Part shown: piece by piece, positions 1 to 64,000 of the stretch | How positions within the stretch are numbered: the first letter of the stretch is position 1 | Layout of the letters: every line of letters starts with the position of its first letter | From: Ligula intestinalis | Taxonomy: Eukaryota > Platyhelminthes > Cestoda > Diphyllobothriidea > Diphyllobothriidae | DNA length: 64,000 nt | Direction: 5' to 3' | Assembly (NCBI GenBank): GCA_036362985.1 | Contig: JAYGXS010000003.1 | Location: 50,746,521-50,810,520, forward strand | Position numbers and translations under genes: made by a program | Notes under the pieces: generated by a model | What the model was told of the DNA's origin: nothing | Databases searched by the model: none | The model's input: the letters and a program-made list of their open reading frames with translations, nothing else

Positions 1-194
1 TAACCAGCCCCTCGTTGTTGCTGTTTTTTGTCTTTGACGATAAACTCCTGTAAGAGTTCGAAAGCTCAGAACAATATACAAATCGATCCGGTTCTCTACC
101 ATCTTTCTTTCGTTCCGACGCAAATACCTGGAACGCTAACATTCTCCTTCATTATCGATATATTATCCCGACGGCGGATACAATTAGCAAGATA

Positions 195-365
195 TCGTTC
201 GCAACGGACTCAGTAAGAAAATATCTGGGTCAACTAAAACCCACTAAATCGCCTGGTCCGTATGGCATCTCAGCGAAACTTTTTATGACCTCGCAGAACA
301 CCTGGCCTCCCCACTTTCCAATATCTTGGAAATATCGATGGAGAAGGGGCTCTTCCTACCGACTA
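195..365 (+). pseudogene. Non-LTR reverse transcriptase fragment
   Basis: Read with one frame change, this stretch gives the finger region that precedes the catalytic core of CR1-type reverse transcriptases: a K-P-T-K-S-P-G-P segment followed by a helix-like A-E-H-L-A-S-P-L-S-N-I-L segment. Both are typical of the area just before the W-K-x-A-x-I-x-P-x-x-K motif. It stops near position 365, where a short tandem duplication begins. It is far too short for an element and has no intact frame. I infer a dead copy, separate from the larger element that starts near 900. Confidence 0.5.
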
Positions 366-367
366 AC

Positions 368-421
368 GCTTTCAAACTACTCGATCCCCCAAAGGCTTTC
401 AAACTACTCGATCCCTTAAAG
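368..421. repeat. 27-bp tandem duplication (two copies)
   Basis: Two adjacent 27-base units, 368-394 and 395-421, both start GCTTTCAAACTACTCGATCC and differ at only two positions near their ends. The duplication sits where the reverse-transcriptase fragment to its left breaks off. Confidence 0.85.
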
Positions 422-939
422 CTAAGTGAAATAGATATTTTTTATCAGATTTCATCTTTACTTGCTGAAGTTACTAGCTTAATTGTTGTTATTTATTTGT
501 ATATCTAACCCTTTTGCAACTGTACATACCGGTAGTTGTCTTTTTTACAGATAGGTCAAAATATACATTTTTATACTGTTTCACCGACATAGCCTCATCC
601 TAGTTCCGGTAGATTCAGTTAAAACGCAAGTAATCTATTGCGTACATAGTGAGTAATATCTGAAAATTTGGAAATATATCAATTTCCCTCAAGAAATAGT
701 TTGTATTACTCGATATACTATTTGAGATAATTTTCATCCTGCGTAGCCTCTTCGGTAATTCAAATTTTCTGTCGAACTTTTGTGCATAAATTTGCTTTGA
801 ACATATCCTATCACTCACCTCCTATTCAATATGATACCTAAGCCACAACTGAGACGTAAATTAACCCGTAATACCAATCCTCTTAACGCTAAACTCATCT
901 TAAGCATGAAGAAACTTGATCTCGATGTTTAAGACAATT

Positions 940-2029
940 TTAGTAAGCTTTATGACCAATATGCTTGTCTGTTTACGGTCCTTGGTGCCATCTTTGATGG
1001 AAAGGTATCTACGCTCACTTCTCACCAATGTGAGAAACTAGAGCCTTTCGTTCATATGGTGTCTACTGAGACCCGAGATCGAAAAAAAAGGAATTTTAAT
1101 TTTCTTTTGCAAAATGCTTCAAAAGATAAACAATCTATAGATGTTGCTGTTCAGTTTCTTTACTCTTAAGGCTTTAATTTTAAAGTTGCAGAAGCTAAAA
1201 GACTCTCATCCCGAATTAAAAACTGCCCATTCTCGTAAAACTTTTTTCGGCGATAGAAGTAGACCTTATACTCTCTCAGCATGAGCGGTCAGCCAACTAT
1301 TTAAAGGCAAATAAACTTTACGTATGCAGGGATAAAATGCCAATGGAGCGTCGGGTTTTATCTAAAGTAGCAAATGAGAACACTGGCTCTGCTTCCACAA
1401 AACCAAAAGTTGTCTCTGAGGCCGGCCCTCCCGCTCAGGTAAGCCCACATCCCTCTGGATCAATGTCAGTTTCCCCTGATACTTCTTCCATTCACCTTAC
1501 TCGTGATTCGAGTGAGATTGTAGCCTCTTCAAGTCGTTCTCCTTCTAAACCAACCACGTCTGTGATAGCTTTAAATTCCGATAAACCTACGAACGCCCCT
1601 AGTAAATCTACGTCAGTTTTCAAGTTCGGCAATATGATTACCGATAACAACTCAGCATCTAACAAAAACCCAACCGCTCAAGCTAGCGCTTTTCCTATCC
1701 CCAAACCTCATCAATATCCCCAAATAATTCAGCCAGCTAATAAAATTAACCGTTTTTCAAAACCAGTCATGCAATTTTGGAAGGCAAATTTTCCGTCAAA
1801 TTATGATTTAAGGCCTCAAAATCCCATTTTAATGCCCCCTTCTGGTTTTCCCATGCCACACTTCAGCCGTCCTTTCTATGGATCCCCCTCTAATTTGCCT
1901 TTCGACAATATCCACCGTTCATTTGATAATAATTACTTTACAAACTGTAGACCATGGCCAGTTTGCTTTCCGCCTTTTGTTTCTCCCATGCCGTTTCCCT
2001 TTCCACCACCAAATTTTCCGTTTTTATAA
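940..2029 (+). pseudogene. ORF1-like region of the decayed CR1-like element
   Basis: The left half (about 940-1330) holds R-D-R-K-K-R-N-F-N-F followed by spaced V-A-x-Q-F-L and L-S-S-R-I-K segments. This pattern fits the RNA-binding domain of CR1 ORF1 proteins, but stops and frame changes interrupt it. The right half is one open frame (1337-2029), rich in Ser, Pro, Thr and Asn, with a C-terminal tract of Phe-Pro repeats (about 1780-2029) and no recognised fold. It ends just upstream of the ORF2 endonuclease. The ORF1 assignment rests on position and the weak RNA-binding motif. The Phe/Pro-rich tail could be low-complexity sequence peculiar to this family. Confidence 0.5.
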
Positions 2030-2064
2030 ATACTGACGAGCGTAGCCTACATCCGAAGGATACG

Positions 2065-4902
2065 CTCAGTATAGTCTCACTCAATGCGAGATCAGTTGTT
2101 AATTAGATGACAGAACTTAAAACAGTAGCATTTGAGCTTGATCCAGATGTGCTCTGTGTCACTGAATCTTAGACACACTCTTTTATTTCTGACTCGACAC
2201 TCACCATAGATAATTATAGTTTGTACAGACAAGACCGCATTGAAAAGCGTGGCGGTGGTTGCCTTCTTTATATTAAATCATCCTTTGTACATTTCCCGTA
2301 TCACTTGAGCATTTCGTCATTTTCCGGAAATTTTTGTCTTATTTCAGTCATCCTGCCACACAATAAAAAAGCGATAGTTGGGTGTGTCTACAATCCCCCC
2401 TGTAACTCAAGTTATGTAATGCAGCTGTGTGAAATGTTTGAAAAAGTTGCAGGGACTCAATTCGATGTCAGAATAATTGTAGGTGATTTTAATCTGTCAG
2501 ACATTGACTGGCATGCAAATACCTGTACACCAAGATTTCAGAAATTGGTTGACACCATTAACTTTTCAAACATGTCACAACTGGTCAGTTCAGTGACCAG
2601 AAATGACAACATATCAGATTTAATTTTTACGAATGCCGTCCACCCTCTTTTTATGAATTTTCATCGTGATATTTTCACAAGTGACCACGCCTTAATTCAC
2701 TGTTGTTTTACAGTCTCTCTTTCTAAAAAGCCCGAGGTAAAATGCAATAACCTCGACTTTGCTAGCCTGAACCATGAATTAATAAATGATTTCGTAAGTA
2801 CCCTAGATTGGCATAGAATATTTTAAACTGACGATCCCTACTTCTTCCAGGAGCTATTGCAAAACCTTACAGAAAATATTCAGGTTCTTATCCCACTTAA
2901 GATTTGTAAATCAAATTCAGCTTCTTCTACTGTGCCACCTTTTCTCCAAAGTCGACTCAAGAAATTACAAAAACAACTTAAGGATACGTCTAATAGCTCT
3001 TTATCAGTTCACTTAAGAATAGCGCAAATATTTGAATTAGCGCTTTAAATAAGGCTTGCACGAGATAGGCGTAGAGAGGCCACAGCATTAAGTGATGCGA
3101 ATTCTTCCAGATCAGTTGCTCAAGTCTTCCGTCTTCGGTCGTCGGCTAAGCTTCAGAAAGTCATTCCACCTTAACTCAATAGCAACAATCATTTTGTTAC
3201 AGCGGATTTGGAGAAAGCAACATTGCTAAATTCATTTTTCGCCAAGTTCTTTACTATCGAAACTAGCCTCACTCCTGTAATCCTCCTGCTGTGTGATTCA
3301 AATCTCAGCACCCTTAATTTCTCACCCGCTTGTATTCAAAAAGAAATAAGTCGTCTTAAAAATCCACATTCGCTTGGAACTGATAACATTCCAAACTCAC
3401 TCATCAAACAATTAAGAAATTTCCCACCCTTACTGCGTAAGTTATTTTCAGGGTTTCTTGAGAATGTCTTTTTCCCGGACTACTGGAAAACTTCTATCAT
3501 AATTCCCGTATTTAAATCTGGTTCCCGATCAGATATTCACAATTATCGCGGTGTTCATAAGACGCCCTCTCTGGCTAAACTCTGTGAAAAACTAATTGCC
3601 ACAAAAATTACAAATTACTGCATAAACAATAACATTCTCAGCTCCTCACAGCATGGCTTTTTACTGGACCGATCTTGTGAAACATGCCACATGTCTTTTT
3701 AAAATCTACTTACTTCTCTTTGTTATGATCATTTATCTGTGGTAGATATCTATTTTGACCTTAGTAAAGCATTTGATAAAGTTCCTCACAGGAGGCTCCT
3801 CGGCAAACTAGAGGCGATAGGATTTCGTAGTCCTCTTACTGACTTCATCAGATCTTATCTTTCAAATCGACAACAAAAGGTTTTAGTAGGATCCTCATAC
3901 TCTTCTCCTACCGCAATTTTGAGTGGTGTCCTTCAAGGTACCGTGCTAGGTCCTCTGCTCTTCTTGCTTTACATAAATTATATCCCATTGAGTGTTAAAC
4001 ACTCCCATTCTTATATTTATGCAGATGATCTCAAGTGTGTTTACTCTTACTCTAACTCTACGGCCGCGTGATGACTAGAACAAATTCATTCTGATCTGTA
4101 CCCTCTTTCGGCGTGGAGTTCAACATGGCAGATGGAGTTCTCACCTTCTAAGTGCCGATACATGTGCTTTGGGCCTGAAAGGCTGCCGCAACCTGTTATT
4201 TTTCAAGGTTACCCAATGACTGAATGCTCCAGTATCAAGGACCTAGGATTAAGCTACACCAATAAATTAGACCTTACTCTTCACGCCGATAGAATTACAG
4301 TCAAAGCCGCACAGATTTGCGGCTTCATTTCTTATAATTTCTATCTTCCTGAAATGGAATTAAGACTTTATCGTATGTTGGTACTTCCCATCTTAGAATA
4401 CTGTTGCCCCTTTTTCGGTCTCATGAATGAAGTTAGCCGTTAAAAAATTGAACAAATTCAAACAATTTCACACGAAAACTGTTGTATCCGACAGCTTCTA
4501 ATACTTGTTGCTCAAATAGATGTCAATTAACAAAACTAAGGTTCCTTTGGGTCATGAGATTGGAAGCAGGCTTTTGTCTCCTTTTTCGGCTCAATAATAA
4601 CACAAATTTTCCCAGGACTTCTGTCATTACCCCCGTCAGCCGTCCCTACAACCTAAGAAACTCAGCACTTGTTATACCCCCTCCTGCATCCTCCTAATGC
4701 AAACGCTCTTTGTTTTTTTGCTTCCAGATATAGCTTTCTTTGGAATAACTTGACAAGCGAAATAAGGTCGTTAACAAGACTGTCTGCTTTCAAACGGAGA
4801 CTGCACATTTATCTTAACACTGATTTTATAAACCTTCTATTCTCCTCATCTTTTCCGAGCAGCTATCTCCATGACTTCGACAAAGGACCATCGGGAATTT
4901 AG
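2065..4902 (+). pseudogene. ORF2 (endonuclease-reverse transcriptase) of the decayed CR1-like element
   Basis: The frame starting at S-L-N-A-R-S (about 2080) stays in register to 4443. It shows the apurinic-type endonuclease motifs C-V-T-E-S, R-G-G-G-C, G-D-F-N and S-D-H-A, then the reverse transcriptase motifs (F-D-L-S-K-A-F-D near 3757, G-V-L-Q-G-T near 3925, and the catalytic Y-A-D-D at 4018-4029) and the thumb motif K-D-L-G. Stop codons interrupt it at 2104, 2170, 2824, 3046, 3172, 3700, 4069, 4072 and 4441, with no frame change in that span. Two frame changes follow, near 4520 and 4690, before the C-terminal W-N-x-L and F-K-R-R-L region. At 2170 the stop replaces the Trp expected after C-V-T-E-S. 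The copy cannot encode a working protein. Confidence 0.85.
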
Positions 4903-5391
4903 GAGATCCGCTTGAAACTATTCTCCCTGCCTCGTGTCCCCCGAGAACGTAGATGTTTTTCATTAACCACCGCTGAATCAAACGAAGCCACGCGGAAGTA
5001 CTCAGTCTACAATGCTGCAGTTTCGTTGACTACTCACCTTCATCAGACCACGCACGCCTATTTCTGCTCTACTACTATGTTCCTGCTACTACATTCCTAA
5101 GCGATTTTTTTATCATACACACTTTTGAACATGGAGGCCCCTTGGACACTGTCTCCATTTTCACTGTAGGAGTTTTTTATCTGGCATAAGTTTTCGTTTT
5201 TAGTTTAAAATTACCTGCAAAACATTGCTAAATGTTGCCCCAAAAGGACAATTTCTGCTGACATTATTATGACTTTCTACGTCTACTTGCATATATTGTC
5301 AAATTATTTTTTGAATTTTTATTTTTTCGAAATTAACTTTGTATAGATAGCACCGTACCGGCGCTGAAAAATATAAATTCCAAATTCCAAA

Positions 5392-6880
5392 CCAGAACGG
5401 TCGCCCGGGTCCTACATATCAGCCCGGATGAGGCCTAGGACTCGCGTGATCTTGTTCCTCTTAAATCTTTTATTATAGCCTAGTTCTCTTAACCGCAGAA
5501 GTAAATTTGCTTTATTAACTGCACAAAATTATAATCCACCCTACCTTACAATCTATCTGGCTGTACTTTCATTAATCAGTTAAGACACAAATGTACCTCT
5601 AAGTTTACGCAGTCTAGTCTCTTAGCTAGACTTCTTTAGCAAATGCCACTTTGTTATGACCAACGGCAATGGTTCATCTTTAGCTATTATCAAATGCACG
5701 TTTCTCTAAACTTTCAGCTTACTAAAATTTCCATATAGGCTATGACTACTAACTAGGCTAAAATTTCTACATGCACGTACAGGCCGCGCTGCAGCTTGCC
5801 ACCTACTGACTTTAGCAAATGTGATTATTATAACTGCGAATACTGAAGGACCTATAACCTTCATTTCGCAATTCACGGTAGTCGACTTCGGCTCATAGGC
5901 AGATTACAGCGTGGGATATTGTCACCTCAGACAAATAGTAACGTCAGTGGTTTTACCAGTCCTACTAACGGCGTGGGATAATATGACAGCGGTCCCCTCA
6001 CCCGCGGCCCCGCACGACTGAGCCCTCTACTCATGCGAACCGTAATCGCCCGGCCAGCAGCAATCCCTCAGTTTTTGGATAAGCTTTGGCGTGTATAACG
6101 CCCTGCCACCGTGACCGTCTCCACCTCTCCTACTGCGTACAGGGGGCGTTCAATGATACTAGCCTCCAGGTGTCAAATCAACACGATCTGTGACTAAAAA
6201 TGGGTCACTTAACCACCCAATCGTGAGTGTCCTAGGCACCCTGCTAAGGAGGACGAGTACTAGACTGCCATTTGCAATTTATCTTTGACAGTCTCACTTA
6301 CCTACCGGAGGTGAACGGTCGCCCGCATATCCCACATATCAGCCCAGAGACTACTACCATAGTTATGTGAGAGTTTATCGCGAAAGTCACAAACTTTGCC
6401 CCCCCCCCCCTGCTGGGCCCAGAGTCACTGGGAATACCTTAAGCAAGCAGACCGTGATACTCATATGCGTCAGTGATCTCCACACCCAGTCGACAAAAGT
6501 GATTGTGACATCCGCCCAGCGACCACCCAATGCTCATAGCTACACAGCTAAAATCATAATCGCGCCGTTGCTCCCCTGTGGAAGGTGTGGGGGATAATCG
6601 TCTTCGCCACAGCCCATAGACTACTGCCGTTGCTACGCGAATGCATAACGCCAAAGTTACATAGCCTGCCCCCAAACTGGATAAATGCGATCAAATGACT
6701 ACCCCCCCCCCCCCCCGCCGCGCCCAGAGCCACAAGGAACAGGTTTACACTAAGAAACACTCCACTTGCAGGTTGACTTTGCCTTGTTCAGGTTGAAATT
6801 TTTACATCCAGCTCTCACTTACGGTTCTGCGAAGCTAGTCTCTGCTAGTATCAATACTGACTCTCTGTCAATACTGCTTC
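5392..6880. other. Intergenic stretch with poly-C tracts and diverged internal repeats
   Basis: I see no gene here. The stretch contains two related segments, about 6310-6433 and 6615-6740, each running from a C-T-A-C-T motif through a C-rich tract (6401-6410 and about 6702-6716) into a C-C-C-A-G-A-G block. The phrase CATATCAGCCC also occurs at about 5416 and 6336. I read it as old, diverged repeats of unknown family. ORFs up to about 78 codons occur on both strands, but none resembles a known protein. Confidence 0.5.
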
Positions 6881-6892
6881 TACGGAAATAGC

Positions 6893-7705
6893 CCCATCTG
6901 TGTTCCCACAAAGTCTCTGCGTCCTCCTTCAACATCGCGAGAAAAGATATGGCACCATCTAGGTTACAGAGACAGGCCGGAAAGGGAGTCAGCAAAAACT
7001 AGCATGCGGGAATGGGCGTACTCTTTAAGTTAGCCCTAGAATATCTGGCCTGCCTGAACGAAGGACTGCGCTAGTAGCCCGAGAACTGGCACGTTTCGAG
7101 GTAGATATCACCGCACTCATTGAAAATCGCCTCCCCGACCAAAACCAACTGGAATGGGTAGGCGCTGGCTACACCTTTTTCTGGAGTGGCAGGCGACAGA
7201 CAGAGCGACGCAAGGCTGGTGTTGCCTTTGCTATCCGGACAGCAATCGTGGATCACTTGCCCGCTTTGCCACAGGGCAAAAACGACCGCTTGATGAGCCT
7301 ACGTTTGCCTCTTCGAGCAAGTAATTTTGCTACTATCATCAGCATTTACGCCCCCTACAATGAAAAACTCAGACGAGATAATGAACAGGTTCTACGAGGA
7401 TTTGCATGCCACCCTAAGGACTGCACCGAGGTCGGAGAAGCTGACTGTCCTTGGGGACTTCAGCGCTCGGGTCGGCAAAGATCATATGGCCTGGAGGGGA
7501 ATGATAGGTCCATATGGCTGTGGCGACATCCTACAAATCCTCTCTGTCCTCCTCCAACATCGCAAAAGAAGGACTTGGTCACTGAGGTTACAAGTACGGG
7601 CCGGAAGTGGGATTCAGCTAACACTGGCATGCTGGATTGTGCGCACTCTCTAAGATAGTCCTAGAATTGGCCTGCCTTAATGGAGGACTACGCTAGTGGC
7701 CCGAG
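6893..7705 (+). mobile_element. RTE-type retrotransposon remains with a duplicated 5' segment
   Basis: Segment 6905-7085 recurs in diverged form at 7525-7705 in the same orientation. Both copies run from a C-T-C-C-T-tract-C-A-A-C-A-T-C-G-C motif to a block encoding G-L-P followed by A/T-L-V-A-R, the start of the RTE endonuclease frame. After the first copy the endonuclease frame continues to about 7520. After the second copy it is lost at 7705. The simplest reading is two tandem or nested 5' ends of the same family, the first truncated by the second. No reverse transcriptase part remains here. Confidence 0.7.
7034..7520 (+). pseudogene. RTE-type endonuclease domain fragment
   Basis: The frame through 7248 encodes the N-terminal apurinic-type endonuclease of the RTE elements that are abundant in tapeworms: V-A-R-E-L-A-R-F near the start, G-A-G-Y-T-F-F-W-S-G-R, G-V-A-F-A-I-R, D-R-L-M-S-L-R-L-P-L and the I-Y-A-P strand. 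Near 7350 a base is lost in a run of C, and the domain continues in the next frame with the catalytic-loop motif L-G-D-F-S-A-R-V-G (the usual Asn after Asp-Phe is Ser here). It ends about 7520, before the second half of the domain and all of the reverse transcriptase. It is a truncated, frameshifted, inactive copy. Confidence 0.8.
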
Positions 7706-8789
7706 GTTTTTTTGACTTCGGCTCAGACTGACAGAACTCTTTGTGCCATGTCCGGTAATTGGGCACAGTATGGCACATTCCATGGGGAGGCATATAGAGC
7801 TGAAAATGTGGGATATGGCAAACTGCTCGACATAAGTGCATGTTAGGATTTGTGTCTACTTTACAAACGTGCTATTATTATTATTAAAATACTAAGCACT
7901 ATATCTTCACACAGCTTGGGAGTGCATACTGGGTGTGGCTCCTTAAACGCCCACACGGGCAGTACTCATAATATACTATCTACTTGCCTTTGTGAGCATC
8001 ATTACTAAAAATTTAGCACTTTAGCATAAGCACGTACGTAGAGCAGCAGTATCTCAATTTTTACCTAGCAGAAACGTACACAGCTCGATGGATCGAGTAA
8101 AGAGTGTGAAAACCGAGGCAAACGCTGCTGTGCTCAGGCTCCAAAGCATGTTCTTACCCGAAATAGCTAAATCCAGAGTCACACTCCCTGTTGAGACCAA
8201 GGGGACATGAGCCGTTGTGCTGGCTTAATCAGCGTCACCTCTGATAAATGGTGGCGTCAGTGCCAGCACCAGTACACATAGACTTCTTGTCGTGATTTGA
8301 AAGACATGAGCCCCGTGCTGTCTTTAATCAGCGTCACTTCTGACGTACCAGCACCAATAAGAACTATCAATAAATTACACCCTAGTTAGTAGTACAAGAA
8401 GTAGCAGTACCAGTCCTGGTTTACTAAAGTCCGGCTAGACACCTACTATAGGTAAGTGAGGGAAGATAGCACAGTAGTACCCACGCAAAGTCAACTGTCA
8501 CTTGATACTAAGTTATGCAGTGTAGTGGCTTGCATTTAATACAGCGGCCCACGCCGGACCCCGTTTAATATTCGAGATTCCGGGAGAAGGTGAAGGGTGT
8601 GAAAGCGCTAACTACGTCCTCTATCACTTTAAACTAAAGCCTAAGACTGTCACCTTCTGTACCAACCTGTTGGTGCACTAGGTTGACCTCATCGGAATCG
8701 ATGGTCGAACATACATACATACAGTTGCAGAAAGGTGAGTATTACTAATTCATCAGATGTCACTAACTTGGGCAAGTGAATGAACTAAG
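7706..8789. other. Intergenic stretch with a roughly 95-bp direct repeat
   Basis: No gene is supported. A diverged direct repeat runs from GACATGAGCC near 8206 and again near 8305. Both units pass through a TTAATCAGCGTCAC block and end at CCAGCACCA near 8275 and 8360. A short ATT microsatellite lies near 7871-7882. The rest shows nothing I can classify. Confidence 0.5.
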
Positions 8790-9515
8790 GAACCTAGGTG
8801 TTTGTATGACGCCCACTCTCAAACCTTCAACTCACTGTTCCGAAATTGCAAAGAAGGCTATGGGCAACCTAGGAGCGAGCTGAAGATCCTTCCTCTATTT
8901 TGAAGCGGAGCTTATCGGGTGAGTGTATGGAATATTTGTTCGACCGGTGTTAGACTATTGCATGTTGGTGTGGTCCTCCTGAACGAAGCAAGATAAGCAG
9001 CGCTGGAGAAAGTTCAAGGAAGGGCGACCAAATTAGTTAGCAATTTAGGAGGTCTACAATATGAAGGTAGACTAGAAAGGCTCATGCTTTTTCCTCTTTA
9101 TTTTACGCAATTAAGAGGAGATACTATTATGGTTTTCAAACTCACCAGGGAAGAAAACTGTGCTTTTCAAATGACTGATATATCTAAATTGGCAGAAGCG
9201 AAACATCTCTGAGCTCATTCATACAAACTGAAGAAATACCATGCGAAATTAGACGCGCGGGGCAACTTCTTCTCCAACTGGGTCATTGAGGACTGGAACA
9301 AACTTCCTTCATAGGTTTTTCTTGCCGAAAGCATTCAACCAAACACACAAACTGAAGAAGTGCCATGCCAAACTAGAAGTACGGGCCAACTCCTCCCAGC
9401 TGGTCAGTGAAGACTGGAATAATCTTCCTTCCCCGGTTGTTCTTGCTGAAAGAGGTGACGCATACAAAGGAAGACTCAATCTTATTTTACTTGCAGGCCA
9501 TACATTTGGCAGATA
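8790..9515 (+). pseudogene. CR1-like ORF2 C-terminal fragment with an internal duplication
   Basis: The stretch encodes, with several stops, the post-catalytic region of CR1 reverse transcriptases: N-L-G-V near 8791, the thumb helix A-K-K-A-M-G-N-L-G-A, the F-V-R-P-V-L-D-Y block near 8937, and the C-terminal E-D-W-N-x-L-P-S block. That last block appears twice, about 9215-9325 and 9335-9445, in the same orientation and with similar sequence (H-K-L-K-K-x-H-A-K-L then E-D-W-N). I infer a local tandem duplication of roughly 120 bp after insertion. The fragment has no endonuclease or catalytic core and is inactive. Confidence 0.75.
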
Positions 9516-9529
9516 ACTACGGTTTATAT

Positions 9530-10765
9530 AATTAACATATATGGCTTTGAAAGACATGCATGATCTGACAGCATCTATCTGTAAATATTGGTTTCAAAGG
9601 TGATACCTACCTCCACTATACATACAGCATTAACAGTGTTTTAACAAATTAAAATTCACGTGCCAAAGTTAATAATTTGGTCCGACTGTGTGTGATTTGC
9701 TTTGATTCCGTATTTGTGACATAATTCATTTTCGGTCTACTGACATTTTTCTCGAATCAGTTTTTGCCTGTCTTCGTGATACATTCACCCTGTTATAGTT
9801 TTTTTTTCACCGCAGTGAAACTAGTACATATGTACTAATGCCAAATATTTGGCGCTAGTGACACGTACTCATACCCGAAATTGGACTGACAGCGTACTTT
9901 TGACCGTCATTTATCGAAACTGTGATTTTTTCGCCAAGAAGGTGCTCATCGATCCGGTATCGATTTTTTGAGGTTCCCGGAAAGCGGTGGAAGGGAAACG
10001 TTCGCCATTCCCTATGCTATTATAATAGCAAAACAGCTACGATCTAGCATGCTTTTTTATGACAGCACGACAATATTGTACGACATTGTCGTATCTCATA
10101 ATTAATTTCTTCAGTGGGACGCCTTCCTCCTTAAAAAAATCTTTACAGGAAATAGAGCGTAGCAGTCTTCTGAAATCTGTTTTAATTATAAGAAGACTTT
10201 TTCATACTTAAAAAATTTTAAAAATAGTTCTCGTTTTAATTTTCGTTATTGACCTTAAGGGCCCCTTGACGGACAAGGCTCCGCTTGCGGGTCCTCGGCA
10301 CCTTGAGACGCTGAAAGAGAAGAAGAGAGTGAATTTGCAGTGTGCACATAAAGTTATTATGAACGTGCGAAATGTTTTCGTTGACTTAACACAGGTTGTT
10401 CTTTGTGCAGCGGCCCTACTGAATCGCCGGAAGTCCCGGTCGTTTGCCTTTTTGAATGTGGTCTTAGAGGCCTCCTCAAGGGTCCGACCGTCTACAGGTT
10501 GGCTGGTGTTTGTGATTCGATATACCTCTGTGTATAGCGGGGTAAGACAAAAAGCAGTAAGGTTTACGCAGAATGACGGAGTGCGTATCCGTTTAAAGGA
10601 AAAATGTTTTTTCCTTTTGATGGCCGGCAAATGTGATGTCAGCACATATATGGTCGGCGAATAGGGTGTGAAATACCTTATTCACGTAATTAGAAATGCT
10701 GTCACTAGCTTATTTCGTCAATTATTCTGCCTGATAATGTAGTTTTAATGTGCGCTGTCACTTAC
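9530..10765. other. Intergenic stretch; opposed open frames of unknown meaning
   Basis: No gene is recognised. Two open frames of 132 and 145 codons overlap on opposite strands (10266-10664 plus, 10208-10645 minus). Neither resembles a known family. The minus one contains a candidate splice acceptor near 10540 that could lie downstream of the candidate exon at 10766-10936. The rest is A+T-rich and unremarkable. Confidence 0.35.
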
Positions 10766-10936
10766 CCGTCTTCGCCTGAACTCCAGTGAAGACAGACTGT
10801 TCTCAAACTCCTGGAGGCAGTCCAAGAATGTTATTTCCGACATTAAGGGTCCCTGTGCTTGGGCCGAAGTCTCAGTGAGATCGTTGTTTAGGGCGGCAAG
10901 TATATGCTCAACTTCCTCATCCAAACGTTGATTATA
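10766..10936 (-). CDS. Candidate coiled-coil exon, NUP62/Nsp1-C-like (possibly a pseudogene)
   Basis: Read on the minus strand, this block encodes about 57 residues beginning Y-N-Q-R-L-D-E-E-V-E-H-I-L and ending L-E-F-R-R-R-R. It is followed at once by a strong splice donor, GTAAGTGAC. The spacing of Leu, Ile and acidic residues fits an alpha-helical coiled coil. The opening Q-R-L-D-x-E-x-x-x-I-L resembles the C-terminal coiled coil of the nuclear-pore protein NUP62 (Nsp1_C family). No splice acceptor sits at its upstream edge, and the same frame continues upstream through a TAA and a TGA, both one C-to-T change from sense codons. That suggests either a decayed gene copy or a mis-set boundary. 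A neighbouring donor-like CAG/GTAAGTAC lies near 11023-11030 on the same strand. Identity is tentative. Confidence 0.35.
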
Positions 10937-10939
10937 TTA

Positions 10940-12155
10940 CACAAGTGCAATTTGTCAGTCGACGACCCACCCAAAGGCCATCGTCACCTGGCGTTTTAAA
11001 TTGTGCATTGGGATGTGTACTTACCTGGGCATAAAAGTAAATTGCCCGAAGGCAATATCCATCAGAGTCAGAGTCCTACACTAGCAGTAAATACGGCAAA
11101 CGTTTTGCTTGCGGATGATGAGGGCAGGTTTGTCAATTCACCCGTTAAGGAAGAGAAGTAATCTCTTACTGAAGTGGGCTGACGCCTACTTCTTCGTGGT
11201 TGTCTTCGTTGCGAATACTTTTGGAACATAGTCGACCAAAACACAACAGGAAAACGTGGGGGTTAACAGAGAAATGCTAACTTAAAGAGGGGTATGGCAG
11301 AAGTAAGATTTGTAGAACTGAAATGTTTATTGAAATGTGCATTCACTTTCTCTCTCCGCTGTCCACCAATCATTATCTAAAGGCTGTTGTGTTGTAGGAT
11401 TGTTAAATAGTGCCCATATGGGAAGTGGTACAGTGAAAACTGAGGAGGGGTGGGGAAGAGGTTACCTTGCAAAACTTTTGCGCTCATCGTTGCGATTCTT
11501 CGCTATCCTAACGTTCGTTGATTTCAATCAGGACGTAGTTATCATCAAAGGTAAAGCAGGCGTACTTCTGGAAGAAGATGCATTCGACGCGAAAACTTCG
11601 ATATAATGCTGTAATATTTCGCCGACATCTTGCAGAAAACACTGTCTTCTGTGCCTACAACGCGTATTCCGCGACGGCGGCTCAGACATGCTGAAAACGG
11701 AACAACACAATTGACAAAATTTAGGCGTACACAACCGCTAAAGCAAGAATGCGAACGCTTCACAGCTTGCAGGTGCAGGGAATTACGTCCGATAGCGCTC
11801 CACGGCCTCTGGACACAAAGTTCAATCGATTTTCCAATAGCGGAACGCGTCCACGTCTGCTCCTTTAGTAACGCGATGATGAGTATTCTGGGAACCAGTC
11901 AAAATAAGCCCTGACATACAACTAAAAAACGAGTCACCATTGCCTGAATTTTGCTATTAGGGTTACGGATTATTCTGTTACTTATTTTAATAACCACGAC
12001 CTGTTCTCTTTCATTTCGTGTTTCTTCATTTGTCCCTTGCCGCGAATGTAATAATTATATTTTTTTAAATTACAAAAGCGATATGTACAGGTGCGCAACC
12101 CAGTTCATTCGTGATCATTGGTAGGTGACGGTATTGTTACCTGGCCTCGCTCTAC
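10940..12155. other. Intergenic stretch, no supported gene
   Basis: On the minus strand near 11690 there is a good acceptor-like pyrimidine tract ending in CAG, followed by an open frame of about 53 codons. It matches nothing I know and ends in stops. The opposite strand is open over part of the same span (11337-11606). I see no repeat structure I can name. Confidence 0.3.
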
Positions 12156-12159
12156 TAGA

Positions 12160-12530
12160 AAGATGTAGGTATGGTATCTGCAGTACGGCCTAAAGTTCGT
12201 GTAACATGCCGACCTATGCAAAAGATTGAAATTCTTTCGCTAATCGGCAATGCGTGAGGTTGTAATACGTATTATCATGTAGTCTATTCTGAAGCCGTTT
12301 CAGTCACGCCTGCTGGCTTTCTAACGAGCTTCTTCCTGACCGCTAACAAAACGTATGTACTGTAAAAAGTGAATACTTAATTAGTATACCTGTTTATCAT
12401 TGATTTTGACCGCCATTATAAATTCAAATATATTGTATGGAAAATTTACGCGAAAAATGATTTTTTGTACTAATTTTGTGGAAAATTACGCCTTCTTTAA
12501 GTTTTATACTTAAAGAAGGGTACCCTTTGT
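12160..12530 (+). repeat. Partial copy (copy 2) of the unrecognised coding repeat family
   Basis: This segment is the diverged reverse complement of 13235-13900, allowing for the SINE inserted there. The best-conserved part, about 12330-12415 against 13610-13700, is close to identical over short blocks such as CTAACAAAACGTAT and ATCATTGAT. Translated on the plus strand, 12175-12360 keeps the same frame as the minus-strand copy, including the shared motif G-C-N-T-x-Y-H. The copy ends near a perfect palindrome at 12491-12519. It lacks the 5' two thirds of the coding region. Confidence 0.65.
12491..12519. repeat. Perfect 12-bp palindrome at the 3' end of the repeat family
   Basis: Arms CCTTCTTTAAGT and ACTTAAAGAAGG are separated by TTTAT. 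A related, less perfect palindrome lies at 13235-13262 in inverted orientation, at the matching end of the other copy. This suggests that the structure belongs to the element's 3' end. Confidence 0.8.
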
Positions 12531-12639
12531 TAGGACGGCCTAATGAACAGCCTTAGCAAGCCATAGCCGCACTCCAAGCAGGCTATCGATCGGCCTACAC
12601 GGGTGAACGTACACAAGCCGTCAATCGATCGATAATTCA

Positions 12640-13230
12640 GAATTCAAACTACAGTCATCCACTGAGCCAACAACCAATGGGACTGGCCACTATTTCAGAA
12701 GATAATCTGATTGGTTCGTGGACCTATCTTACACACGTTCGTTTCCCTTAGTTTCTTGTACCTCTAAAGCTCAAGGACTTCTGCCTCTGCACACTGTTTG
12801 TTGTGTTCTCTCTCTCTCTCTTTGGGCGCTCGCACGAGGCGTAATTAGGCGGCGGCTATTTTGGCCTAGGCTCCGTTACAACTATTTGGCGACGCATTAC
12901 GCGGTGATGTCTCGGCCTGGGCCTCCGTTACAACACCCTTCGGTTTAAAAAGTTTCTAAATTTCCTAATAAATTGAAACCTCCTGACTGCTACACTTTAA
13001 TTCAAGGTTTACAAACTGCACGCTGCGTACATACTATTTCATGAAAAGTATGTGTTCCCCCTGCAGTTTGAGGAAGAAGTCACATAGCTTTCATGAAATG
13101 TCGCAATAGATGTGGATCATGCCGTATAAATCATAGGCATCATTAATAAATTGACTGATACGATGTATTATAAATGAACACCTCACAATTGTAAAAAAAG
13201 TTCACAATTAGAAACTTTTTTAAAACCGAG
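12640..13230. other. Spacer between the two inverted repeat copies
   Basis: The stretch holds a short CT microsatellite near 12808-12820 and no recognisable coding sequence. Together with the flanking inverted copies it could form the centre of a 1.4-1.5 kb inverted-repeat structure. I see no transposase in it. Confidence 0.4.
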
Positions 13231-13309
13231 AGATACTCCTTCTTTAAGTATAAAATTTAAAGGAGCAATTTGCTTCCAAACAAGTACGAAGAATAATTTT
13301 TTCATGTAT

Positions 13310-13593
13310 GTAAGAGCTCTAATGGCAACGTGGACGGATGAGTGTGTCCTCTAACACATCGGTGTACGTGTAGTTGCTATTGTATGTCCCCGATCTAATG
13401 AAGTCGAGACTGTGAGCTCGTAGCTAAATTGTAAGGACGTTTGCCTCTGACCGGAGAGATCGCGAGTTCAAAACTCGGGTGTGGTAGCAATTTCAGTGGC
13501 AACACCGGAGTTAGGTATCACTAGCTGATGACGCCTAATGAAGCAGAAATGGCCATCCCTGTGTCCCATGTCTTTGTCGGTAATGTCCTTCTG
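13310..13593 (+). mobile_element. tRNA-derived SINE (family 1) with 7-bp target-site duplication
   Basis: The insert is bounded by the direct repeat CATGTAT (13303-13309 and 13594-13600) and interrupts the 3' part of the unrecognised repeat, whose other copy (12380-12530) lacks it. Inside, 13412-13482 is tRNA-like: a degenerate box A region (TAGCTAAATTGTAAGGACG) and a box B-like GAGTTCAAAACTC that can close a short T-arm. A family-specific tail follows, through ACTAGCTGATGACGCC and AAATGGCCAT. The same unit, in reverse, is at 48976-49346. The roughly 100 bases upstream of the tRNA-like part are shared with that copy too. Confidence 0.8.
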
Positions 13594-13639
13594 CATGTAT
13601 TTTAATTGATAAGGCAGAAAACATCAATGATAAAAATGC

Positions 13640-14533
13640 ATGCTACTTAATTAGCCGCTTTTTACAGTATATACGTTTTGTTAGTGATCAGAAAAAAGCT
13701 CGTTAAAAAAACCGGCATCCCATCGTGTCTGAAGTGGCTTAAGAATAGACTTAATGATAATCAGTATTGCAACCTTATTCAGTGCCGATTGGCGAAAGGG
13801 TATCAATCTTTCGCATATGTCGACATGTAACACGAATTTTAGAGCGTACTCTATAGATAAAAAATGATTATCTGGCCATAGAATAGGTACACTCATCGGT
13901 CGTTTGCGTCATCTTGCATTGTTTAAGCACACGCTTGGTAAGTGTCAAGCGACCCTTTAAGTTGCTTCGTCATCGCGAGGTCAGCCTTGTCGTCTGTATT
14001 TTACGATTCAAAGACCTCTGTTATGTAGAGTAGTCTCTGTTGTCAGGAAACCTCGTCTTGATCGATTCATACAGGACTGACCTAGACAGGTCATCGTTCA
14101 ACTCCCTGCCCTTGAAGTTGATGTACAGGCTGATCTCGTCTGCAAATAGCGTTTAAGATATGTGGCTGACGAAGTCATCTGGCGTTCGTCCGCCATGACG
14201 TGTCATATAGGAGATCTAGTTTAATGTATAGTGATCAATTTTTTGACTTACCAAATCTTTGCGGTATTCACCGTTATGTAGTTGGTCATTCGTTTCCTTT
14301 AAATCATCTGCTGAACTTACTAGGTAGCCGAATTTTGTCGCCGCAGTGAACGTCGACAGTATGTTTAATTCTTTCTGCACTGCTTTGATAATTCCGAGCG
14401 CTCTATCAATACCTTTTAGCAGGAAGCTCAGTATCTTAGTCATGTAAGTCATACACTAGCATATCGTCACGACAACCCTTTCCGGGATGTGGTCATGGTC
14501 AGTGAATGCCGGCCCCAACAAGTCTAAAGTCAT
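13640..14533 (-). pseudogene. Unrecognised protein-coding repeat (copy 1), interrupted by stops
   Basis: From an ATG at 14533 the minus strand gives a largely continuous frame to about 14040, broken only by stop codons after V-T-I-C, after H-Y-T-L-N and after V-S-H-I-S. It then continues in another frame after a change near 14035. Short landmarks are L-G-P-A-F-T-D-H-D-H, K-G-I-D-R-A-L-G-I-I-K-A-V and E-I-S-L-Y-I-N-F-K-G. The 3' quarter is shared with partial copies at 12160-12530 and 24540-24960, and in all three the frame with C-N-T/S-x-Y/F-H is the better conserved one. I do not recognise the protein. A transposon protein or an old endogenous viral element are both possible. No catalytic motif of a reverse transcriptase, helicase or DDE transposase is visible. 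Confidence 0.5.
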
Positions 14534-14559
14534 TTTAATGCAACTTCACCTAACGTCTT

Positions 14560-14595
14560 ACCATCCCCTGTAGGTCATTCTTCACAGGGGATGGT
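14560..14595 (-). repeat. Perfect 12-bp hairpin just upstream of the unrecognised ORF
   Basis: Arms ACCATCCCCTGT (14560-14571) and ACAGGGGATGGT (14584-14595) flank a 12-base loop. The stem lies 27 bases upstream of the ATG at 14533 on the minus strand, so it would sit in the 5' leader of a transcript of that element. Whether it has a role is unknown. Confidence 0.8.
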
Positions 14596-14984
14596 TTCGT
14601 AGGAAGCATTGCCCGTCCTGATTGTGCTCAAGTATTTCCTAGAATTTCAGCCGTCATTATATATTTTGCGTAACTTACCAGCTGTTTTAGGCCTTGACCG
14701 GACAACTCGAGTTCGTAGATAGTTGTATTAATAACCGACCTACGTTGGCATTGAGAGTGGGCTAGGCTGAGAGTTAACCATAGTGCTGTCTATAAACACA
14801 CCAAAAGAGGGGGATGTAAGTTTATGGTGTACATCATATCACTATGAGCATTTCTTCCCTACAGTGCTCGCAAACTACTCGCAACGAGAACTATGCCTTT
14901 GTAGGGTTTCCGAGTACCGTTTGCGTAGTCGAAATGATAGTAAGTAGCCCTCTAGGGGTTTCGTTTAAATTTAATTGATTAAAG

Positions 14985-15055
14985 TAACCAACAGGTCGTG
15001 GGTTCGAGCCTCAAGTTCCGCAACACCTGAAGTCGGATATGACCGACCTTGGAGT
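14985..15055 (+). mobile_element. tRNA-related SINE fragment (family 2)
   Basis: A box B-like GGGTTCGAGCC sits at 15000-15010, followed by a conserved tail block, A-C-A-C-C-T-G-A-A-G-T-C-G-G then T-A-T-G-A-C-C-G-A-C-C. The minus-strand copy at 27225-27345 has the same box B and the same tail. The box A half is not recognisable here, so the copy is 5' truncated or decayed. Confidence 0.6.
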
Positions 15056-15471
15056 GAATACTCGACAGTTATTCTTCCGCTTTGATTCAGCTTCTGGTAT
15101 CTATATAGCATGCCATAGATGAACTATATATTTCCTGTATACAATCGTTATCATGGTGACTTTTTCTAGATAGTCTCATTTATCTGTCCCAATGTATTAC
15201 TTAGCATATTCGCCGCGTTTTCCTACGTTAAAAAAGCAGGCGGGAAATTGCCAGATGCAGTGATTTAGTGTTTGGCGTCTTTATTTGTACTTCACCAGCC
15301 CCGGTCTACCACAGAGCGCACTGTTTTTGTGATCTTTACTCTTGCACCAAACAACAATTTCGTCTTTCATATCTTAGTAATTTTAGTGGTCTTGATTTTT
15401 TTCAACAAGCAGAACCCAAACTCGAACTTATCACCTGTTCCCATTATCAGATCTTCCGAACACCTGTAATT

Positions 15472-15486
15472 CCTTTCTGTTTGCAG
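15472..15486 (+). promoter_or_regulatory. Candidate splice (or spliced-leader) acceptor upstream of DDX1 exon 1
   Basis: The pyrimidine-rich run CCTTTCTGTTTGCAG ends 59 bases before the DDX1 start codon. No upstream coding exon is needed, because exon 1 already supplies the start. The site could accept an untranslated first exon or, as flatworms trans-splice many mRNAs, a spliced leader. I cannot tell these apart from sequence alone. Confidence 0.4.
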
Positions 15487-15545
15487 TTCTGCATCCGCCT
15501 CTGAGCCTTGTTTGTGTCAAGCCACTGCGTCCACTCTCGTTTACG

Positions 15546-18500
15546 ATGAGTACTGCTTTTGAAACAGGTGAGTCACTTTCTCTCAATAATACATTGATTT
15601 TTGATGCGCGCTTGTGATAGTAACGGTTTTGACAAGAATATGAGTAGGTTACGACAGCACCCTTCTGGACTTGCTCTGTATTAGCTCGAATTATCATAAC
15701 CGTAAACACGGTTGGAATTTTGACTTGTCCTTTATGTTATGATCAGCTTCATTTGCCGTCCGACTTTTCCAACAAAAACGCATATAACTAATTTACTAAC
15801 CCTTTCTATCCAATATCTTCGACTTGTCTGCCGGCGTAGTCTCGAATGCCACTAAACAGTGAAAACTGTGAGTGCCCAACTCGCAGACAGACGTGTGTCA
15901 TGATTGCATAGGCGTGCGTGAAACCCGTTTCCCTACATTCTTCTTCATGAAATCTGGCATTAAGTTTCCTGTTTTCTATCTTGTGGAAAAGGTGCATTCT
16001 TCGCAGATTCTGGCCTATAGTCAGACCTCCAAATACCAAGTTTGCTCATTGAACCGTGTTTAGTGAACGCAGCAGCCTATAACCTCTAGTCAACTGTCAG
16101 CAGGAATCTGGGAGCGCAAAAAATTGAACCGTAGTCTTTAAGGAGAGCATCTTTATGGCTCTAAAATGAACTTTAAATCGGAGCTTTTCCTTGCTGTTGG
16201 AACTAGGTCGTGTGGGGCATGCTTAGGTGGGCTTTGTCCGCGATCGAAACTGCGCTCACATTCTGTTGTCTCGCTATTATCTTGCCATTGGAGTCTGCTG
16301 AGTGATAGAAAGAGTGTGGTCGATGGTACGCAAGCCGCCTATTTTTTTTCTCTCCGTGGTACACATTGTGTACGTCGTCGCTTACAACGTTGGAATTCTT
16401 ATCAGCAACTCCGCCTGGAAAAATTTCATTCCTGGTTGTCTAACGCCAAATTTTACTCCTCGAATTCTTCAACTTACGTTATCACTGTCAACCCATCACA
16501 ATTCGTATCGTCTGTTTCCTCCATATTGGCAAGACTTATACATCACATGCTTATTTTTCGACGATTGTAGTAAGTTTTCATCCGGCCTAAACCACACACA
16601 GTGATATACTGCGCTCTATCAAAACCTTTATTTTTTTCACGCCTCAGAGATGGGCGTCATGCCTGAGGTCTCGAAGGCCATTCAAGAAATGGATTGGATC
16701 TTACCTACGGATATACAGAGTGAGGCAGTTCCCCTCATCCTCGGCGGTGGTGACGTCTTGATGGCAGCAGAGACCGGTAGTGGGAAGACCGGTGCTTTTT
16801 GCATTCCTGTCATCCAGGTTGTCTATGAAACCATCAAGGATTTGGAGTCGGGAAAGACGGTAGGCTATCTAACTTTATTGATTGCCATCTCACGCAATGT
16901 TTTGGTAGGAATCTCATTCAGCAGCAGCAGCAGGGCCTGTTGCGTCTGTGAACCAACACATCCATCTGAATGCTTTCGACAGAACTGAGGCCCTCGCAAT
17001 CGATCCAGATGGTCTTCTGTGTCAGAGTCGTGATCCCGCCGGTTGGCACGGAGCGCGTGCCACTCGTGGTGTCCGAAATAAGGGTTAGTCCGAAAAATCT
17101 GTTGATTTATTTTACCGATAGTAATGTTCTGAGATATTTTTTGAAATATTGTTCACCTTTACCATTTACACGTTTCATATTCAGAAAAGGAGTACAATAT
17201 TTTGAATAATCATTATATCCCGACAAAGATACTATGTCGTGCATGTTCGTTTCTGGCTTTTTTCCATTGCCAGCTAATCGTATCAAATTACAAAGACTTG
17301 ACGTCAGGACCCGAATACATTTTTTTCGTTGCGCCATATGCTCTGGCGATTGCGTCATGGCTGCAATTGAGGAGATCCGAGGTTCATAAGCGTGGTGTTG
17401 ACCGATCAAATTTTTCGGTGGAATCAATTTTATTTTTGAGCTGCTGCCCAACGTTCTTGTAGGCCGTTCTTAGTCATTTTTCGAGTTAACCCAAAACGGT
17501 CTACGACTGACGACTTCCTGTTTGCTACTTATTAATCACTATCCTTTTGGCATTTTCCTCCCATCTTCCTCTTTACATCTCCAGTAGATGGTTTTGCTTA
17601 CTTGTGCCCCCAGAAAGGTGACACTGATGCGTATCGTCGCTAGTTTTGGAATTTATGTCTCCTCCGCATCGAACCACGTACTCAGCTTCTTACTGTTGCT
17701 TATTTAGTAGTCCTAGCCTGTCTTTTGCCGTCGTGAGTTTTTCATCATAAATTAAGGAGCCCGTTCTCTCCATCCATTGCTCGTGAGCCTCCTCTCATCG
17801 CCAAAAATTCATTTATATGCGTTCTTGTGTAACTCTCATCAGCGCCCAACTGCGGCACCTCTTACCGACCAAAGGTATGAAGGGAAGTTTTTTGTGCGCC
17901 GAAAAAAAAACCTTTTGGCATTAGCTTTCGCTTGCTTTTTTACCATAAGGAACTTTATCGTCACATCTTTGGTAAGGTGGTGTGCATGCAATAGGTTGAA
18001 TATATCGGTGGTTTTTTACCACGGGGTACTTGATAAACAGCCTGTAAATATGGTCTAACACTATAACCCTACAGTACATTTTCTGGCGCCCTATCTTACT
18101 GTTGTCCAGTCTTCACATCTGCTCTAGTAAACCGTGAGAGGGTGTGATATTGAAGTTGGTGAGTTGTTCAACGTTGTCCCATTGCGAGATGGAACTCCTA
18201 TTTCACAATCAGTCGTGGTTATTGTTTCTTACTGTTTCAGACACTGAGCTAGCTTAAAAAAGTAGGACATGTGTCCTCATTTATCTCTCGTGCCCACAGA
18301 CTGAGTATGCGCTCACTACTCCTTTCAGCGCCCTTCCTCTGTTCTTCTTCTTCTTCTTCTTCTTCTTCTTCTCAAAACTTATCTTGAGGTCTATCTTGAT
18401 TAATATGCTTGTTTTTTACTCCTGTTTCATTCGATGTCCTGGTAAACCCTTTTCGTTGAGCAGGATGCGTCGACTTACGTCTTAACGTATCTTATTGCCT

Positions 18501-21500
18501 TCCTGATCCTATCCTTCTTCCTTTTCGACACCTATTGACAGGCAAGTATTACTTCGAGGCAAAAGTAACCGACGACGGTCTCTGTCGAGTTGGCTGGTCC
18601 ACCCTTCACGCCAGTCACGACATCGGTACTGACGCGGAGAGTTTCGGTTTCGGTGGTACTGGCAAGAAATCGCACCGTCGTCAGTTTGACACCTATGGCG
18701 AGTCCTTCGGTCTAAACGACGTTCTGGGCTGTCACTTAGACCTGGACAATGGTCTTATCAAATGGTCCAAAAATGGTAAGGGGTCCTGTTTTTTTCTTCT
18801 GGCTTTTCCCTTTCTCGTGTTTTCTTTTTCCAATTCTCTTGCCATATTCGTAATCCTATTTCATCCAGTTTCACAGGATTGTTTTTAGTCTTTCTACTGC
18901 CTTATCTATCCTCTCCATCTTCCCTTAGCTTGAGTTATTATCGTGTTTATTTTTATCGTCTCGGTTGACTAGGGAAGGATTTCGGGAAGGCCTTTGATGT
19001 TCCGCCTCATATGTGCGCATCCGGTTTGTTTCCTTCAGTCAGTCTAAAAAATGCGGAACTGAGATTCAATTTTGGTGCCACACCATTTGCCTATCCACCT
19101 CCGGCAACGTGGGTGGCTGTGGAAGCAGCAGAGTCCCAGAACATTATCAACTCCTCCATCCTAGGTGAGATTACACCCTTCTGTCCTTCAAGGATGTTGT
19201 CTGCGCAGCAAGGTTGGACATTTTATGGTTATGAGGGTTTTCATCTTTGATCCGTAACTAATTATCCTCAAATTAAGCTAGATTCTGTGCTTCGCACCAG
19301 GTCCGCTATGGCAGATGACGGAAGCAGGCCTCTTATTTTAGGCTTGATAAACCACAAAGATCAAATATTTCTCGATTAAACAGATGATCAATTTAAACGC
19401 TGGTCATTTGGTATTTCTCTTATTTACATATATGCCGAAGGAGTCATCCTGTGCGTCATTAGACAAAAGAGACCAAAACTCAAAATAGTCCAGTTAAGGT
19501 CAACGAGAGAAAGAGAGAATGCTTTACTTTGAAGGGAATACCCAAAAACTTTCAGCAAAACATGAATCCATTCACGGAGAGCAAGGGATAAAGTAAGTAA
19601 TTGGTCATGGTAACATGTCATAGAATGCTCACAATCAAAGGTTTACACGATATCCACATCTATTATGGAGACTGGTTGGCTGTCAACTTCTCAATTTTCG
19701 CTTTTTCACACGTGAGATAGCGTGCTAGGAATGGGAGTACAGCGTGCTTATATGCCGATGTACGGCAAAACATGACGGAAGCCTGGGCGCATAGTACGGG
19801 AAGACTTAGCAGCCATTAGCTCAGAGTGAAGAGGGTGATTGACCTCACTAAGGATGCGATCAGCAAGTTGCTTGACTGTCAGCTAAAAAAACATAGGAAA
19901 CACCGGCAGCTGAAGAGAGCATTCGGAGGATACGTTTAAGAATTATCGGGTCTTTTTTTTAAGTAAAGCTGGAAAAATAACTGGAAAGTAGTAAATAATG
20001 AGGGGGAAGAATGCAGGCATCTATACATCGCCAGATATGGGCTTGCGGTGTGCGGTATGAACGCAAGCGGTGGATACAATATCAAAGGTTACGGATTTTT
20101 ATGAAAAGGCCTTCTATGTGATGAGCAATTTTAAGGTTAGATGCCAGAGTAACACCAAGGTATCGGAAAGGGGATACCTTGTTGGGTAGAATGTCAATAG
20201 TTTCAGGACTGGGCGAGGGTTTCAGTCGAAAAATACACTGGACTGACTTCCGCCCGTTAAGTAAAATGCCATATGCTCACGACCATGTTGAGACGTTCAG
20301 TCTTTCAGTTTACCTGCCCATGGTACTAGCCGCCGTGCGGCTGTTGGCGGGGCTCAAGAGTGGGCCACCAGGCAGACCGGGGTGAATGAATCTCGTAACC
20401 GTTGGTGAACTTCTATCCACCAACATTTAGTAGTCTCGTCTTGTGGGATGGGAGAGGGCCATCAAAACTCTGCCAGTTTCATAGATCAACCAGTCTTGGC
20501 GCACCATATCAGTCCGCCTCCCTATGACCGCACAGAAATGGCATGCATTTGGGTGCTTTCAATAATTAATCTTCTATGTTCATTTTTATCATCCGCTTCC
20601 CTTGTTGCTTTTAGGCGACAGGAAAAAAATGTCCTTCAAGCCGATGCCCAATGCACCCCTAGCGCTCATTGTTGAGGTGAAGTAACGTTTTTTCACATGT
20701 TACTTTTCTCTCAAAATTTCTGGGTTTTTTATTTTCCTTGTGTGCTGCCATCGCTGAATTAATGTGGTTGAACAGTTTAAATTTGTCCAAGCTTCTTAAC
20801 ACCCCTACCCCTATGACTCAATCACCCATCTGCGGAAGAGTGGTCTCCCATTACTAGTCCGTGTTTATGGCACAAAGAGATGCTCTTTCTAAGGTTGCTA
20901 TGCGTACTGAATTGATAAAATTGGAAGCGATTGTATCAAGTGGGTTTTGAGAACCGAATAAGAGAAACTTTCTAACAGAATCTACTGTACGTTGGGGAGG
21001 TCAAAGTAGAATCTTTAGCACGCTAACCTTGTGTTTTATCATCTCTTTAATGGGTCTAGTTTTACTTCATAATTATTAGCAATACCCTTCTCCAATATTC
21101 AACTTGCCTTCCCACATTTTCTACCCACAAACGATGAAGCCCAAACTAGTCCCTAAATCAGACGCTGCCGGCCCGATTCCGGACAAGGTTGAACTTTTAT
21201 CTCAAATAGTCGAACTCCCAGAATAAAACCAATTATAACTAACTGTAATCTACCGCAGTTTTTAATTGCTATAGAAGTCTGCCTTACGCTGAGGCATTCT
21301 GTTTGGGATCTTATTACGGTCTGAAGTTCGTCTTTCTTGATAATTGTGTATGTTGCGGTAAATGGAAAGGTTTTTTCCCGTTATCCTTAAATGGCTTCTC
21401 GCGTGTCCCTATTTGCTTTATTAATTTGGTCCTCTCTAATGCATGGCGTTTTAGTAAAGTTTGCCTACAAATAATTTTTAAAGCTGTGTTTTTGTGACTT

Positions 21501-24500
21501 CTTTTCAATCATCTTTGTCTGTTCCAGCCTCGCCTAATAGATGACAGCTTACTTTGAACTGCTTTTGACCCTTCTTTTCTTTGAAATTACAGTTTTGTTC
21601 TTCTCATTTTTAAGCCCTCACGGGAGTTGGCGGAACAGACCTTCGAGCAGATTCAGAAGTTTAAGAAGTACCTTTCCAACCCAAACCCTCGTGCACTCCT
21701 CGTCATTGGTGGTGTTAACAGCAAGGATCAAATGAGTGCTCTCTCTCGTGGGGTACTTTACCGTTTATTATATACTTGATATGAAGTTCCTAACTTTTCA
21801 CCCTTTAGGTGCGTTCGTCTCATCATTTTGTTTTCATGTCTCTTTGCATCACATACTCTTTCCTATTCATCGTTGTGACGAAAGTGGGACTATAGAATCC
21901 AGCCAGTGCAACTATCTTCCCCTCAATACTTTCTACTTATTTCACTCTATTAAACAACTGGATCTCACCTGCATCGCCAGTTGTTATATCCCCGACTTAT
22001 AAGCAAAAAGGGCAAACAACTGGTTCTGATAGCAAGCCTTTATTTAGAACGGTGCCGAGACCACGGAAATCCTTAGCTTCTCCAATACAGCCAATTTATT
22101 AGGCTCTAGCCTTCTAGAATACTCCTCGCCCTATAGCATACGGCCGCTGTTCTGGCCTGCCGCTGATTCATAGTTCGCCGTGCTGTTTGTGGTCGTTACG
22201 TATGCCTTCTAATCGATAGTTCCCCACGCTCTGTGAACGGTCCTCGCGTGTGCACACTGATCGATAGCTGCTCGTTAGCGTTCGCTGATTGCTTATGCGT
22301 ATGACTCCAGGCCGTAGGCTCTGGGCGGCTTGCGTCCCTATAACAGAGCCCATCCCACTCCGTAGGACCGGCGTCAGGCGTGGTGGCTCCGACCCTCTGC
22401 GCCCGATCTTGCCTCCGGTCTTCTTGACTTTGTATTGACCCCGGACTCGGCGGATGAGGGAAGAGAGAGAGAGAGAGCGTGCAGCAGGTGCAGCGCAAGC
22501 CTTCTGTCACTTTAAACTAATCCTCGCACAAGTCACTGTCGGAACCGACGGTCAATTTGTGTTGCTCGGCTCGTGTCTTTTATAAGTCAGTAATCCGCCC
22601 AACTCACGGTTTCTCAATGTTTTTTTATGCAGGTGGATATTGTCGTGGCTACCCCGGGTCGTTTGGAGGATATGATTTCAACCGGTGCCCTCTCTCTCAC
22701 ACACTGTCGCTTCTTCATTTTGGATGAATGCGATGGGCTGCTGTCCGCCGGCTATGGTCCCATGATCCACAGAATTCACAACCTCTGCCCCAAGGTCACA
22801 CCGGATGGAAAACGACTTCAAATGGTCGTCTGCTCGGCCACCTTGCATTCTTTCGACGTTAAAAAGCTGGCCGTACGTCTCTGTGTTTTTTGTTTTTCCA
22901 TGCAGTGTCAAGCCCTCGTACAAATCAGCTCAGCACAAGCTTGTAGCCATGCTCGTGCGCGTTGATTTGGCGGTCTTGCCCTGTTTTTTTCTTTTTAGTT
23001 TAGCCGAATATCTTGTGCCTTTAAAACGTTGGGTAAACCCTACGCTCTATTGCACGATAATTATTCGTTCGCTGAATTCGACGAGGTGGTAGTGCTGAGG
23101 AAGTATTGCTGACTTGCGTATGAACTCATTGCCAGTGGGAGACGATTGTTCGGTTTCACCCTTACTCTATTCTCACGCCCATTACGATTCAGTACTTATT
23201 TAAAGTTGGGATGGAAACGAGTGGGCATGGGAAACAAGAGTGACTTCAACCACCTTGGTGGTGATTGGCCGCCTTGAAGGTTGATCTCCTTAAGTAAGCC
23301 ACCGCTGTAACGTTTTTCGGGACACAAACTACCAGGGTCTCCCGTATCGATTCTGATAGTTGGGTCTTCTCAATCCTTCGAAAGCGCCTATAAATCTGAC
23401 GCGACATCTCTATCGCCGCGAAGATTCGTGTAAACCGTGCATCCATCTGGTCAGTCCTCCTCTATGGATGTGAATGCTGGGTTGTACGTGCTAAAATGAG
23501 CGAAGACTGGAGGTCTTTGGCCACCGATGCCTGAGGACTAACCTGCGAGTTAAGTATAGCGACCCCATCTCGAATGAGACAGTCCGCACTCGCTGCGATC
23601 GTATCGCGAGGATATCTCAGACCATTCAAGAAAGGCGACTGAGGTGATTTGGACACGTTATCCTTCGTCCGCCCCACGAGCTTAGCTATGCTGCCCTCGA
23701 CCGGGCACCGCAGCCCACCTGGAGGCGTCGAAGAGGAGGGTAACTGAAGACTTGGTTCGACACTGTCTGTAAAGACATGGAAGCAGATTTTGGAGTTTTT
23801 ATCTTCGGTCTCCATTGCTGGAGAAGGGACTGGGTGAGGCTCTCCAGATCCGCTGCTGCCAATCGTCACACATGGAGAGGTACCATCCGTGACATCATTG
23901 AGGCCGGCTAGATCAGGCGTGATCACAGCCGTAACAAGTACAAGTACAAGAACCACCAGATATGTATGCCCATAGTGAAAACCCTTGAGGTACTGGTGAT
24001 GTAATGCAAACAAAATGCCCAGATGCTCTGCAACGGCTGATAGATGACGTAGCGATGGGTCCACCGCACACCCTCAATGACCTCGATTTCTACTGTCGCT
24101 ACGTGAATGCCATCCTCTGCCTGACAGATTATACTACCGCTATCACCGAGACTGTGTTCCGGAAGTTTAGGAGCGTGAAGCCGTCGCACAGGTTGTCTGC
24201 AGTCGACACCACCTGCATCTACTTGACTACGTAATGAGCGAAACGGTTGCACTCCACCGGTATACGTTTTGGGGTAGCAGATTACGTCTTTTTCCAATTT
24301 CATACTGCATTTTTCGGTTAAAAAAACTTTCATTTGCTGATGACTTTGGAAAATAAACTGCATTCGGGTCTTTCGAAGTACCTGCTGTATAGCCTCAGTC
24401 GAGGGAAAATTATACATTCGCCTTCTTAGGAAGACGTTACACAGGGCTCATAAAACCTTGCAATGCGTATGGAACATGTTCTATACCTTACAAGCAGCAT

Positions 24501-27500
24501 GAATGAATGGGCATTCTACGGCCCTAAAAATCTCATAATTTAAACTTTTTGAAAACTGTAAGGTACCCTTTAGTCAAGACGTAGAAGAAAACGTACCAAA
24601 TGATGACAAGAAAGTATATTTCAAATTTGAAAGACATCGAAAATCACTGCTAAAAGGTGCTTACAAATTAATTAGTCTTTTTACAGTGCGTTTTTGTAGA
24701 CAGCCGGAAAGTAGTTCGTTCAAAAGTCGGCATCCTGATGTGACAGATATATCTTAGGATAAGGCTGTATGAAAATTACTATTACAAGTCTAACTAAGCA
24801 ATTTTTTGCAAATCGAAAGCATATTTCGGAATTTCCGTTGACATTTCATGTGATTGTTAGCCTACTGTATGCTTGCATCGTCACTTGGCCCTCTAAGTGC
24901 ATTTCCTCGAGGCGCGCCGTCATAATTCGCCTTTGCTATAATCGGATCTTTATTGATAGCTAAATCAACTTGTTTGGTTGGCTGCAGTTAGGCTGCTCAA
25001 ACAATTATCTATCCGGCATCCATACCAATCACCCAACAACTTTGTAAACCAGTATTCATCGTGTTTCTACTTTAGAACCAGTTGATGCATTTTCCCGTCT
25101 GGATCGACCTCAAAGGCCAGGACACTGTCCCGGAGACTGTGCACCACGTAGTAAGTAACCGTTACTATCCCATCTTTTATCATTTCACTGTGACGTCGTG
25201 CTTGAGCAGACAGTCAGACAAAGCACACGGACAAATTACCTGTCTGGCGGTTTCAATTTTTAGTTTCTTTGTCCTTCATGTCCCACTTGCAGATTCTTGA
25301 AAGTCTTTAACCCACTCTTTCAGTGGAAGACTCTTTGTATGGCAAGGGAAGTGCACTCACCGGTTCACAAAAACCTAATCTAACTCGTTCTACTTGATCC
25401 TCCATGGCTTTTTGGTATCTTCCTCTCCCGGATGAGGTTGCCTGGGACTAGCCAATCTTTTGCGAATATCACCGTATTCTCGTGGTGCTTTCTCCCCGAC
25501 TATTTTATTCCTTTTGCGTTTTGTTTCATTCAGATGTGTCTGGTGAATCCCTACCAAGACCCCTCCTGGAAGGACCTCATGCAGACCAAGGATCATATTC
25601 ACACCGATGGTGTCCACCTGAAGGACAAACTGAATGTGAACTATGAAACTCCGGGTAAGCTGGTTCACTAGTTGCAATCATTTGTTGTTTATCATGTTTC
25701 TCTGTTTAGTTAACTCAAAGACGGAACCATGTTTGATACTCTTTTGCAGCGCGAAGCCTCAATCCGCGTCTATATGCAGGATAAACTAACTTTGCGACCG
25801 CTGATGGCTTACTTTTGCTGTGGTCCATATTTTCTCATAAGTCGGGGCTAAGTAATAGAAGTTTTGATTGGACGAGTGAATCCTCCATGACCGGAATGGG
25901 TTGTGATTTACAGAACCCTGATTATGTAAACGATCCGGTAGGTGGCCCCACTCAAAAAACTAGAGATAAGGACGCCTGCAATACGGAAATGGCGGTGATA
26001 AATGATTTTTTGGATGAGGCAAACAAAGCTGACATATAGTTGTTTTCGGGATGTAAAAGATAAAAACTTACATTTACGCCAATAAAGCCCAAGAATGCGG
26101 GCCCCTAGTTGGAAGTTGGGAACTGAACCAGGAAGAAAAATAAAAACCGCAGATATTGGTTAAGTATTCCGCGCGAACATTGAAGCCTACCTCCTAATCC
26201 GTGCCTACAGTCGAATAATATCTTCTAATCATGCATCCAGTGCTAGACTTAATGGCAACACCTAGAAGTTTAACGGAAAGGGGATTAACTTAAGCCTTCC
26301 CAAATGACATGAATAGGGATTTCTTAGAACTATCTGCCAGATGGGGCCACATATCCGATCGTTAGCCGCTTTGGAAGCTCGGAGTCCATAATTCTGGGGC
26401 TTCTACCTCGGGCCACTCCCTCTCCCCCCCATATTGGTGTTATTTTATGCAGTGTATCTGTTTATTCCAACGGTCTTTTCAATAACTCGTGCAATAATCC
26501 CCAGGAATGCTGAAGTCAGCCTTTCCGTGCTTCTTTAAACGCAAGACGAACCTGTCGGCCATGTTTTCCGTCGCTTGCGAATCCACTGCACTGGGACTGG
26601 CAAACCCGTGCTAAGTGCCCGATCATTCACCCGTCATTGACATTTCACCTGCCTACGAGACATTCGGCCATGAAATAGGCCCATCCGGCCATATGCGCCT
26701 CCACGAATTTCTCCAGTAAAACAGCACTGTTCAACCCCCGCCCGTCGCAATACCCCGTTTTTAGTGCATACTAACCTACTCCACGACACACACGCACATG
26801 CGCGACACCTCTTCGCAACACAACCAACAAAATTCTTGCAGCACGTACTCGGTTCGTCTTGCTAGTGCCGGCACGGCGACTGAAAATTCGCATATCAGAA
26901 AGTGTGCATTTGACAAAAACGGGAAGCATGTTCTTGGACGTAACCTTGTACACGTAGACGGCGTGTTCAGCTTTGCCAACCATTACGACAGAGCCCATAG
27001 TCAGTCTCCTGCCCTAATCTTGCCATAGAACCCAGTTGGATGAGAGGGAGAGCTTGTGGTACGTACTAAGCAAGCCTGTTTCACTATAAAGAAACTTACA
27101 CAATGATATACGGACGCTTATTGATCGGCTAAGGAACTCATTCGTCCCATTGTGTCTTTGCTCTCTCTCGCTCTCTCTCTCCCCTTTTCTCTCTCTCTCT
27201 CTCTCACCGTGTTTAATGATACGTTACCGACAAGGACCGACCATACCCAAGTTCAGGGGTGGCAACCCCCGGGGCTCGAACCCGTAACCATGTTAAATGG
27301 AAGTCTAACTCTCTAACCACTGTGCCACGTGCTCTTTGCCTTGTCCGTTTCGATCGGGAATATAGACAACAGTCGATGGTTGCTCCCCTGTTTACGCGAT
27401 TAACTCGTCCCGTGGAGCCTTGGAGACAACGATGCTGCGCTCACTCCGTGAAGCACGCAGTCAACATCGTCGCTGGCATCGGTTAAACTGTTGTTTATGA

Positions 27501-30500
27501 GCGTGCGGGCAGGTTGCTGACAGGAGACTTTGGGAATTGATGTCACCTTGCTCACCGTCCTTAGCACCTGCTTTTGAGATATTTGTAGTTCGGTCAGCTA
27601 GTCGCTTTGTTCGTTTTCTTGGGGTAGTGTAGGGCAGTACTGTGCGCACATAATGTCTGACAAGTAAAAAAACATAGGCTGCAACTAGGGAATTGTCCTA
27701 AAGAGGTTGGCTTGGGCATTTGTAGAGAGGGTCAGTTTGTTGTTGGCTCTCAATCTGCAGAGATTACAGTACGAAGTCATCTGCAACTACCCTATCTATG
27801 CCTCCATTTATCGTCCGTTATTTGTTATCTTATTTCATGAAGCTTGACAAATGTAGGAGTGGTCTATTTTAACAGATCTTGTATTAAAAGCAAACACAGA
27901 CGTTTCCAAATAGATTATAAAGCGTTGACTCTTATTTAAGCTCTGTGTATAAAGAATGCTTGATATGATGGGGTACTGTCGTCTTGTCGCGATATTTCGC
28001 GGGTCATATGCTGTTTTTTATCGAGATTCCTACCACTTAACAGCATTTGTCTCTTCTATCTATCCCCCTGTAAATGGTCCCAAGCATCCGCTTTTCTCCA
28101 CTGTCCGTGCCAAAAGCACATGCTGGTTTACGTGGTCGTGCCAACCTACACGCCTGAGTAGAGTATTTTTCAAGTTGCATCGCATCCCACACTGTGCTAC
28201 CTGTGGAGCCACAGGCACTCGATCAGCCGTCTGAAAATAATCAAGGCTTATAAGTACTTTCTGAAAATCAATATTCATCTAACATTATCTGGGGGTTTTG
28301 CAAATTTGCTTAATTCAGTTGACNNNNNNNNNNNNNNNNNNNNNNNNNNNNNNNNNNNNNNNNNNNNNNNNNNNNNNNNNNNNNNNNNNNNNNNNNNNNN
28401 NNNNNNNNNNNNNNNNNNNNNNNNNNNNNNNNNNNNNNNNNNNNNNNNNNNNNNNNNNNNNNNNNNNNNNNNNNNNNNNNNNNNNNNNNNNNNNNNNNNN
28501 NNNNNNNNNNNNNNNNNNNNNNNNNNNNNNNNNNNNNNNNNNNNNNNNNNNNNNNNNNNNNNNNNNNNNNNNNNNNNNNNNNNNNNNNNNNNNNNNNNNN
28601 NNNNNNNNNNNNNNNNNNNNNNNNNNNNNNNNNNNNNNNNNNNNNNNNNNNNNNNNNNNNNNNNNNNNNNNNNNNNNNNNNNNNNNNNNNNNNNNNNNNN
28701 NNNNNNNNNNNNNNNNNNNNNNNAGCCTTCCCTGCTGTGTGGGTTCGACTCCAACCGAGGCCGCGAATTTTTCACAAGTGGGTCAACTGAATTCATATAT
28801 CACCTCCCCGTGCTTTTGTGTATACCTGTGGGAAGTGGTAACTTCTTCTTCCTAGCCAAAATTCGATGCAATGCCTGGTGTCAACTTAATTGAAATTGAG
28901 CGTTTCAGCGCATCCTTGGATGTGCACTTGTAACGTTTAACTGTTTGATGGACACTTGACTGCCTCCAGTAGTAGATCCTTTTCGTCCCTATCTCATCTT
29001 GTTTTTTTTGGCTGTGTGCAGAGTTGCTGTCCGAAGCCATCAAACTCCTCAAGGGTGAATACGTCGTGCGGGCTATTGAGCAGCAGAATATGGACAGGGC
29101 GCTTATCTTCTGCCGGACTAAACTAGACTGTGATAACCTGGAGCAGCGCTTCATTGCACTCGGTGGAGGTAAACTGTCGTCACACGTTTGAGTTAATTTC
29201 GTCCACTTTTTTTATTTCACCCATCCTTGCCTTCTTAACGATAAGATCACCGCGTATACCCATCTTTAGTTCATGCTTTTCCACTGCGATTCTCCCAGGT
29301 ACATCTTTGGTATAGCGCTGCGCCCTTCTGCGTATGCCTCCATTCGGCGATTCGCTAGTCAGACATGTCGTTTGCCAGTCTTCCGCCAAAGCCAACTACT
29401 GTTTCACTGAATTTCGGCCTGAATCCTATTTTAGGATCTTGTGACCATTGCCTTGGTCGTTCGGTTGCGTTTCGTCAGTCCCTGTGCTTGCTGCTCGATA
29501 TGATAAGGCACTGGAATAGGTATCCTCTGGAATTTCACGCAAGGCTACCTGTAATACGGGGATTACTCACTCCGACCCGCCTCGATTTCTTTTTCCCTGC
29601 TGTCCTGCATTGGTTTTGCCTGGGATATAGAAGCAACCTATGCAGCTGGTCTCTGAAACTGTCTTTACCGCTGTCCGTATCTCGCACGCAGAGAATAGGC
29701 TGTGGTTACAGTGAATGCAGAAGTGGTTTCGGGAGCAAGCTTCTCTTTTTCGTACACTTTTAAAGATTCTTCCCCTCATCTAACCTCAATCTGCCTATTA
29801 CCGTGTGAATTGAACTCCTCTGATCAATTTACTCAGTCTAGGATCTGACCAAATACGGGATTACCTAGAGACAAATTGACTCACGGGCGTGCGAAGCTAG
29901 AGCTTTTTAATCATATGCACTTTGGAAAGAAGGGAGTTGGGCGTAAGCAGGTGTTTAAATCTGTAAATAATCAGAAATTGAGGCCCAAACTATTCCACAC
30001 ACTCACATAGGCTCGGAAGAAATTGATAGAAACCGAGACACGATGTTCAGTTTTAAGGAATGTGAATGCCTTTTTGGTGGCACTTTAAACCACAGTCTAC
30101 GTGTTTCAGTTCCATGGTACGCCAAAAGTTATTCTAGGAATGGAATGGTTGTTACGCTAAACTTGTCCCATGAATGTGCTGAAACTGGGGCAGGATAGAG
30201 CAAAGTGACATCTCAGCCATTAGATCGAAATGAAGAGAGTAGATCGCTTTTTGGGAAATACGAAAATCGGGGGGCTTGATTGTTACAAACCACCGTCATT
30301 TTATACACTATGGACTAAAAAAGATCAGAAACATACATGGGAGGCTACAACGTACAAACAGGCAGAGCAATAAAGGATAAAAGGAAACTTGGTAGTACTC
30401 CTCGGAATATAAATCAGGGAATAAAATGTATACGGATTGCCACAAGCTAAAAGTGCAGGTCCATTTATCTCACGTGTAAAAACAACCTCTGAGGCTAGGA

Positions 30501-33500
30501 TGACACTTTTAAGAACCTAACGACTTTCGTGCTTGCTGTTTTTTCCACTTTTTTGAACTGTTTTTTTATGCTCTTTCCAGGCCCCTTGCAGCCGCACTCA
30601 CGCTATAGTTGTGTCTGCCTGCACAGCGACCGAACACCAGTAGAGCGTAAGGCTAATCTGCAAAAATTCAAGGTACTTACTTCAACGCATTTTCAATGGC
30701 AGTCTCTTTTCCGTCCGTGCTGTTGGCCGGGCTATTTTACTGCCACACCTGCCCGAATATTAACTTTTCCGGTGGCCTTTGTTTTTTCTTCTGTCCCTCT
30801 AAAGATTGAACACCCTTCTCTTTTCATTCTGTAGAACGGCGATGTCAACTTCCTTATCTGTACTGACGTTGCTGCACGCGGTCTTGATATTACGGGCTTG
30901 CCTTATGGTTAGTTTTCATTTCATCTTTGTGCTGTTCAGATTATCCTTTTTTTCTCTCCAACCGGCCATACAATCTCAGCCAAGCAGTATTTCTTTCCCT
31001 TCGAAGCATTGCTGCCCTCCGAGTACTTGTATTCGTTGCTTTTTTCAAAGGAACACTCAATTATTGTTTTATCCTGTTATGCCTCACAGCACCTCTAATC
31101 TGCCTTCCCTTCCTCGCAGTAATAAATGTGACTCTTCCTGACGAGAAAGAGAATTACGTTCATCGTATCGGTCGTGTCGGTAGAGCAGAAAGGTAACGAC
31201 TGTACCTTGCTTTCTCTTTTTAACTTTAAGTTATACTTGTCCTTTGAATGTTTTCTTGTGGTTCCTGGGCCCGTTGTGGAAGGCTCTACCTTCGTTTCTT
31301 TCTGTTTTTTTGTCTGTATTGTCTGCATCACGTGATTGCTAAGCTATTTGCTGGGGTCGCATGGTCCGTTTTTAGCTAGTTAGTTCACTTTTCCGGTTAC
31401 TAGTTCGTCCTTCCAAACTCCCACAGCATTTTGAACCACATGCAATTGTACTACGGCGTTCGAATTATAACGGAGTCAATTGTGCACTATGGCTCAAATG
31501 TTTGCTCCTATAAATACACTGCATTCTGTCTAGGTTAGATTTTTAAAATAACACTTAGCATCTTCAGTCCCAACCCTGACTCGTGATTGGTCGCATTTTC
31601 CTTTTGAAGATTCTATGTAGCATGTTAAAAATTCCTGAGAACTTCAACGGTCCGTTCCTTTGGTACTTTTTGTAGTCGACGGCGGTCTGAGTTGCCAGGT
31701 GGCGCAGTCTGTTGTATTAACGCTAACCAGTCTCATGCGTCTTCGATTAGGAAATATTACTTAAGTGAAGTTGTAATATTTTTCGTCATGCGGCATAATC
31801 TTATGCTATATCATACCTTCCTTTCGGCTGCTGACTGGCATCATAATCAGTTAAAAACTGATTGCTTAGGTTAGTATGCATGTTTTCGATTGATTTTCGA
31901 TGCCCTTGTAAATTAAAACATATTTGATGGAGAAGGTAAGCAAAAATGTTCTTTTTGTACTCGTTTGGTAGCAAATCACGTTTTATACTCAGAGGTAGGG
32001 TATATTTGGGTTTTGCCGAATCTTTTTGCGCCTGATCTGCCACTTAGGTTTTTAAATCTACAGGCTGTATGCCTCCCGGGTGAGGAAACTCCTAAATGTG
32101 TGCATGCAATTGCAAAGATATTCGATTGCATCCATAAAAATTTGCGATGATTGTAGCCTAGGTTTTGTAGTTCACGGGTAACATTAATAAGCGGATAGAG
32201 AACGATGCTATTTGCATGGACATTATACGGTCTTAAAAAATCATATGATCGAAAACGTAGACAGTAAAGGATAATCTTCTTTCGAGGATGCAGTTTAAAA
32301 GAGGTGTGATTGTTTGCCAAATTACTACAGAATAGGATATTTTGCACGTGTTTTCAATAAGATATACCTTAATTTACAGAGGCATGGAACAAGCAGTCAT
32401 TTTACTGCGTAGGGTTTTAGCCGGCGGCCTAAAGGAAGTACATTCAATGGCCCAACTATCAGGAGAGCTGAACAACCGAACAGATCAGTGAGCGAAAATC
32501 GCTTTCCTATTGGATGCATGCGTTGATTGCTTATTGGCTGCTTTAGCGAGACCACTAATGAAATAAACGCAACCCACGTTGATAGGAAAGTGATTTTAGC
32601 TTGGCAAATGGTTCGCTTGTTCATCCTTGGCTATTACCATCCGACTTACCTAATCTTTCCTAATCAAGGATGCGTGTCAGAACTTCGGTCAAACATTTCA
32701 TTGAGTTGGTCATTCACTGTACAGCAGGTGCCGGTTGTGCTGTCTTACCAGACCTAAACGAATGACTAAGATGAAGGCATCTTAGCGACTTAACAGTCAT
32801 TATGCGGAAGGCTGCTAATGACGTCCACTCAGAACCAGGAGATATGTGGCTTTACAGTAGTCTTCGCCTATGTTACATCTGAATGAGCAGGATTTTGTTC
32901 ATGACGGCTAAAGTATCAGGGTATGTGGGGTGCGCGCAGACAAGGAGTCAGCCACGGCTCTATCGCTAAGTCGCAGTTGTCTTGATTTGGACTTGCCTTT
33001 GAAGTACGACTAATTCGGGAGTACAAGAGGAGGCCAAGGCTGTACAGGTTTCCCTCTATAGTCCAACTAACCCACTGGATATCTCTACTTATAGAAAACA
33101 GCAATGTACTTCCCTTATGAATGCCGCCAGGCCTAGTCTTTCTTTTTGTGATTCATTCGGCTGACCAAAGCTTCTTGGTTCTTCTAATTCCAGGATGGGT
33201 TTGGCAATCAGTCTGGTCGCTGCATGCAAAGAGAAGGTATGTTTAATGCCTCCTCTACCTCGTTTCTCCTTGTTTCCCACCTCCGTCGCCTGACCCCCCC
33301 CCCCACTCTCCTTGTCGTTTTACTCCACCTGAAGGTTTGGTACCACTCCAACTGCTCCACTCGTGGCCGTGGTTGTTTTGACACCCGACTTGTATCCAGT
33401 GGCGGCTGCTGTATCTGGTATGACGAGCGTCAGCTGCTGGGACAGATCGAGGAGCACTTGGGTGTGACTATCGATGCCGTAGGAATCGACCTGAAGGTGC

Positions 33501-36230
33501 CTGCCAACGAGTTCGACGGAAAGGTGGTCTACGGAGAGAAGCTGAAGCACAGTTAGTTTCCAGACCTTACTGTCCTTTTCTGTGGTTTTCACATGCGTTG
33601 TTCTCTTGTGGTTTATCGCAGGCAAATGCTTTCAAATACCATTTTTTCCTCTTAAGTCATTGTGTTTTACCCTGTCGTGTTTTTCTGGTGTTCCATTGAT
33701 GTGCCCTGAGAGTGCCTGCTTGAATTTGAAAGTCAAGTAATGGACATTATGCGGATTCTTTTTAGTAAAACGTGGTGAATCCCATAGGTTAGTAGAGCCG
33801 ACCTTATTTACCCACTTCCATTTATTCACTAACTGAATTGAGGAAAGAGTATGGGCTTTCCGAACGCACTTATGTCTAAGCCAGCTTGGCTAATCAGAAA
33901 ATACTGGGAACCGCAAAGACTATGTTAGCCCGAATTCTAAAGTAGCCTGATGACTTCAATCAGAATTTTGTGTTGCCTCCTTAGCGCAATTCTTATTTGT
34001 TAGTTGACTTCAGTAATTGTGAATATGTGCTTTAGGGTTGTGTTTCCTTTGCAATGTAATGATTCCTTGGGATCGATCTCACTTGCCTACCCCTTTTCGA
34101 TTCCTGCTGACTCTTCTTACCCAATCAACCAGGTGGTGCTTAAATTCAGCGAGCTGCCAGTAATTGTGTAAATTATCTGCCCCATCTTGCGCCACACGTA
34201 CAGATAAACAAGTATGACTCACGAATAGAAGCGACTATGTGTGCCCCAGGTTCTTGTTGTAAAGAGGAGGACGCGATCCCTGGAACAGCACCTTTATTTT
34301 TCTGAGCTTTCGGCTCCACACGAGAGGCCATCGTCAGAGAAAATTAGAAAGCAACAAACGTTGGCTACGCGCAACTAGGGATGGGAGGCAGGTGGCACTT
34401 GTAATTGGTCCATGCCTACGCCCACGTCTATTTTCACACCATCTAATCGTGTCTCCCCCGCACGCGTCTCTGGAGTAATGGCGTGTGACCTTGACGTGGC
34501 AGCCTGCGTGCTTGGGCAGGAACCGGACTGTGGTTTCTGATCGCGAGCACGGATGGCAGAATAACAAGGAGGTATATCCAAATGCTTGTCGATGGAGTTG
34601 GGGCCTGATAACCAGACCTCCAGTAGTTCTCGCCCCGTCTTATTAGCAGCGCTTTCTATTTTTTTCTGACGATGGCTTCTCAGCCCAATGCATATTCGGT
34701 GCTGATGCTAAACTTGGCCAAAGCAAGTCGCCGCTCGGGGAACAGACAGGCTACCACATCATCCTATGCCAACACCGCAGGGCTAGATGGTCATTGCTGA
34801 CGCAACGAATGAGCGCACACTCAAGGCATTTATCGATTTTTCTGCACGTTTAAATTTTCCAGCAAAACCCTGTGCACACAAACAGTTTTTGCTACTGTTC
34901 TGTGAATATGTCTCTGATGATGAATCCGCGACGGATTTCGAAACTTCACGCGAGTAAGCATATTTTCATAGCGATTGAGTCGTCTTCTACTTCTCAAGTC
35001 TCTGACATTGAACGCACGTTCATTATGAGGACATATTAAAGTAAACCGTGTTTTGTTATGCTCTTCCTTTGAAAAGTACCACTTTATAATTTAGTACTCA
35101 AATCTAGTTGACAGACTCTCGTGCAGACACCTAGCCTTTAGGTTAAGCGAGGACGAGTAAATGCATTTTTAATACCGCTAGAGACCAGAAGTTGGGTTCC
35201 CGAAAAACTTGAGAAGTAGCCACGCGCTTTGGAACACAACTGAATTCGCCTGATGTTTCAGGTTCACACTTGAATCTAACATTAGAGACGGAATTAGATA
35301 AGAGCATAACTGATAGTCTTGCCGCGCATGACAAGTCGGCTGCGAGGAACTGTGCCATTATCGTTTCACGTGTAACCGGCTGCGCGGAACGCGAGAGCAG
35401 CCCATTCTGATACCATAGCTTTGCTATCGCATGAAGTGTTAACTGAACTGTCCTGAAGTGTTTTTTTCGATTCGAAACGCTAACTTATAGAGAGTTATCA
35501 TGTTAATTATTGTGCAACGTAAACTCACTGCAAAAAATAACCATTTGAATAGTTTGGATTTTCCTTATCGTCTACTGATACATTTTAGAGATAACATGTG
35601 CATAAATAATATTGCTGTACGCATTTGGTAGCAAAGTCAATCGCCAAAATTATGTGTTAAGAATTTGTATCGTTCATTTTTTAATCTTTTCAATAATAAG
35701 ATTGTTAAAGATCATGAAATGTCTATTCATGAAGCATGGTTTCTGTCCAACTAATAATCTGTTTAAAAAGTATACATCGTGGTCCGCATCCATTGCATGA
35801 TTTTACGAGTACTCTATGCTGTCTGCCTAATAGCATAGATGATTACGTAGGAGTTCCTCGTACGGTGGCCTCTGAGTTTGGGGGGTTGGGCGGCAGCGGG
35901 GACTCAATAATGAAAACTTTCTTGCATCTTTTTAGTAGCTCGATTTACATATTTTTTAAATTCATTTGTGGCGCACAGGCGCACTTCTGATGGCTGCTGC
36001 AGCAGCAAAATTTGAGTCGGTGGACTTGTCACCAATTTTCCATTTTTATCGTCCTCCTTGTGCATGCAAAAAAAACTTACTGCCAACCTGCCATTCTTCT
36101 TCCAGTGGCTCCGAAGTACAAGGGTCATGCGGATGTCTTGGCGTCGGCCCTGAAGGAGCTCAACTCGCTGGAAAAGAAGTCCCAGCTGAGCTTCCTGGAA
36201 CTTTGCTATGGGAATCTGCTCAAGTCCTAA
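15546..36230 (+). CDS. DDX1: ATP-dependent RNA helicase DDX1 (17 exons)
   Basis: DDX1 is a DEAD-box RNA helicase with a SPRY domain inserted after motif I, known from tRNA-ligase and RNA-transport complexes. Coding exons: 15546-15567, 16648-16859, 16909-17083, 18542-18775, 18973-19164, 20615-20676, 21615-21752, 22633-22872, 25076-25150, 25534-25654, 29022-29168, 30581-30672, 30835-30907, 31120-31192, 33194-33236, 33335-33551 and 36106-36230. All introns are GT-AG, the phases agree, and the sum is 2241 nt (746 aa; human 740). Landmarks: Q-motif Gln 31; AETGSGKT 48-55; SPRY about 79-275 ([20 protein letters not shown]); PSRELAEQ 300-307; TPGR 352-355; motif II DECD 376-379 (DEAD in human DDX1); SAT 413-415; LIFCRT 518-523; [10 protein letters not shown] 580-589; HRIGRVGR 609-616. 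All helicase motifs are present, so the enzyme should be functional. The start is set by exon 1 (MSTAFETE), which aligns with the short human N terminus. Intron 2 is only 49 bp, and intron 10 contains the assembly gap. Confidence 0.97.
15568..16647 (+). other. DDX1 intron 1
   Basis: The intron opens with GTGAGT and closes with a long T-rich tract and CAG. An open frame of 134 codons (16166-16570) lies inside it, without any recognisable similarity and without its own splice context. I treat it as chance. I see nothing else in the intron. Confidence 0.7.
17084..18541 (+). other. DDX1 intron 3 with a (TTC)n microsatellite
   Basis: No nested gene is visible. An uninterrupted TTC repeat of about ten units occupies 18342-18372, some 170 bases before the acceptor of exon 4, within a generally pyrimidine-rich 3' part of the intron. 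Confidence 0.75.
19610..20100. repeat. Dispersed repeat shared by DDX1 introns 5 and 11
   Basis: The block around 19725-19850 (CTAGGAATGG, then CAGCCATTAG, then GTGAAGAGGGT) recurs in diverged form around 30135-30250 (CTAGGAATGG, CAGCCATTAG, ATGAAGAGAGT). Flanking sequence aligns more weakly over a few hundred bases. The minus strand at about 20160-20330 may carry remnants of a reverse-transcriptase frame, but too little is left to name it. Confidence 0.45.
20677..21614 (+). other. DDX1 intron 6
   Basis: The stretch is A+T-rich, with no repeat or coding feature that I can support. It ends in a T-rich tract and AAG, directly before the exon encoding helicase motif Ia. Confidence 0.6.
22010..22530. 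repeat. G+C-rich island in DDX1 intron 7, possible solo LTR or repeat
   Basis: Base composition shifts to G+C-rich between about 22030 and 22500, then returns to the intron norm. A (GA)n run lies at 22462-22479. On the minus strand the segment ends with an AATAAAGG signal near 22036, which would fit the end of a solo LTR, but no second LTR or matching terminal motif is in the window. Part of the right edge (CACTTTAAACTAA near 22509) recurs near 8625. Confidence 0.3.
23240..23955 (+). mobile_element. RTE-type element, C-terminal and 3' end fragment, in DDX1 intron 8
   Basis: With several frame changes the plus strand encodes the C-terminus of RTE ORFs: L-L-Y-G-C-E-C-W near 23458, R-L-R-W-F-G-H-V near 23638, the R-R-R-G-G-Q-L-K-T-W-F-D block near 23727, and the terminal [12 protein letters not shown] stretch ending at a TAG at 23909-23911. 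A short tandem tail (ACAAGTACAAGTACAAG, about 23934-23950) follows, as is usual for RTE elements. The fragment is 5' truncated and inactive. Its orientation matches the host gene. Confidence 0.8.
24540..24960 (-). repeat. Partial copy (copy 3) of the unrecognised coding repeat family
   Basis: The segment aligns with 13600-13900 in the same orientation, with shared blocks such as AATTAGTCTTTTTACAG and CGGCATCC. On the minus strand its frame gives T-C-N-S-N-F-H and [10 protein letters not shown], matching the other copies at the same places. It lies in DDX1 intron 8. One in-frame TAG and one TAA interrupt it. Confidence 0.6.
27225..27345 (-). mobile_element. tRNA-related SINE copy (family 2)
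   Basis: On the minus strand the unit begins with a box A-like TGGCACAGTGGTTAGAG (near 27335) and has a box B, GGGTTCGAGCCCC, near 27280, about 50 bases further on. This is the spacing of a tRNA. The tail (C-C-C-T-G-A-A-C-T-T-G-G then T-A-T-G-G-T-C-G-G-T-C-C) matches the copy at 14985-15055. It lies antisense within DDX1 intron 10. Confidence 0.7.
28324..28723. other. Assembly gap of 400 N flanked by short inverted repeats
   Basis: The run is exactly 400 N, probably a placeholder or estimated size. The left edge ends TTAATTCAGTTGAC, and its reverse complement GTCAACTGAATTCA begins about 60 bases right of the gap (near 28783). Open frames that appear to cross the gap are artefacts. Confidence 0.99.
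30050..30400. repeat. Dispersed repeat in DDX1 intron 11 (partner of 19610-20100)
   Basis: This is the counterpart of the intron 5 repeat, in the same orientation. The clearest shared blocks are CTAGGAATGG near 30134 and CAGCCATTAG near 30215. Confidence 0.4.
31193..33193 (+). other. DDX1 intron 14 with a separated inverted repeat
   Basis: The only structure I see is an inverted repeat: AAAATCGCTTTCCTAT at 32495-32510 and ATAGGAAAGTGATTTT at 32582-32597, matching at 15 of 16 positions around a 71-base spacer. The rest is A+T-rich, without a supported gene. Confidence 0.6.
34250..34990 (-). repeat. Possible 3' untranslated end of a retroelement in DDX1 intron 16
   Basis: The block around 34290-34570 is G+C-richer than the intron and has open stretches on the minus strand without a recognised domain. 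Near 34320-34345 and 34665-34685, GCCATCGTCAGA and its complement TCTGACGATGGC lie in opposite orientation about 330 bases apart. The look is that of a Penelope-like or other retroelement 3' region, but no reverse transcriptase or endonuclease motif supports this. Confidence 0.25.
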
Positions 36231-39200
36231 CTGCTCTTTATCTAGTTTTTTTCTCTGTGCTTTCTTGTCCCTTAAGAATACACGCATTCCCGTGGGTCCT
36301 ACCCCAACCTGCGCTTTAACAGTTTCAAAAAAAGTAGGCCGACCAATATTTTGGGCAGAGGGTTAGCCGCAGGCAAGTCGTTGATAGATATTGGAGCGTA
36401 CAGCTATGGTGCATTGTCCGATATGACTCGCTCTGCTGACGACAGCGGTTTACTTTCTGTGCCGCAATTAGCATTCGCCGGCAGCTCTTGTGGTGTGACA
36501 TTATAATAATAATAATAATAATTTGTATATATAAGGCCCAAGGGGCCCTGTCGTTACTGCCTGGAAGTTCCTTCGAGATTTATGCCCTTGTTATGTGTAC
36601 TCGCAGCCGAATGCAAATAAGGCTTCCGATGGCGGTCTCATCCTTCTACGTATGAGGAAAGATATAGTATTTTGGCTCCAGGACCTCGACTACCCGCATT
36701 GATATGGCGGTGCCATTCATAATTTGCCCCCTCTCTTTTTATTCGACTAGGTCATCTGACAGTTTTACGACTAGGCCTTGTTTATTCTGGTTTAAAGAAA
36801 GTAGACCGACAGGGACAGGTAGGACTGAGATGGTAGCGCTTCTATAGCACTGTCATTCATATTTCGCCGCTGTGTCTGTTTAGCCCATTATTAGCCTGTC
36901 CTGAATGCTGTTTCATTGGTCGCCACCATCCGGTGTACCAAGTCGCCGAGAATCGGGTTAACGGGCAGACTCGTTTCTTCTGGGGCTTTCGGTGGTTTAG
37001 TTCTAAAGTATCCATCGAGGTTCTGCTCAAGCAGGGGATAAATATTAGGTACTCGGCAGAATTTATCTGTGTCCTTTTAGCTTTCGTTCGTGCCTCAGTT
37101 CACGAATCAAAAAGTCTTGTCAAAGTCTGCCAACTATGTGCGCTTCCACTGATTTCAGATAAGGTGACACGCCATACATGTGCTCCTGCTCATCGTCTAC
37201 AAGCAGGTAGAGTTGCATTCCAAACCTAGGGTTTGTTTGACGTATTAGTGACTTACATCTCTGCTTTAGGGGCTCACTTGTAATGACAAACGAAATGGTT
37301 TGTAGTTTTCCGTGGACGTCCGACACACCCGTCAGATTTACACTGTGCCATCTCTTATGCGTCGTCTACGTGAAAACAGCTGTCGCCCGCAGAATCAGAG
37401 CCATCAACATTCAGTAGCAGGTGCCGCCACATAAGGTATGCATATCTCTACAACCAGAGCACGATGTACCGAGTGCACTATAGCCGGTCGCCCTCCGACG
37501 GTATCAGGGTTCTCAATCGCTCTTGGCACGCCCTGTTCTGCACGGTGATAGAATTAAGACTACTAGACTCAAACCACAAAAATCTCGAAGTAGATAAATA
37601 GATTGGGCCGAATCTGTGATGCGCGTGACGTCTAGTTTGGACGTTCATGTTACAGGTTCCCTGAACTAGACGCACGTTGTAATTGCTATGATGGGCAACA
37701 ATGGACAACCGGACGTTTCTAAAATCGGGCAGCGAGAGATAGTAGGACATTCTGTTGCGATAGCAACCAACTAGCAGACCGTGAAACAGCCGTTGTTATT
37801 GTGTTAGCCTGGGTAGTGATTGGGCGTCTAAGCTACATTAGATATCTTATCTCATTAAATTATCACTTTTTGTTTTCGTCTCAAAAAATATTACTGCAGC
37901 CTGCTTGTGACATTGTTTCTAGTACATTAAAATTGCAAGATGTTTCGCCCGTCAGTATGCCGGCTTATGAATAATATTCTTTTTGGCCAACGTCATAAAC
38001 TACAGTGCAATAGAGTACTACCTAAGCAGTGTTATTTTCTTCCCATTCCAATATATTTTGTAGAAAACATGCAAAAAGTTTTTTTCTTGTACGGGGTTTG
38101 TCTTTGCCACGAGGTGCGGCACTGTGGAGTCAATGTCCTATCAGACGATGGGGTAGCTAGCGTGACGAACCATAAATCCTTCGGAAGTATTTGTGAACTC
38201 TGTTAGCCAGCATGTGAGTCCGGAAGAGTCGCGGCGCCGTCGTAATAACTTGTCTGTGAAATCCTACTTAATTATTATAAGTATGCAGGTTTGTATTTAT
38301 AACCCCTATTTTCAGGGACGCGTGCTGTAAGTGTAGGATTCTAAGCCGTGGGTGTGCAACAGCACTACAATTATTATGCCCACTTTCGTATAGGAAGAGA
38401 AGGGTGGACACCATTCGAAGTTGTGCATTCTTTACGGAAACGCCTGCGCGTGCGTCTATCGGATAGCGTAATGTGGGCGTGAACATTGCACGAAAGTAAG
38501 TCACTGGCTGCTTGGCCAATAGCAGTTTGCGGACGTTTGTGATTGGCTGTCCCATAGGCCGTTCAAGTGCTGCGATCATGAAAGTTCTTGCGCCGCCTCA
38601 TGTAGTAGGTCCCTCTTATCAAAGGATGAAGAAACCACAGCTTATAAGGCGAGCTGCATTAAGATTGTGAACAGCTTTTAGTTGGATTTGCAAACCCCCA
38701 GCACTCCAACTATTACACCCAAATCCGTATGAGAAGAGAAGGGAGAAAAGCAGTTCATCCGCTGTAATCTACGAAAGCACCTACTAATCCACTATGTTTC
38801 TGGTTTTCTCATTGATCTTACAGTGCCAGCGCACAGGGTTGATTGCAGAAATAACGGTCCATAAAGAGCTTCCGCCGCCTCAAACTATGAATAGCAATTA
38901 CTCAGTCAGCCGATGGTTGACGTCAAAACAGGAGTGGATCTGCGAAGGCCTCACGCATAAACAATCACTTCTGAACTGACTTGATTAAACTGATTTTTAA
39001 GATTCCGGATCCGTCCAAATGCCTATGGTGTTGTATAAGAGAGTTTAGTGGATAAGCGAAAAGATGGCTGCTTGTAAGTTAGAAATCATCATTCCAGTCT
39101 CCCTTGTCATTGTCGGTAATGATTTTCTGTCCATAAATGAAGTGCATCCATGGTCCAAAATAAGGTACATGAGGAAGTTATCTACATACCCTGTTTTAGA

Positions 39201-40330
39201 CACGAGAAAGCTTAGAAAGAGCAGACGGGTGATTTTACATATGGAGCAGAGGAAAGAATGAGAGACCGGTGTGACCACTTCTGCTTTATTAGCCGTCGTC
39301 ATCCGACCGTACACAAATACTAATTTTGCGAACCATAAGATGCAATCTCAAAATCCTCCACTCGACCAGACAGGCGACTTCCCCTACATCCGGAGTTCAC
39401 TAATTAATTGCGTTGCATGTCCTAAATTCACAAACCTACAAAAAGCCTCTTGTTTTGCAGACCTAACGGTAAGGATGTAGTCGACTTTTCGACCAAACAG
39501 ACATGTACATTGTGACTTTTGCGAGACTTCGAGTGTCTGCATGAGTTCCATCTGAAGGTCAACTGTAAGTAAATAGGACCGTTATCGAGAGGGTTCTTCT
39601 GTATACATGCGAGACCTAGCCTGTATACTCAGAAGACGTAATTCGACTGGGTTTATTCTGATGACATGCCTGCGCTCCGTTCTCCGAGTTCAGCCCAGGC
39701 CTCTACTTCCTCCCACACATGAAGTCCGCCCATGCGCCTTTCTTGTCTGCTGAATGAGATGGCTCAACAATGCGTGGAGCTTGTACAGCAGTAAAATTAT
39801 CCAGTATGCCAGAATGTTCATATTAAGCCTAGACATGAGAGGACGTCGTAAAAATGACCTCAAGCGCATCTCTTACCCCACGTTCTTCGAGGCTGGCATG
39901 CCAGATGATCGAACTCCCAAGTTAACTGCATTCCAAGTGACCTTAAGCTGCAACTGAAATTCAAAAGATACAAATGGCGGCAATGTGGACCGCATACAGT
40001 GCTAATAGGCACATGTGGATATAAGTAGCGGACCAAACCGAAAAATCGGCGTCCAGACGAAAGATGTACCGGTGAGGCTGAGTTCTTGGACGCCCGCGTC
40101 GGTTGAAACGACGGGCAGATGCCACCACCAGTATTCGGTGCCTGATTACTATTATTTAATTTATTTAGCGAGGTTAATAGACAATGCCTTTGAAAACCCT
40201 ATTAATTACGTGCCGGTGCGTCATATACATTTGTACATGCACGCGTAAAAATGTCACTATTAAAATAGTTCAGCGATTATACCATGTAAGCATTCAGGAA
40301 GTCAACTTAGGCGAACGAACGTTTTTTATC
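36231..40330. other. Long intergenic stretch downstream of DDX1
   Basis: No gene is supported over 4 kb. I see no clear AATAAA signal close behind the DDX1 stop. An (ATA)n microsatellite lies at 36502-36523. A diverged direct repeat pairs about 38350-38450 with 38690-38790 (both contain A-G-A-A-G-A-G-A-A-G-G-G). Several open frames of 60-100 codons occur on both strands (for example 37120-37326 minus and 39045-39314 minus), but none shows a family motif. Confidence 0.5.
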
Positions 40331-40359
40331 AATTAATCATCAGGCTAGCTCAATAATAT

Positions 40360-41000
40360 AAGGGAGGGAAGAGTTAACAGAAGTTTAAGCAAACCAATCA
40401 GAAGTAATTAGGGGGATAAGGGTGTTTAAAAGGATCAAAGGGGTTAGATTCTAGTCTTTATGGGGTACCAAAGAGAGGAAAGGGTGTGGGATGAGAAGGG
40501 GCCCGACAATTAGTTCGTGTCTTCCCACCGTCCTTGGTTCGCATTTTGTTGGGAGGTGTGAGGACGCAAAGCGAAACATTCAAAGTCCCTGCGTCAACGG
40601 ATACTTGCGACGGCGGAGGCAGTCACCATACGCCTCACTAACTCAATCTTATGTGCGCAGAAGGCGTCTGTAGAGGCCCCAAGGCTCCCGTGGCCGAATA
40701 CTAACTCAACATCCGCCCCCACGCCTCTTACCACGTCGCGAAACAGTGACGAGGTCCCGACAGCAAGCATCCTTAGGCCACTCACACTGTCACAAGACAA
40801 TGACACCTTGCATCCTCACTCCTCCCAACAAATTGCGAACCAAGGATGACGGGATGACATGAACTCATTGTTGGATCCCTTCTCCTACCCCTCTTCCCCC
40901 TCATTAGTACAGATTGGTTGCTTAAACTTCCGTTAACTCTACTCTCCTTTCTATTAAAATGGTATTGACAAAAAGTGAGTAGCATTGTTTTTAAAAATGG
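40360..41000. repeat. Inverted pair of CR1-like 3' untranslated segments
   Basis: The plus-strand stretch 40360-40575 and the minus-strand stretch 41000-40795 are diverged copies of each other. Matching landmarks are AGAGTTAACAGAAGTTTAAGC with its counterpart near 40925-40950, and CCTTGGTTCGCATTTTGTTGGGAGG with its counterpart near 40826-40850. The two arms are separated by about 220 bases. The minus arm directly follows the CR1 C-terminal fragment at 40960-41565, so both arms are probably 3' ends of one CR1 family. Confidence 0.7.
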
Positions 41001-41565
41001 TGTTAGTTCGAGTTCATGCTGTCGAGGGACAATAGGGGACACATGTTTGTTTGGACAGCTAAGGGACGCAGCCTCCAGGAATGGTTGTGGGAGGTTATTC
41101 CACTGTTGTATGGCCCGTTGTGTGAAGAAATCAGAACGGAGATTAAGCTTGGACATTTTCTTGTGCAGCTTCATTTTTTATCCACGGAAATGAGGCGAGA
41201 GGTGCCACTTAAGCATGTCCTCGAAAGCGCAGTTCTTCCTCAAGGCCGTGCAATATCTTGTTAACTAAAGTAAAATCCCCTCGTTGTTGCCTGTCATACA
41301 GAGTGGTTTTTTGCCCGACGCTGCACATTCTCGATACATGTTGCCTTACACAAGCCATGGTGGCCACCCCTGTATGCTATATTCTAGATGTGGTCGAACG
41401 AAGGTTCCGTACACTGCCGAAAAGATCCTTGCTGAAAGTAACATACGCCCTTTTATGATGTTCAGTACTCCAATGCGGTTTCTTGCAGCTTTGACGCATT
41501 GTAACGGTAGCTTCAGATTGCTATGTATCCAAATGCCGAGATCTTTCTGCGTGTTTCAAATCTGA
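40960..41565 (-). pseudogene. CR1-like ORF2 C-terminal fragment
   Basis: Read on the minus strand from 41565, with frame changes, the stretch gives K-D-L-G-I-W-I, the thumb helix K-A-A-R-N-R-I-G-V-L, the V-R-P-H-L-E-Y-S-I-Q-G-W block, and the C-terminal block F-F-T-Q-R-A-I-Q-Q-W-N-N-L-P. The order matches the C-terminal third of the intact element at 43181-46057 (compare K-D-L-G-V-W-I and I-R-P-H-L-E-F-A-I-Q-A-W there). Catalytic parts are missing, so this is a 5' truncated dead copy. Confidence 0.8.
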
Positions 41566-42083
41566 CCACCATTTTCGCCCTCCGAGGAAATTAGATTTAT
41601 TCGCGATTTAGGACTATAGGACGCTCTTGCAGCCTGTTGGGATTGAGAATATACTTCGCTTGCCCAATATCATCTCCCTCAACCACCTTCAGGAGGACTT
41701 ATCTACGTTCTGCAAAATATTGTACTCTTCGGATTTTGAAGATCGTCGCCTCTACTGATTTCTCGACTTAGAATTCCATTACTCCATCGTGCATTGCAGA
41801 TCGAACTTCTACGAAGGCTGAGTCAATCTTCTTACATTGAATTTCCGTTTTATCCTTTCAAAGTTCTCATCTTCGTTTGAGCATTTGAAATTCCAAGAGG
41901 AACTTAAGTTTTCTCAACACGACGGCCCTGCTCAACTTTTGAAGTCTCTTTCTATCGAAGGAACCTTGTTCTAGAATATTTTCCTCAAATTCAAGGCAAT
42001 ATCCTTGATCAGGAAATCTATTTTCGCTGATTGTAAAAAGCTTTGCAAACATGTTATGCTCGACTTCTGAAGAGAAAAAGGAG

Positions 42084-42156
42084 GTGCTGCCAGGATTCGA
42101 ACACAGTACCACTAGCATCGAGGACGAACGCGCTAACCATTACGCCATCACAACAC
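42084..42156 (-). tRNA. tRNA-like sequence, probably a pseudo-tRNA or SINE head
   Basis: On the minus strand a 6-bp acceptor-like stem (GTGTTG with CAGCAC, one G-T pair), a D-arm (TGGCGTAATGGTTAGCGCG with a GCG/CGC stem) and a T-loop (TTCGAAT) occur in tRNA order and spacing, and a T-run follows about 10 bases downstream, as in Pol III transcripts. The anticodon and T stems do not pair well, so I do not assign an anticodon and do not believe it is a working tRNA. It lies directly beside the 5' end of the intact CR1 element. Confidence 0.5.
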
Positions 42157-42236
42157 GATCCAAAAGGCGTTCGAAAAGTGTCTTAAATTTACCGCAGACT
42201 ACGTAAGTAGACCAGCCGGTTTCCGCAATCCAATTG

Positions 42237-43223
42237 ATGGTCCAGATGCTAGTCGCCAAATTTAACCGGATTGAACTAGAAGTCCAAGAGATGAAAGAGC
42301 TTATCCACAGGTCTTTTATTCCGGAGGAGACTACACAAATAGCAGCCCGTAGTAGAATGAGGGGTGGAGTGCCTAACATAACCACAGGAAACATACAAGT
42401 GGTGTCTAAGATACCCGTAAAAAGCAGTCCAGTCGCGCCTCCCAAAGAGCCAAAGACTAAGAGCAAGAGACCAACGGCTACAACACAAGAAGGTCGCCTT
42501 GTCACGAAAGAGAATCCCTCGGGCTCTTTAAATAAGCAAATATCAGATCTAAAGGCAGTCACAGCCCAAGTTAAGGAGGTCTGCACTCCGGTAGTGTCGA
42601 ATTCCTCTCAGCGGTCCCCGGATAAAGGCCCCGTTGACCGTGCACAGAGCGTTACTAGTCCGGATGCCCCAGCAGACATTCCCATTTTGCGAGGCCCATC
42701 TGAGGATTCTGAGTTGTCGCAGTATGACCGAAAACCCCCAATCAATAGCAGCGGCCCTGACAAGGGCAACTGCATCATCATACAGGGACTACCCGAGTCC
42801 TCTGCCGAAACACCCAGCGAAAGAAGCGAGGCTGACAGAGGGTTATTCCAAGAGCTCCTAAACGAGCTGTTGCAACCATCTGAGGAAATATTTTATCAAA
42901 AAATATTTCGTCTTGGAATTCGCCCAAACTCAACTCAGCAGACTAGACCACGACCACTAAAGATCGTCCTAACCAGCGACACAGAAGCAAAACTTCTACT
43001 ATCCAGGCGTTTTCGATTGAAGTACTCCAGAAAGGATGTGTTTTTTCAGCCGGATTACTCTCCTGCCGAGAGGCTGAAACGCCGCACGCTAGTTCTAGAA
43101 TTGAGGGAACGCAGAATCAAAGGAGAACCGAATCTCGTGATCTTCAAGGACCAGATAGTCGAAAGACATTCTGCCCCCTCATGGACCAAACCGATTCGCA
43201 TGACCGCGCAGCTACTCCAGTAG
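42237..43223 (+). CDS. CR1-like ORF1 protein (nucleic-acid-binding, 328 aa)
   Basis: The predicted protein starts at the ATG at 42237, preceded by an in-frame TTG that I do not use. Its N-terminus (residues 1-25) has Leu, Val, Phe and Ile at heptad-like spacing, consistent with a short coiled coil. A basic, Ser/Pro/Lys-rich linker follows (about 40-165). The C-terminal third (about 170-325) has N-C-I-I-I-Q-G-L-P-E-S, then F-R-L-G-I-R, P-L-K-I-V-L and a final basic helix, the order seen in the RNA-binding domains of CR1/L1-type ORF1 proteins. By family analogy it should bind element RNA and assist target-primed reverse transcription. Its last 43 bases overlap the ORF2 start in another frame, suggesting coupled translation. 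Confidence 0.8.
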   Translation: MVQMLVAKFNRIELEVQEMKELIHRSFIPEETTQIAARSRMRGGVPNITTGNIQVVSKIPVKSSPVAPPKEPKTKSKRPTATTQEGRLVTKENPSGSLNKQISDLKAVTAQVKEVCTPVVSNSSQRSPDKGPVDRAQSVTSPDAPADIPILRGPSEDSELSQYDRKPPINSSGPDKGNCIIIQGLPESSAETPSERSEADRGLFQELLNELLQPSEEIFYQKIFRLGIRPNSTQQTRPRPLKIVLTSDTEAKLLLSRRFRLKYSRKDVFFQPDYSPAERLKRRTLVLELRERRIKGEPNLVIFKDQIVERHSAPSWTKPIRMTAQLLQ

Positions 43224-46057
43224 CCTGCGTTGGGGCTACAAATGGACCACGCAAGAATTCAAAAGTGACATTTATGTATACCAATGCGCAAAGCTTACTT
43301 TCAAAAATGGATGAACTAAGGATCAACGTATCCGACCTCCTTCCCGATGTTATTTCGATAACAGAAACATGGTTGTCGGGCCAGATTGACAATCGCGAAA
43401 TTGGAATCCCCGGCTTTCAACTGTTCCGGAAAGACAGAAACAACCGAAGAGGCGGAGGCGTAGCAACCTTCGTGAAGAACGGTTTGTATGTTTCTGAAAA
43501 AACGGCGAATCTGTCTTGCCAAGAAGCGGTATGGTTAACTGTAAGAGCAACGGGTTCCCAAAGCCTTGATATCTTAACTGTCTACCGACCACCAAGGAAC
43601 AATCCTGCGGCCGATGCCCTATTGCTGGATGAGCTTAAAACCCTCGCTACGCGACCAAATACCCTTATTGTTGGAGACTTCAACGCTCCTAACATCAACT
43701 GGGGCTCCTCCTCAGCTGATTGCCCTGAATCGGCATTCGACCACCAGCTCCTGAATATAACTCAATCCCTACTTCTCACCCAGCACGTCACATTTCCCAC
43801 AAGAATTCGTGAAGGCCAGCGGATGAACTGCCTCGACCTTGTGCTCACTAAGTCGCTCGACAATATCGACATTGTGGACTGCTTACCCCCACTAGGCCAA
43901 AGTGACCATGTAGTTCTCATGTGGGAATACAGTTTATTTTCTTCGCCTGCCCAACCACAAGACCTCCGTCCTAATATCTGGCGTGGTGATTTCGAGCAAA
44001 TGAAACATGATCTCTGTTTCATAGACTGGGCATCCACACTCTCCGACAACGTTGAAGAAGCTTGGAAACAGTTCAAAGAGATAGTCCAAAATCTCATCTC
44101 TAGCCACTGCCCTATCACTCGCCGAAAATTTACGAACAGGCCTCGCTGGCTGAATCCATCCTTAAAAACTGAAGTTAACAAGAAGGGAAAACTCTTTAAA
44201 AAGTACCGAATTGATAGGTCACCTGAATCTCTTAATAGGTACAAAATGCAGAGGAACCGGGTCAAACGTCTTATTGTCAGAGCTCGACAGCAGTTCGAAG
44301 AGGATCTGTTAAACCGAGCCATGGTTAACCCCAAAGTCCTGTACAGTTATATAAGACAGAGCACACGGAATAAGGATCCTATCCCCCTACTGCGAACTGC
44401 CGAAGGTGCCGAAATCTCAGACGACAAGGATAAAGCTGACCATCTCTCTCAGTTCTTCCGGTCCGTCGAAGTGACTGAACCCGGTTTTCTATCCCACACT
44501 TATGAAGACAATTCGATCCCATCTATTGATACAGTCCTCTTCACCGAAGATGTAGTTAAGAATGAGCTTCGTAAATTAAAAGAATCGACCTCCCCAGGCC
44601 CCGATGCAATCCCGGCCAAGCTGTTGAAGGAGCTAGCTTCTGAAATGGCCAAGCCGTTAGCCCTAATCTTCCAGGCGTCATTTGTTACGGGCTGCCTACC
44701 ATCTGATTGGAAGACAGCGACGATCATCCCACTTTTCAAGAGTGGCAGCCGAGCGTCCGCAAATAATTACAGGCCGGTGAGCCTTACCTCCATTTGTTGC
44801 AAAATCATGGAAAAAATCATTAAGAAGGCGTTGATGCAGTTCCTTGAGCAGAATCATCTCCTTTCCGATGCCCAACACGGTTTTCGCAGTGGTAGGTCCT
44901 GTCTTACCAATCTGCTATTCTCACTTGATAGCTGGACCAAAGCACGTGACGAGGGCAAAACGGTGCATGCGATCTACATTGACTTCAAAAAGGCGTTCGA
45001 TACCGTCCCTCATCAACGCCTGCTGCTTAAGCTGCGCAGCGCAGGCGTTCGCGGGAACCTCCTCCTATGGATCCAACACTTTTTGACAGGACGGTCACAA
45101 AGAGTCCAAGTCGGTCGCCAGCAGTCCTCAGGTTTACCTGTGGTGAGTGGCGTCCCACAGGGCTCAGTTTTAGGTCCCATATTGTTCCTCGTCTTCATCA
45201 ATGACTGCGTCAGGGAGCTAGACTGTGAAGTCACCTTGTTCGCTGATGACATCAAATTATGGAAAGTTGTCCAAAGTACGGCAGACGAAAACCATCTACA
45301 AGCCAACTTGAACAGATTGGAGGACTGGTCAAAGCTTTGGCTTATGCCTTTCAATGTTAGTAAATGTAACTTTCTTCAAATCGGCAGTTTTAGAGCATCC
45401 TGCACGAAAGTCTATTCTTTAAATGGTACTCCGTTGCAACAAGTTGAGAGTCAGAAGGACTTGGGTGTGTGGATAACTTCTTCACTCAAACCAACGCTGA
45501 ACTGTACGAAGGCGGCGAAGTCGGCCAGATCTATGTTACAACTGATTAGACGAGCCTTTATGGGGTTTGAAAAAGACAGCTTTTCCAAAATCTTTGGAAG
45601 CTTCATTCGGCCGCACCTGGAGTTCGCTATACAGGCATGGAGACCTTGGACTGTCAAAGACTGTACTGTCTTAGAGAAGGTCCAGAGGCGAGCGACAAAG
45701 ATGGTCGAAGGTCTAGGAACATTGCCCTATGAAAGCAGACTGTCAATCCTCGACCTATTTCCCCTTACCTACAGACAACTCCGGGGGGACCTCATATTAA
45801 CGTTCCGTATTATGAATAAGCTGCATTGTTGTTTCGTTCCTGATGATTTCTTTGCCCAGGCTAACACGCCAACTTTGCGCGGGCATTCCCTTAAACTACG
45901 CCCGGGCAAAGCAAGGATCGACGGAAGAAAATTTTTCTTTACCAACAGAATAGTTTCAGCGTGGAACGCTCTTCCAGAAGAGGTTGTCCTCTCCACTAGT
46001 GTCCATGCATTTAAGAGAAGACTGGACATGTATCAAGTGCAAACGCAACGAAGGTGA
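43181..46057 (+). CDS. CR1-like ORF2: AP endonuclease plus reverse transcriptase (958 aa)
   Basis: The N-terminal part (about residues 25-240) is an apurinic-type endonuclease with T-N-A-Q-S-L, T-E-T-W-L, R-R-G-G-G-V-A, I-V-G-D-F-N-A-P-N and S-D-H-V-V-L, so its acidic and His catalytic positions look complete. The reverse transcriptase (about 440-720) has W-K-T-A-T-I-I-P-L-F-K-S-G, Y-R-P-V-S-L-T, Q-H-G-F-R-S-G-R-S-C, D-F-K-K-A-F-D, G-V-P-Q-G-S-V-L-G-P and the catalytic F-A-D-D at bases 45239-45250. The thumb (K-D-L-G-V-W-I) and the C-terminal W-N-A-L-P-E-E region follow. The protein would nick chromosomal DNA and copy the element RNA there. It has no internal stop or frameshift. The start overlaps the ORF1 end. 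Confidence 0.93.
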   Translation: MDQTDSHDRAATPVACVGATNGPRKNSKVTFMYTNAQSLLSKMDELRINVSDLLPDVISITETWLSGQIDNREIGIPGFQLFRKDRNNRRGGGVATFVKNGLYVSEKTANLSCQEAVWLTVRATGSQSLDILTVYRPPRNNPAADALLLDELKTLATRPNTLIVGDFNAPNINWGSSSADCPESAFDHQLLNITQSLLLTQHVTFPTRIREGQRMNCLDLVLTKSLDNIDIVDCLPPLGQSDHVVLMWEYSLFSSPAQPQDLRPNIWRGDFEQMKHDLCFIDWASTLSDNVEEAWKQFKEIVQNLISSHCPITRRKFTNRPRWLNPSLKTEVNKKGKLFKKYRIDRSPESLNRYKMQRNRVKRLIVRARQQFEEDLLNRAMVNPKVLYSYIRQSTRNKDPIPLLRTAEGAEISDDKDKADHLSQFFRSVEVTEPGFLSHTYEDNSIPSIDTVLFTEDVVKNELRKLKESTSPGPDAIPAKLLKELASEMAKPLALIFQASFVTGCLPSDWKTATIIPLFKSGSRASANNYRPVSLTSICCKIMEKIIKKALMQFLEQNHLLSDAQHGFRSGRSCLTNLLFSLDSWTKARDEGKTVHAIYIDFKKAFDTVPHQRLLLKLRSAGVRGNLLLWIQHFLTGRSQRVQVGRQQSSGLPVVSGVPQGSVLGPILFLVFINDCVRELDCEVTLFADDIKLWKVVQSTADENHLQANLNRLEDWSKLWLMPFNVSKCNFLQIGSFRASCTKVYSLNGTPLQQVESQKDLGVWITSSLKPTLNCTKAAKSARSMLQLIRRAFMGFEKDSFSKIFGSFIRPHLEFAIQAWRPWTVKDCTVLEKVQRRATKMVEGLGTLPYESRLSILDLFPLTYRQLRGDLILTFRIMNKLHCCFVPDDFFAQANTPTLRGHSLKLRPGKARIDGRKFFFTNRIVSAWNALPEEVVLSTSVHAFKRRLDMYQVQTQRR

Positions 46058-46329
46058 AAACTCCTTCATCAGATTCCAATGAATCACTTACAAATGAATG
46101 ACATTGCTTATCACATTCACTGCATCAAATTATACTACTCGCGATTTGCGAGTAGCCATATATTTTTCTATATTTTTGTGAAGACTGTCTTTCCGGAACA
46201 TGCAACTGTCGTCAAGTTTAAATTTTCCTTTGTATCAACTTATTTCATATCATCCTGTTACCAACAGGGAGTTCAAAGGCATTCGCCTATCTTTCCCTCA
46301 ATAAACTGATACTGATACTGATGTTAATG

Positions 46330-46890
46330 TCGTCCAGGTAGTATGTCCTAAAGCTGTGAGGTATAGGGTAGCTCGTTCGATGCAAGTGGAGGACGACACA
46401 CTTCCACATTACGACCTAGGAACCACCTTTCGGACCACATCTGCGGTCTGTAGCATTTATTTTGAAGAGATTCTCGGGCGCTTAATGATCTGCGAGAGCT
46501 TAACGTCGCCGGTATATATGATCTTACCGCAGTCCAGGTCTTGAAGGCTGTCATTAACAAAGAAGATGACGAGTAAAGAACCGAGATTGGAGCCTCGAGG
46601 AACACCAATAACCACGTCTACCCAGTCCGATTTATCTTCTCTGACGCAAAAGCATTGTTTTCGACCGACCAAAAATATCCTGACCCAGTTCAGAATTTTC
46701 TCCGCTGATGCCAAGGACGCTGAGGTTACGTAAAAGCCTTTGATGGTGCACGCGATGAAAGACTTTGCGGAAATTAATGTACACTACGTCTACTTCGAAG
46801 CCCTTTTCTAAAGCAATTGTTGTGTAATCGACGAGGTGGCAGTCCCTCCGCCTCCCATTTTGGAAAATGCCAAAAGCAGAATTTTAAAAA
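46330..46890 (-). pseudogene. CR1-like reverse transcriptase core fragment
   Basis: On the minus strand, with two frame changes, the stretch gives the core motifs in order: G-G-R-R-R-D-C-H-L-V-D-Y, the palm motif V-Y-I-N-F-R-K-V-F-H (Asp to Asn at the first catalytic position), G-V-P-R-G-S-N-L-G-S-L-L, and Y-T-G-D where Y/F-A-D-D is expected. Catalytic residues are therefore lost at both sites. The fragment lies between the tail of the intact element and a second tail copy, in opposite orientation to both. Confidence 0.75.
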
Positions 46891-46950
46891 TAGGGAGTTG
46901 CTAGGCTTTCGCCTATCTTTCCCTGAATAAACTGATAGTGACACTAATAG
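46890..46950 (+). repeat. Isolated second copy of the CR1 3' tail
   Basis: The block TTCGCCTATCTTTCCCTGAA with TAAACTGATA after it repeats the 3' end of the intact element (46282-46322) with a few changes. It is either a heavily 5' truncated insertion or the remnant of a template duplication around the minus-strand fragment. Confidence 0.75.
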
Positions 46951-47553
46951 GTGCGAGTTCGGAGTATACTACTTGCTCATAAGAGTGCTTAAATCCCATA
47001 ACATGCAACGCTCGCCTACGAATGACCTATGGCAAATGTGAAAATCGCTAAAACGGACCACTTGATAAATTATACCAAAATCATAGAAACGCTTTTTAAT
47101 CAATTACAGAATGGCGGTTGTCAATCACCCAAAACGACGCCCAAAAGATAGGCTTATCTTCAAAGAAGTACAAGCAGCTATGAAAATGGACGTTTCAATA
47201 GCGTGAAACCTGTTCACTGGCTGTAAAGTTGTTGCTTGGATGTACGTAAAACTCCCTACTTAAAACAATTATCCAAGCGTGCAGCTAGGTTCTCATCGGT
47301 TCGTTTAAGATAGCGTTTTGCCTGAGAAAAGAGAAGAGCAGATTATAAGGAAAGTAGTCTAATATACATGATCTCCGTTCGTACAGAAAAATGCCGGTCA
47401 CATATCAAGAAAGTAGGTCCCGAAAGCCCTATAGAAAAGGATCATCTTTAAGGTCATGAATTTCAATTAGTTACGAAGTAAGACATCATATACACGGAGT
47501 GGAATGAGAAAATTACACAATTTAAGGTAATAAAGGCCAAGGACGAACTCAAG
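46951..47553. other. Spacer between CR1 remains and LSM1; contains the LSM1 3' untranslated region
   Basis: No coding feature is visible. The LSM1 transcript (minus strand) should end within this stretch. I find no AATAAA on the minus strand close behind the stop, so the polyadenylation site is undetermined. Confidence 0.5.
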
Positions 47554-48627
47554 TTAAATGTCATCCAGGATACAGTCAGGTTCAAGCCATGCAATGCCTC
47601 GAGAGGAAAGAATTTCGGCCCGCCGTTTGGATGCTTGCTTTAGTTCTGTCAGGCGATCCGCCTGTAACCGGAAAATTTCTTCTTTTGAAGTTCTTGTAAA
47701 CTTCGAGTCAATGTCGAAGTCCGGCTTCTAATGGGTGGATACAAAAAACAGTGGTAGAGTAATGGCGTTAGGTAGCAGTATTCAGAATCACACAATAGTC
47801 AATCCAAAGTAAAATTAATGACGAATTTTGAAGCAATCAGTTTCAGCACGGTTCGACGTAGTAAACGAAGGAAAGCTGGCACAAACAGCCGTATTGATGA
47901 TGGTCTTACTATATGATAATGGAAAAGTGTAAATGCGACGGTGACAGATTGGGTGAAACCAATACTCGATTAAATATGGAACGGGCGGTGAATCGATATT
48001 TTCACTCAAGAGGTACTGTGTGAACGAGCGTTCCCAAAGCACGCGTACATTGTTCGGATATGAAAAAGAGTATAGGTTAGTGGACAGAAAATAAGTGGGA
48101 TTCAGGGCTGAATCTAGATAGACGTTCTATAGTTAGCAACGAACCTATGCATTGACCAGAAGCTGTAGAAGTGAGTATTTCGGTCAGAGTTCGAACAAAA
48201 AAAGGTCTTAACAATGAAAAAGATCCGACCTACTGGTCGTTGGTTCAACATAATTTACCTCAAAAATGTTTACTTTAGTGAACAAGTAGAAGTTACCTGC
48301 TCCCCAATAAGTGCAATGTTTTCTCCGCGGACTAGTAGAATGCCGTGTTTTATGTCAGCATACTTGTCTCCCACAAAAATGCGTTCCAGAGCATCGTGCA
48401 AAATTATATTGCCTGTCTATGTAAGAGATGAGAAGATATCAAACAACCGAATTGATCGACGGCACGAAGGTATCCAATGTAGCATTTAGGGCCTCGAAGC
48501 TTTACAAGGACTTCCTCTAAAAAACAGTGTCGAAATGAGTAAATGGCTTACTTCCGAGGTCGTTTAAGAGACTTGCAGAGCCCGGAAAATGCGGAAGAAT
48601 GAAATTGTCATCGGCAGATGACGTCAT
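47554..48627 (-). CDS. LSM1: U6 snRNA-associated Sm-like protein LSM1 (4 exons, 144 aa)
   Basis: LSM1 is the subunit that defines the cytoplasmic LSM1-7 ring, which binds 3' ends of deadenylated mRNA with PAT1 and promotes decapping. Minus-strand exons: 48627-48552, 48516-48448, 48412-48297 and 47727-47554. All introns are GT-AG, phases agree, and the total is 435 nt with a TAA stop. The N-terminal segment PGSASLLNDLGKEVLVKLRG aligns with human PGTASLIEDIDKK. The Sm1 motif spans about 27-57 (Y-I-G-Y-L-R-A-V-D-Q-F-G-N-I-I-L-H), with the Asp-x-Phe/Asn RNA-contact loop. The Sm2 motif G-I-L-L-V-R-G-E-N-I-A-L-I-G-E spans about 72-86. The C-terminal helix (K-E-E-I-F-R-L-Q-A-D-R-L) and R-G-I match the LSM1-specific tail. 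Introns 1 and 2 are 35 bp each. The ATG is the first in frame. At 144 residues it is slightly longer than human (133). Confidence 0.94.
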
Positions 48628-48838
48628 TCAGAGGGAAACTGGGGACAGTGGTCTCTGGATTCAATAAAATTAGAGAGGTTTACTCTCTGAAGTATCAAAC
48701 GTTTGTGGTCTACAAAAAGACAGGACGATAAGTACTGCAAAAGAAAGAACCGAATAAAATACCTACGATGGATTCATGTTAACCTCCACAGGTATAGCAT
48801 AATTGGAATATGCAGATGAGAAATGATTGATTAGTTTA
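48628..48838. promoter_or_regulatory. Upstream region of LSM1
   Basis: About 210 bases separate the LSM1 start codon from the SINE remains to the right. No TATA-like box stands out. On the minus strand two AG dinucleotides after pyrimidine tracts lie 12 and 29 bases before the ATG, so an untranslated exon or a spliced leader could join there. Confidence 0.3.
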
Positions 48839-48839
48839 G

Positions 48840-48975
48840 TATTTGTTTGTGCACCGATCTATTCCTCAGGATGCGCCCAGCCTAGGATAGTGCTTTTGCG
48901 AGTCGGATCAACCAACTGTGTTCCGCAAAGCTACTGATAATTGATATGTTACTAGCCAACTGTCAGTAACACATC
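48840..48975 (-). mobile_element. Partial SINE (family 1), 5' part only, with terminal 33-bp hairpin
   Basis: Bases 48840-48942 are a near-identical direct copy of 49211-49313 (same length, 103 bases). The adjoining 33 bases (48943-48975) form a hairpin with 11-base arms (GATATGTTACT and AGTAACACATC) around AGCCAACTGTC. The tRNA-like part and tail are absent in this copy. Confidence 0.7.
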
Positions 48976-49346
48976 TTTTTTATGTTTTGTCATAAGAGTA
49001 TTCCGGCCCAGACACCGGCCCAAGGCACCGTGATATAGCTATTTCGGGCTATTGGCCCTGATCAGCCACGGGTAGCCAACTCTAGTGTAGCAGCTGAAAT
49101 TGCCGCCACACCCGAGTTTCGAACTCGCGCCTCGCCGGTCAGGGGCAGACGTCCTAACCATTGAGCCATCGAGGTCGATGTCTAGGCGGTTGTAGATCGG
49201 GAGTATATATTATTTGTTTGTGCACCGATCTATTCCTCAGGATGCGCTCATCCTGGGATATTGCTTTTGCGAGTCGGATCAACCAACTGTGTTCGGCAGA
49301 GCTACTGATAATTGATGTGTTACTGACAGTTGGCTAGTAACATATC
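48976..49346 (-). mobile_element. tRNA-derived SINE (family 1), long copy
   Basis: On the minus strand the order is: 33-bp hairpin (49346-49314), a 5' block shared with both other copies (GGATGAGCGCATCCTGAGGA, near 49250-49231), a tRNA-like core (about 49175-49101; box A-like TGGCTCAATGGTTAGGACG and box B-like GAGTTCGAAACTC), and a tail that matches the + strand copy at 13310-13593 (A-A-T-T-T-C-A-G then C-T-G-A-T). The T-arm can pair. The core is too diverged for me to name the parent tRNA. Confidence 0.8.
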
Positions 49347-50805
49347 TAGCTGTGCCACCATACACATTAACCTGCACGTGTCAATCACATTTTATCCGCG
49401 CAAAATAGACCAAAATTGCATTAAACAAAGAGAAGGCAGTTAGGATCCCTTCTTCCTTCTTCTAGGCACCAGTCATTTGTCCGATCCAGTCAACCAACTG
49501 GTGCTGAGGTGGGATGCAGTGACCGACAATGCTAGCCAGCCCGTCTAGTGTCACACACGAATTATCTTCCCTACAACATGCACCAAGCTTTCACAAAAAG
49601 TGGACGGCTGACTTAGATTTCGCGAGGGTGGGCCGAGATGTAGTCTCTAGGATGATGTTAAGGCTAACCCGTCGTCTGAATTGACGTCAAGGACGCATGA
49701 CAATTCAACTGTCCGAACCGGATTGGATAAAAATGGTGTGGTAGTTTCGGACGTAAAGCTGTAAGTGCAAGGAACGGTTGAAGTTTATGTCGACCAAACT
49801 AGTGACCAAGATAGTATAGACAATATCTTCTAGATGGCACATATAGGCACGTAGTCAAGGTTTTTATTAAGCAGGCTATAACATTTAACAAATATGACGG
49901 CTATGTAGGGTGCCTATTTTATGGACAAGAATAGAAGGTTGTGTACATAAGACTTTATGAAAGGGAATGGTTCAAGGTTGATGTTTCTTTAGAGTGAGGG
50001 TTGTTGTGGTTGCGTGTGGGCGGGAATGCGGATTAAAGTGACTGTCACTACTGGCCGATGAAGTGAGGGCAAATAAATGAGCAACATACACAAACCAATT
50101 TTTTCCAAAAATAAAAGAACTGCAGTTATTTCCCCACCGTACGAATGTCTAGAGGAGCACCACATGTACACTTTTATGAATTCAATATTTTAATTATTCT
50201 TTCAGTGGGGAAGCCTGCACAGTAGTGATATGACACCCGAGGTAACTGAAAACCGCACATAATATCTACGACAGTTCCCCCGTCGATTTCGACGTTGGGC
50301 ACCACGCGCTCCAACAAGCCGCATCAAACGCCGAAGCAATCCGCAGCATACACAGAGGCAAGCTGGGCAAGCAACACGAAAGCGGCGACAGCAAGCAGGA
50401 GCAACGCAGAGAACTCGTGCGAGAGAAAACAGGAGTTTAGGCAGACTCGCACAGAATCCACCCACTCGCTCGATACTCCCACCTCCGTTTCCGGTGTAAA
50501 GACAAAGTCAATAAGACCGGGGATGAGGGAGGGTGTAGATGGTTGGCGCGATAAACACTCAGCACGCGCACACTTGACACAGCCATCTCGCTAGGTATGC
50601 TCCCGCGTGCGCGGGAGCGCCATAGACCACATTAAGAGGGAGCCATTACAGCCTGACTCTCAGTCCTTCCTCTCCTCCCATACGCACACACAAACACTCG
50701 CGTACAGGAGAAGCAGCAACGTAGGGGCCCGAGTTTTCCCGTCAGTTGGCAGACCCTCCAAGCCACGGCTTTTAGCGCACCGTGATATATTCAGACGCAT
50801 TCAGA
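49347..50805. other. Intergenic stretch with a G+C-rich part and a perfect palindrome
   Basis: No gene is supported. From about 50220 to 50800 the sequence is richer in G+C and C-A repeats than its surroundings. The perfect palindrome GCTCCCGCGTGCGCGGGAGC (9-bp arms, 2-base loop) lies at 50599-50618. A short inverted repeat, GCACCAGT and ACTGGTGC, occurs near 49466-49505. Open frames of about 80-100 codons on both strands have no recognisable motif. Confidence 0.5.
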
Positions 50806-51270
50806 TTTTCATGGAAAGGCATCATTTGGGAAATAAGTAATTTTATTGAGTAAATTTTCGACACTGGATCCCCAGTTCGTCATCACACTTGAGAGAAATT
50901 TGCAAACAACAGTTAGCATTTCAAAGTGCTCATGCATTTATATAGTCAGTCTGGTGTGGGTGTTAATTGCGGGTTACAATTTCCGTCAGATCATGATGGA
51001 CGTGATTATCAGTTGCAATGCCGTAATGACTAATAGGCAACTGCAATTTGAGTTAGTCCGGAGTCAGTCCACCTTATCCGGTGTGGACGCTAACAGCGGT
51101 TCATGTTGGTCCATGTTTGTCGGCTGCAGTCTTTTCCACTTTTCTTTGAGGTGTTTGTACACTCCGGCTAACTCAATACGCCGGTTGATGCATGAGTCAT
51201 CGGAGTGCATGGCCTCAAGAAATTCTCGGCCTTTTTTGGAGGGGCAAACTCCAACGATAGCAGTTGAACC
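50806..51270 (-). pseudogene. Inverted partial Penelope-like copy (internally deleted)
   Basis: On the minus strand the copy starts with 15 bases from the N-terminal reverse transcriptase region (GGTTCAACTGCTATC), then jumps directly into the endonuclease C-terminus (G-V-C-P-S-K-K-G-R-E-F) and runs to the element's 3' end. The jump joins at the short shared sequence ATC, as a template switch or deletion would. The 15-base start also forms a perfect hairpin with the same bases of the main copy, at 51256-51270 against 51283-51297. Confidence 0.8.
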
Positions 51271-52445
51271 GCCGACAAAGGAGGTTCAACTGCTATCTTA
51301 AACAAACCAGACTACAAGCAGAAGATGCTTTCCCTATTAAAAGATAGCTCAACCTATAAACCTCTTCCAAAGACCCTACCAAGAAACAGATATCATCCAT
51401 TGACAGGGTACTGAAACGCCTTACAGCGACGAAACTACTGTCAGGAGATACCGCAAAATGCCTGAAACAATCCGAGGCAAACATCGCGAAGAGCTACGGA
51501 TTACCCAAAGTTCACAGACCGGAAGTCCCTCAACGACCGATAGTATCATTAATCGGTGCACCGAACTATAAAATCTCTAAGTGGCTATTCCGACAACTTC
51601 ATCAACTTACGAAAGATCGTGAGACTTCCATTCAGAACTCTACGGAGTTTCTACAGAAACTAAGGGGAATCACGGTCTCCGATGATGAAATAGTGGTCTC
51701 CTTCGACGTCGTTTCCCTGTTCACCTCCATGCCACTTGATGTAGCAAGCCAATGCACAGAGGAAGCTTTGAAGAGCTATGAAACGAAGGTTCCTGCAACT
51801 GCCTTACTTGATCTTGTGGATCTTTGCCTCGAAAACTATTTTTCATTTGATCATCAGTATTATCAACAGCTAAAAGGAGCTCCAATGGGGTCACCCATAG
51901 CTGGATTCCTTGCCGAAATAACCATGCAGAGGCTAGAATAAATGGCCCTTCCATCGATTAACCCTATGTTATGGGTACGCTATGTAGACGACACATTTGT
52001 GGTCGTTATAAAGAACCATCTTGAAGCGCTTCACAAGACCATCAACTTAACCATTCCGGGCATTCAATTCACGCTCGAGAAGGAGGTTAACAGCAAACTC
52101 CCATTTCTGAATGTCCCCGTGCAGCGGAATGCTGACGGAACATTACAAACGTCCGTTGACCGCAAAGACACGTATGCGGAAGTTATTCTTAACTATGAGA
52201 GCAACAACCCCATCTCTCACGAAAGGAGTGCCGTCAACGGTCTGCTACGCCGAGCGAAGACACACTGTTCTGACGAAAACATCTACCGAAACGAGCTCAA
52301 TTACTTGTTTGAATTGTTTTCCCGCAATGGTTACCCCAGAGACTTTGTGCGCCGATGCATGAGACAACAACAATCCAAGAAAAAGGAACCGGATAGTTCC
52401 CCTCAGGCCTCAAAACGAACACATGGTGAGTCCTTCCTTACATAA
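51271..52445 (+). pseudogene. Penelope-type reverse transcriptase (interrupted)
   Basis: The frame opens with A-D-K-G-G-S-T-A-I-L, the conserved N-terminal motif of Penelope-like proteins, then needs one frame change near 51365 to continue through Y-G-L-P-K-V-H-R, F-D-V-V-S-L-F-T-S-M-P, L-K-G-A-P-M-G-S-P-I-A and the catalytic Y-V-D-D (51981-51992). A TAA at 51939-51941 lies between the last two motifs. The catalytic Asp pair itself is kept. After 52420 the frame changes again into the endonuclease part. The copy is close to coding-competent, with three lesions, so it is recent but inactive. Confidence 0.85.
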
Positions 52446-52921
52446 GGAACGTGTCTGAACTCGTTGAAAGACACTTGCGGAAACACCAAATAAAAGTGAC
52501 GCACAAACCGATGGCTACTTTACGCACTCAGTTAGTACACCCTAAGGATAGGGTTGGCTACCTCGATAAGAAAGAAGCCATCTACAAAATCCCATGTAAA
52601 GCTTGTGATAAGGTATATTGTGGCCAAACAGGAAGATCATTCTCTACACGCATCCGCGAACACCAATCGGCAGCGAAGAGCCATAACCATTTTTCCAAAA
52701 TGGCTATGCATTGCCTTGACACAGGACATACTTTTGCATGGGATAAAACACGCATCGTTGGAGTTTGCCCCTCCAAAAAAGGCCGAGAATTTCTTGAGGC
52801 CATGCACTCCGATGACGCATGCATCAACCGGCGTATTGAGTTAGTCGGAATGTACAAACACCTCAAAGAAAGGTGGAAAAGACTGCAGCCACAAACATGG
52901 ACCAACATGAACCGCAATTAG
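52425..52921 (+). pseudogene. Penelope-type GIY-YIG endonuclease domain
   Basis: The linker L-P-Y-I-R-N-V-S-E-L-V begins near 52425, one frame away from the reverse transcriptase. It is followed by K-P-M-A-T-L-R, then the GIY-YIG-like core I-Y-K-I-P-C-K-A-C and V-Y-C-G-Q-T-G-R (about 52580-52636), R-I-R-E-H-Q, the H-T-F-A-W segment and the C-terminal I-N-R-R-I-E-L block, ending at a TAG. The CxxC pair before the Y-C-G segment is typical of Penelope endonucleases, which nick the target site. The second Ile of the usual Y-I-G is Cys here. Confidence 0.85.
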
Positions 52922-53205
52922 TGTCCACACCAGATAAGGTGGACTGACTCCAGACTAACTCAAATTGCAGTTGCCTATTAGTCATTACAGCATTGCAACT
53001 GATAATCATGTCCATCATGATCTGACGCGAATTGTAACCCGCAATTAACACCCACACCAGACTGACTATATAAATGCATGAGCACTTTGAAATGCTAACT
53101 GTTGTTTGCAAATTTCTCTCAAGTGTGATGACGAACTGGGGATCCAGTGTCGAAAATTTACTCAATAAAATTACTTATTTCCCAAATGATGCCTTTCCAT
53201 GAAAA

Positions 53206-55118
53206 TACATTTCTTGGGATGCCTGCCTTTCGGTTTATACGAAACATTCAGATTTATTAAAGTTAGGATAGAAACGCGCCGAGGTCGACCTCACTCTCTC
53301 CCCAACCGCATAGTGACCACCTAGCTTTCCGGAAACCTGAGGTGGGGTCTGAAAACAAGTGGGAGCGCGAACGCAATCACCAACAGGGAATAAGAAGTGA
53401 GATAAAGTGCCAGCGCCTTCCAGGCCGCAGGAATCGTGGTTGGCTGAGGACTGGCGTTGCATGTGCATACAGACCATTGGATCTCAGAAGGGTGAGAGCA
53501 GCCCTGCATGAAGCCTGGGCCAACCCTGAGAGGAGTAACCAGTCATTCGACGACTGAAAGGCACTACCCATGCTCCGTTGTCGGTTGGCGTCCGTGGGCG
53601 GGGCTGTTCACTGCAGTTCACGAAACTGTAGGATGAAACGAACGAGAAGGATGATCTATGTATTCTGCGTAAGGAGAGCAGTGCTCCGCGAGGTACCTGT
53701 ACGCATGGTCAAGCGAGGTTTGGTGCTTAAGTTTCTAAGGACTACGATTCATTGTTTTGAAGAGTCTGTCGTTATTAGCTCAAAGGAAGTAGGGGAATAT
53801 AGTTGTTAACAAATTACCACTGTAAAAAATAATGCGTTTGCGTGGCACATAACCTGAAAAGGTAGATGACACAAGATAGTCTACTTCGGTACAGCGAAAT
53901 TGAATATGGGTGATCTGAACGGTTTGAACGATAGCCATAATTGTCCACATAAAACGCTTCATTCCTGCGGTAGGCGATCGTAGAGGTAGTGGTGTGATGA
54001 CCTGCGTATATTTCGTTTCGCTCAAGAAATTGACATTTTTATTCTCACAGGAAATTTTGAATGTTCAATCACAATCAGATAATTTCTGTTCAAATGCTGA
54101 CCTTTATGAGCCAGCACAATAACATTTTTGCTGGAAAATTGCCGGAAGCGGTTAACCCCAAAGTCTCTACCAACGAGCTGCGATTGATATAGTAGGCGGC
54201 TGCTGTCTCAGTCAACTAGAGTGACTCCTACTATTCAACGCTGCATTTTTACTACCGTTGTTTCTTAGTTGCTAGGCTTTGCTATTATGTCAACAGAGGG
54301 GTGACAGTGTAATGCCTCTGCGTGAAAACTGTGGTACACGTAAGCCCACAAGAGTAAACAGTAGATACAATGTTGCTAAATTTATAGTGACTTGAACTTT
54401 TGACGTCTAAGCTCATATTTCAGCCCTGATCTAAGCTATACCAACTTAAGTTGGTATTCAACATCGCCGGTAGCAATTTCCTGGAGAATTAACTGTTGTG
54501 CAACTTGCATGCAGTGCTGAGCGGTATTCTGTAATGCGATTGACGGAGTTTGCAACCGCTTGCAACCTCCGCCAATCAGGCAAACGAGGAGAGGCCTTGT
54601 TGCATCAGAGCGCACTGTAAGACCGCTTCTAAATTTGCTCTAGAAAATTGCTATCGGAGGATATCTCTATAGCAAAGTCCTTGTGCTACGCAAGGTCCAC
54701 ATTTTCTGCTGGATGTAGTGCACAAGACCAAAAAGGTGAGCCTCCAATCGCGAACCGTTAATAATTTCTCCAAATCCCCGTACGGAATACCGCCCAGCAC
54801 TGCATTGACGTAGCACAGAGAACAAATGCTACCAAGGATGCTCCGATAGCATCCCCTTTCCACGGCTTCGCACCAGGCTAGCCTAAAATTTTGCGGGCTA
54901 TGTTGTGTTTCGTTATCTGAACAGCATCGGTCAACGAGATGACGAAACGCCACATGGTCTTTAAAATGTTTGTTTGTTTTTTTTTGTTTTGTTGATGCTG
55001 TCAGGGTATGGGCTGTTATTTAAGTGTGCAACACAAAAGCTGAACTAGCGGATAAACTCAATGATGGAGGATAAATGGTCCCCTTACTAAGTATGTTCAG
55101 CTGGTGAATCTGAACGTA
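53206..55118. other. Intergenic stretch between Penelope-like and Gypsy elements
   Basis: No gene is supported. A weak inverted relationship links about 54505-54580 (ATGCAGTGCTGAGCGGTATT) with the minus strand at about 54730-54815 (ATGCAGTGCTGGGCGGTATT). The 100-codon minus frame at 54651-54953 lies across that arm and has no motif I know. The left part (53340-53560) has open frames on both strands but no similarity I can name. Confidence 0.45.
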
Positions 55119-55556
55119 TATAAGGGACCAACCGACGCTTTTTTGAATACACTTTTGTAATTTTTCAATTTTTAGTGGCGGTCGTGGAAACTATGCGTGA
55201 GAAGGGGCCGGAAAGTAATCAGGCCGGTGCCGTGGAGGACGTGTCTGGGGAGCGCCAGCTATTCCCGCCGTCAGAGGAGTCTTAGTGGTTATATGTTACT
55301 GATTTTGGTAAATAAACTTTCATACGAGACGGATTCTTTCACAATGCGTGTGCGACGGCTTGCCAACTACTTAAAATCACGATGACTTCAGGCGAACGAC
55401 CAAGAACAACAGCAGCTACAAGGCCCAGCAGCAGAAGAAGTTGAGAAGGAAAAGAACCAGTCGGTTACTAAGAACAAGTCGAAACCTGGTACGTTGGTTA
55501 CACTGAAGAACGAGCCAGTTACTAAGAACAAGGAGGAACCTGAAGCGTCTGTTACA
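55119..55556 (+). repeat. 5' LTR of the Gypsy-type element
   Basis: The segment is the direct counterpart of 60019-60460. It contains an AATAAA (within GTAAATAAAC, near 55310) that could serve as polyadenylation signal. The terminal TG is mutated to TA. It ends in ACA, one base before the candidate primer-binding site. Confidence 0.88.
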
Positions 55557-55557
55557 C

Positions 55558-55570
55558 TGGTGACAGCTCA
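55558..55570 (+). other. Candidate primer-binding site
   Basis: TGGTGACAGCTCA starts one base after the LTR end. TGG is the expected complement of a tRNA CCA end. Its position fixes the LTR boundary at ACA/C. I do not assign the priming tRNA. Confidence 0.65.
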
Positions 55571-56345
55571 AACAGCGGACCTTGCCCCTAGTTGTCCTAA
55601 TCCATTTCCACCATCCTTTCGCCCATTCGACGGTCGTCGGGACTTCACTAGCTGGTTGGAACTCTGCAGATTCCACCTCAACCGTATATTCCCCAGCCAA
55701 TGGAGCGAATGCCTCCTCTCGCATCTCGCAGAGAACAAACTGTTGAAGGCCCTAAGGAAGGGCTATAGCTCGACTACACCGTTTGATTTCCTATGTGATC
55801 AGCTGAGTAGACTTTTCAAACCTCCTTTGGAAATTGAAGATGACACCCATCAATTAATTCACCGCCGCTGGCGCCCAGGGGAAGATCCCCAGGCGTTCGC
55901 TGATGACCTTCTTGGGTTGGCTTCCACCGCCTACCTCCCCCCCCCCTTCTGCCGCTCACAAGGACCGTGTCGTCTTTTACCACTTCAAGAGCGGCCTCAA
56001 TTCGGAGGAGGTTTACTATTCCTTTCGGCACAACCCGCCGGGTGATCTTGAAGGCACCATCCAGAGGGCCAAGCATATGCTATTACCAGACAAGCTTCGG
56101 CCTCCTACAATTCGTCCTGGATTTAATTCCAATCCCTCGTACGCCAGCCGCCCAAGGGAAGGTCCCCTGTCTTCACCTAAGCCGCGTTTCCCGAACGCAC
56201 GTTTCTCGCGAGGTGGACGCCGGCCTCCCTTCAATCCCAACCTACAGAGTGTACGCGACCCTAACTCCGGCATTCATTTTGTTTCTGTTTGCTTCATTGA
56301 TGCTGCTAAACCTTTACCCTTTTATACTACTGTCCATATTAATCA
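55571..56345 (+). pseudogene. Gag region of the Gypsy-type element
   Basis: The capsid-like part has F-D-G-R-R-D-F-T-S-W-L-E near 55627 and the C-terminal capsid motif R-R-W-R-P-G-E-D-P-Q-A-F-A-D-D-L near 55863, both familiar from Gypsy gag proteins. A run of ten C at 55937-55946 shifts the frame by one. The rest (F-Y-H-F-K-S-G-L, then a basic Pro/Arg-rich tail) continues in the other frame. No CCHC zinc knuckle is visible, so RNA binding may rest on the basic tail. An open start cannot be fixed, because the frame also runs through the end of the LTR. Confidence 0.75.
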
Positions 56346-59300
56346 GCATCCTTATTGAACTCTTCTTGACACCAGCGCTACAGCTTACCTAATTTGGTCA
56401 GATATTTTATCCCCTTCTCAACCTCACCTTATTGATTCTCGTCCCCCTCTACCTAGCCCATTGATGGCCAACGGACAACGTTTACACATCCTAGGATCCA
56501 TTTCCCTGTCTTAAGACGTCCCCACTGGGACCAAACACCATTCTTTCCTAGTTTGCCCTTCCCTGACTTGGGACATTTTGCTAGGCGTAGATTTTCTCAC
56601 TAAATTTAATTGCTCACTTGATATCTGTTCACGATCGTTACGCTTTGGATTTACTTCTTCCACTATCCCGTTAGCCATCCCTCTACCGTTCAATGACGAT
56701 ATTTGTGCAGCCATCGAGGCTGCCATCACTCTACCCCCGACTAACCTAGAAGGCCTCCTATCCTTATATTCTGATCTCGATACTGACACCCGTGTACAAT
56801 TACAGGCTCTCCTGGGCCAATTCGCTGACGTTTTCGCTTGGGATGACCGTTCTCTTGGATGTTGTTTCAGCATTCGTCACACCATTGATACCGGCTCCGC
56901 AAAACCTGTGTGGCAACCGCCCAGGCGGATGCCTCCACATTTCCAGCAACAAGTCCAGGACATGGTTAAAACGATGTTGGAAAACCACGTCAGCTGCCCG
57001 TCTCATTCACCGTGGGCCTCTTCAGTTACGCTGGTACCCAAGAAGGACGGTAAACTACGTCTATGCAGAGACTACCGTCTTCTTAACGCACTCACAGTAC
57101 GCGACTCATTCCCGCTACCCCGCATCGACGTCACCCTCGACGCGTTGGCGGGGGCCGTTGTTTTACCACCGTAGACTTGAAGTCGGGTTACTGGGAAGTA
57201 GAGATAGAGCCCAAAGATAGAGCCAAAACGGCTTTCATCATTCTCCAAGGACTTTTCGAATTTGAAACGATTCCCTTTGGCCTCTGCAACGCAGCCGCCA
57301 CATTTCAACGTCTGATGCAGTCCGTCCTCTCTCACCTCAATGTTGCCTCATCTACCTCAACGATGTAATCGTTTTCAGCAAGTCCGTCACCGAACACAAC
57401 GCTAACCTGCAGGCAGTTCTCGCCACCCTCCGTGACGCCGGGTTGCGCCTTAACCCCCTGAAATGTTTGTTCCTGTGGGGTAAAGTAGCTTATTTAGGCC
57501 AAAAAGTTAGCCAGGATGGCAAAAAAGCCTCACAAGAGAAAGTCAAGGCCATTCTGACTTGGCCCACTCCGACTTCAGCTACGGACGTGCGCAGCTTTAT
57601 CGGTCTCGCATCATACTACAGGCGATTAAGATGTGGATTCGCGGAGATCGCGCGACCCCTGCATATACTCACGGAGAAAGACCGCCCATATCAGTGGTTC
57701 GAAGCTTGCCAAACAGCCTTCGACGAACTCAAGGCGCACCTCACGACCGCCCCGGTTTTGATGCTGCCTAATGTTCTCCCCGACGCCCCCGAATTTATCC
57801 TCGATACGGTTGCAAGTTGTTCCGCTATCGGCGGCATCCTATCGCAACCTGACGAGACCGGCGTCGAAGGGCCCATTTGCTTCGCAAGTAGGACCCTCAC
57901 AAGGACCGAACGCAAATACTCCGTCTACAAAAGTAAGCTGTTGGCCTTAGTCACATTCGTCAAGCATTTTAAATCCTATCTGATTGGCCGCCATTTCTTA
58001 ATCCAGTCCGACCACAAAGCCCTTCAGAGCTTACAGAACAAGAAGGATGCAGAATGCGAATTGGCACGATGGCAAGATACCCTTCAAGAATTTAACTAGT
58101 CTTGCCTCTTCCGGCCTAGTAGCAAACACACCAACGCTGACGCGTTATCCAGACGTCCACCAGACTCCAGCGATGCTCCGATGTCGCTTTCAGCCGACTC
58201 CGTCTCTGCTCTTATCATAAGCGAACACACGCGGTACCATTGGGCGGTCGCCCAGAGCATCGACCCTGATACAGCTATTATTTATGACCGTATGTTTTAT
58301 GGCAAACCTCGTCCCACTGATAACGATCTCCGCGGCTTTTCTGAGACCGCCAGTATTCTTCGCAACCACTGGTTCCAACTCTCCATCGAAAACGAGCTCC
58401 TTTTCTTCAAGGAAGGCATCCACATGCCCCCTCGGTTAGTAGTCCCCGGCAGCCTCGTCAACATTGTCCTAACGGACTAACACCACGACTTGGGCCACGT
58501 CGGTCATGCTAAAACCGAGGCTGCAGCTCGTCAAAGATTCTGGTGGCCCTTTTTTCGAGAACAAGTCGCCACCTTCTGCAACACGTGCGCTACGTGCACA
58601 AGCTTTAAAGGTCCTAACCTTCGACCTCGAGCACCTCTCCAACCCATGGTCACCGGATCCCCTTTCGAGAGAGTCGGCATCGACGTGATGGGACCTTTAC
58701 CCTTCACCGACAGCCACAACCGGTACATTCTAGTCATGGTTGACTATTTTACCAAGTGGGCGGAAGCCGTGCCCTTACCCTGCCAAGATGCGGCTAAAGT
58801 TGCCGATGCCTTCTTGTCAGCTTGAGTCTGTTGTTTTGGCGCACCCCTGTCTCTTTACTCAGACTGCGGCGCCAACTTTCAGAGCAAACTCGTGCACGAC
58901 GTCTGTAATGTACTTCGCATCCTTAAGACGCACACCACACCGGCCCATCTTGAAGGAAATGGACAGACTGAAAGAACAAATCACACTAGCATCAATCTCC
59001 TGAAGGCCCTAGCCAAATGGCAGGACCGTCGTAAATGGGACCTTAAACTATCCTATGCCATGCTGGCCTATAGGGCCAACCTCCACTCGTCCACGGAGTA
59101 TTCCCCGTTCTCCTTACTCACTGGTCGTCATCTTCGACTGCCTTCCGACTCCTTACTCCCACTTCATTCATCCGACGGTTCGTCCCCGGACGCTTACGCT
59201 TCTGAAGTGCAAAAAACACTCCGCCTGGCCCATAACCTCGCCCGTTCCCATCTTCACGCAGCATACGCACGACAGAAATTCTATTTCAACCAAAATGTTT

Positions 59301-59369
59301 ACGGTACCCCACATTCCCCTGGCGACTACGTCCTCCGTCGACGCACCACACACCCCCCTCCCCCCCCGG

Positions 59370-59665
59370 GGTCAAGGGTCAAGGGTCAAGGGTCAAGGGT
59401 CAAGGGAACCACAGCAGACGCGTCTGGGAACCACAGCAGACGCGTCTTCGACCGCGTTCCCACCCGCCCTCAGGGCGGCCAAGGTCTGCTACACCAAACC
59501 TCCCTAGGGTGGATCCATTTCTTCTCCTCTCCATCTGTTTCTTTTTATGGCAGAGCAGCCCCTCTTGACTATGCTGCTCCGACTCCTCCTCCTCGCCGCC
59601 GGGATTGAGGCCCACCCGGCGGAGTTCCGGATCCACCAAGGGCTACTTGCCTGCCTGCCCCCCCC
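59370..59665 (+). other. Insertion or expansion between two poly-C tracts in the integrase C-terminus
   Basis: The expected integrase tail is split by about 300 bases. The insert starts with four units of GGGTCAA (59370-59404), then a 22-base tandem pair (AACCACAGCAGACGCGTCTGGG), and ends in another C run at 59660-59667. Both borders are C tracts next to G tracts, which suggests replication slippage or a copy-and-join event. A plus-strand frame at 59547-59665 contains L-L-R-L-L-L-L-A-A-G-I-E-A-H-P, which recalls degenerate leader peptides of some non-LTR elements. Confidence 0.6.
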
Positions 59666-60007
59666 CCGGGGGGATACCTTCCAAGATCTGCTCGTGGGAA
59701 GGTTTGCTCGTTGTTGTGGAAGCCATTTCCCCCTCCATCTACTGCATTCGCGACGCCCGTGACCCCTCCGGCCCTACATCCACTGTTCAGTTTGACAAGC
59801 TGACACCCTACACGGGCCCTCCCCGTATCGCCAACACAACTTCTCCCCCTTGTTACGCCATCGGCTTCCGCGGAACCCCCGCCCCCTCTCGATCCCGACT
59901 TCCGCCACATTTTACCCCTTCCCCCCCCCATCTAGTTCCCCAACTGGGCGCTGAAGTAGAGATAGGTAACCCTGACCGCCTGTGGCTTTGCGGACAGAGC
60001 CCCCTCT

Positions 60008-60018
60008 TGGTGGGGGGC
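60008..60018 (+). other. Candidate polypurine tract
   Basis: GGTGGGGGGCA lies immediately before the TG of the 3' LTR, the expected place for plus-strand priming. Confidence 0.65.
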
Positions 60019-60460
60019 ATGTAAGGGACCAACCGACCCTTTTTTGAATACACTTTTGTAATTTTTCAATTTTTAGTGGCGGTCGTGGAAACTATGCGTG
60101 AGAAGGGGCCGGAAAATAATCAGGCCGGTGCCGTGGAGGACGTGTCTGGGGAGCGCCAGCTATTCCCGCCGTCAGAGGAGTCTTAGTGGTTATATGTTAC
60201 TGATTTTGGTAAATAAACTTTCGGACGAGACGGATTCTTTCACAATGCGTGTGCGACTGCTTGCCAACTACTTAACATCACGATGACTTCAGGCGAACGA
60301 CCAAGAACAACAGCAGATACAAGGCCCAGCAGCAGCAGAAGAAGTTGAGAAGGAAAAGAACCAGTCGGTTACTGAGATCAAGGAGAAACATGGTACGTCG
60401 GTTACACTGAAGAACGAGCCAGTTACTAAGAACAAGGAGGAACCTGGCGCGTCCGTTACA
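60019..60460 (+). repeat. 3' LTR of the Gypsy-type element
   Basis: It starts TGTAAGGGACC and ends CCGTTACA, so it keeps canonical TG...CA ends. Compared with the 5' LTR it has an extra CAG unit near 60335 and about 20 substitutions. Confidence 0.9.
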
Positions 60461-61019
60461 CGCATAATTCTTATGAGACAATCACGTGTTATTAAAACAC
60501 GAATGAGCGCTGTGTGCAATTACGAAACGAAATGAATGTTCAATGTTTTTGCATATTGATAATTTGACACAAAATTTTAGTTGCTTAAAAATTTTGGGGA
60601 GTTATTTTCTAATAATTCTTATCTGTAATACTTGTAACAAATGCTGTGATTTGAATAACAACATACCTACGGTTAAAGAATCGCAACTAAACCACCAAGT
60701 AATAGGACAATAAGGAACCGATAAAAACAAATAAAGAATTAAAATCTTACGGGCATAATATGCAGAGAGATATGAAACCAATGAACATCAAGCGTAAAGT
60801 AGGCACAGAAAGACTAACAACGCATTCGTAAAAGGCCTTTTAATGCTCTCTATCAACACAAATGCACCACTTGCAATTATCCCCATTTACGTCTAACCTT
60901 AGAATTCCCTTACATATAACTGCAATTCCAGCCCTTACGTCGACCATCACCTTAATTTTGATCCCATTTATTAAAGTGAACCCACAGAATGGCCCTTACT
61001 ATAACCTGAAAACTTAGTG
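60461..61019. other. Short intergenic stretch
   Basis: A+T-rich sequence with no gene, repeat or RNA feature that I can support. Confidence 0.6.
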
Positions 61020-62460
61020 TCAGGAAAAATCGAGGCCTTGAGGCACTTGCCATTTTGAATGAAGATTTATATCCGCAAAAATTTGAGGTCCAGATATGAT
61101 ATTCCTATCATCCTCCCCGGAAGAGGTAGACGAAGAATGGGCAATTTCTGGGACCAAGTTGTATTTTAGCTGACGTTTCAAAAGTCTTCCCGCTTCCATC
61201 GCCATAACGTGGTGACGGTTATCCTGCTGGTTTCAGTTTGTATGCCCGACCGCTGGCCCGATGACTGACAGCCGCGTGTCAATCGATTGAACCGATCGAT
61301 TTTTTGGTGGTTTTTTGAATTGCATATGCCCTCACGGTTGCCTGCATGAGGTGTGTTAAGTCGTTTGTATGCCTCCTGAGCGTTTCTACCTTCTTCGCTC
61401 GTGGCTGGCGACTGTCGGCCCTGTTATCTTCCCCCGCCCTAACTATTGTTTCGTTCTGAGCAAGTGTTAGCCTTCTGTGGAGCGCTTGGTACGCGGAAAT
61501 AAGATAAAGTTGCTCTGTTTAGTGTGCCAGTGGATTACCAAAGTTCTAGCAGCAATCTGACCATCTTGGCATTGGCTTGGGCTATTATCCTTGCTTTCTC
61601 GTTGACGAACGTGTGATTCTTCTGCTGCACTTGGTCGTAGATCATAGATAGCTTATCCTTGTGGTTAATTCTGAGCTGATACTCATGTAACCTTGTCACG
61701 AGGCGTCTGCCCGTTTCACCAACATACTTTGTGTTATGTATTCTAAATGGAAGACAGTTTGTAGACAGATTGAATGTAATGTAAAACAGAAGGCTGCCTG
61801 TAGGCAAAATGTCATTTAGGCAAAACAGAGGACTGTCTGTAGGCAGGACGTTTGCTGAGGACGAGTGCACAGTTCAAATCACGAGTCGTGTTAACGAAGA
61901 GGGATTTAGAGCTGGGCTTAAAAGAGGGTGAAAGGTAGCCAATAGAAACAAAGAGCGGGGTGAACCAGCTGGCCATGGGTGAAGGTTGGCCAGTTAAGAA
62001 TAAAGAAAGGGGTGCACGCGTGTCCATGAACGAAGCCAGTGGCTGAAGCATGCATCATGTCATGATGTTCCGACACTTCGCTTGGGCATAATCAACACTT
62101 TGCATTGCAGTCTTGGCATGGTATGCCCTAGACCACAGCTGATTGCTATGTCAACGGGAGCGAGTCTTGGGCCTCATTATCTGCTGTCTGATTGTTGACT
62201 CCAGCCTATGAGTCACACCGATCCTGAACAGTTTCAGGATTCTTGCAGCCACCTCTGATACATTCTTCACATAAGGAATTTCGAGCCAGAATTTAGGGTT
62301 CTCTCTTTTCGGCCGCTCATGGTGGGCTCCTTAAGACACTTGTGTACAAAGGGCTTTAAATTCCTCTTGGCCTGAAATAGGGCATGCAATAACTCAATCT
62401 TCTCCTTTTTCCCACTTTCGTCACTGAAGTTTGTCTAAACGCGTTGGAAGAGGGTTCGAA
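61020..62460 (-). pseudogene. Penelope-like element fragment: RT-to-endonuclease linker and GIY-YIG domain
   Basis: On the minus strand, near 62275, the linker I-P-Y-V-K-N-V-S-E-V-A-A-R-I-L appears, equivalent to L-P-Y-I-R-N-V-S-E-L-V in the copy at 52425. Further on are T-K-Y-V-G-E-T-G-R-R-L and L-H-E-Y-Q (about 61730-61670), the GIY-YIG core, then the helix A-Y-Q-A-L-H-R-R-L-T near 61480. The reading is broken by frame changes, and an insertion-like stretch (61740-62060) separates the two parts. The two Penelope-like copies in this window belong to different families, because the core sequences differ strongly. Confidence 0.75.
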
Positions 62461-63239
62461 CCCAACTGTGTTGGTGACCAACGGAATGGTTGCTTCTAAA
62501 GTGGAAAATGCGCATGGTATTGGTTGCCGTGTGGTAAACCTATAGGAGTTAAGGGTAAAACGGCTAACCCTAATAGCTACACTCTTTCAGATCCATGGAT
62601 CCTTAGGAAATGTGAGAAGTCTTGGGAAGGCCAGAGTAGGAGATACTACAAATTGTTTGCAGAAATGTTAGGCGGAAAGTCGTCAATAGGTCTTAATAAT
62701 ATAATAATATGTTTATTATGCCAGTTTACAGGCAATTGTAAAGAGTTGGTAATGCACCTCTTGGGCACCTTCCAACACCTCGAAGACCGGAAAAAAACTA
62801 AAACAAACTCCCTATGTTGCGGCCAGTATTGCTTTTGGTTCAGGTTTTTTGTTTTGTCAATACTGGGCGAGATAGGGAGTTTGTTTCAAGTGAAAAAAAC
62901 CTGCCTTCAAAGTTATGATACACACGGAATAAATGTACAGTTGTAAGCTGAGTTGACTCATCAGCAGGAGAAATGTTTCATATCGTTTGAGGACATTAGT
63001 TCCAGATTGAGAGGGTTGGCACAAGAACACAGTGTTATCAGTCTTCCTTCAATGGTTGTCGGCAAAAGTTGCGCGCTATCGGCTGAAGGGTTAGCAGACT
63101 GCGGGCTGCTGCTTCAGCAGCATTATTTTCAGCATGAAGCCTGGCGGGTTCAAAGTCCACGAACGCCATCAGATTGAAAGAGAGGTTCCACCGAGCCAGC
63201 ACCTAAAATTCGTGAAAGTTGTCCTGAATGTCGAAAACT
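62461..63239. other. Stretch without a supported gene
   Basis: Apart from the hairpin at 62801-62886, a short ATA-rich run near 62695-62710 and a box B-like GGGTTCGAACCC near 62452-62465, I see nothing definite. Open frames of 140 and 74 codons are not similar to anything I know. Confidence 0.45.
62801..62886. repeat. 86-base imperfect hairpin
   Basis: Outer arms AAACAAACTCCCTAT and ATAGGGAGTTTGTTT pair perfectly over 15 bp. After a small internal mismatch, inner arms CCAGTATTG and CAATACTGG pair over 9 bp, around a loop of about 26 bases. The shape is like a microRNA precursor or the remnant of a small inverted-repeat transposon. It lies in a 140-codon open frame (62524-62946) that has no recognisable similarity and is probably not a gene. 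Confidence 0.6.
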
Positions 63240-64000
63240 AGTTATAGCTATCTTAAACACAGGGTAGCTTTGTTAGGTTTTAATATTTTTGGGCAGCTTA
63301 TTCTAGATTGATATGGCGTTTACTGAAAAGAATTGCCGGTACTTAACTGTACGTGCCATAGGAAGAAATAAAAATACATCTCGATGAATGGCGCGTCGAG
63401 CGTGCTCAAGCTGCCTTATTATACCTAGAGGATTGAAGGTTTGACCATTCAAAAGTTTAAACAGTAAAAATAGACCCTTCTGCAATCTACGACGCAACAG
63501 GGGATCCAGCTTTATAAGTTCGCACCTTTGTTGGAAGGCTATGTTACGGTGTTCTGTAGTGAAAACACTTCTAGTGAAGAAGTGCTGCAACGATTCTATT
63601 TCTTTAGTTCACTAGTGCGCAGAAGACTGAATAGGGGTGAGCAGTATTCAAGACTAGTTCTCGCGTACATATTAAAAGGCTAGTTCTAACCTTGATAGTC
63701 TTAACATTTCTAAGGATAAAACCGGTGGTTTGACGTGCTTTTGAGACTATCACGGCACAGTGCTCTGACAAATTGAGACTATTAGAGTAGGATATGCCCA
63801 AATCCTTGATAACTCCTGGCACATTTAGTTCGTGGCCGTCAATGCTTAATTCCGATTGATGATCGTCGCCAACAACCATAACGGAACATTTGTGCTATGA
63901 AAGGGTGAGGCGCCATGTGCAACACCACCGGGCGAAGGCCTGAAGATCCCCTTTTATCAGCTCGAGCACGATGTTGCGATCTGCCGGTTTATATCGATAA
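63240..64000 (-). pseudogene. CR1-like ORF2 fragment running off the window edge
   Basis: From the right edge, the minus strand gives a post-catalytic segment (L-Q-A-F-A-R-W near 63935), then K-D-L-G-I-S-Y-S-N-S-L-N-L near 63800, the thumb helix S-K-A-R-Q-T-T-G-F-I-L, the P-L-L-R-R-R-L block near 63500, and Y-R-Q-F-F-S-V-N near 63320. The order and motifs match the decayed element at the left of the window (K-D-L-G-L-S-Y-T-N-K-L-D-L), so both belong to one CR1 group. Frame changes near 63600 and 63320 show that it is dead. The catalytic domain would lie beyond the window. Confidence 0.8.

Follow-up and report, generated by a model that had tools for sequence, protein, structure and literature searches.

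A stretch of 64,000 nucleotides from the tapeworm Ligula intestinalis (contig JAYGXS010000003.1, positions 50,746,521 to 50,810,520 of the forward strand), called the window below, carries between positions 12160 and 14600 a repeat that raises a simple question: are its copies the remains of a gene, or parts of something else? A sequence-only reading had taken them for a multi-copy coding family shaped by past selection on a protein, either a new transposon or an old endogenous viral gene.

Alignment to related copies gives a different picture. Positions 12181-13851 form one inserted unit, referred to here as element 1, and the similar stretches at 12160-12530 (plus strand) and 13640-13850 (minus strand) are its two facing arms, not copies of a gene. 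The parts of this unit, and the DNA that received it, are listed here.

12181..13851, minus strand (relative to the L009 copy): element 1, best read as a non-coding DNA transposon with long terminal inverted repeats (TIRs), including two later nested inserts (from the L009 alignment and the empty site in L085)
12179..12180, no strand: left target-site copy, TG, taken as a mutated TA
12181..12529, plus strand: left arm (TIR), beginning CAGTACGG (arm profile positions 1-355, E 1.1e-81)
12491-12519: short palindrome close to the inner end of the left arm
12528..12934, no strand: nested insert 1, bordered at each edge by ACCCTT (12522-12527 and 12935-12940; gap at 12523-12938 in the L009 alignment)
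12939..13212, minus strand: interior between the arms, aligned to the L009 interior within a 77% match
13213..13311, minus strand: right arm, inner part, which nested insert 2 has separated from the rest of the arm (arm profile positions 268-369, E 1.1e-17)
13309..13594, no strand: nested insert 2, presumably SINE-like, with ATGTA on both sides (13304-13308 and 13595-13599; L009 alignment gap and repeat comparison)
13596..13851, minus strand: right arm, outer part, beginning GAGTACGC at 13851 (arm profile positions 2-256, E 2.4e-58)
13852..13853, no strand: right target-site copy, TA
13854..14880, minus strand: flanking DNA that received element 1 and contains the proposed open frame; 13860-14540 is a low-copy repeat with seven matches including itself

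When the 985-bp element at locus L009 is reverse-complemented, its positions 22-341, 345-716 and 730-985 align to 12207-12522, 12939-13311 and 13598-13853 of the window, the window copy covering L009 positions 22-985 save for two short breaks. Since both gaps in this alignment correspond to later inserts, the element spans 12181-13851, and the part of the proposed frame that lies above 13851 is flank. The two arms, compared over 12182-12433 (plus) and 13850-13595 (minus), are 78% identical, and differ by 20% over 250 columns. Nothing is shared between the outer flanks (score 18, shuffle mean 20.7), and the score of 33.5 between the inner ends, which the best of 200 shuffles also attains, was afterwards explained as the inner ends of the arms. 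No tandem repeats were found in 12181-13851.

Our description of nested insert 2 as SINE-like leans on what we take to be the look of a tRNA promoter; ARAGORN detects no tRNA in it. Part of this insert recurs at 49061-49176 (79%), and the SINE-like pieces at 13309-13594, 49061-49176, 39081-39129 and 39253-39301 are 78-79% alike, the longest sitting in the right arm of element 1. A hammerhead ribozyme in this insert, an idea based on a motif, found no Rfam support up to E 5 in 11900-14700; more generally, an RNA gene was discarded, with no Rfam match in the window at gathering score and none up to E 5 in 11900-14700. In the tail of nested insert 1, GGCCT...CTCCGTTACAAC is present twice; the insert has a 67% match in L004 at 129-330.

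The flank provides the record of the insertion. The repeat at 13860-14540 has six other partial or longer relatives, the best of which (L085) shows 69% identity across query positions 2-657. When L085 is aligned to the window, the match (67%) covers 14880 to 13850 and breaks off at the element end. If the two window flanks are joined with one TA, the score against L085 is 578, versus 504 for a single flank, and beyond the junction 92 of 144 columns are identical and 10 gapped. None of 400 other window stretches reaches 578 (best 522) in a control that excludes 11000-16000; some 300 unfiltered stretches gave a maximum of 658, probably because they overlapped the flank repeat. The predicted cut outscores all others of the 121 compared (-60 to +60), and L085 contains no arm match up to E 0.1. 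This diverged relative of the flank is therefore an empty site for element 1, and implies a single insertion event for both arms. A weaker second empty site is seen in the comparison of L040 with L046 and L076.

The family to which element 1 belongs is abundant in the genome searched (644 Mb, 2377 contigs). An internal arm pattern has 166 exact matches, versus none for its control, and among the first 100 places listed several form plus-then-minus pairs about 540-700 bases apart. A terminal pattern allowing up to two mismatches occurs at 547 + 531 = 1078 sites, versus 0 + 0 for the reversed control; the pattern itself includes TA, and these counts are therefore no test of the target site. Related elements are about 1 kb long, carry TA flanks and have ends of the form CAGTACG-N-N-CCAGAATTCGTG, each arm measuring about 365 bp; those at L009 and L011 measure 985 and 1063 bp, and their halves mirror each other. 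Twenty plus 20 genome places were fetched by the exact internal pattern, and so do not represent a fair sample of the family. After removal of five loci duplicating others (L001, L003, L005, L006 and L007), 32 of 43 loci outside the window hold a convergent arm pair, while in 11 no more than one arm exceeds the score cut. Neighbouring arm pairs at these loci are convergent in 32 cases, divergent in two and in the same direction in six (40 in all), or 26, one and six if L009-L014, picked since they were listed as pairs, are omitted.

TA, which is not part of the model, precedes 40 of the 53 ends that fall within the first three model positions (the window contributes two of these ends, and elements used in building the model three); the 13 others include the window's own left end. 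Counted manually, 15 of 25 two-ended elements, the window's included, have TA on both sides. In 25 loci outside the window, the divergence between the arms of an element ranges from 5 to 31% (mean 19.5%), and in five of the 25 each arm has its partner as nearest relative. The inner TACTGTA was considered as a second transposase site and dropped, its conservation being not above average in the 24 of 73 arms that are free of the anchor pattern. In L010, mirror symmetry at 745-2057 continues past both ends of the element into flanking DNA (95.7% over 535 bp), which suggests either an inverted duplication larger than the element or its insertion into a different inverted repeat.

How does the proposed gene fare against this structure? 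The similarity among copies stands, both between the arms and with a more distant relative at 24788-24607 (minus strand, E 1.8e-16), and the string C-N-T/S-x-Y/F-H does occur in translation, as GCNTDYH, GCNTYYH and TCNSNFH. In contrast, neither the open frame, nor its specific conservation, nor the identity of frame and repeat held. The frame at 13640-14533 was said to contain only scattered stops; the best of its six frames has 12, a count that 504 of 1000 dinucleotide shuffles match or better (mean 12.4), and the six stops of 13851-14533 taken alone are matched by 124 of 1000. Moreover, the element ends at 13851, so that most of the reading frame lies outside it, in the low-copy flank repeat.

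Could the repeat nevertheless be a decayed protein-coding sequence, or an old viral gene? The same residues return in one frame of three copies, and between the window arms the frame in question has the highest amino-acid identity of the six (62 of 98 codons) and the fewest stops (9 over both arms), the other five having 57-60 identical of 98-99 codons and 12-16 stops. Differences by codon position are nevertheless 20/21/18 in this frame, and 19/19/21 and 21/19/19 in the other plus frames. The sequence-only reading had named copies lacking frame-specific conservation as the outcome that would speak against it, and such are the copies that we found. On 73 arms (score 150 or more, with a control preserving base and CpG class), the synonymous fraction in this frame (+1) is 0.209 versus 0.244 expected (z -2.16); synonymous changes below expectation are the opposite of what protein constraint produces. 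The other five frames range in z from -1.07 to 2.28, and all six carry 4 to 11 stops in 121-122 codons. The best of them, +0, reaches the z of 2.28, yet its majority sequence contains 9 stops within 122 codons. Diversity by phase over the 73 arms is 0.219, 0.231 and 0.257 (p 0.087, or 0.061 after base and CpG correction). The weak +0 signal, together with the top identity and fewest stops between the window arms, leans toward coding. Against this, 1222 of 1398 gaps in arm pairs under 20% diverged are not multiples of three, and the flank repeat, compared with L085 in the same frame, shows changes of 63/58/57 by codon position, six stops in each copy and a synonymous fraction of 0.169 versus 0.200 expected. 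No Pfam family matches the repeat, no homologue was found among 223 word-sharing candidates, and no relatives were found in viral contigs or in phages. A coding or viral origin is thus very improbable: the repeats are genuine, the proposed protein is not.

Of the two kinds of origin left open by the earlier reading, the transposon is the one retained, with no coding capacity and, in the proposed frame, no codon-position signal of past selection. Inverted ends, many copies and the absence of coding capacity, by which MITEs and other non-autonomous elements are recognized, are all found here. The TIRs of Tc1/mariner elements start CAGT-like, and a 2-bp TA duplication with CAGT suits Tc1-type elements. 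Element 1 and its relatives have ends CAGTACG / CAGTAGATTCCC, and the TA duplication appears in the ends, in the both-side counts and in the single TA of the empty site. Our best reading of element 1 is thus a non-autonomous, non-coding, long-TIR DNA transposon of Tc1/mariner type, now old, the superfamily being suggested by the ends and the target site. Taken jointly, these findings make it highly probable that we are dealing with a non-coding DNA transposon, about 1 kb long and with TIRs of about 365 bp, cut and pasted into TA by a transposase encoded outside it, which most likely belongs to the Tc1/mariner superfamily. Such a transposase, supplied in trans, would move the element into TA dinucleotides; the window copy would have entered an older low-copy repeat as a single unit, duplicating TA, then taken in two further inserts and decayed. 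The family as a whole is presumably immobile today. Element 1 is in this respect an ordinary kind of mobile DNA, and its family belongs to a known transposon type.

Two other origins have to be weighed against a Tc1/mariner transposon. The arms are inverted and merely about 78% alike, as in an inverted segmental duplication or a recombination product that was never mobile. However, 1078 terminal matches genome-wide, unlike flanks that end at one point and an empty site leave this origin with a next to negligible probability. Alternatively, the same structure may have been mobilised by a transposase of another superfamily that duplicates TA, such as CMC/Mirage. The ends of CMC/Mirage elements are of the CACTA type, whereas those found here are CAGT; Tc1-type transposases do occur in this genome, and TA with CAGT fits them. 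In favour of another superfamily, the Tc1/mariner assignment is read from the TA and CAGT ends, the partner transposase was not found in our search, and Table 2 of PMC8166898 lists CMC-EnSpm elements for related tapeworm genomes. On balance, we consider another superfamily unlikely. Helitrons, which lack both target duplication and terminal inverted repeats, came to mind on account of the short palindrome, and are ruled out by the TA duplication and the long inverted arms.

The search for the partner began from the genome's Tc1-type DDE_3 transposases, of which at least 92 matches were found (150 of 467 candidates scored). No transposase gene was seen in element 1, and in none of 30 fetched DDE_3 loci do the arms bracket the gene; an arm-like stretch lies near three of them (L053, L061 and L058). 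By manual count, 19 of the 30 show inverted pieces of another kind, the TATTCATTTATATAGACCCCTGTATGCATTT type. At several of the Tc1-type loci L049-L077 these pieces repeat at 22-base steps, an unusual terminal structure. Four DDE_3 matches fall within 0.73 Mb of one contig (G000:C3:8156605-8885375), and two of the four clustered loci, L053 and L061, share the arm-like stretch on one side. Five single-arm loci, inspected as 5-kb stretches, gave no transposase recognised by eye among stop-free frames of at least 120 residues; the stop-free frames of L083 and L081 measure 120-159 residues. At L079 both arms of an element turned out to be present, enclosing a frame that resembles the GIY-YIG part of Penelope.

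Among known systems, Bari elements (Tc1/mariner, Drosophila) have the TA duplication, inverted repeats of about 250 bp in Bari2/3, three direct repeats per end, and MITEs with the same ends, according to PMC4877112. The present family is like them in its TA duplication, long inverted repeats and non-coding derivatives with common ends, a likeness of description, not of sequence; unlike them, its arms are about 365 bp and an autonomous partner was not found. DNA/TcMar-Tc1 repeats, given as 0.63% and 0.53% of the Sparganum and Spirometra genomes in PMC8166898, where MITE-hunter was used, offer a likeness by description in a related host group, in a class expected to hold such elements; the present family may be among the 21% unclassified repeats of that study. 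The available portions of PMC4877112, PMC12471100, PMC8166898 and PMC7913693 do not name the family, and we do not present it as unpublished. In foldback elements, long inverted arms form most of the element. Element 1 has this trait, but differs by its 2-bp TA target and by the tandem repeats sought in vain above. For genome annotation, a false lead, that of a new protein family, is removed, and an abundant repeat family now has ends, arms, a target site and an empty-site proof, useful for masking or dating tapeworm-type genomes; we claim nothing wider. As to a possible role, PMC6880638 reports a canonical piRNA pathway as absent in a tapeworm lineage. Hypothetically, transcripts through mirror-image elements of about 1 kb could fold into long double strands, many copies supplying siRNAs that silence related transposons, a role that we regard as very doubtful.

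The window contains two further members of the family.

24607..24788, minus strand: remnant copy, part of one arm (arm profile and L009 alignment), with a further interior piece at 24429-24508
31705..32719, no strand: element 2, of the same kind but assigned to a second subfamily and heavily eroded, with an uncertain left end (right end CAGTGAATGACC, TA at 32720-32721)

A partner arm for the remnant was sought and is unsupported (score 29, shuffle maximum 36). Other matches to the arms in the window lie at 13301-13238 (minus), 31852-32014 (plus) and 32384-32266 (minus), with weaker ones at 35526-35683 and 37899-38097, and a profile made from the two window arms also picks up 31764-31993, 24787-24613, 13309-13238 and 32391-32276. 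The inverted arms of element 2 (31734-31778 with 32632-32676, and 31896-31945 with 32340-32389) score 61.5, the best of 200 shuffles reaching 45.5, and its right end, TACAGTGAATGACC, resembles those of second-subfamily relatives. In this subfamily (L012, L015, L027, L038 and L043) the inner arm is shared and at least one end is of the kind TACAGTAGATTCCCTATCTCATGAAATG, the left end of L038 being TGCAGTAGATT; L002, L035 and L036, compared for such ends, have none with an intact TA end.

Retroelements are also abundant in the window. One of them, a LINE at 42947-46057, has reverse transcriptase (RT) and endonuclease domains; its protein has a best match of 84% over 92%, and relatives in Spirometra (76% over 89%), Sparganum (77% over 82%) and Dibothriocephalus latus (84% over 20%). 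The frames at 51360-52921, with a weak RT match and GIY-YIG, are presumably Penelope-like, and those at 55386-60000, which have no Pfam match above cut-off, we take to be Gypsy-like. A run of 400 N at 28324-28723 may be a gap in the assembly or sequence that was withheld. Finally, a nearly identical 54-bp tandem unit, in two copies at 55452-55559 and again at 60356-60461, flanks the Gypsy-like region.
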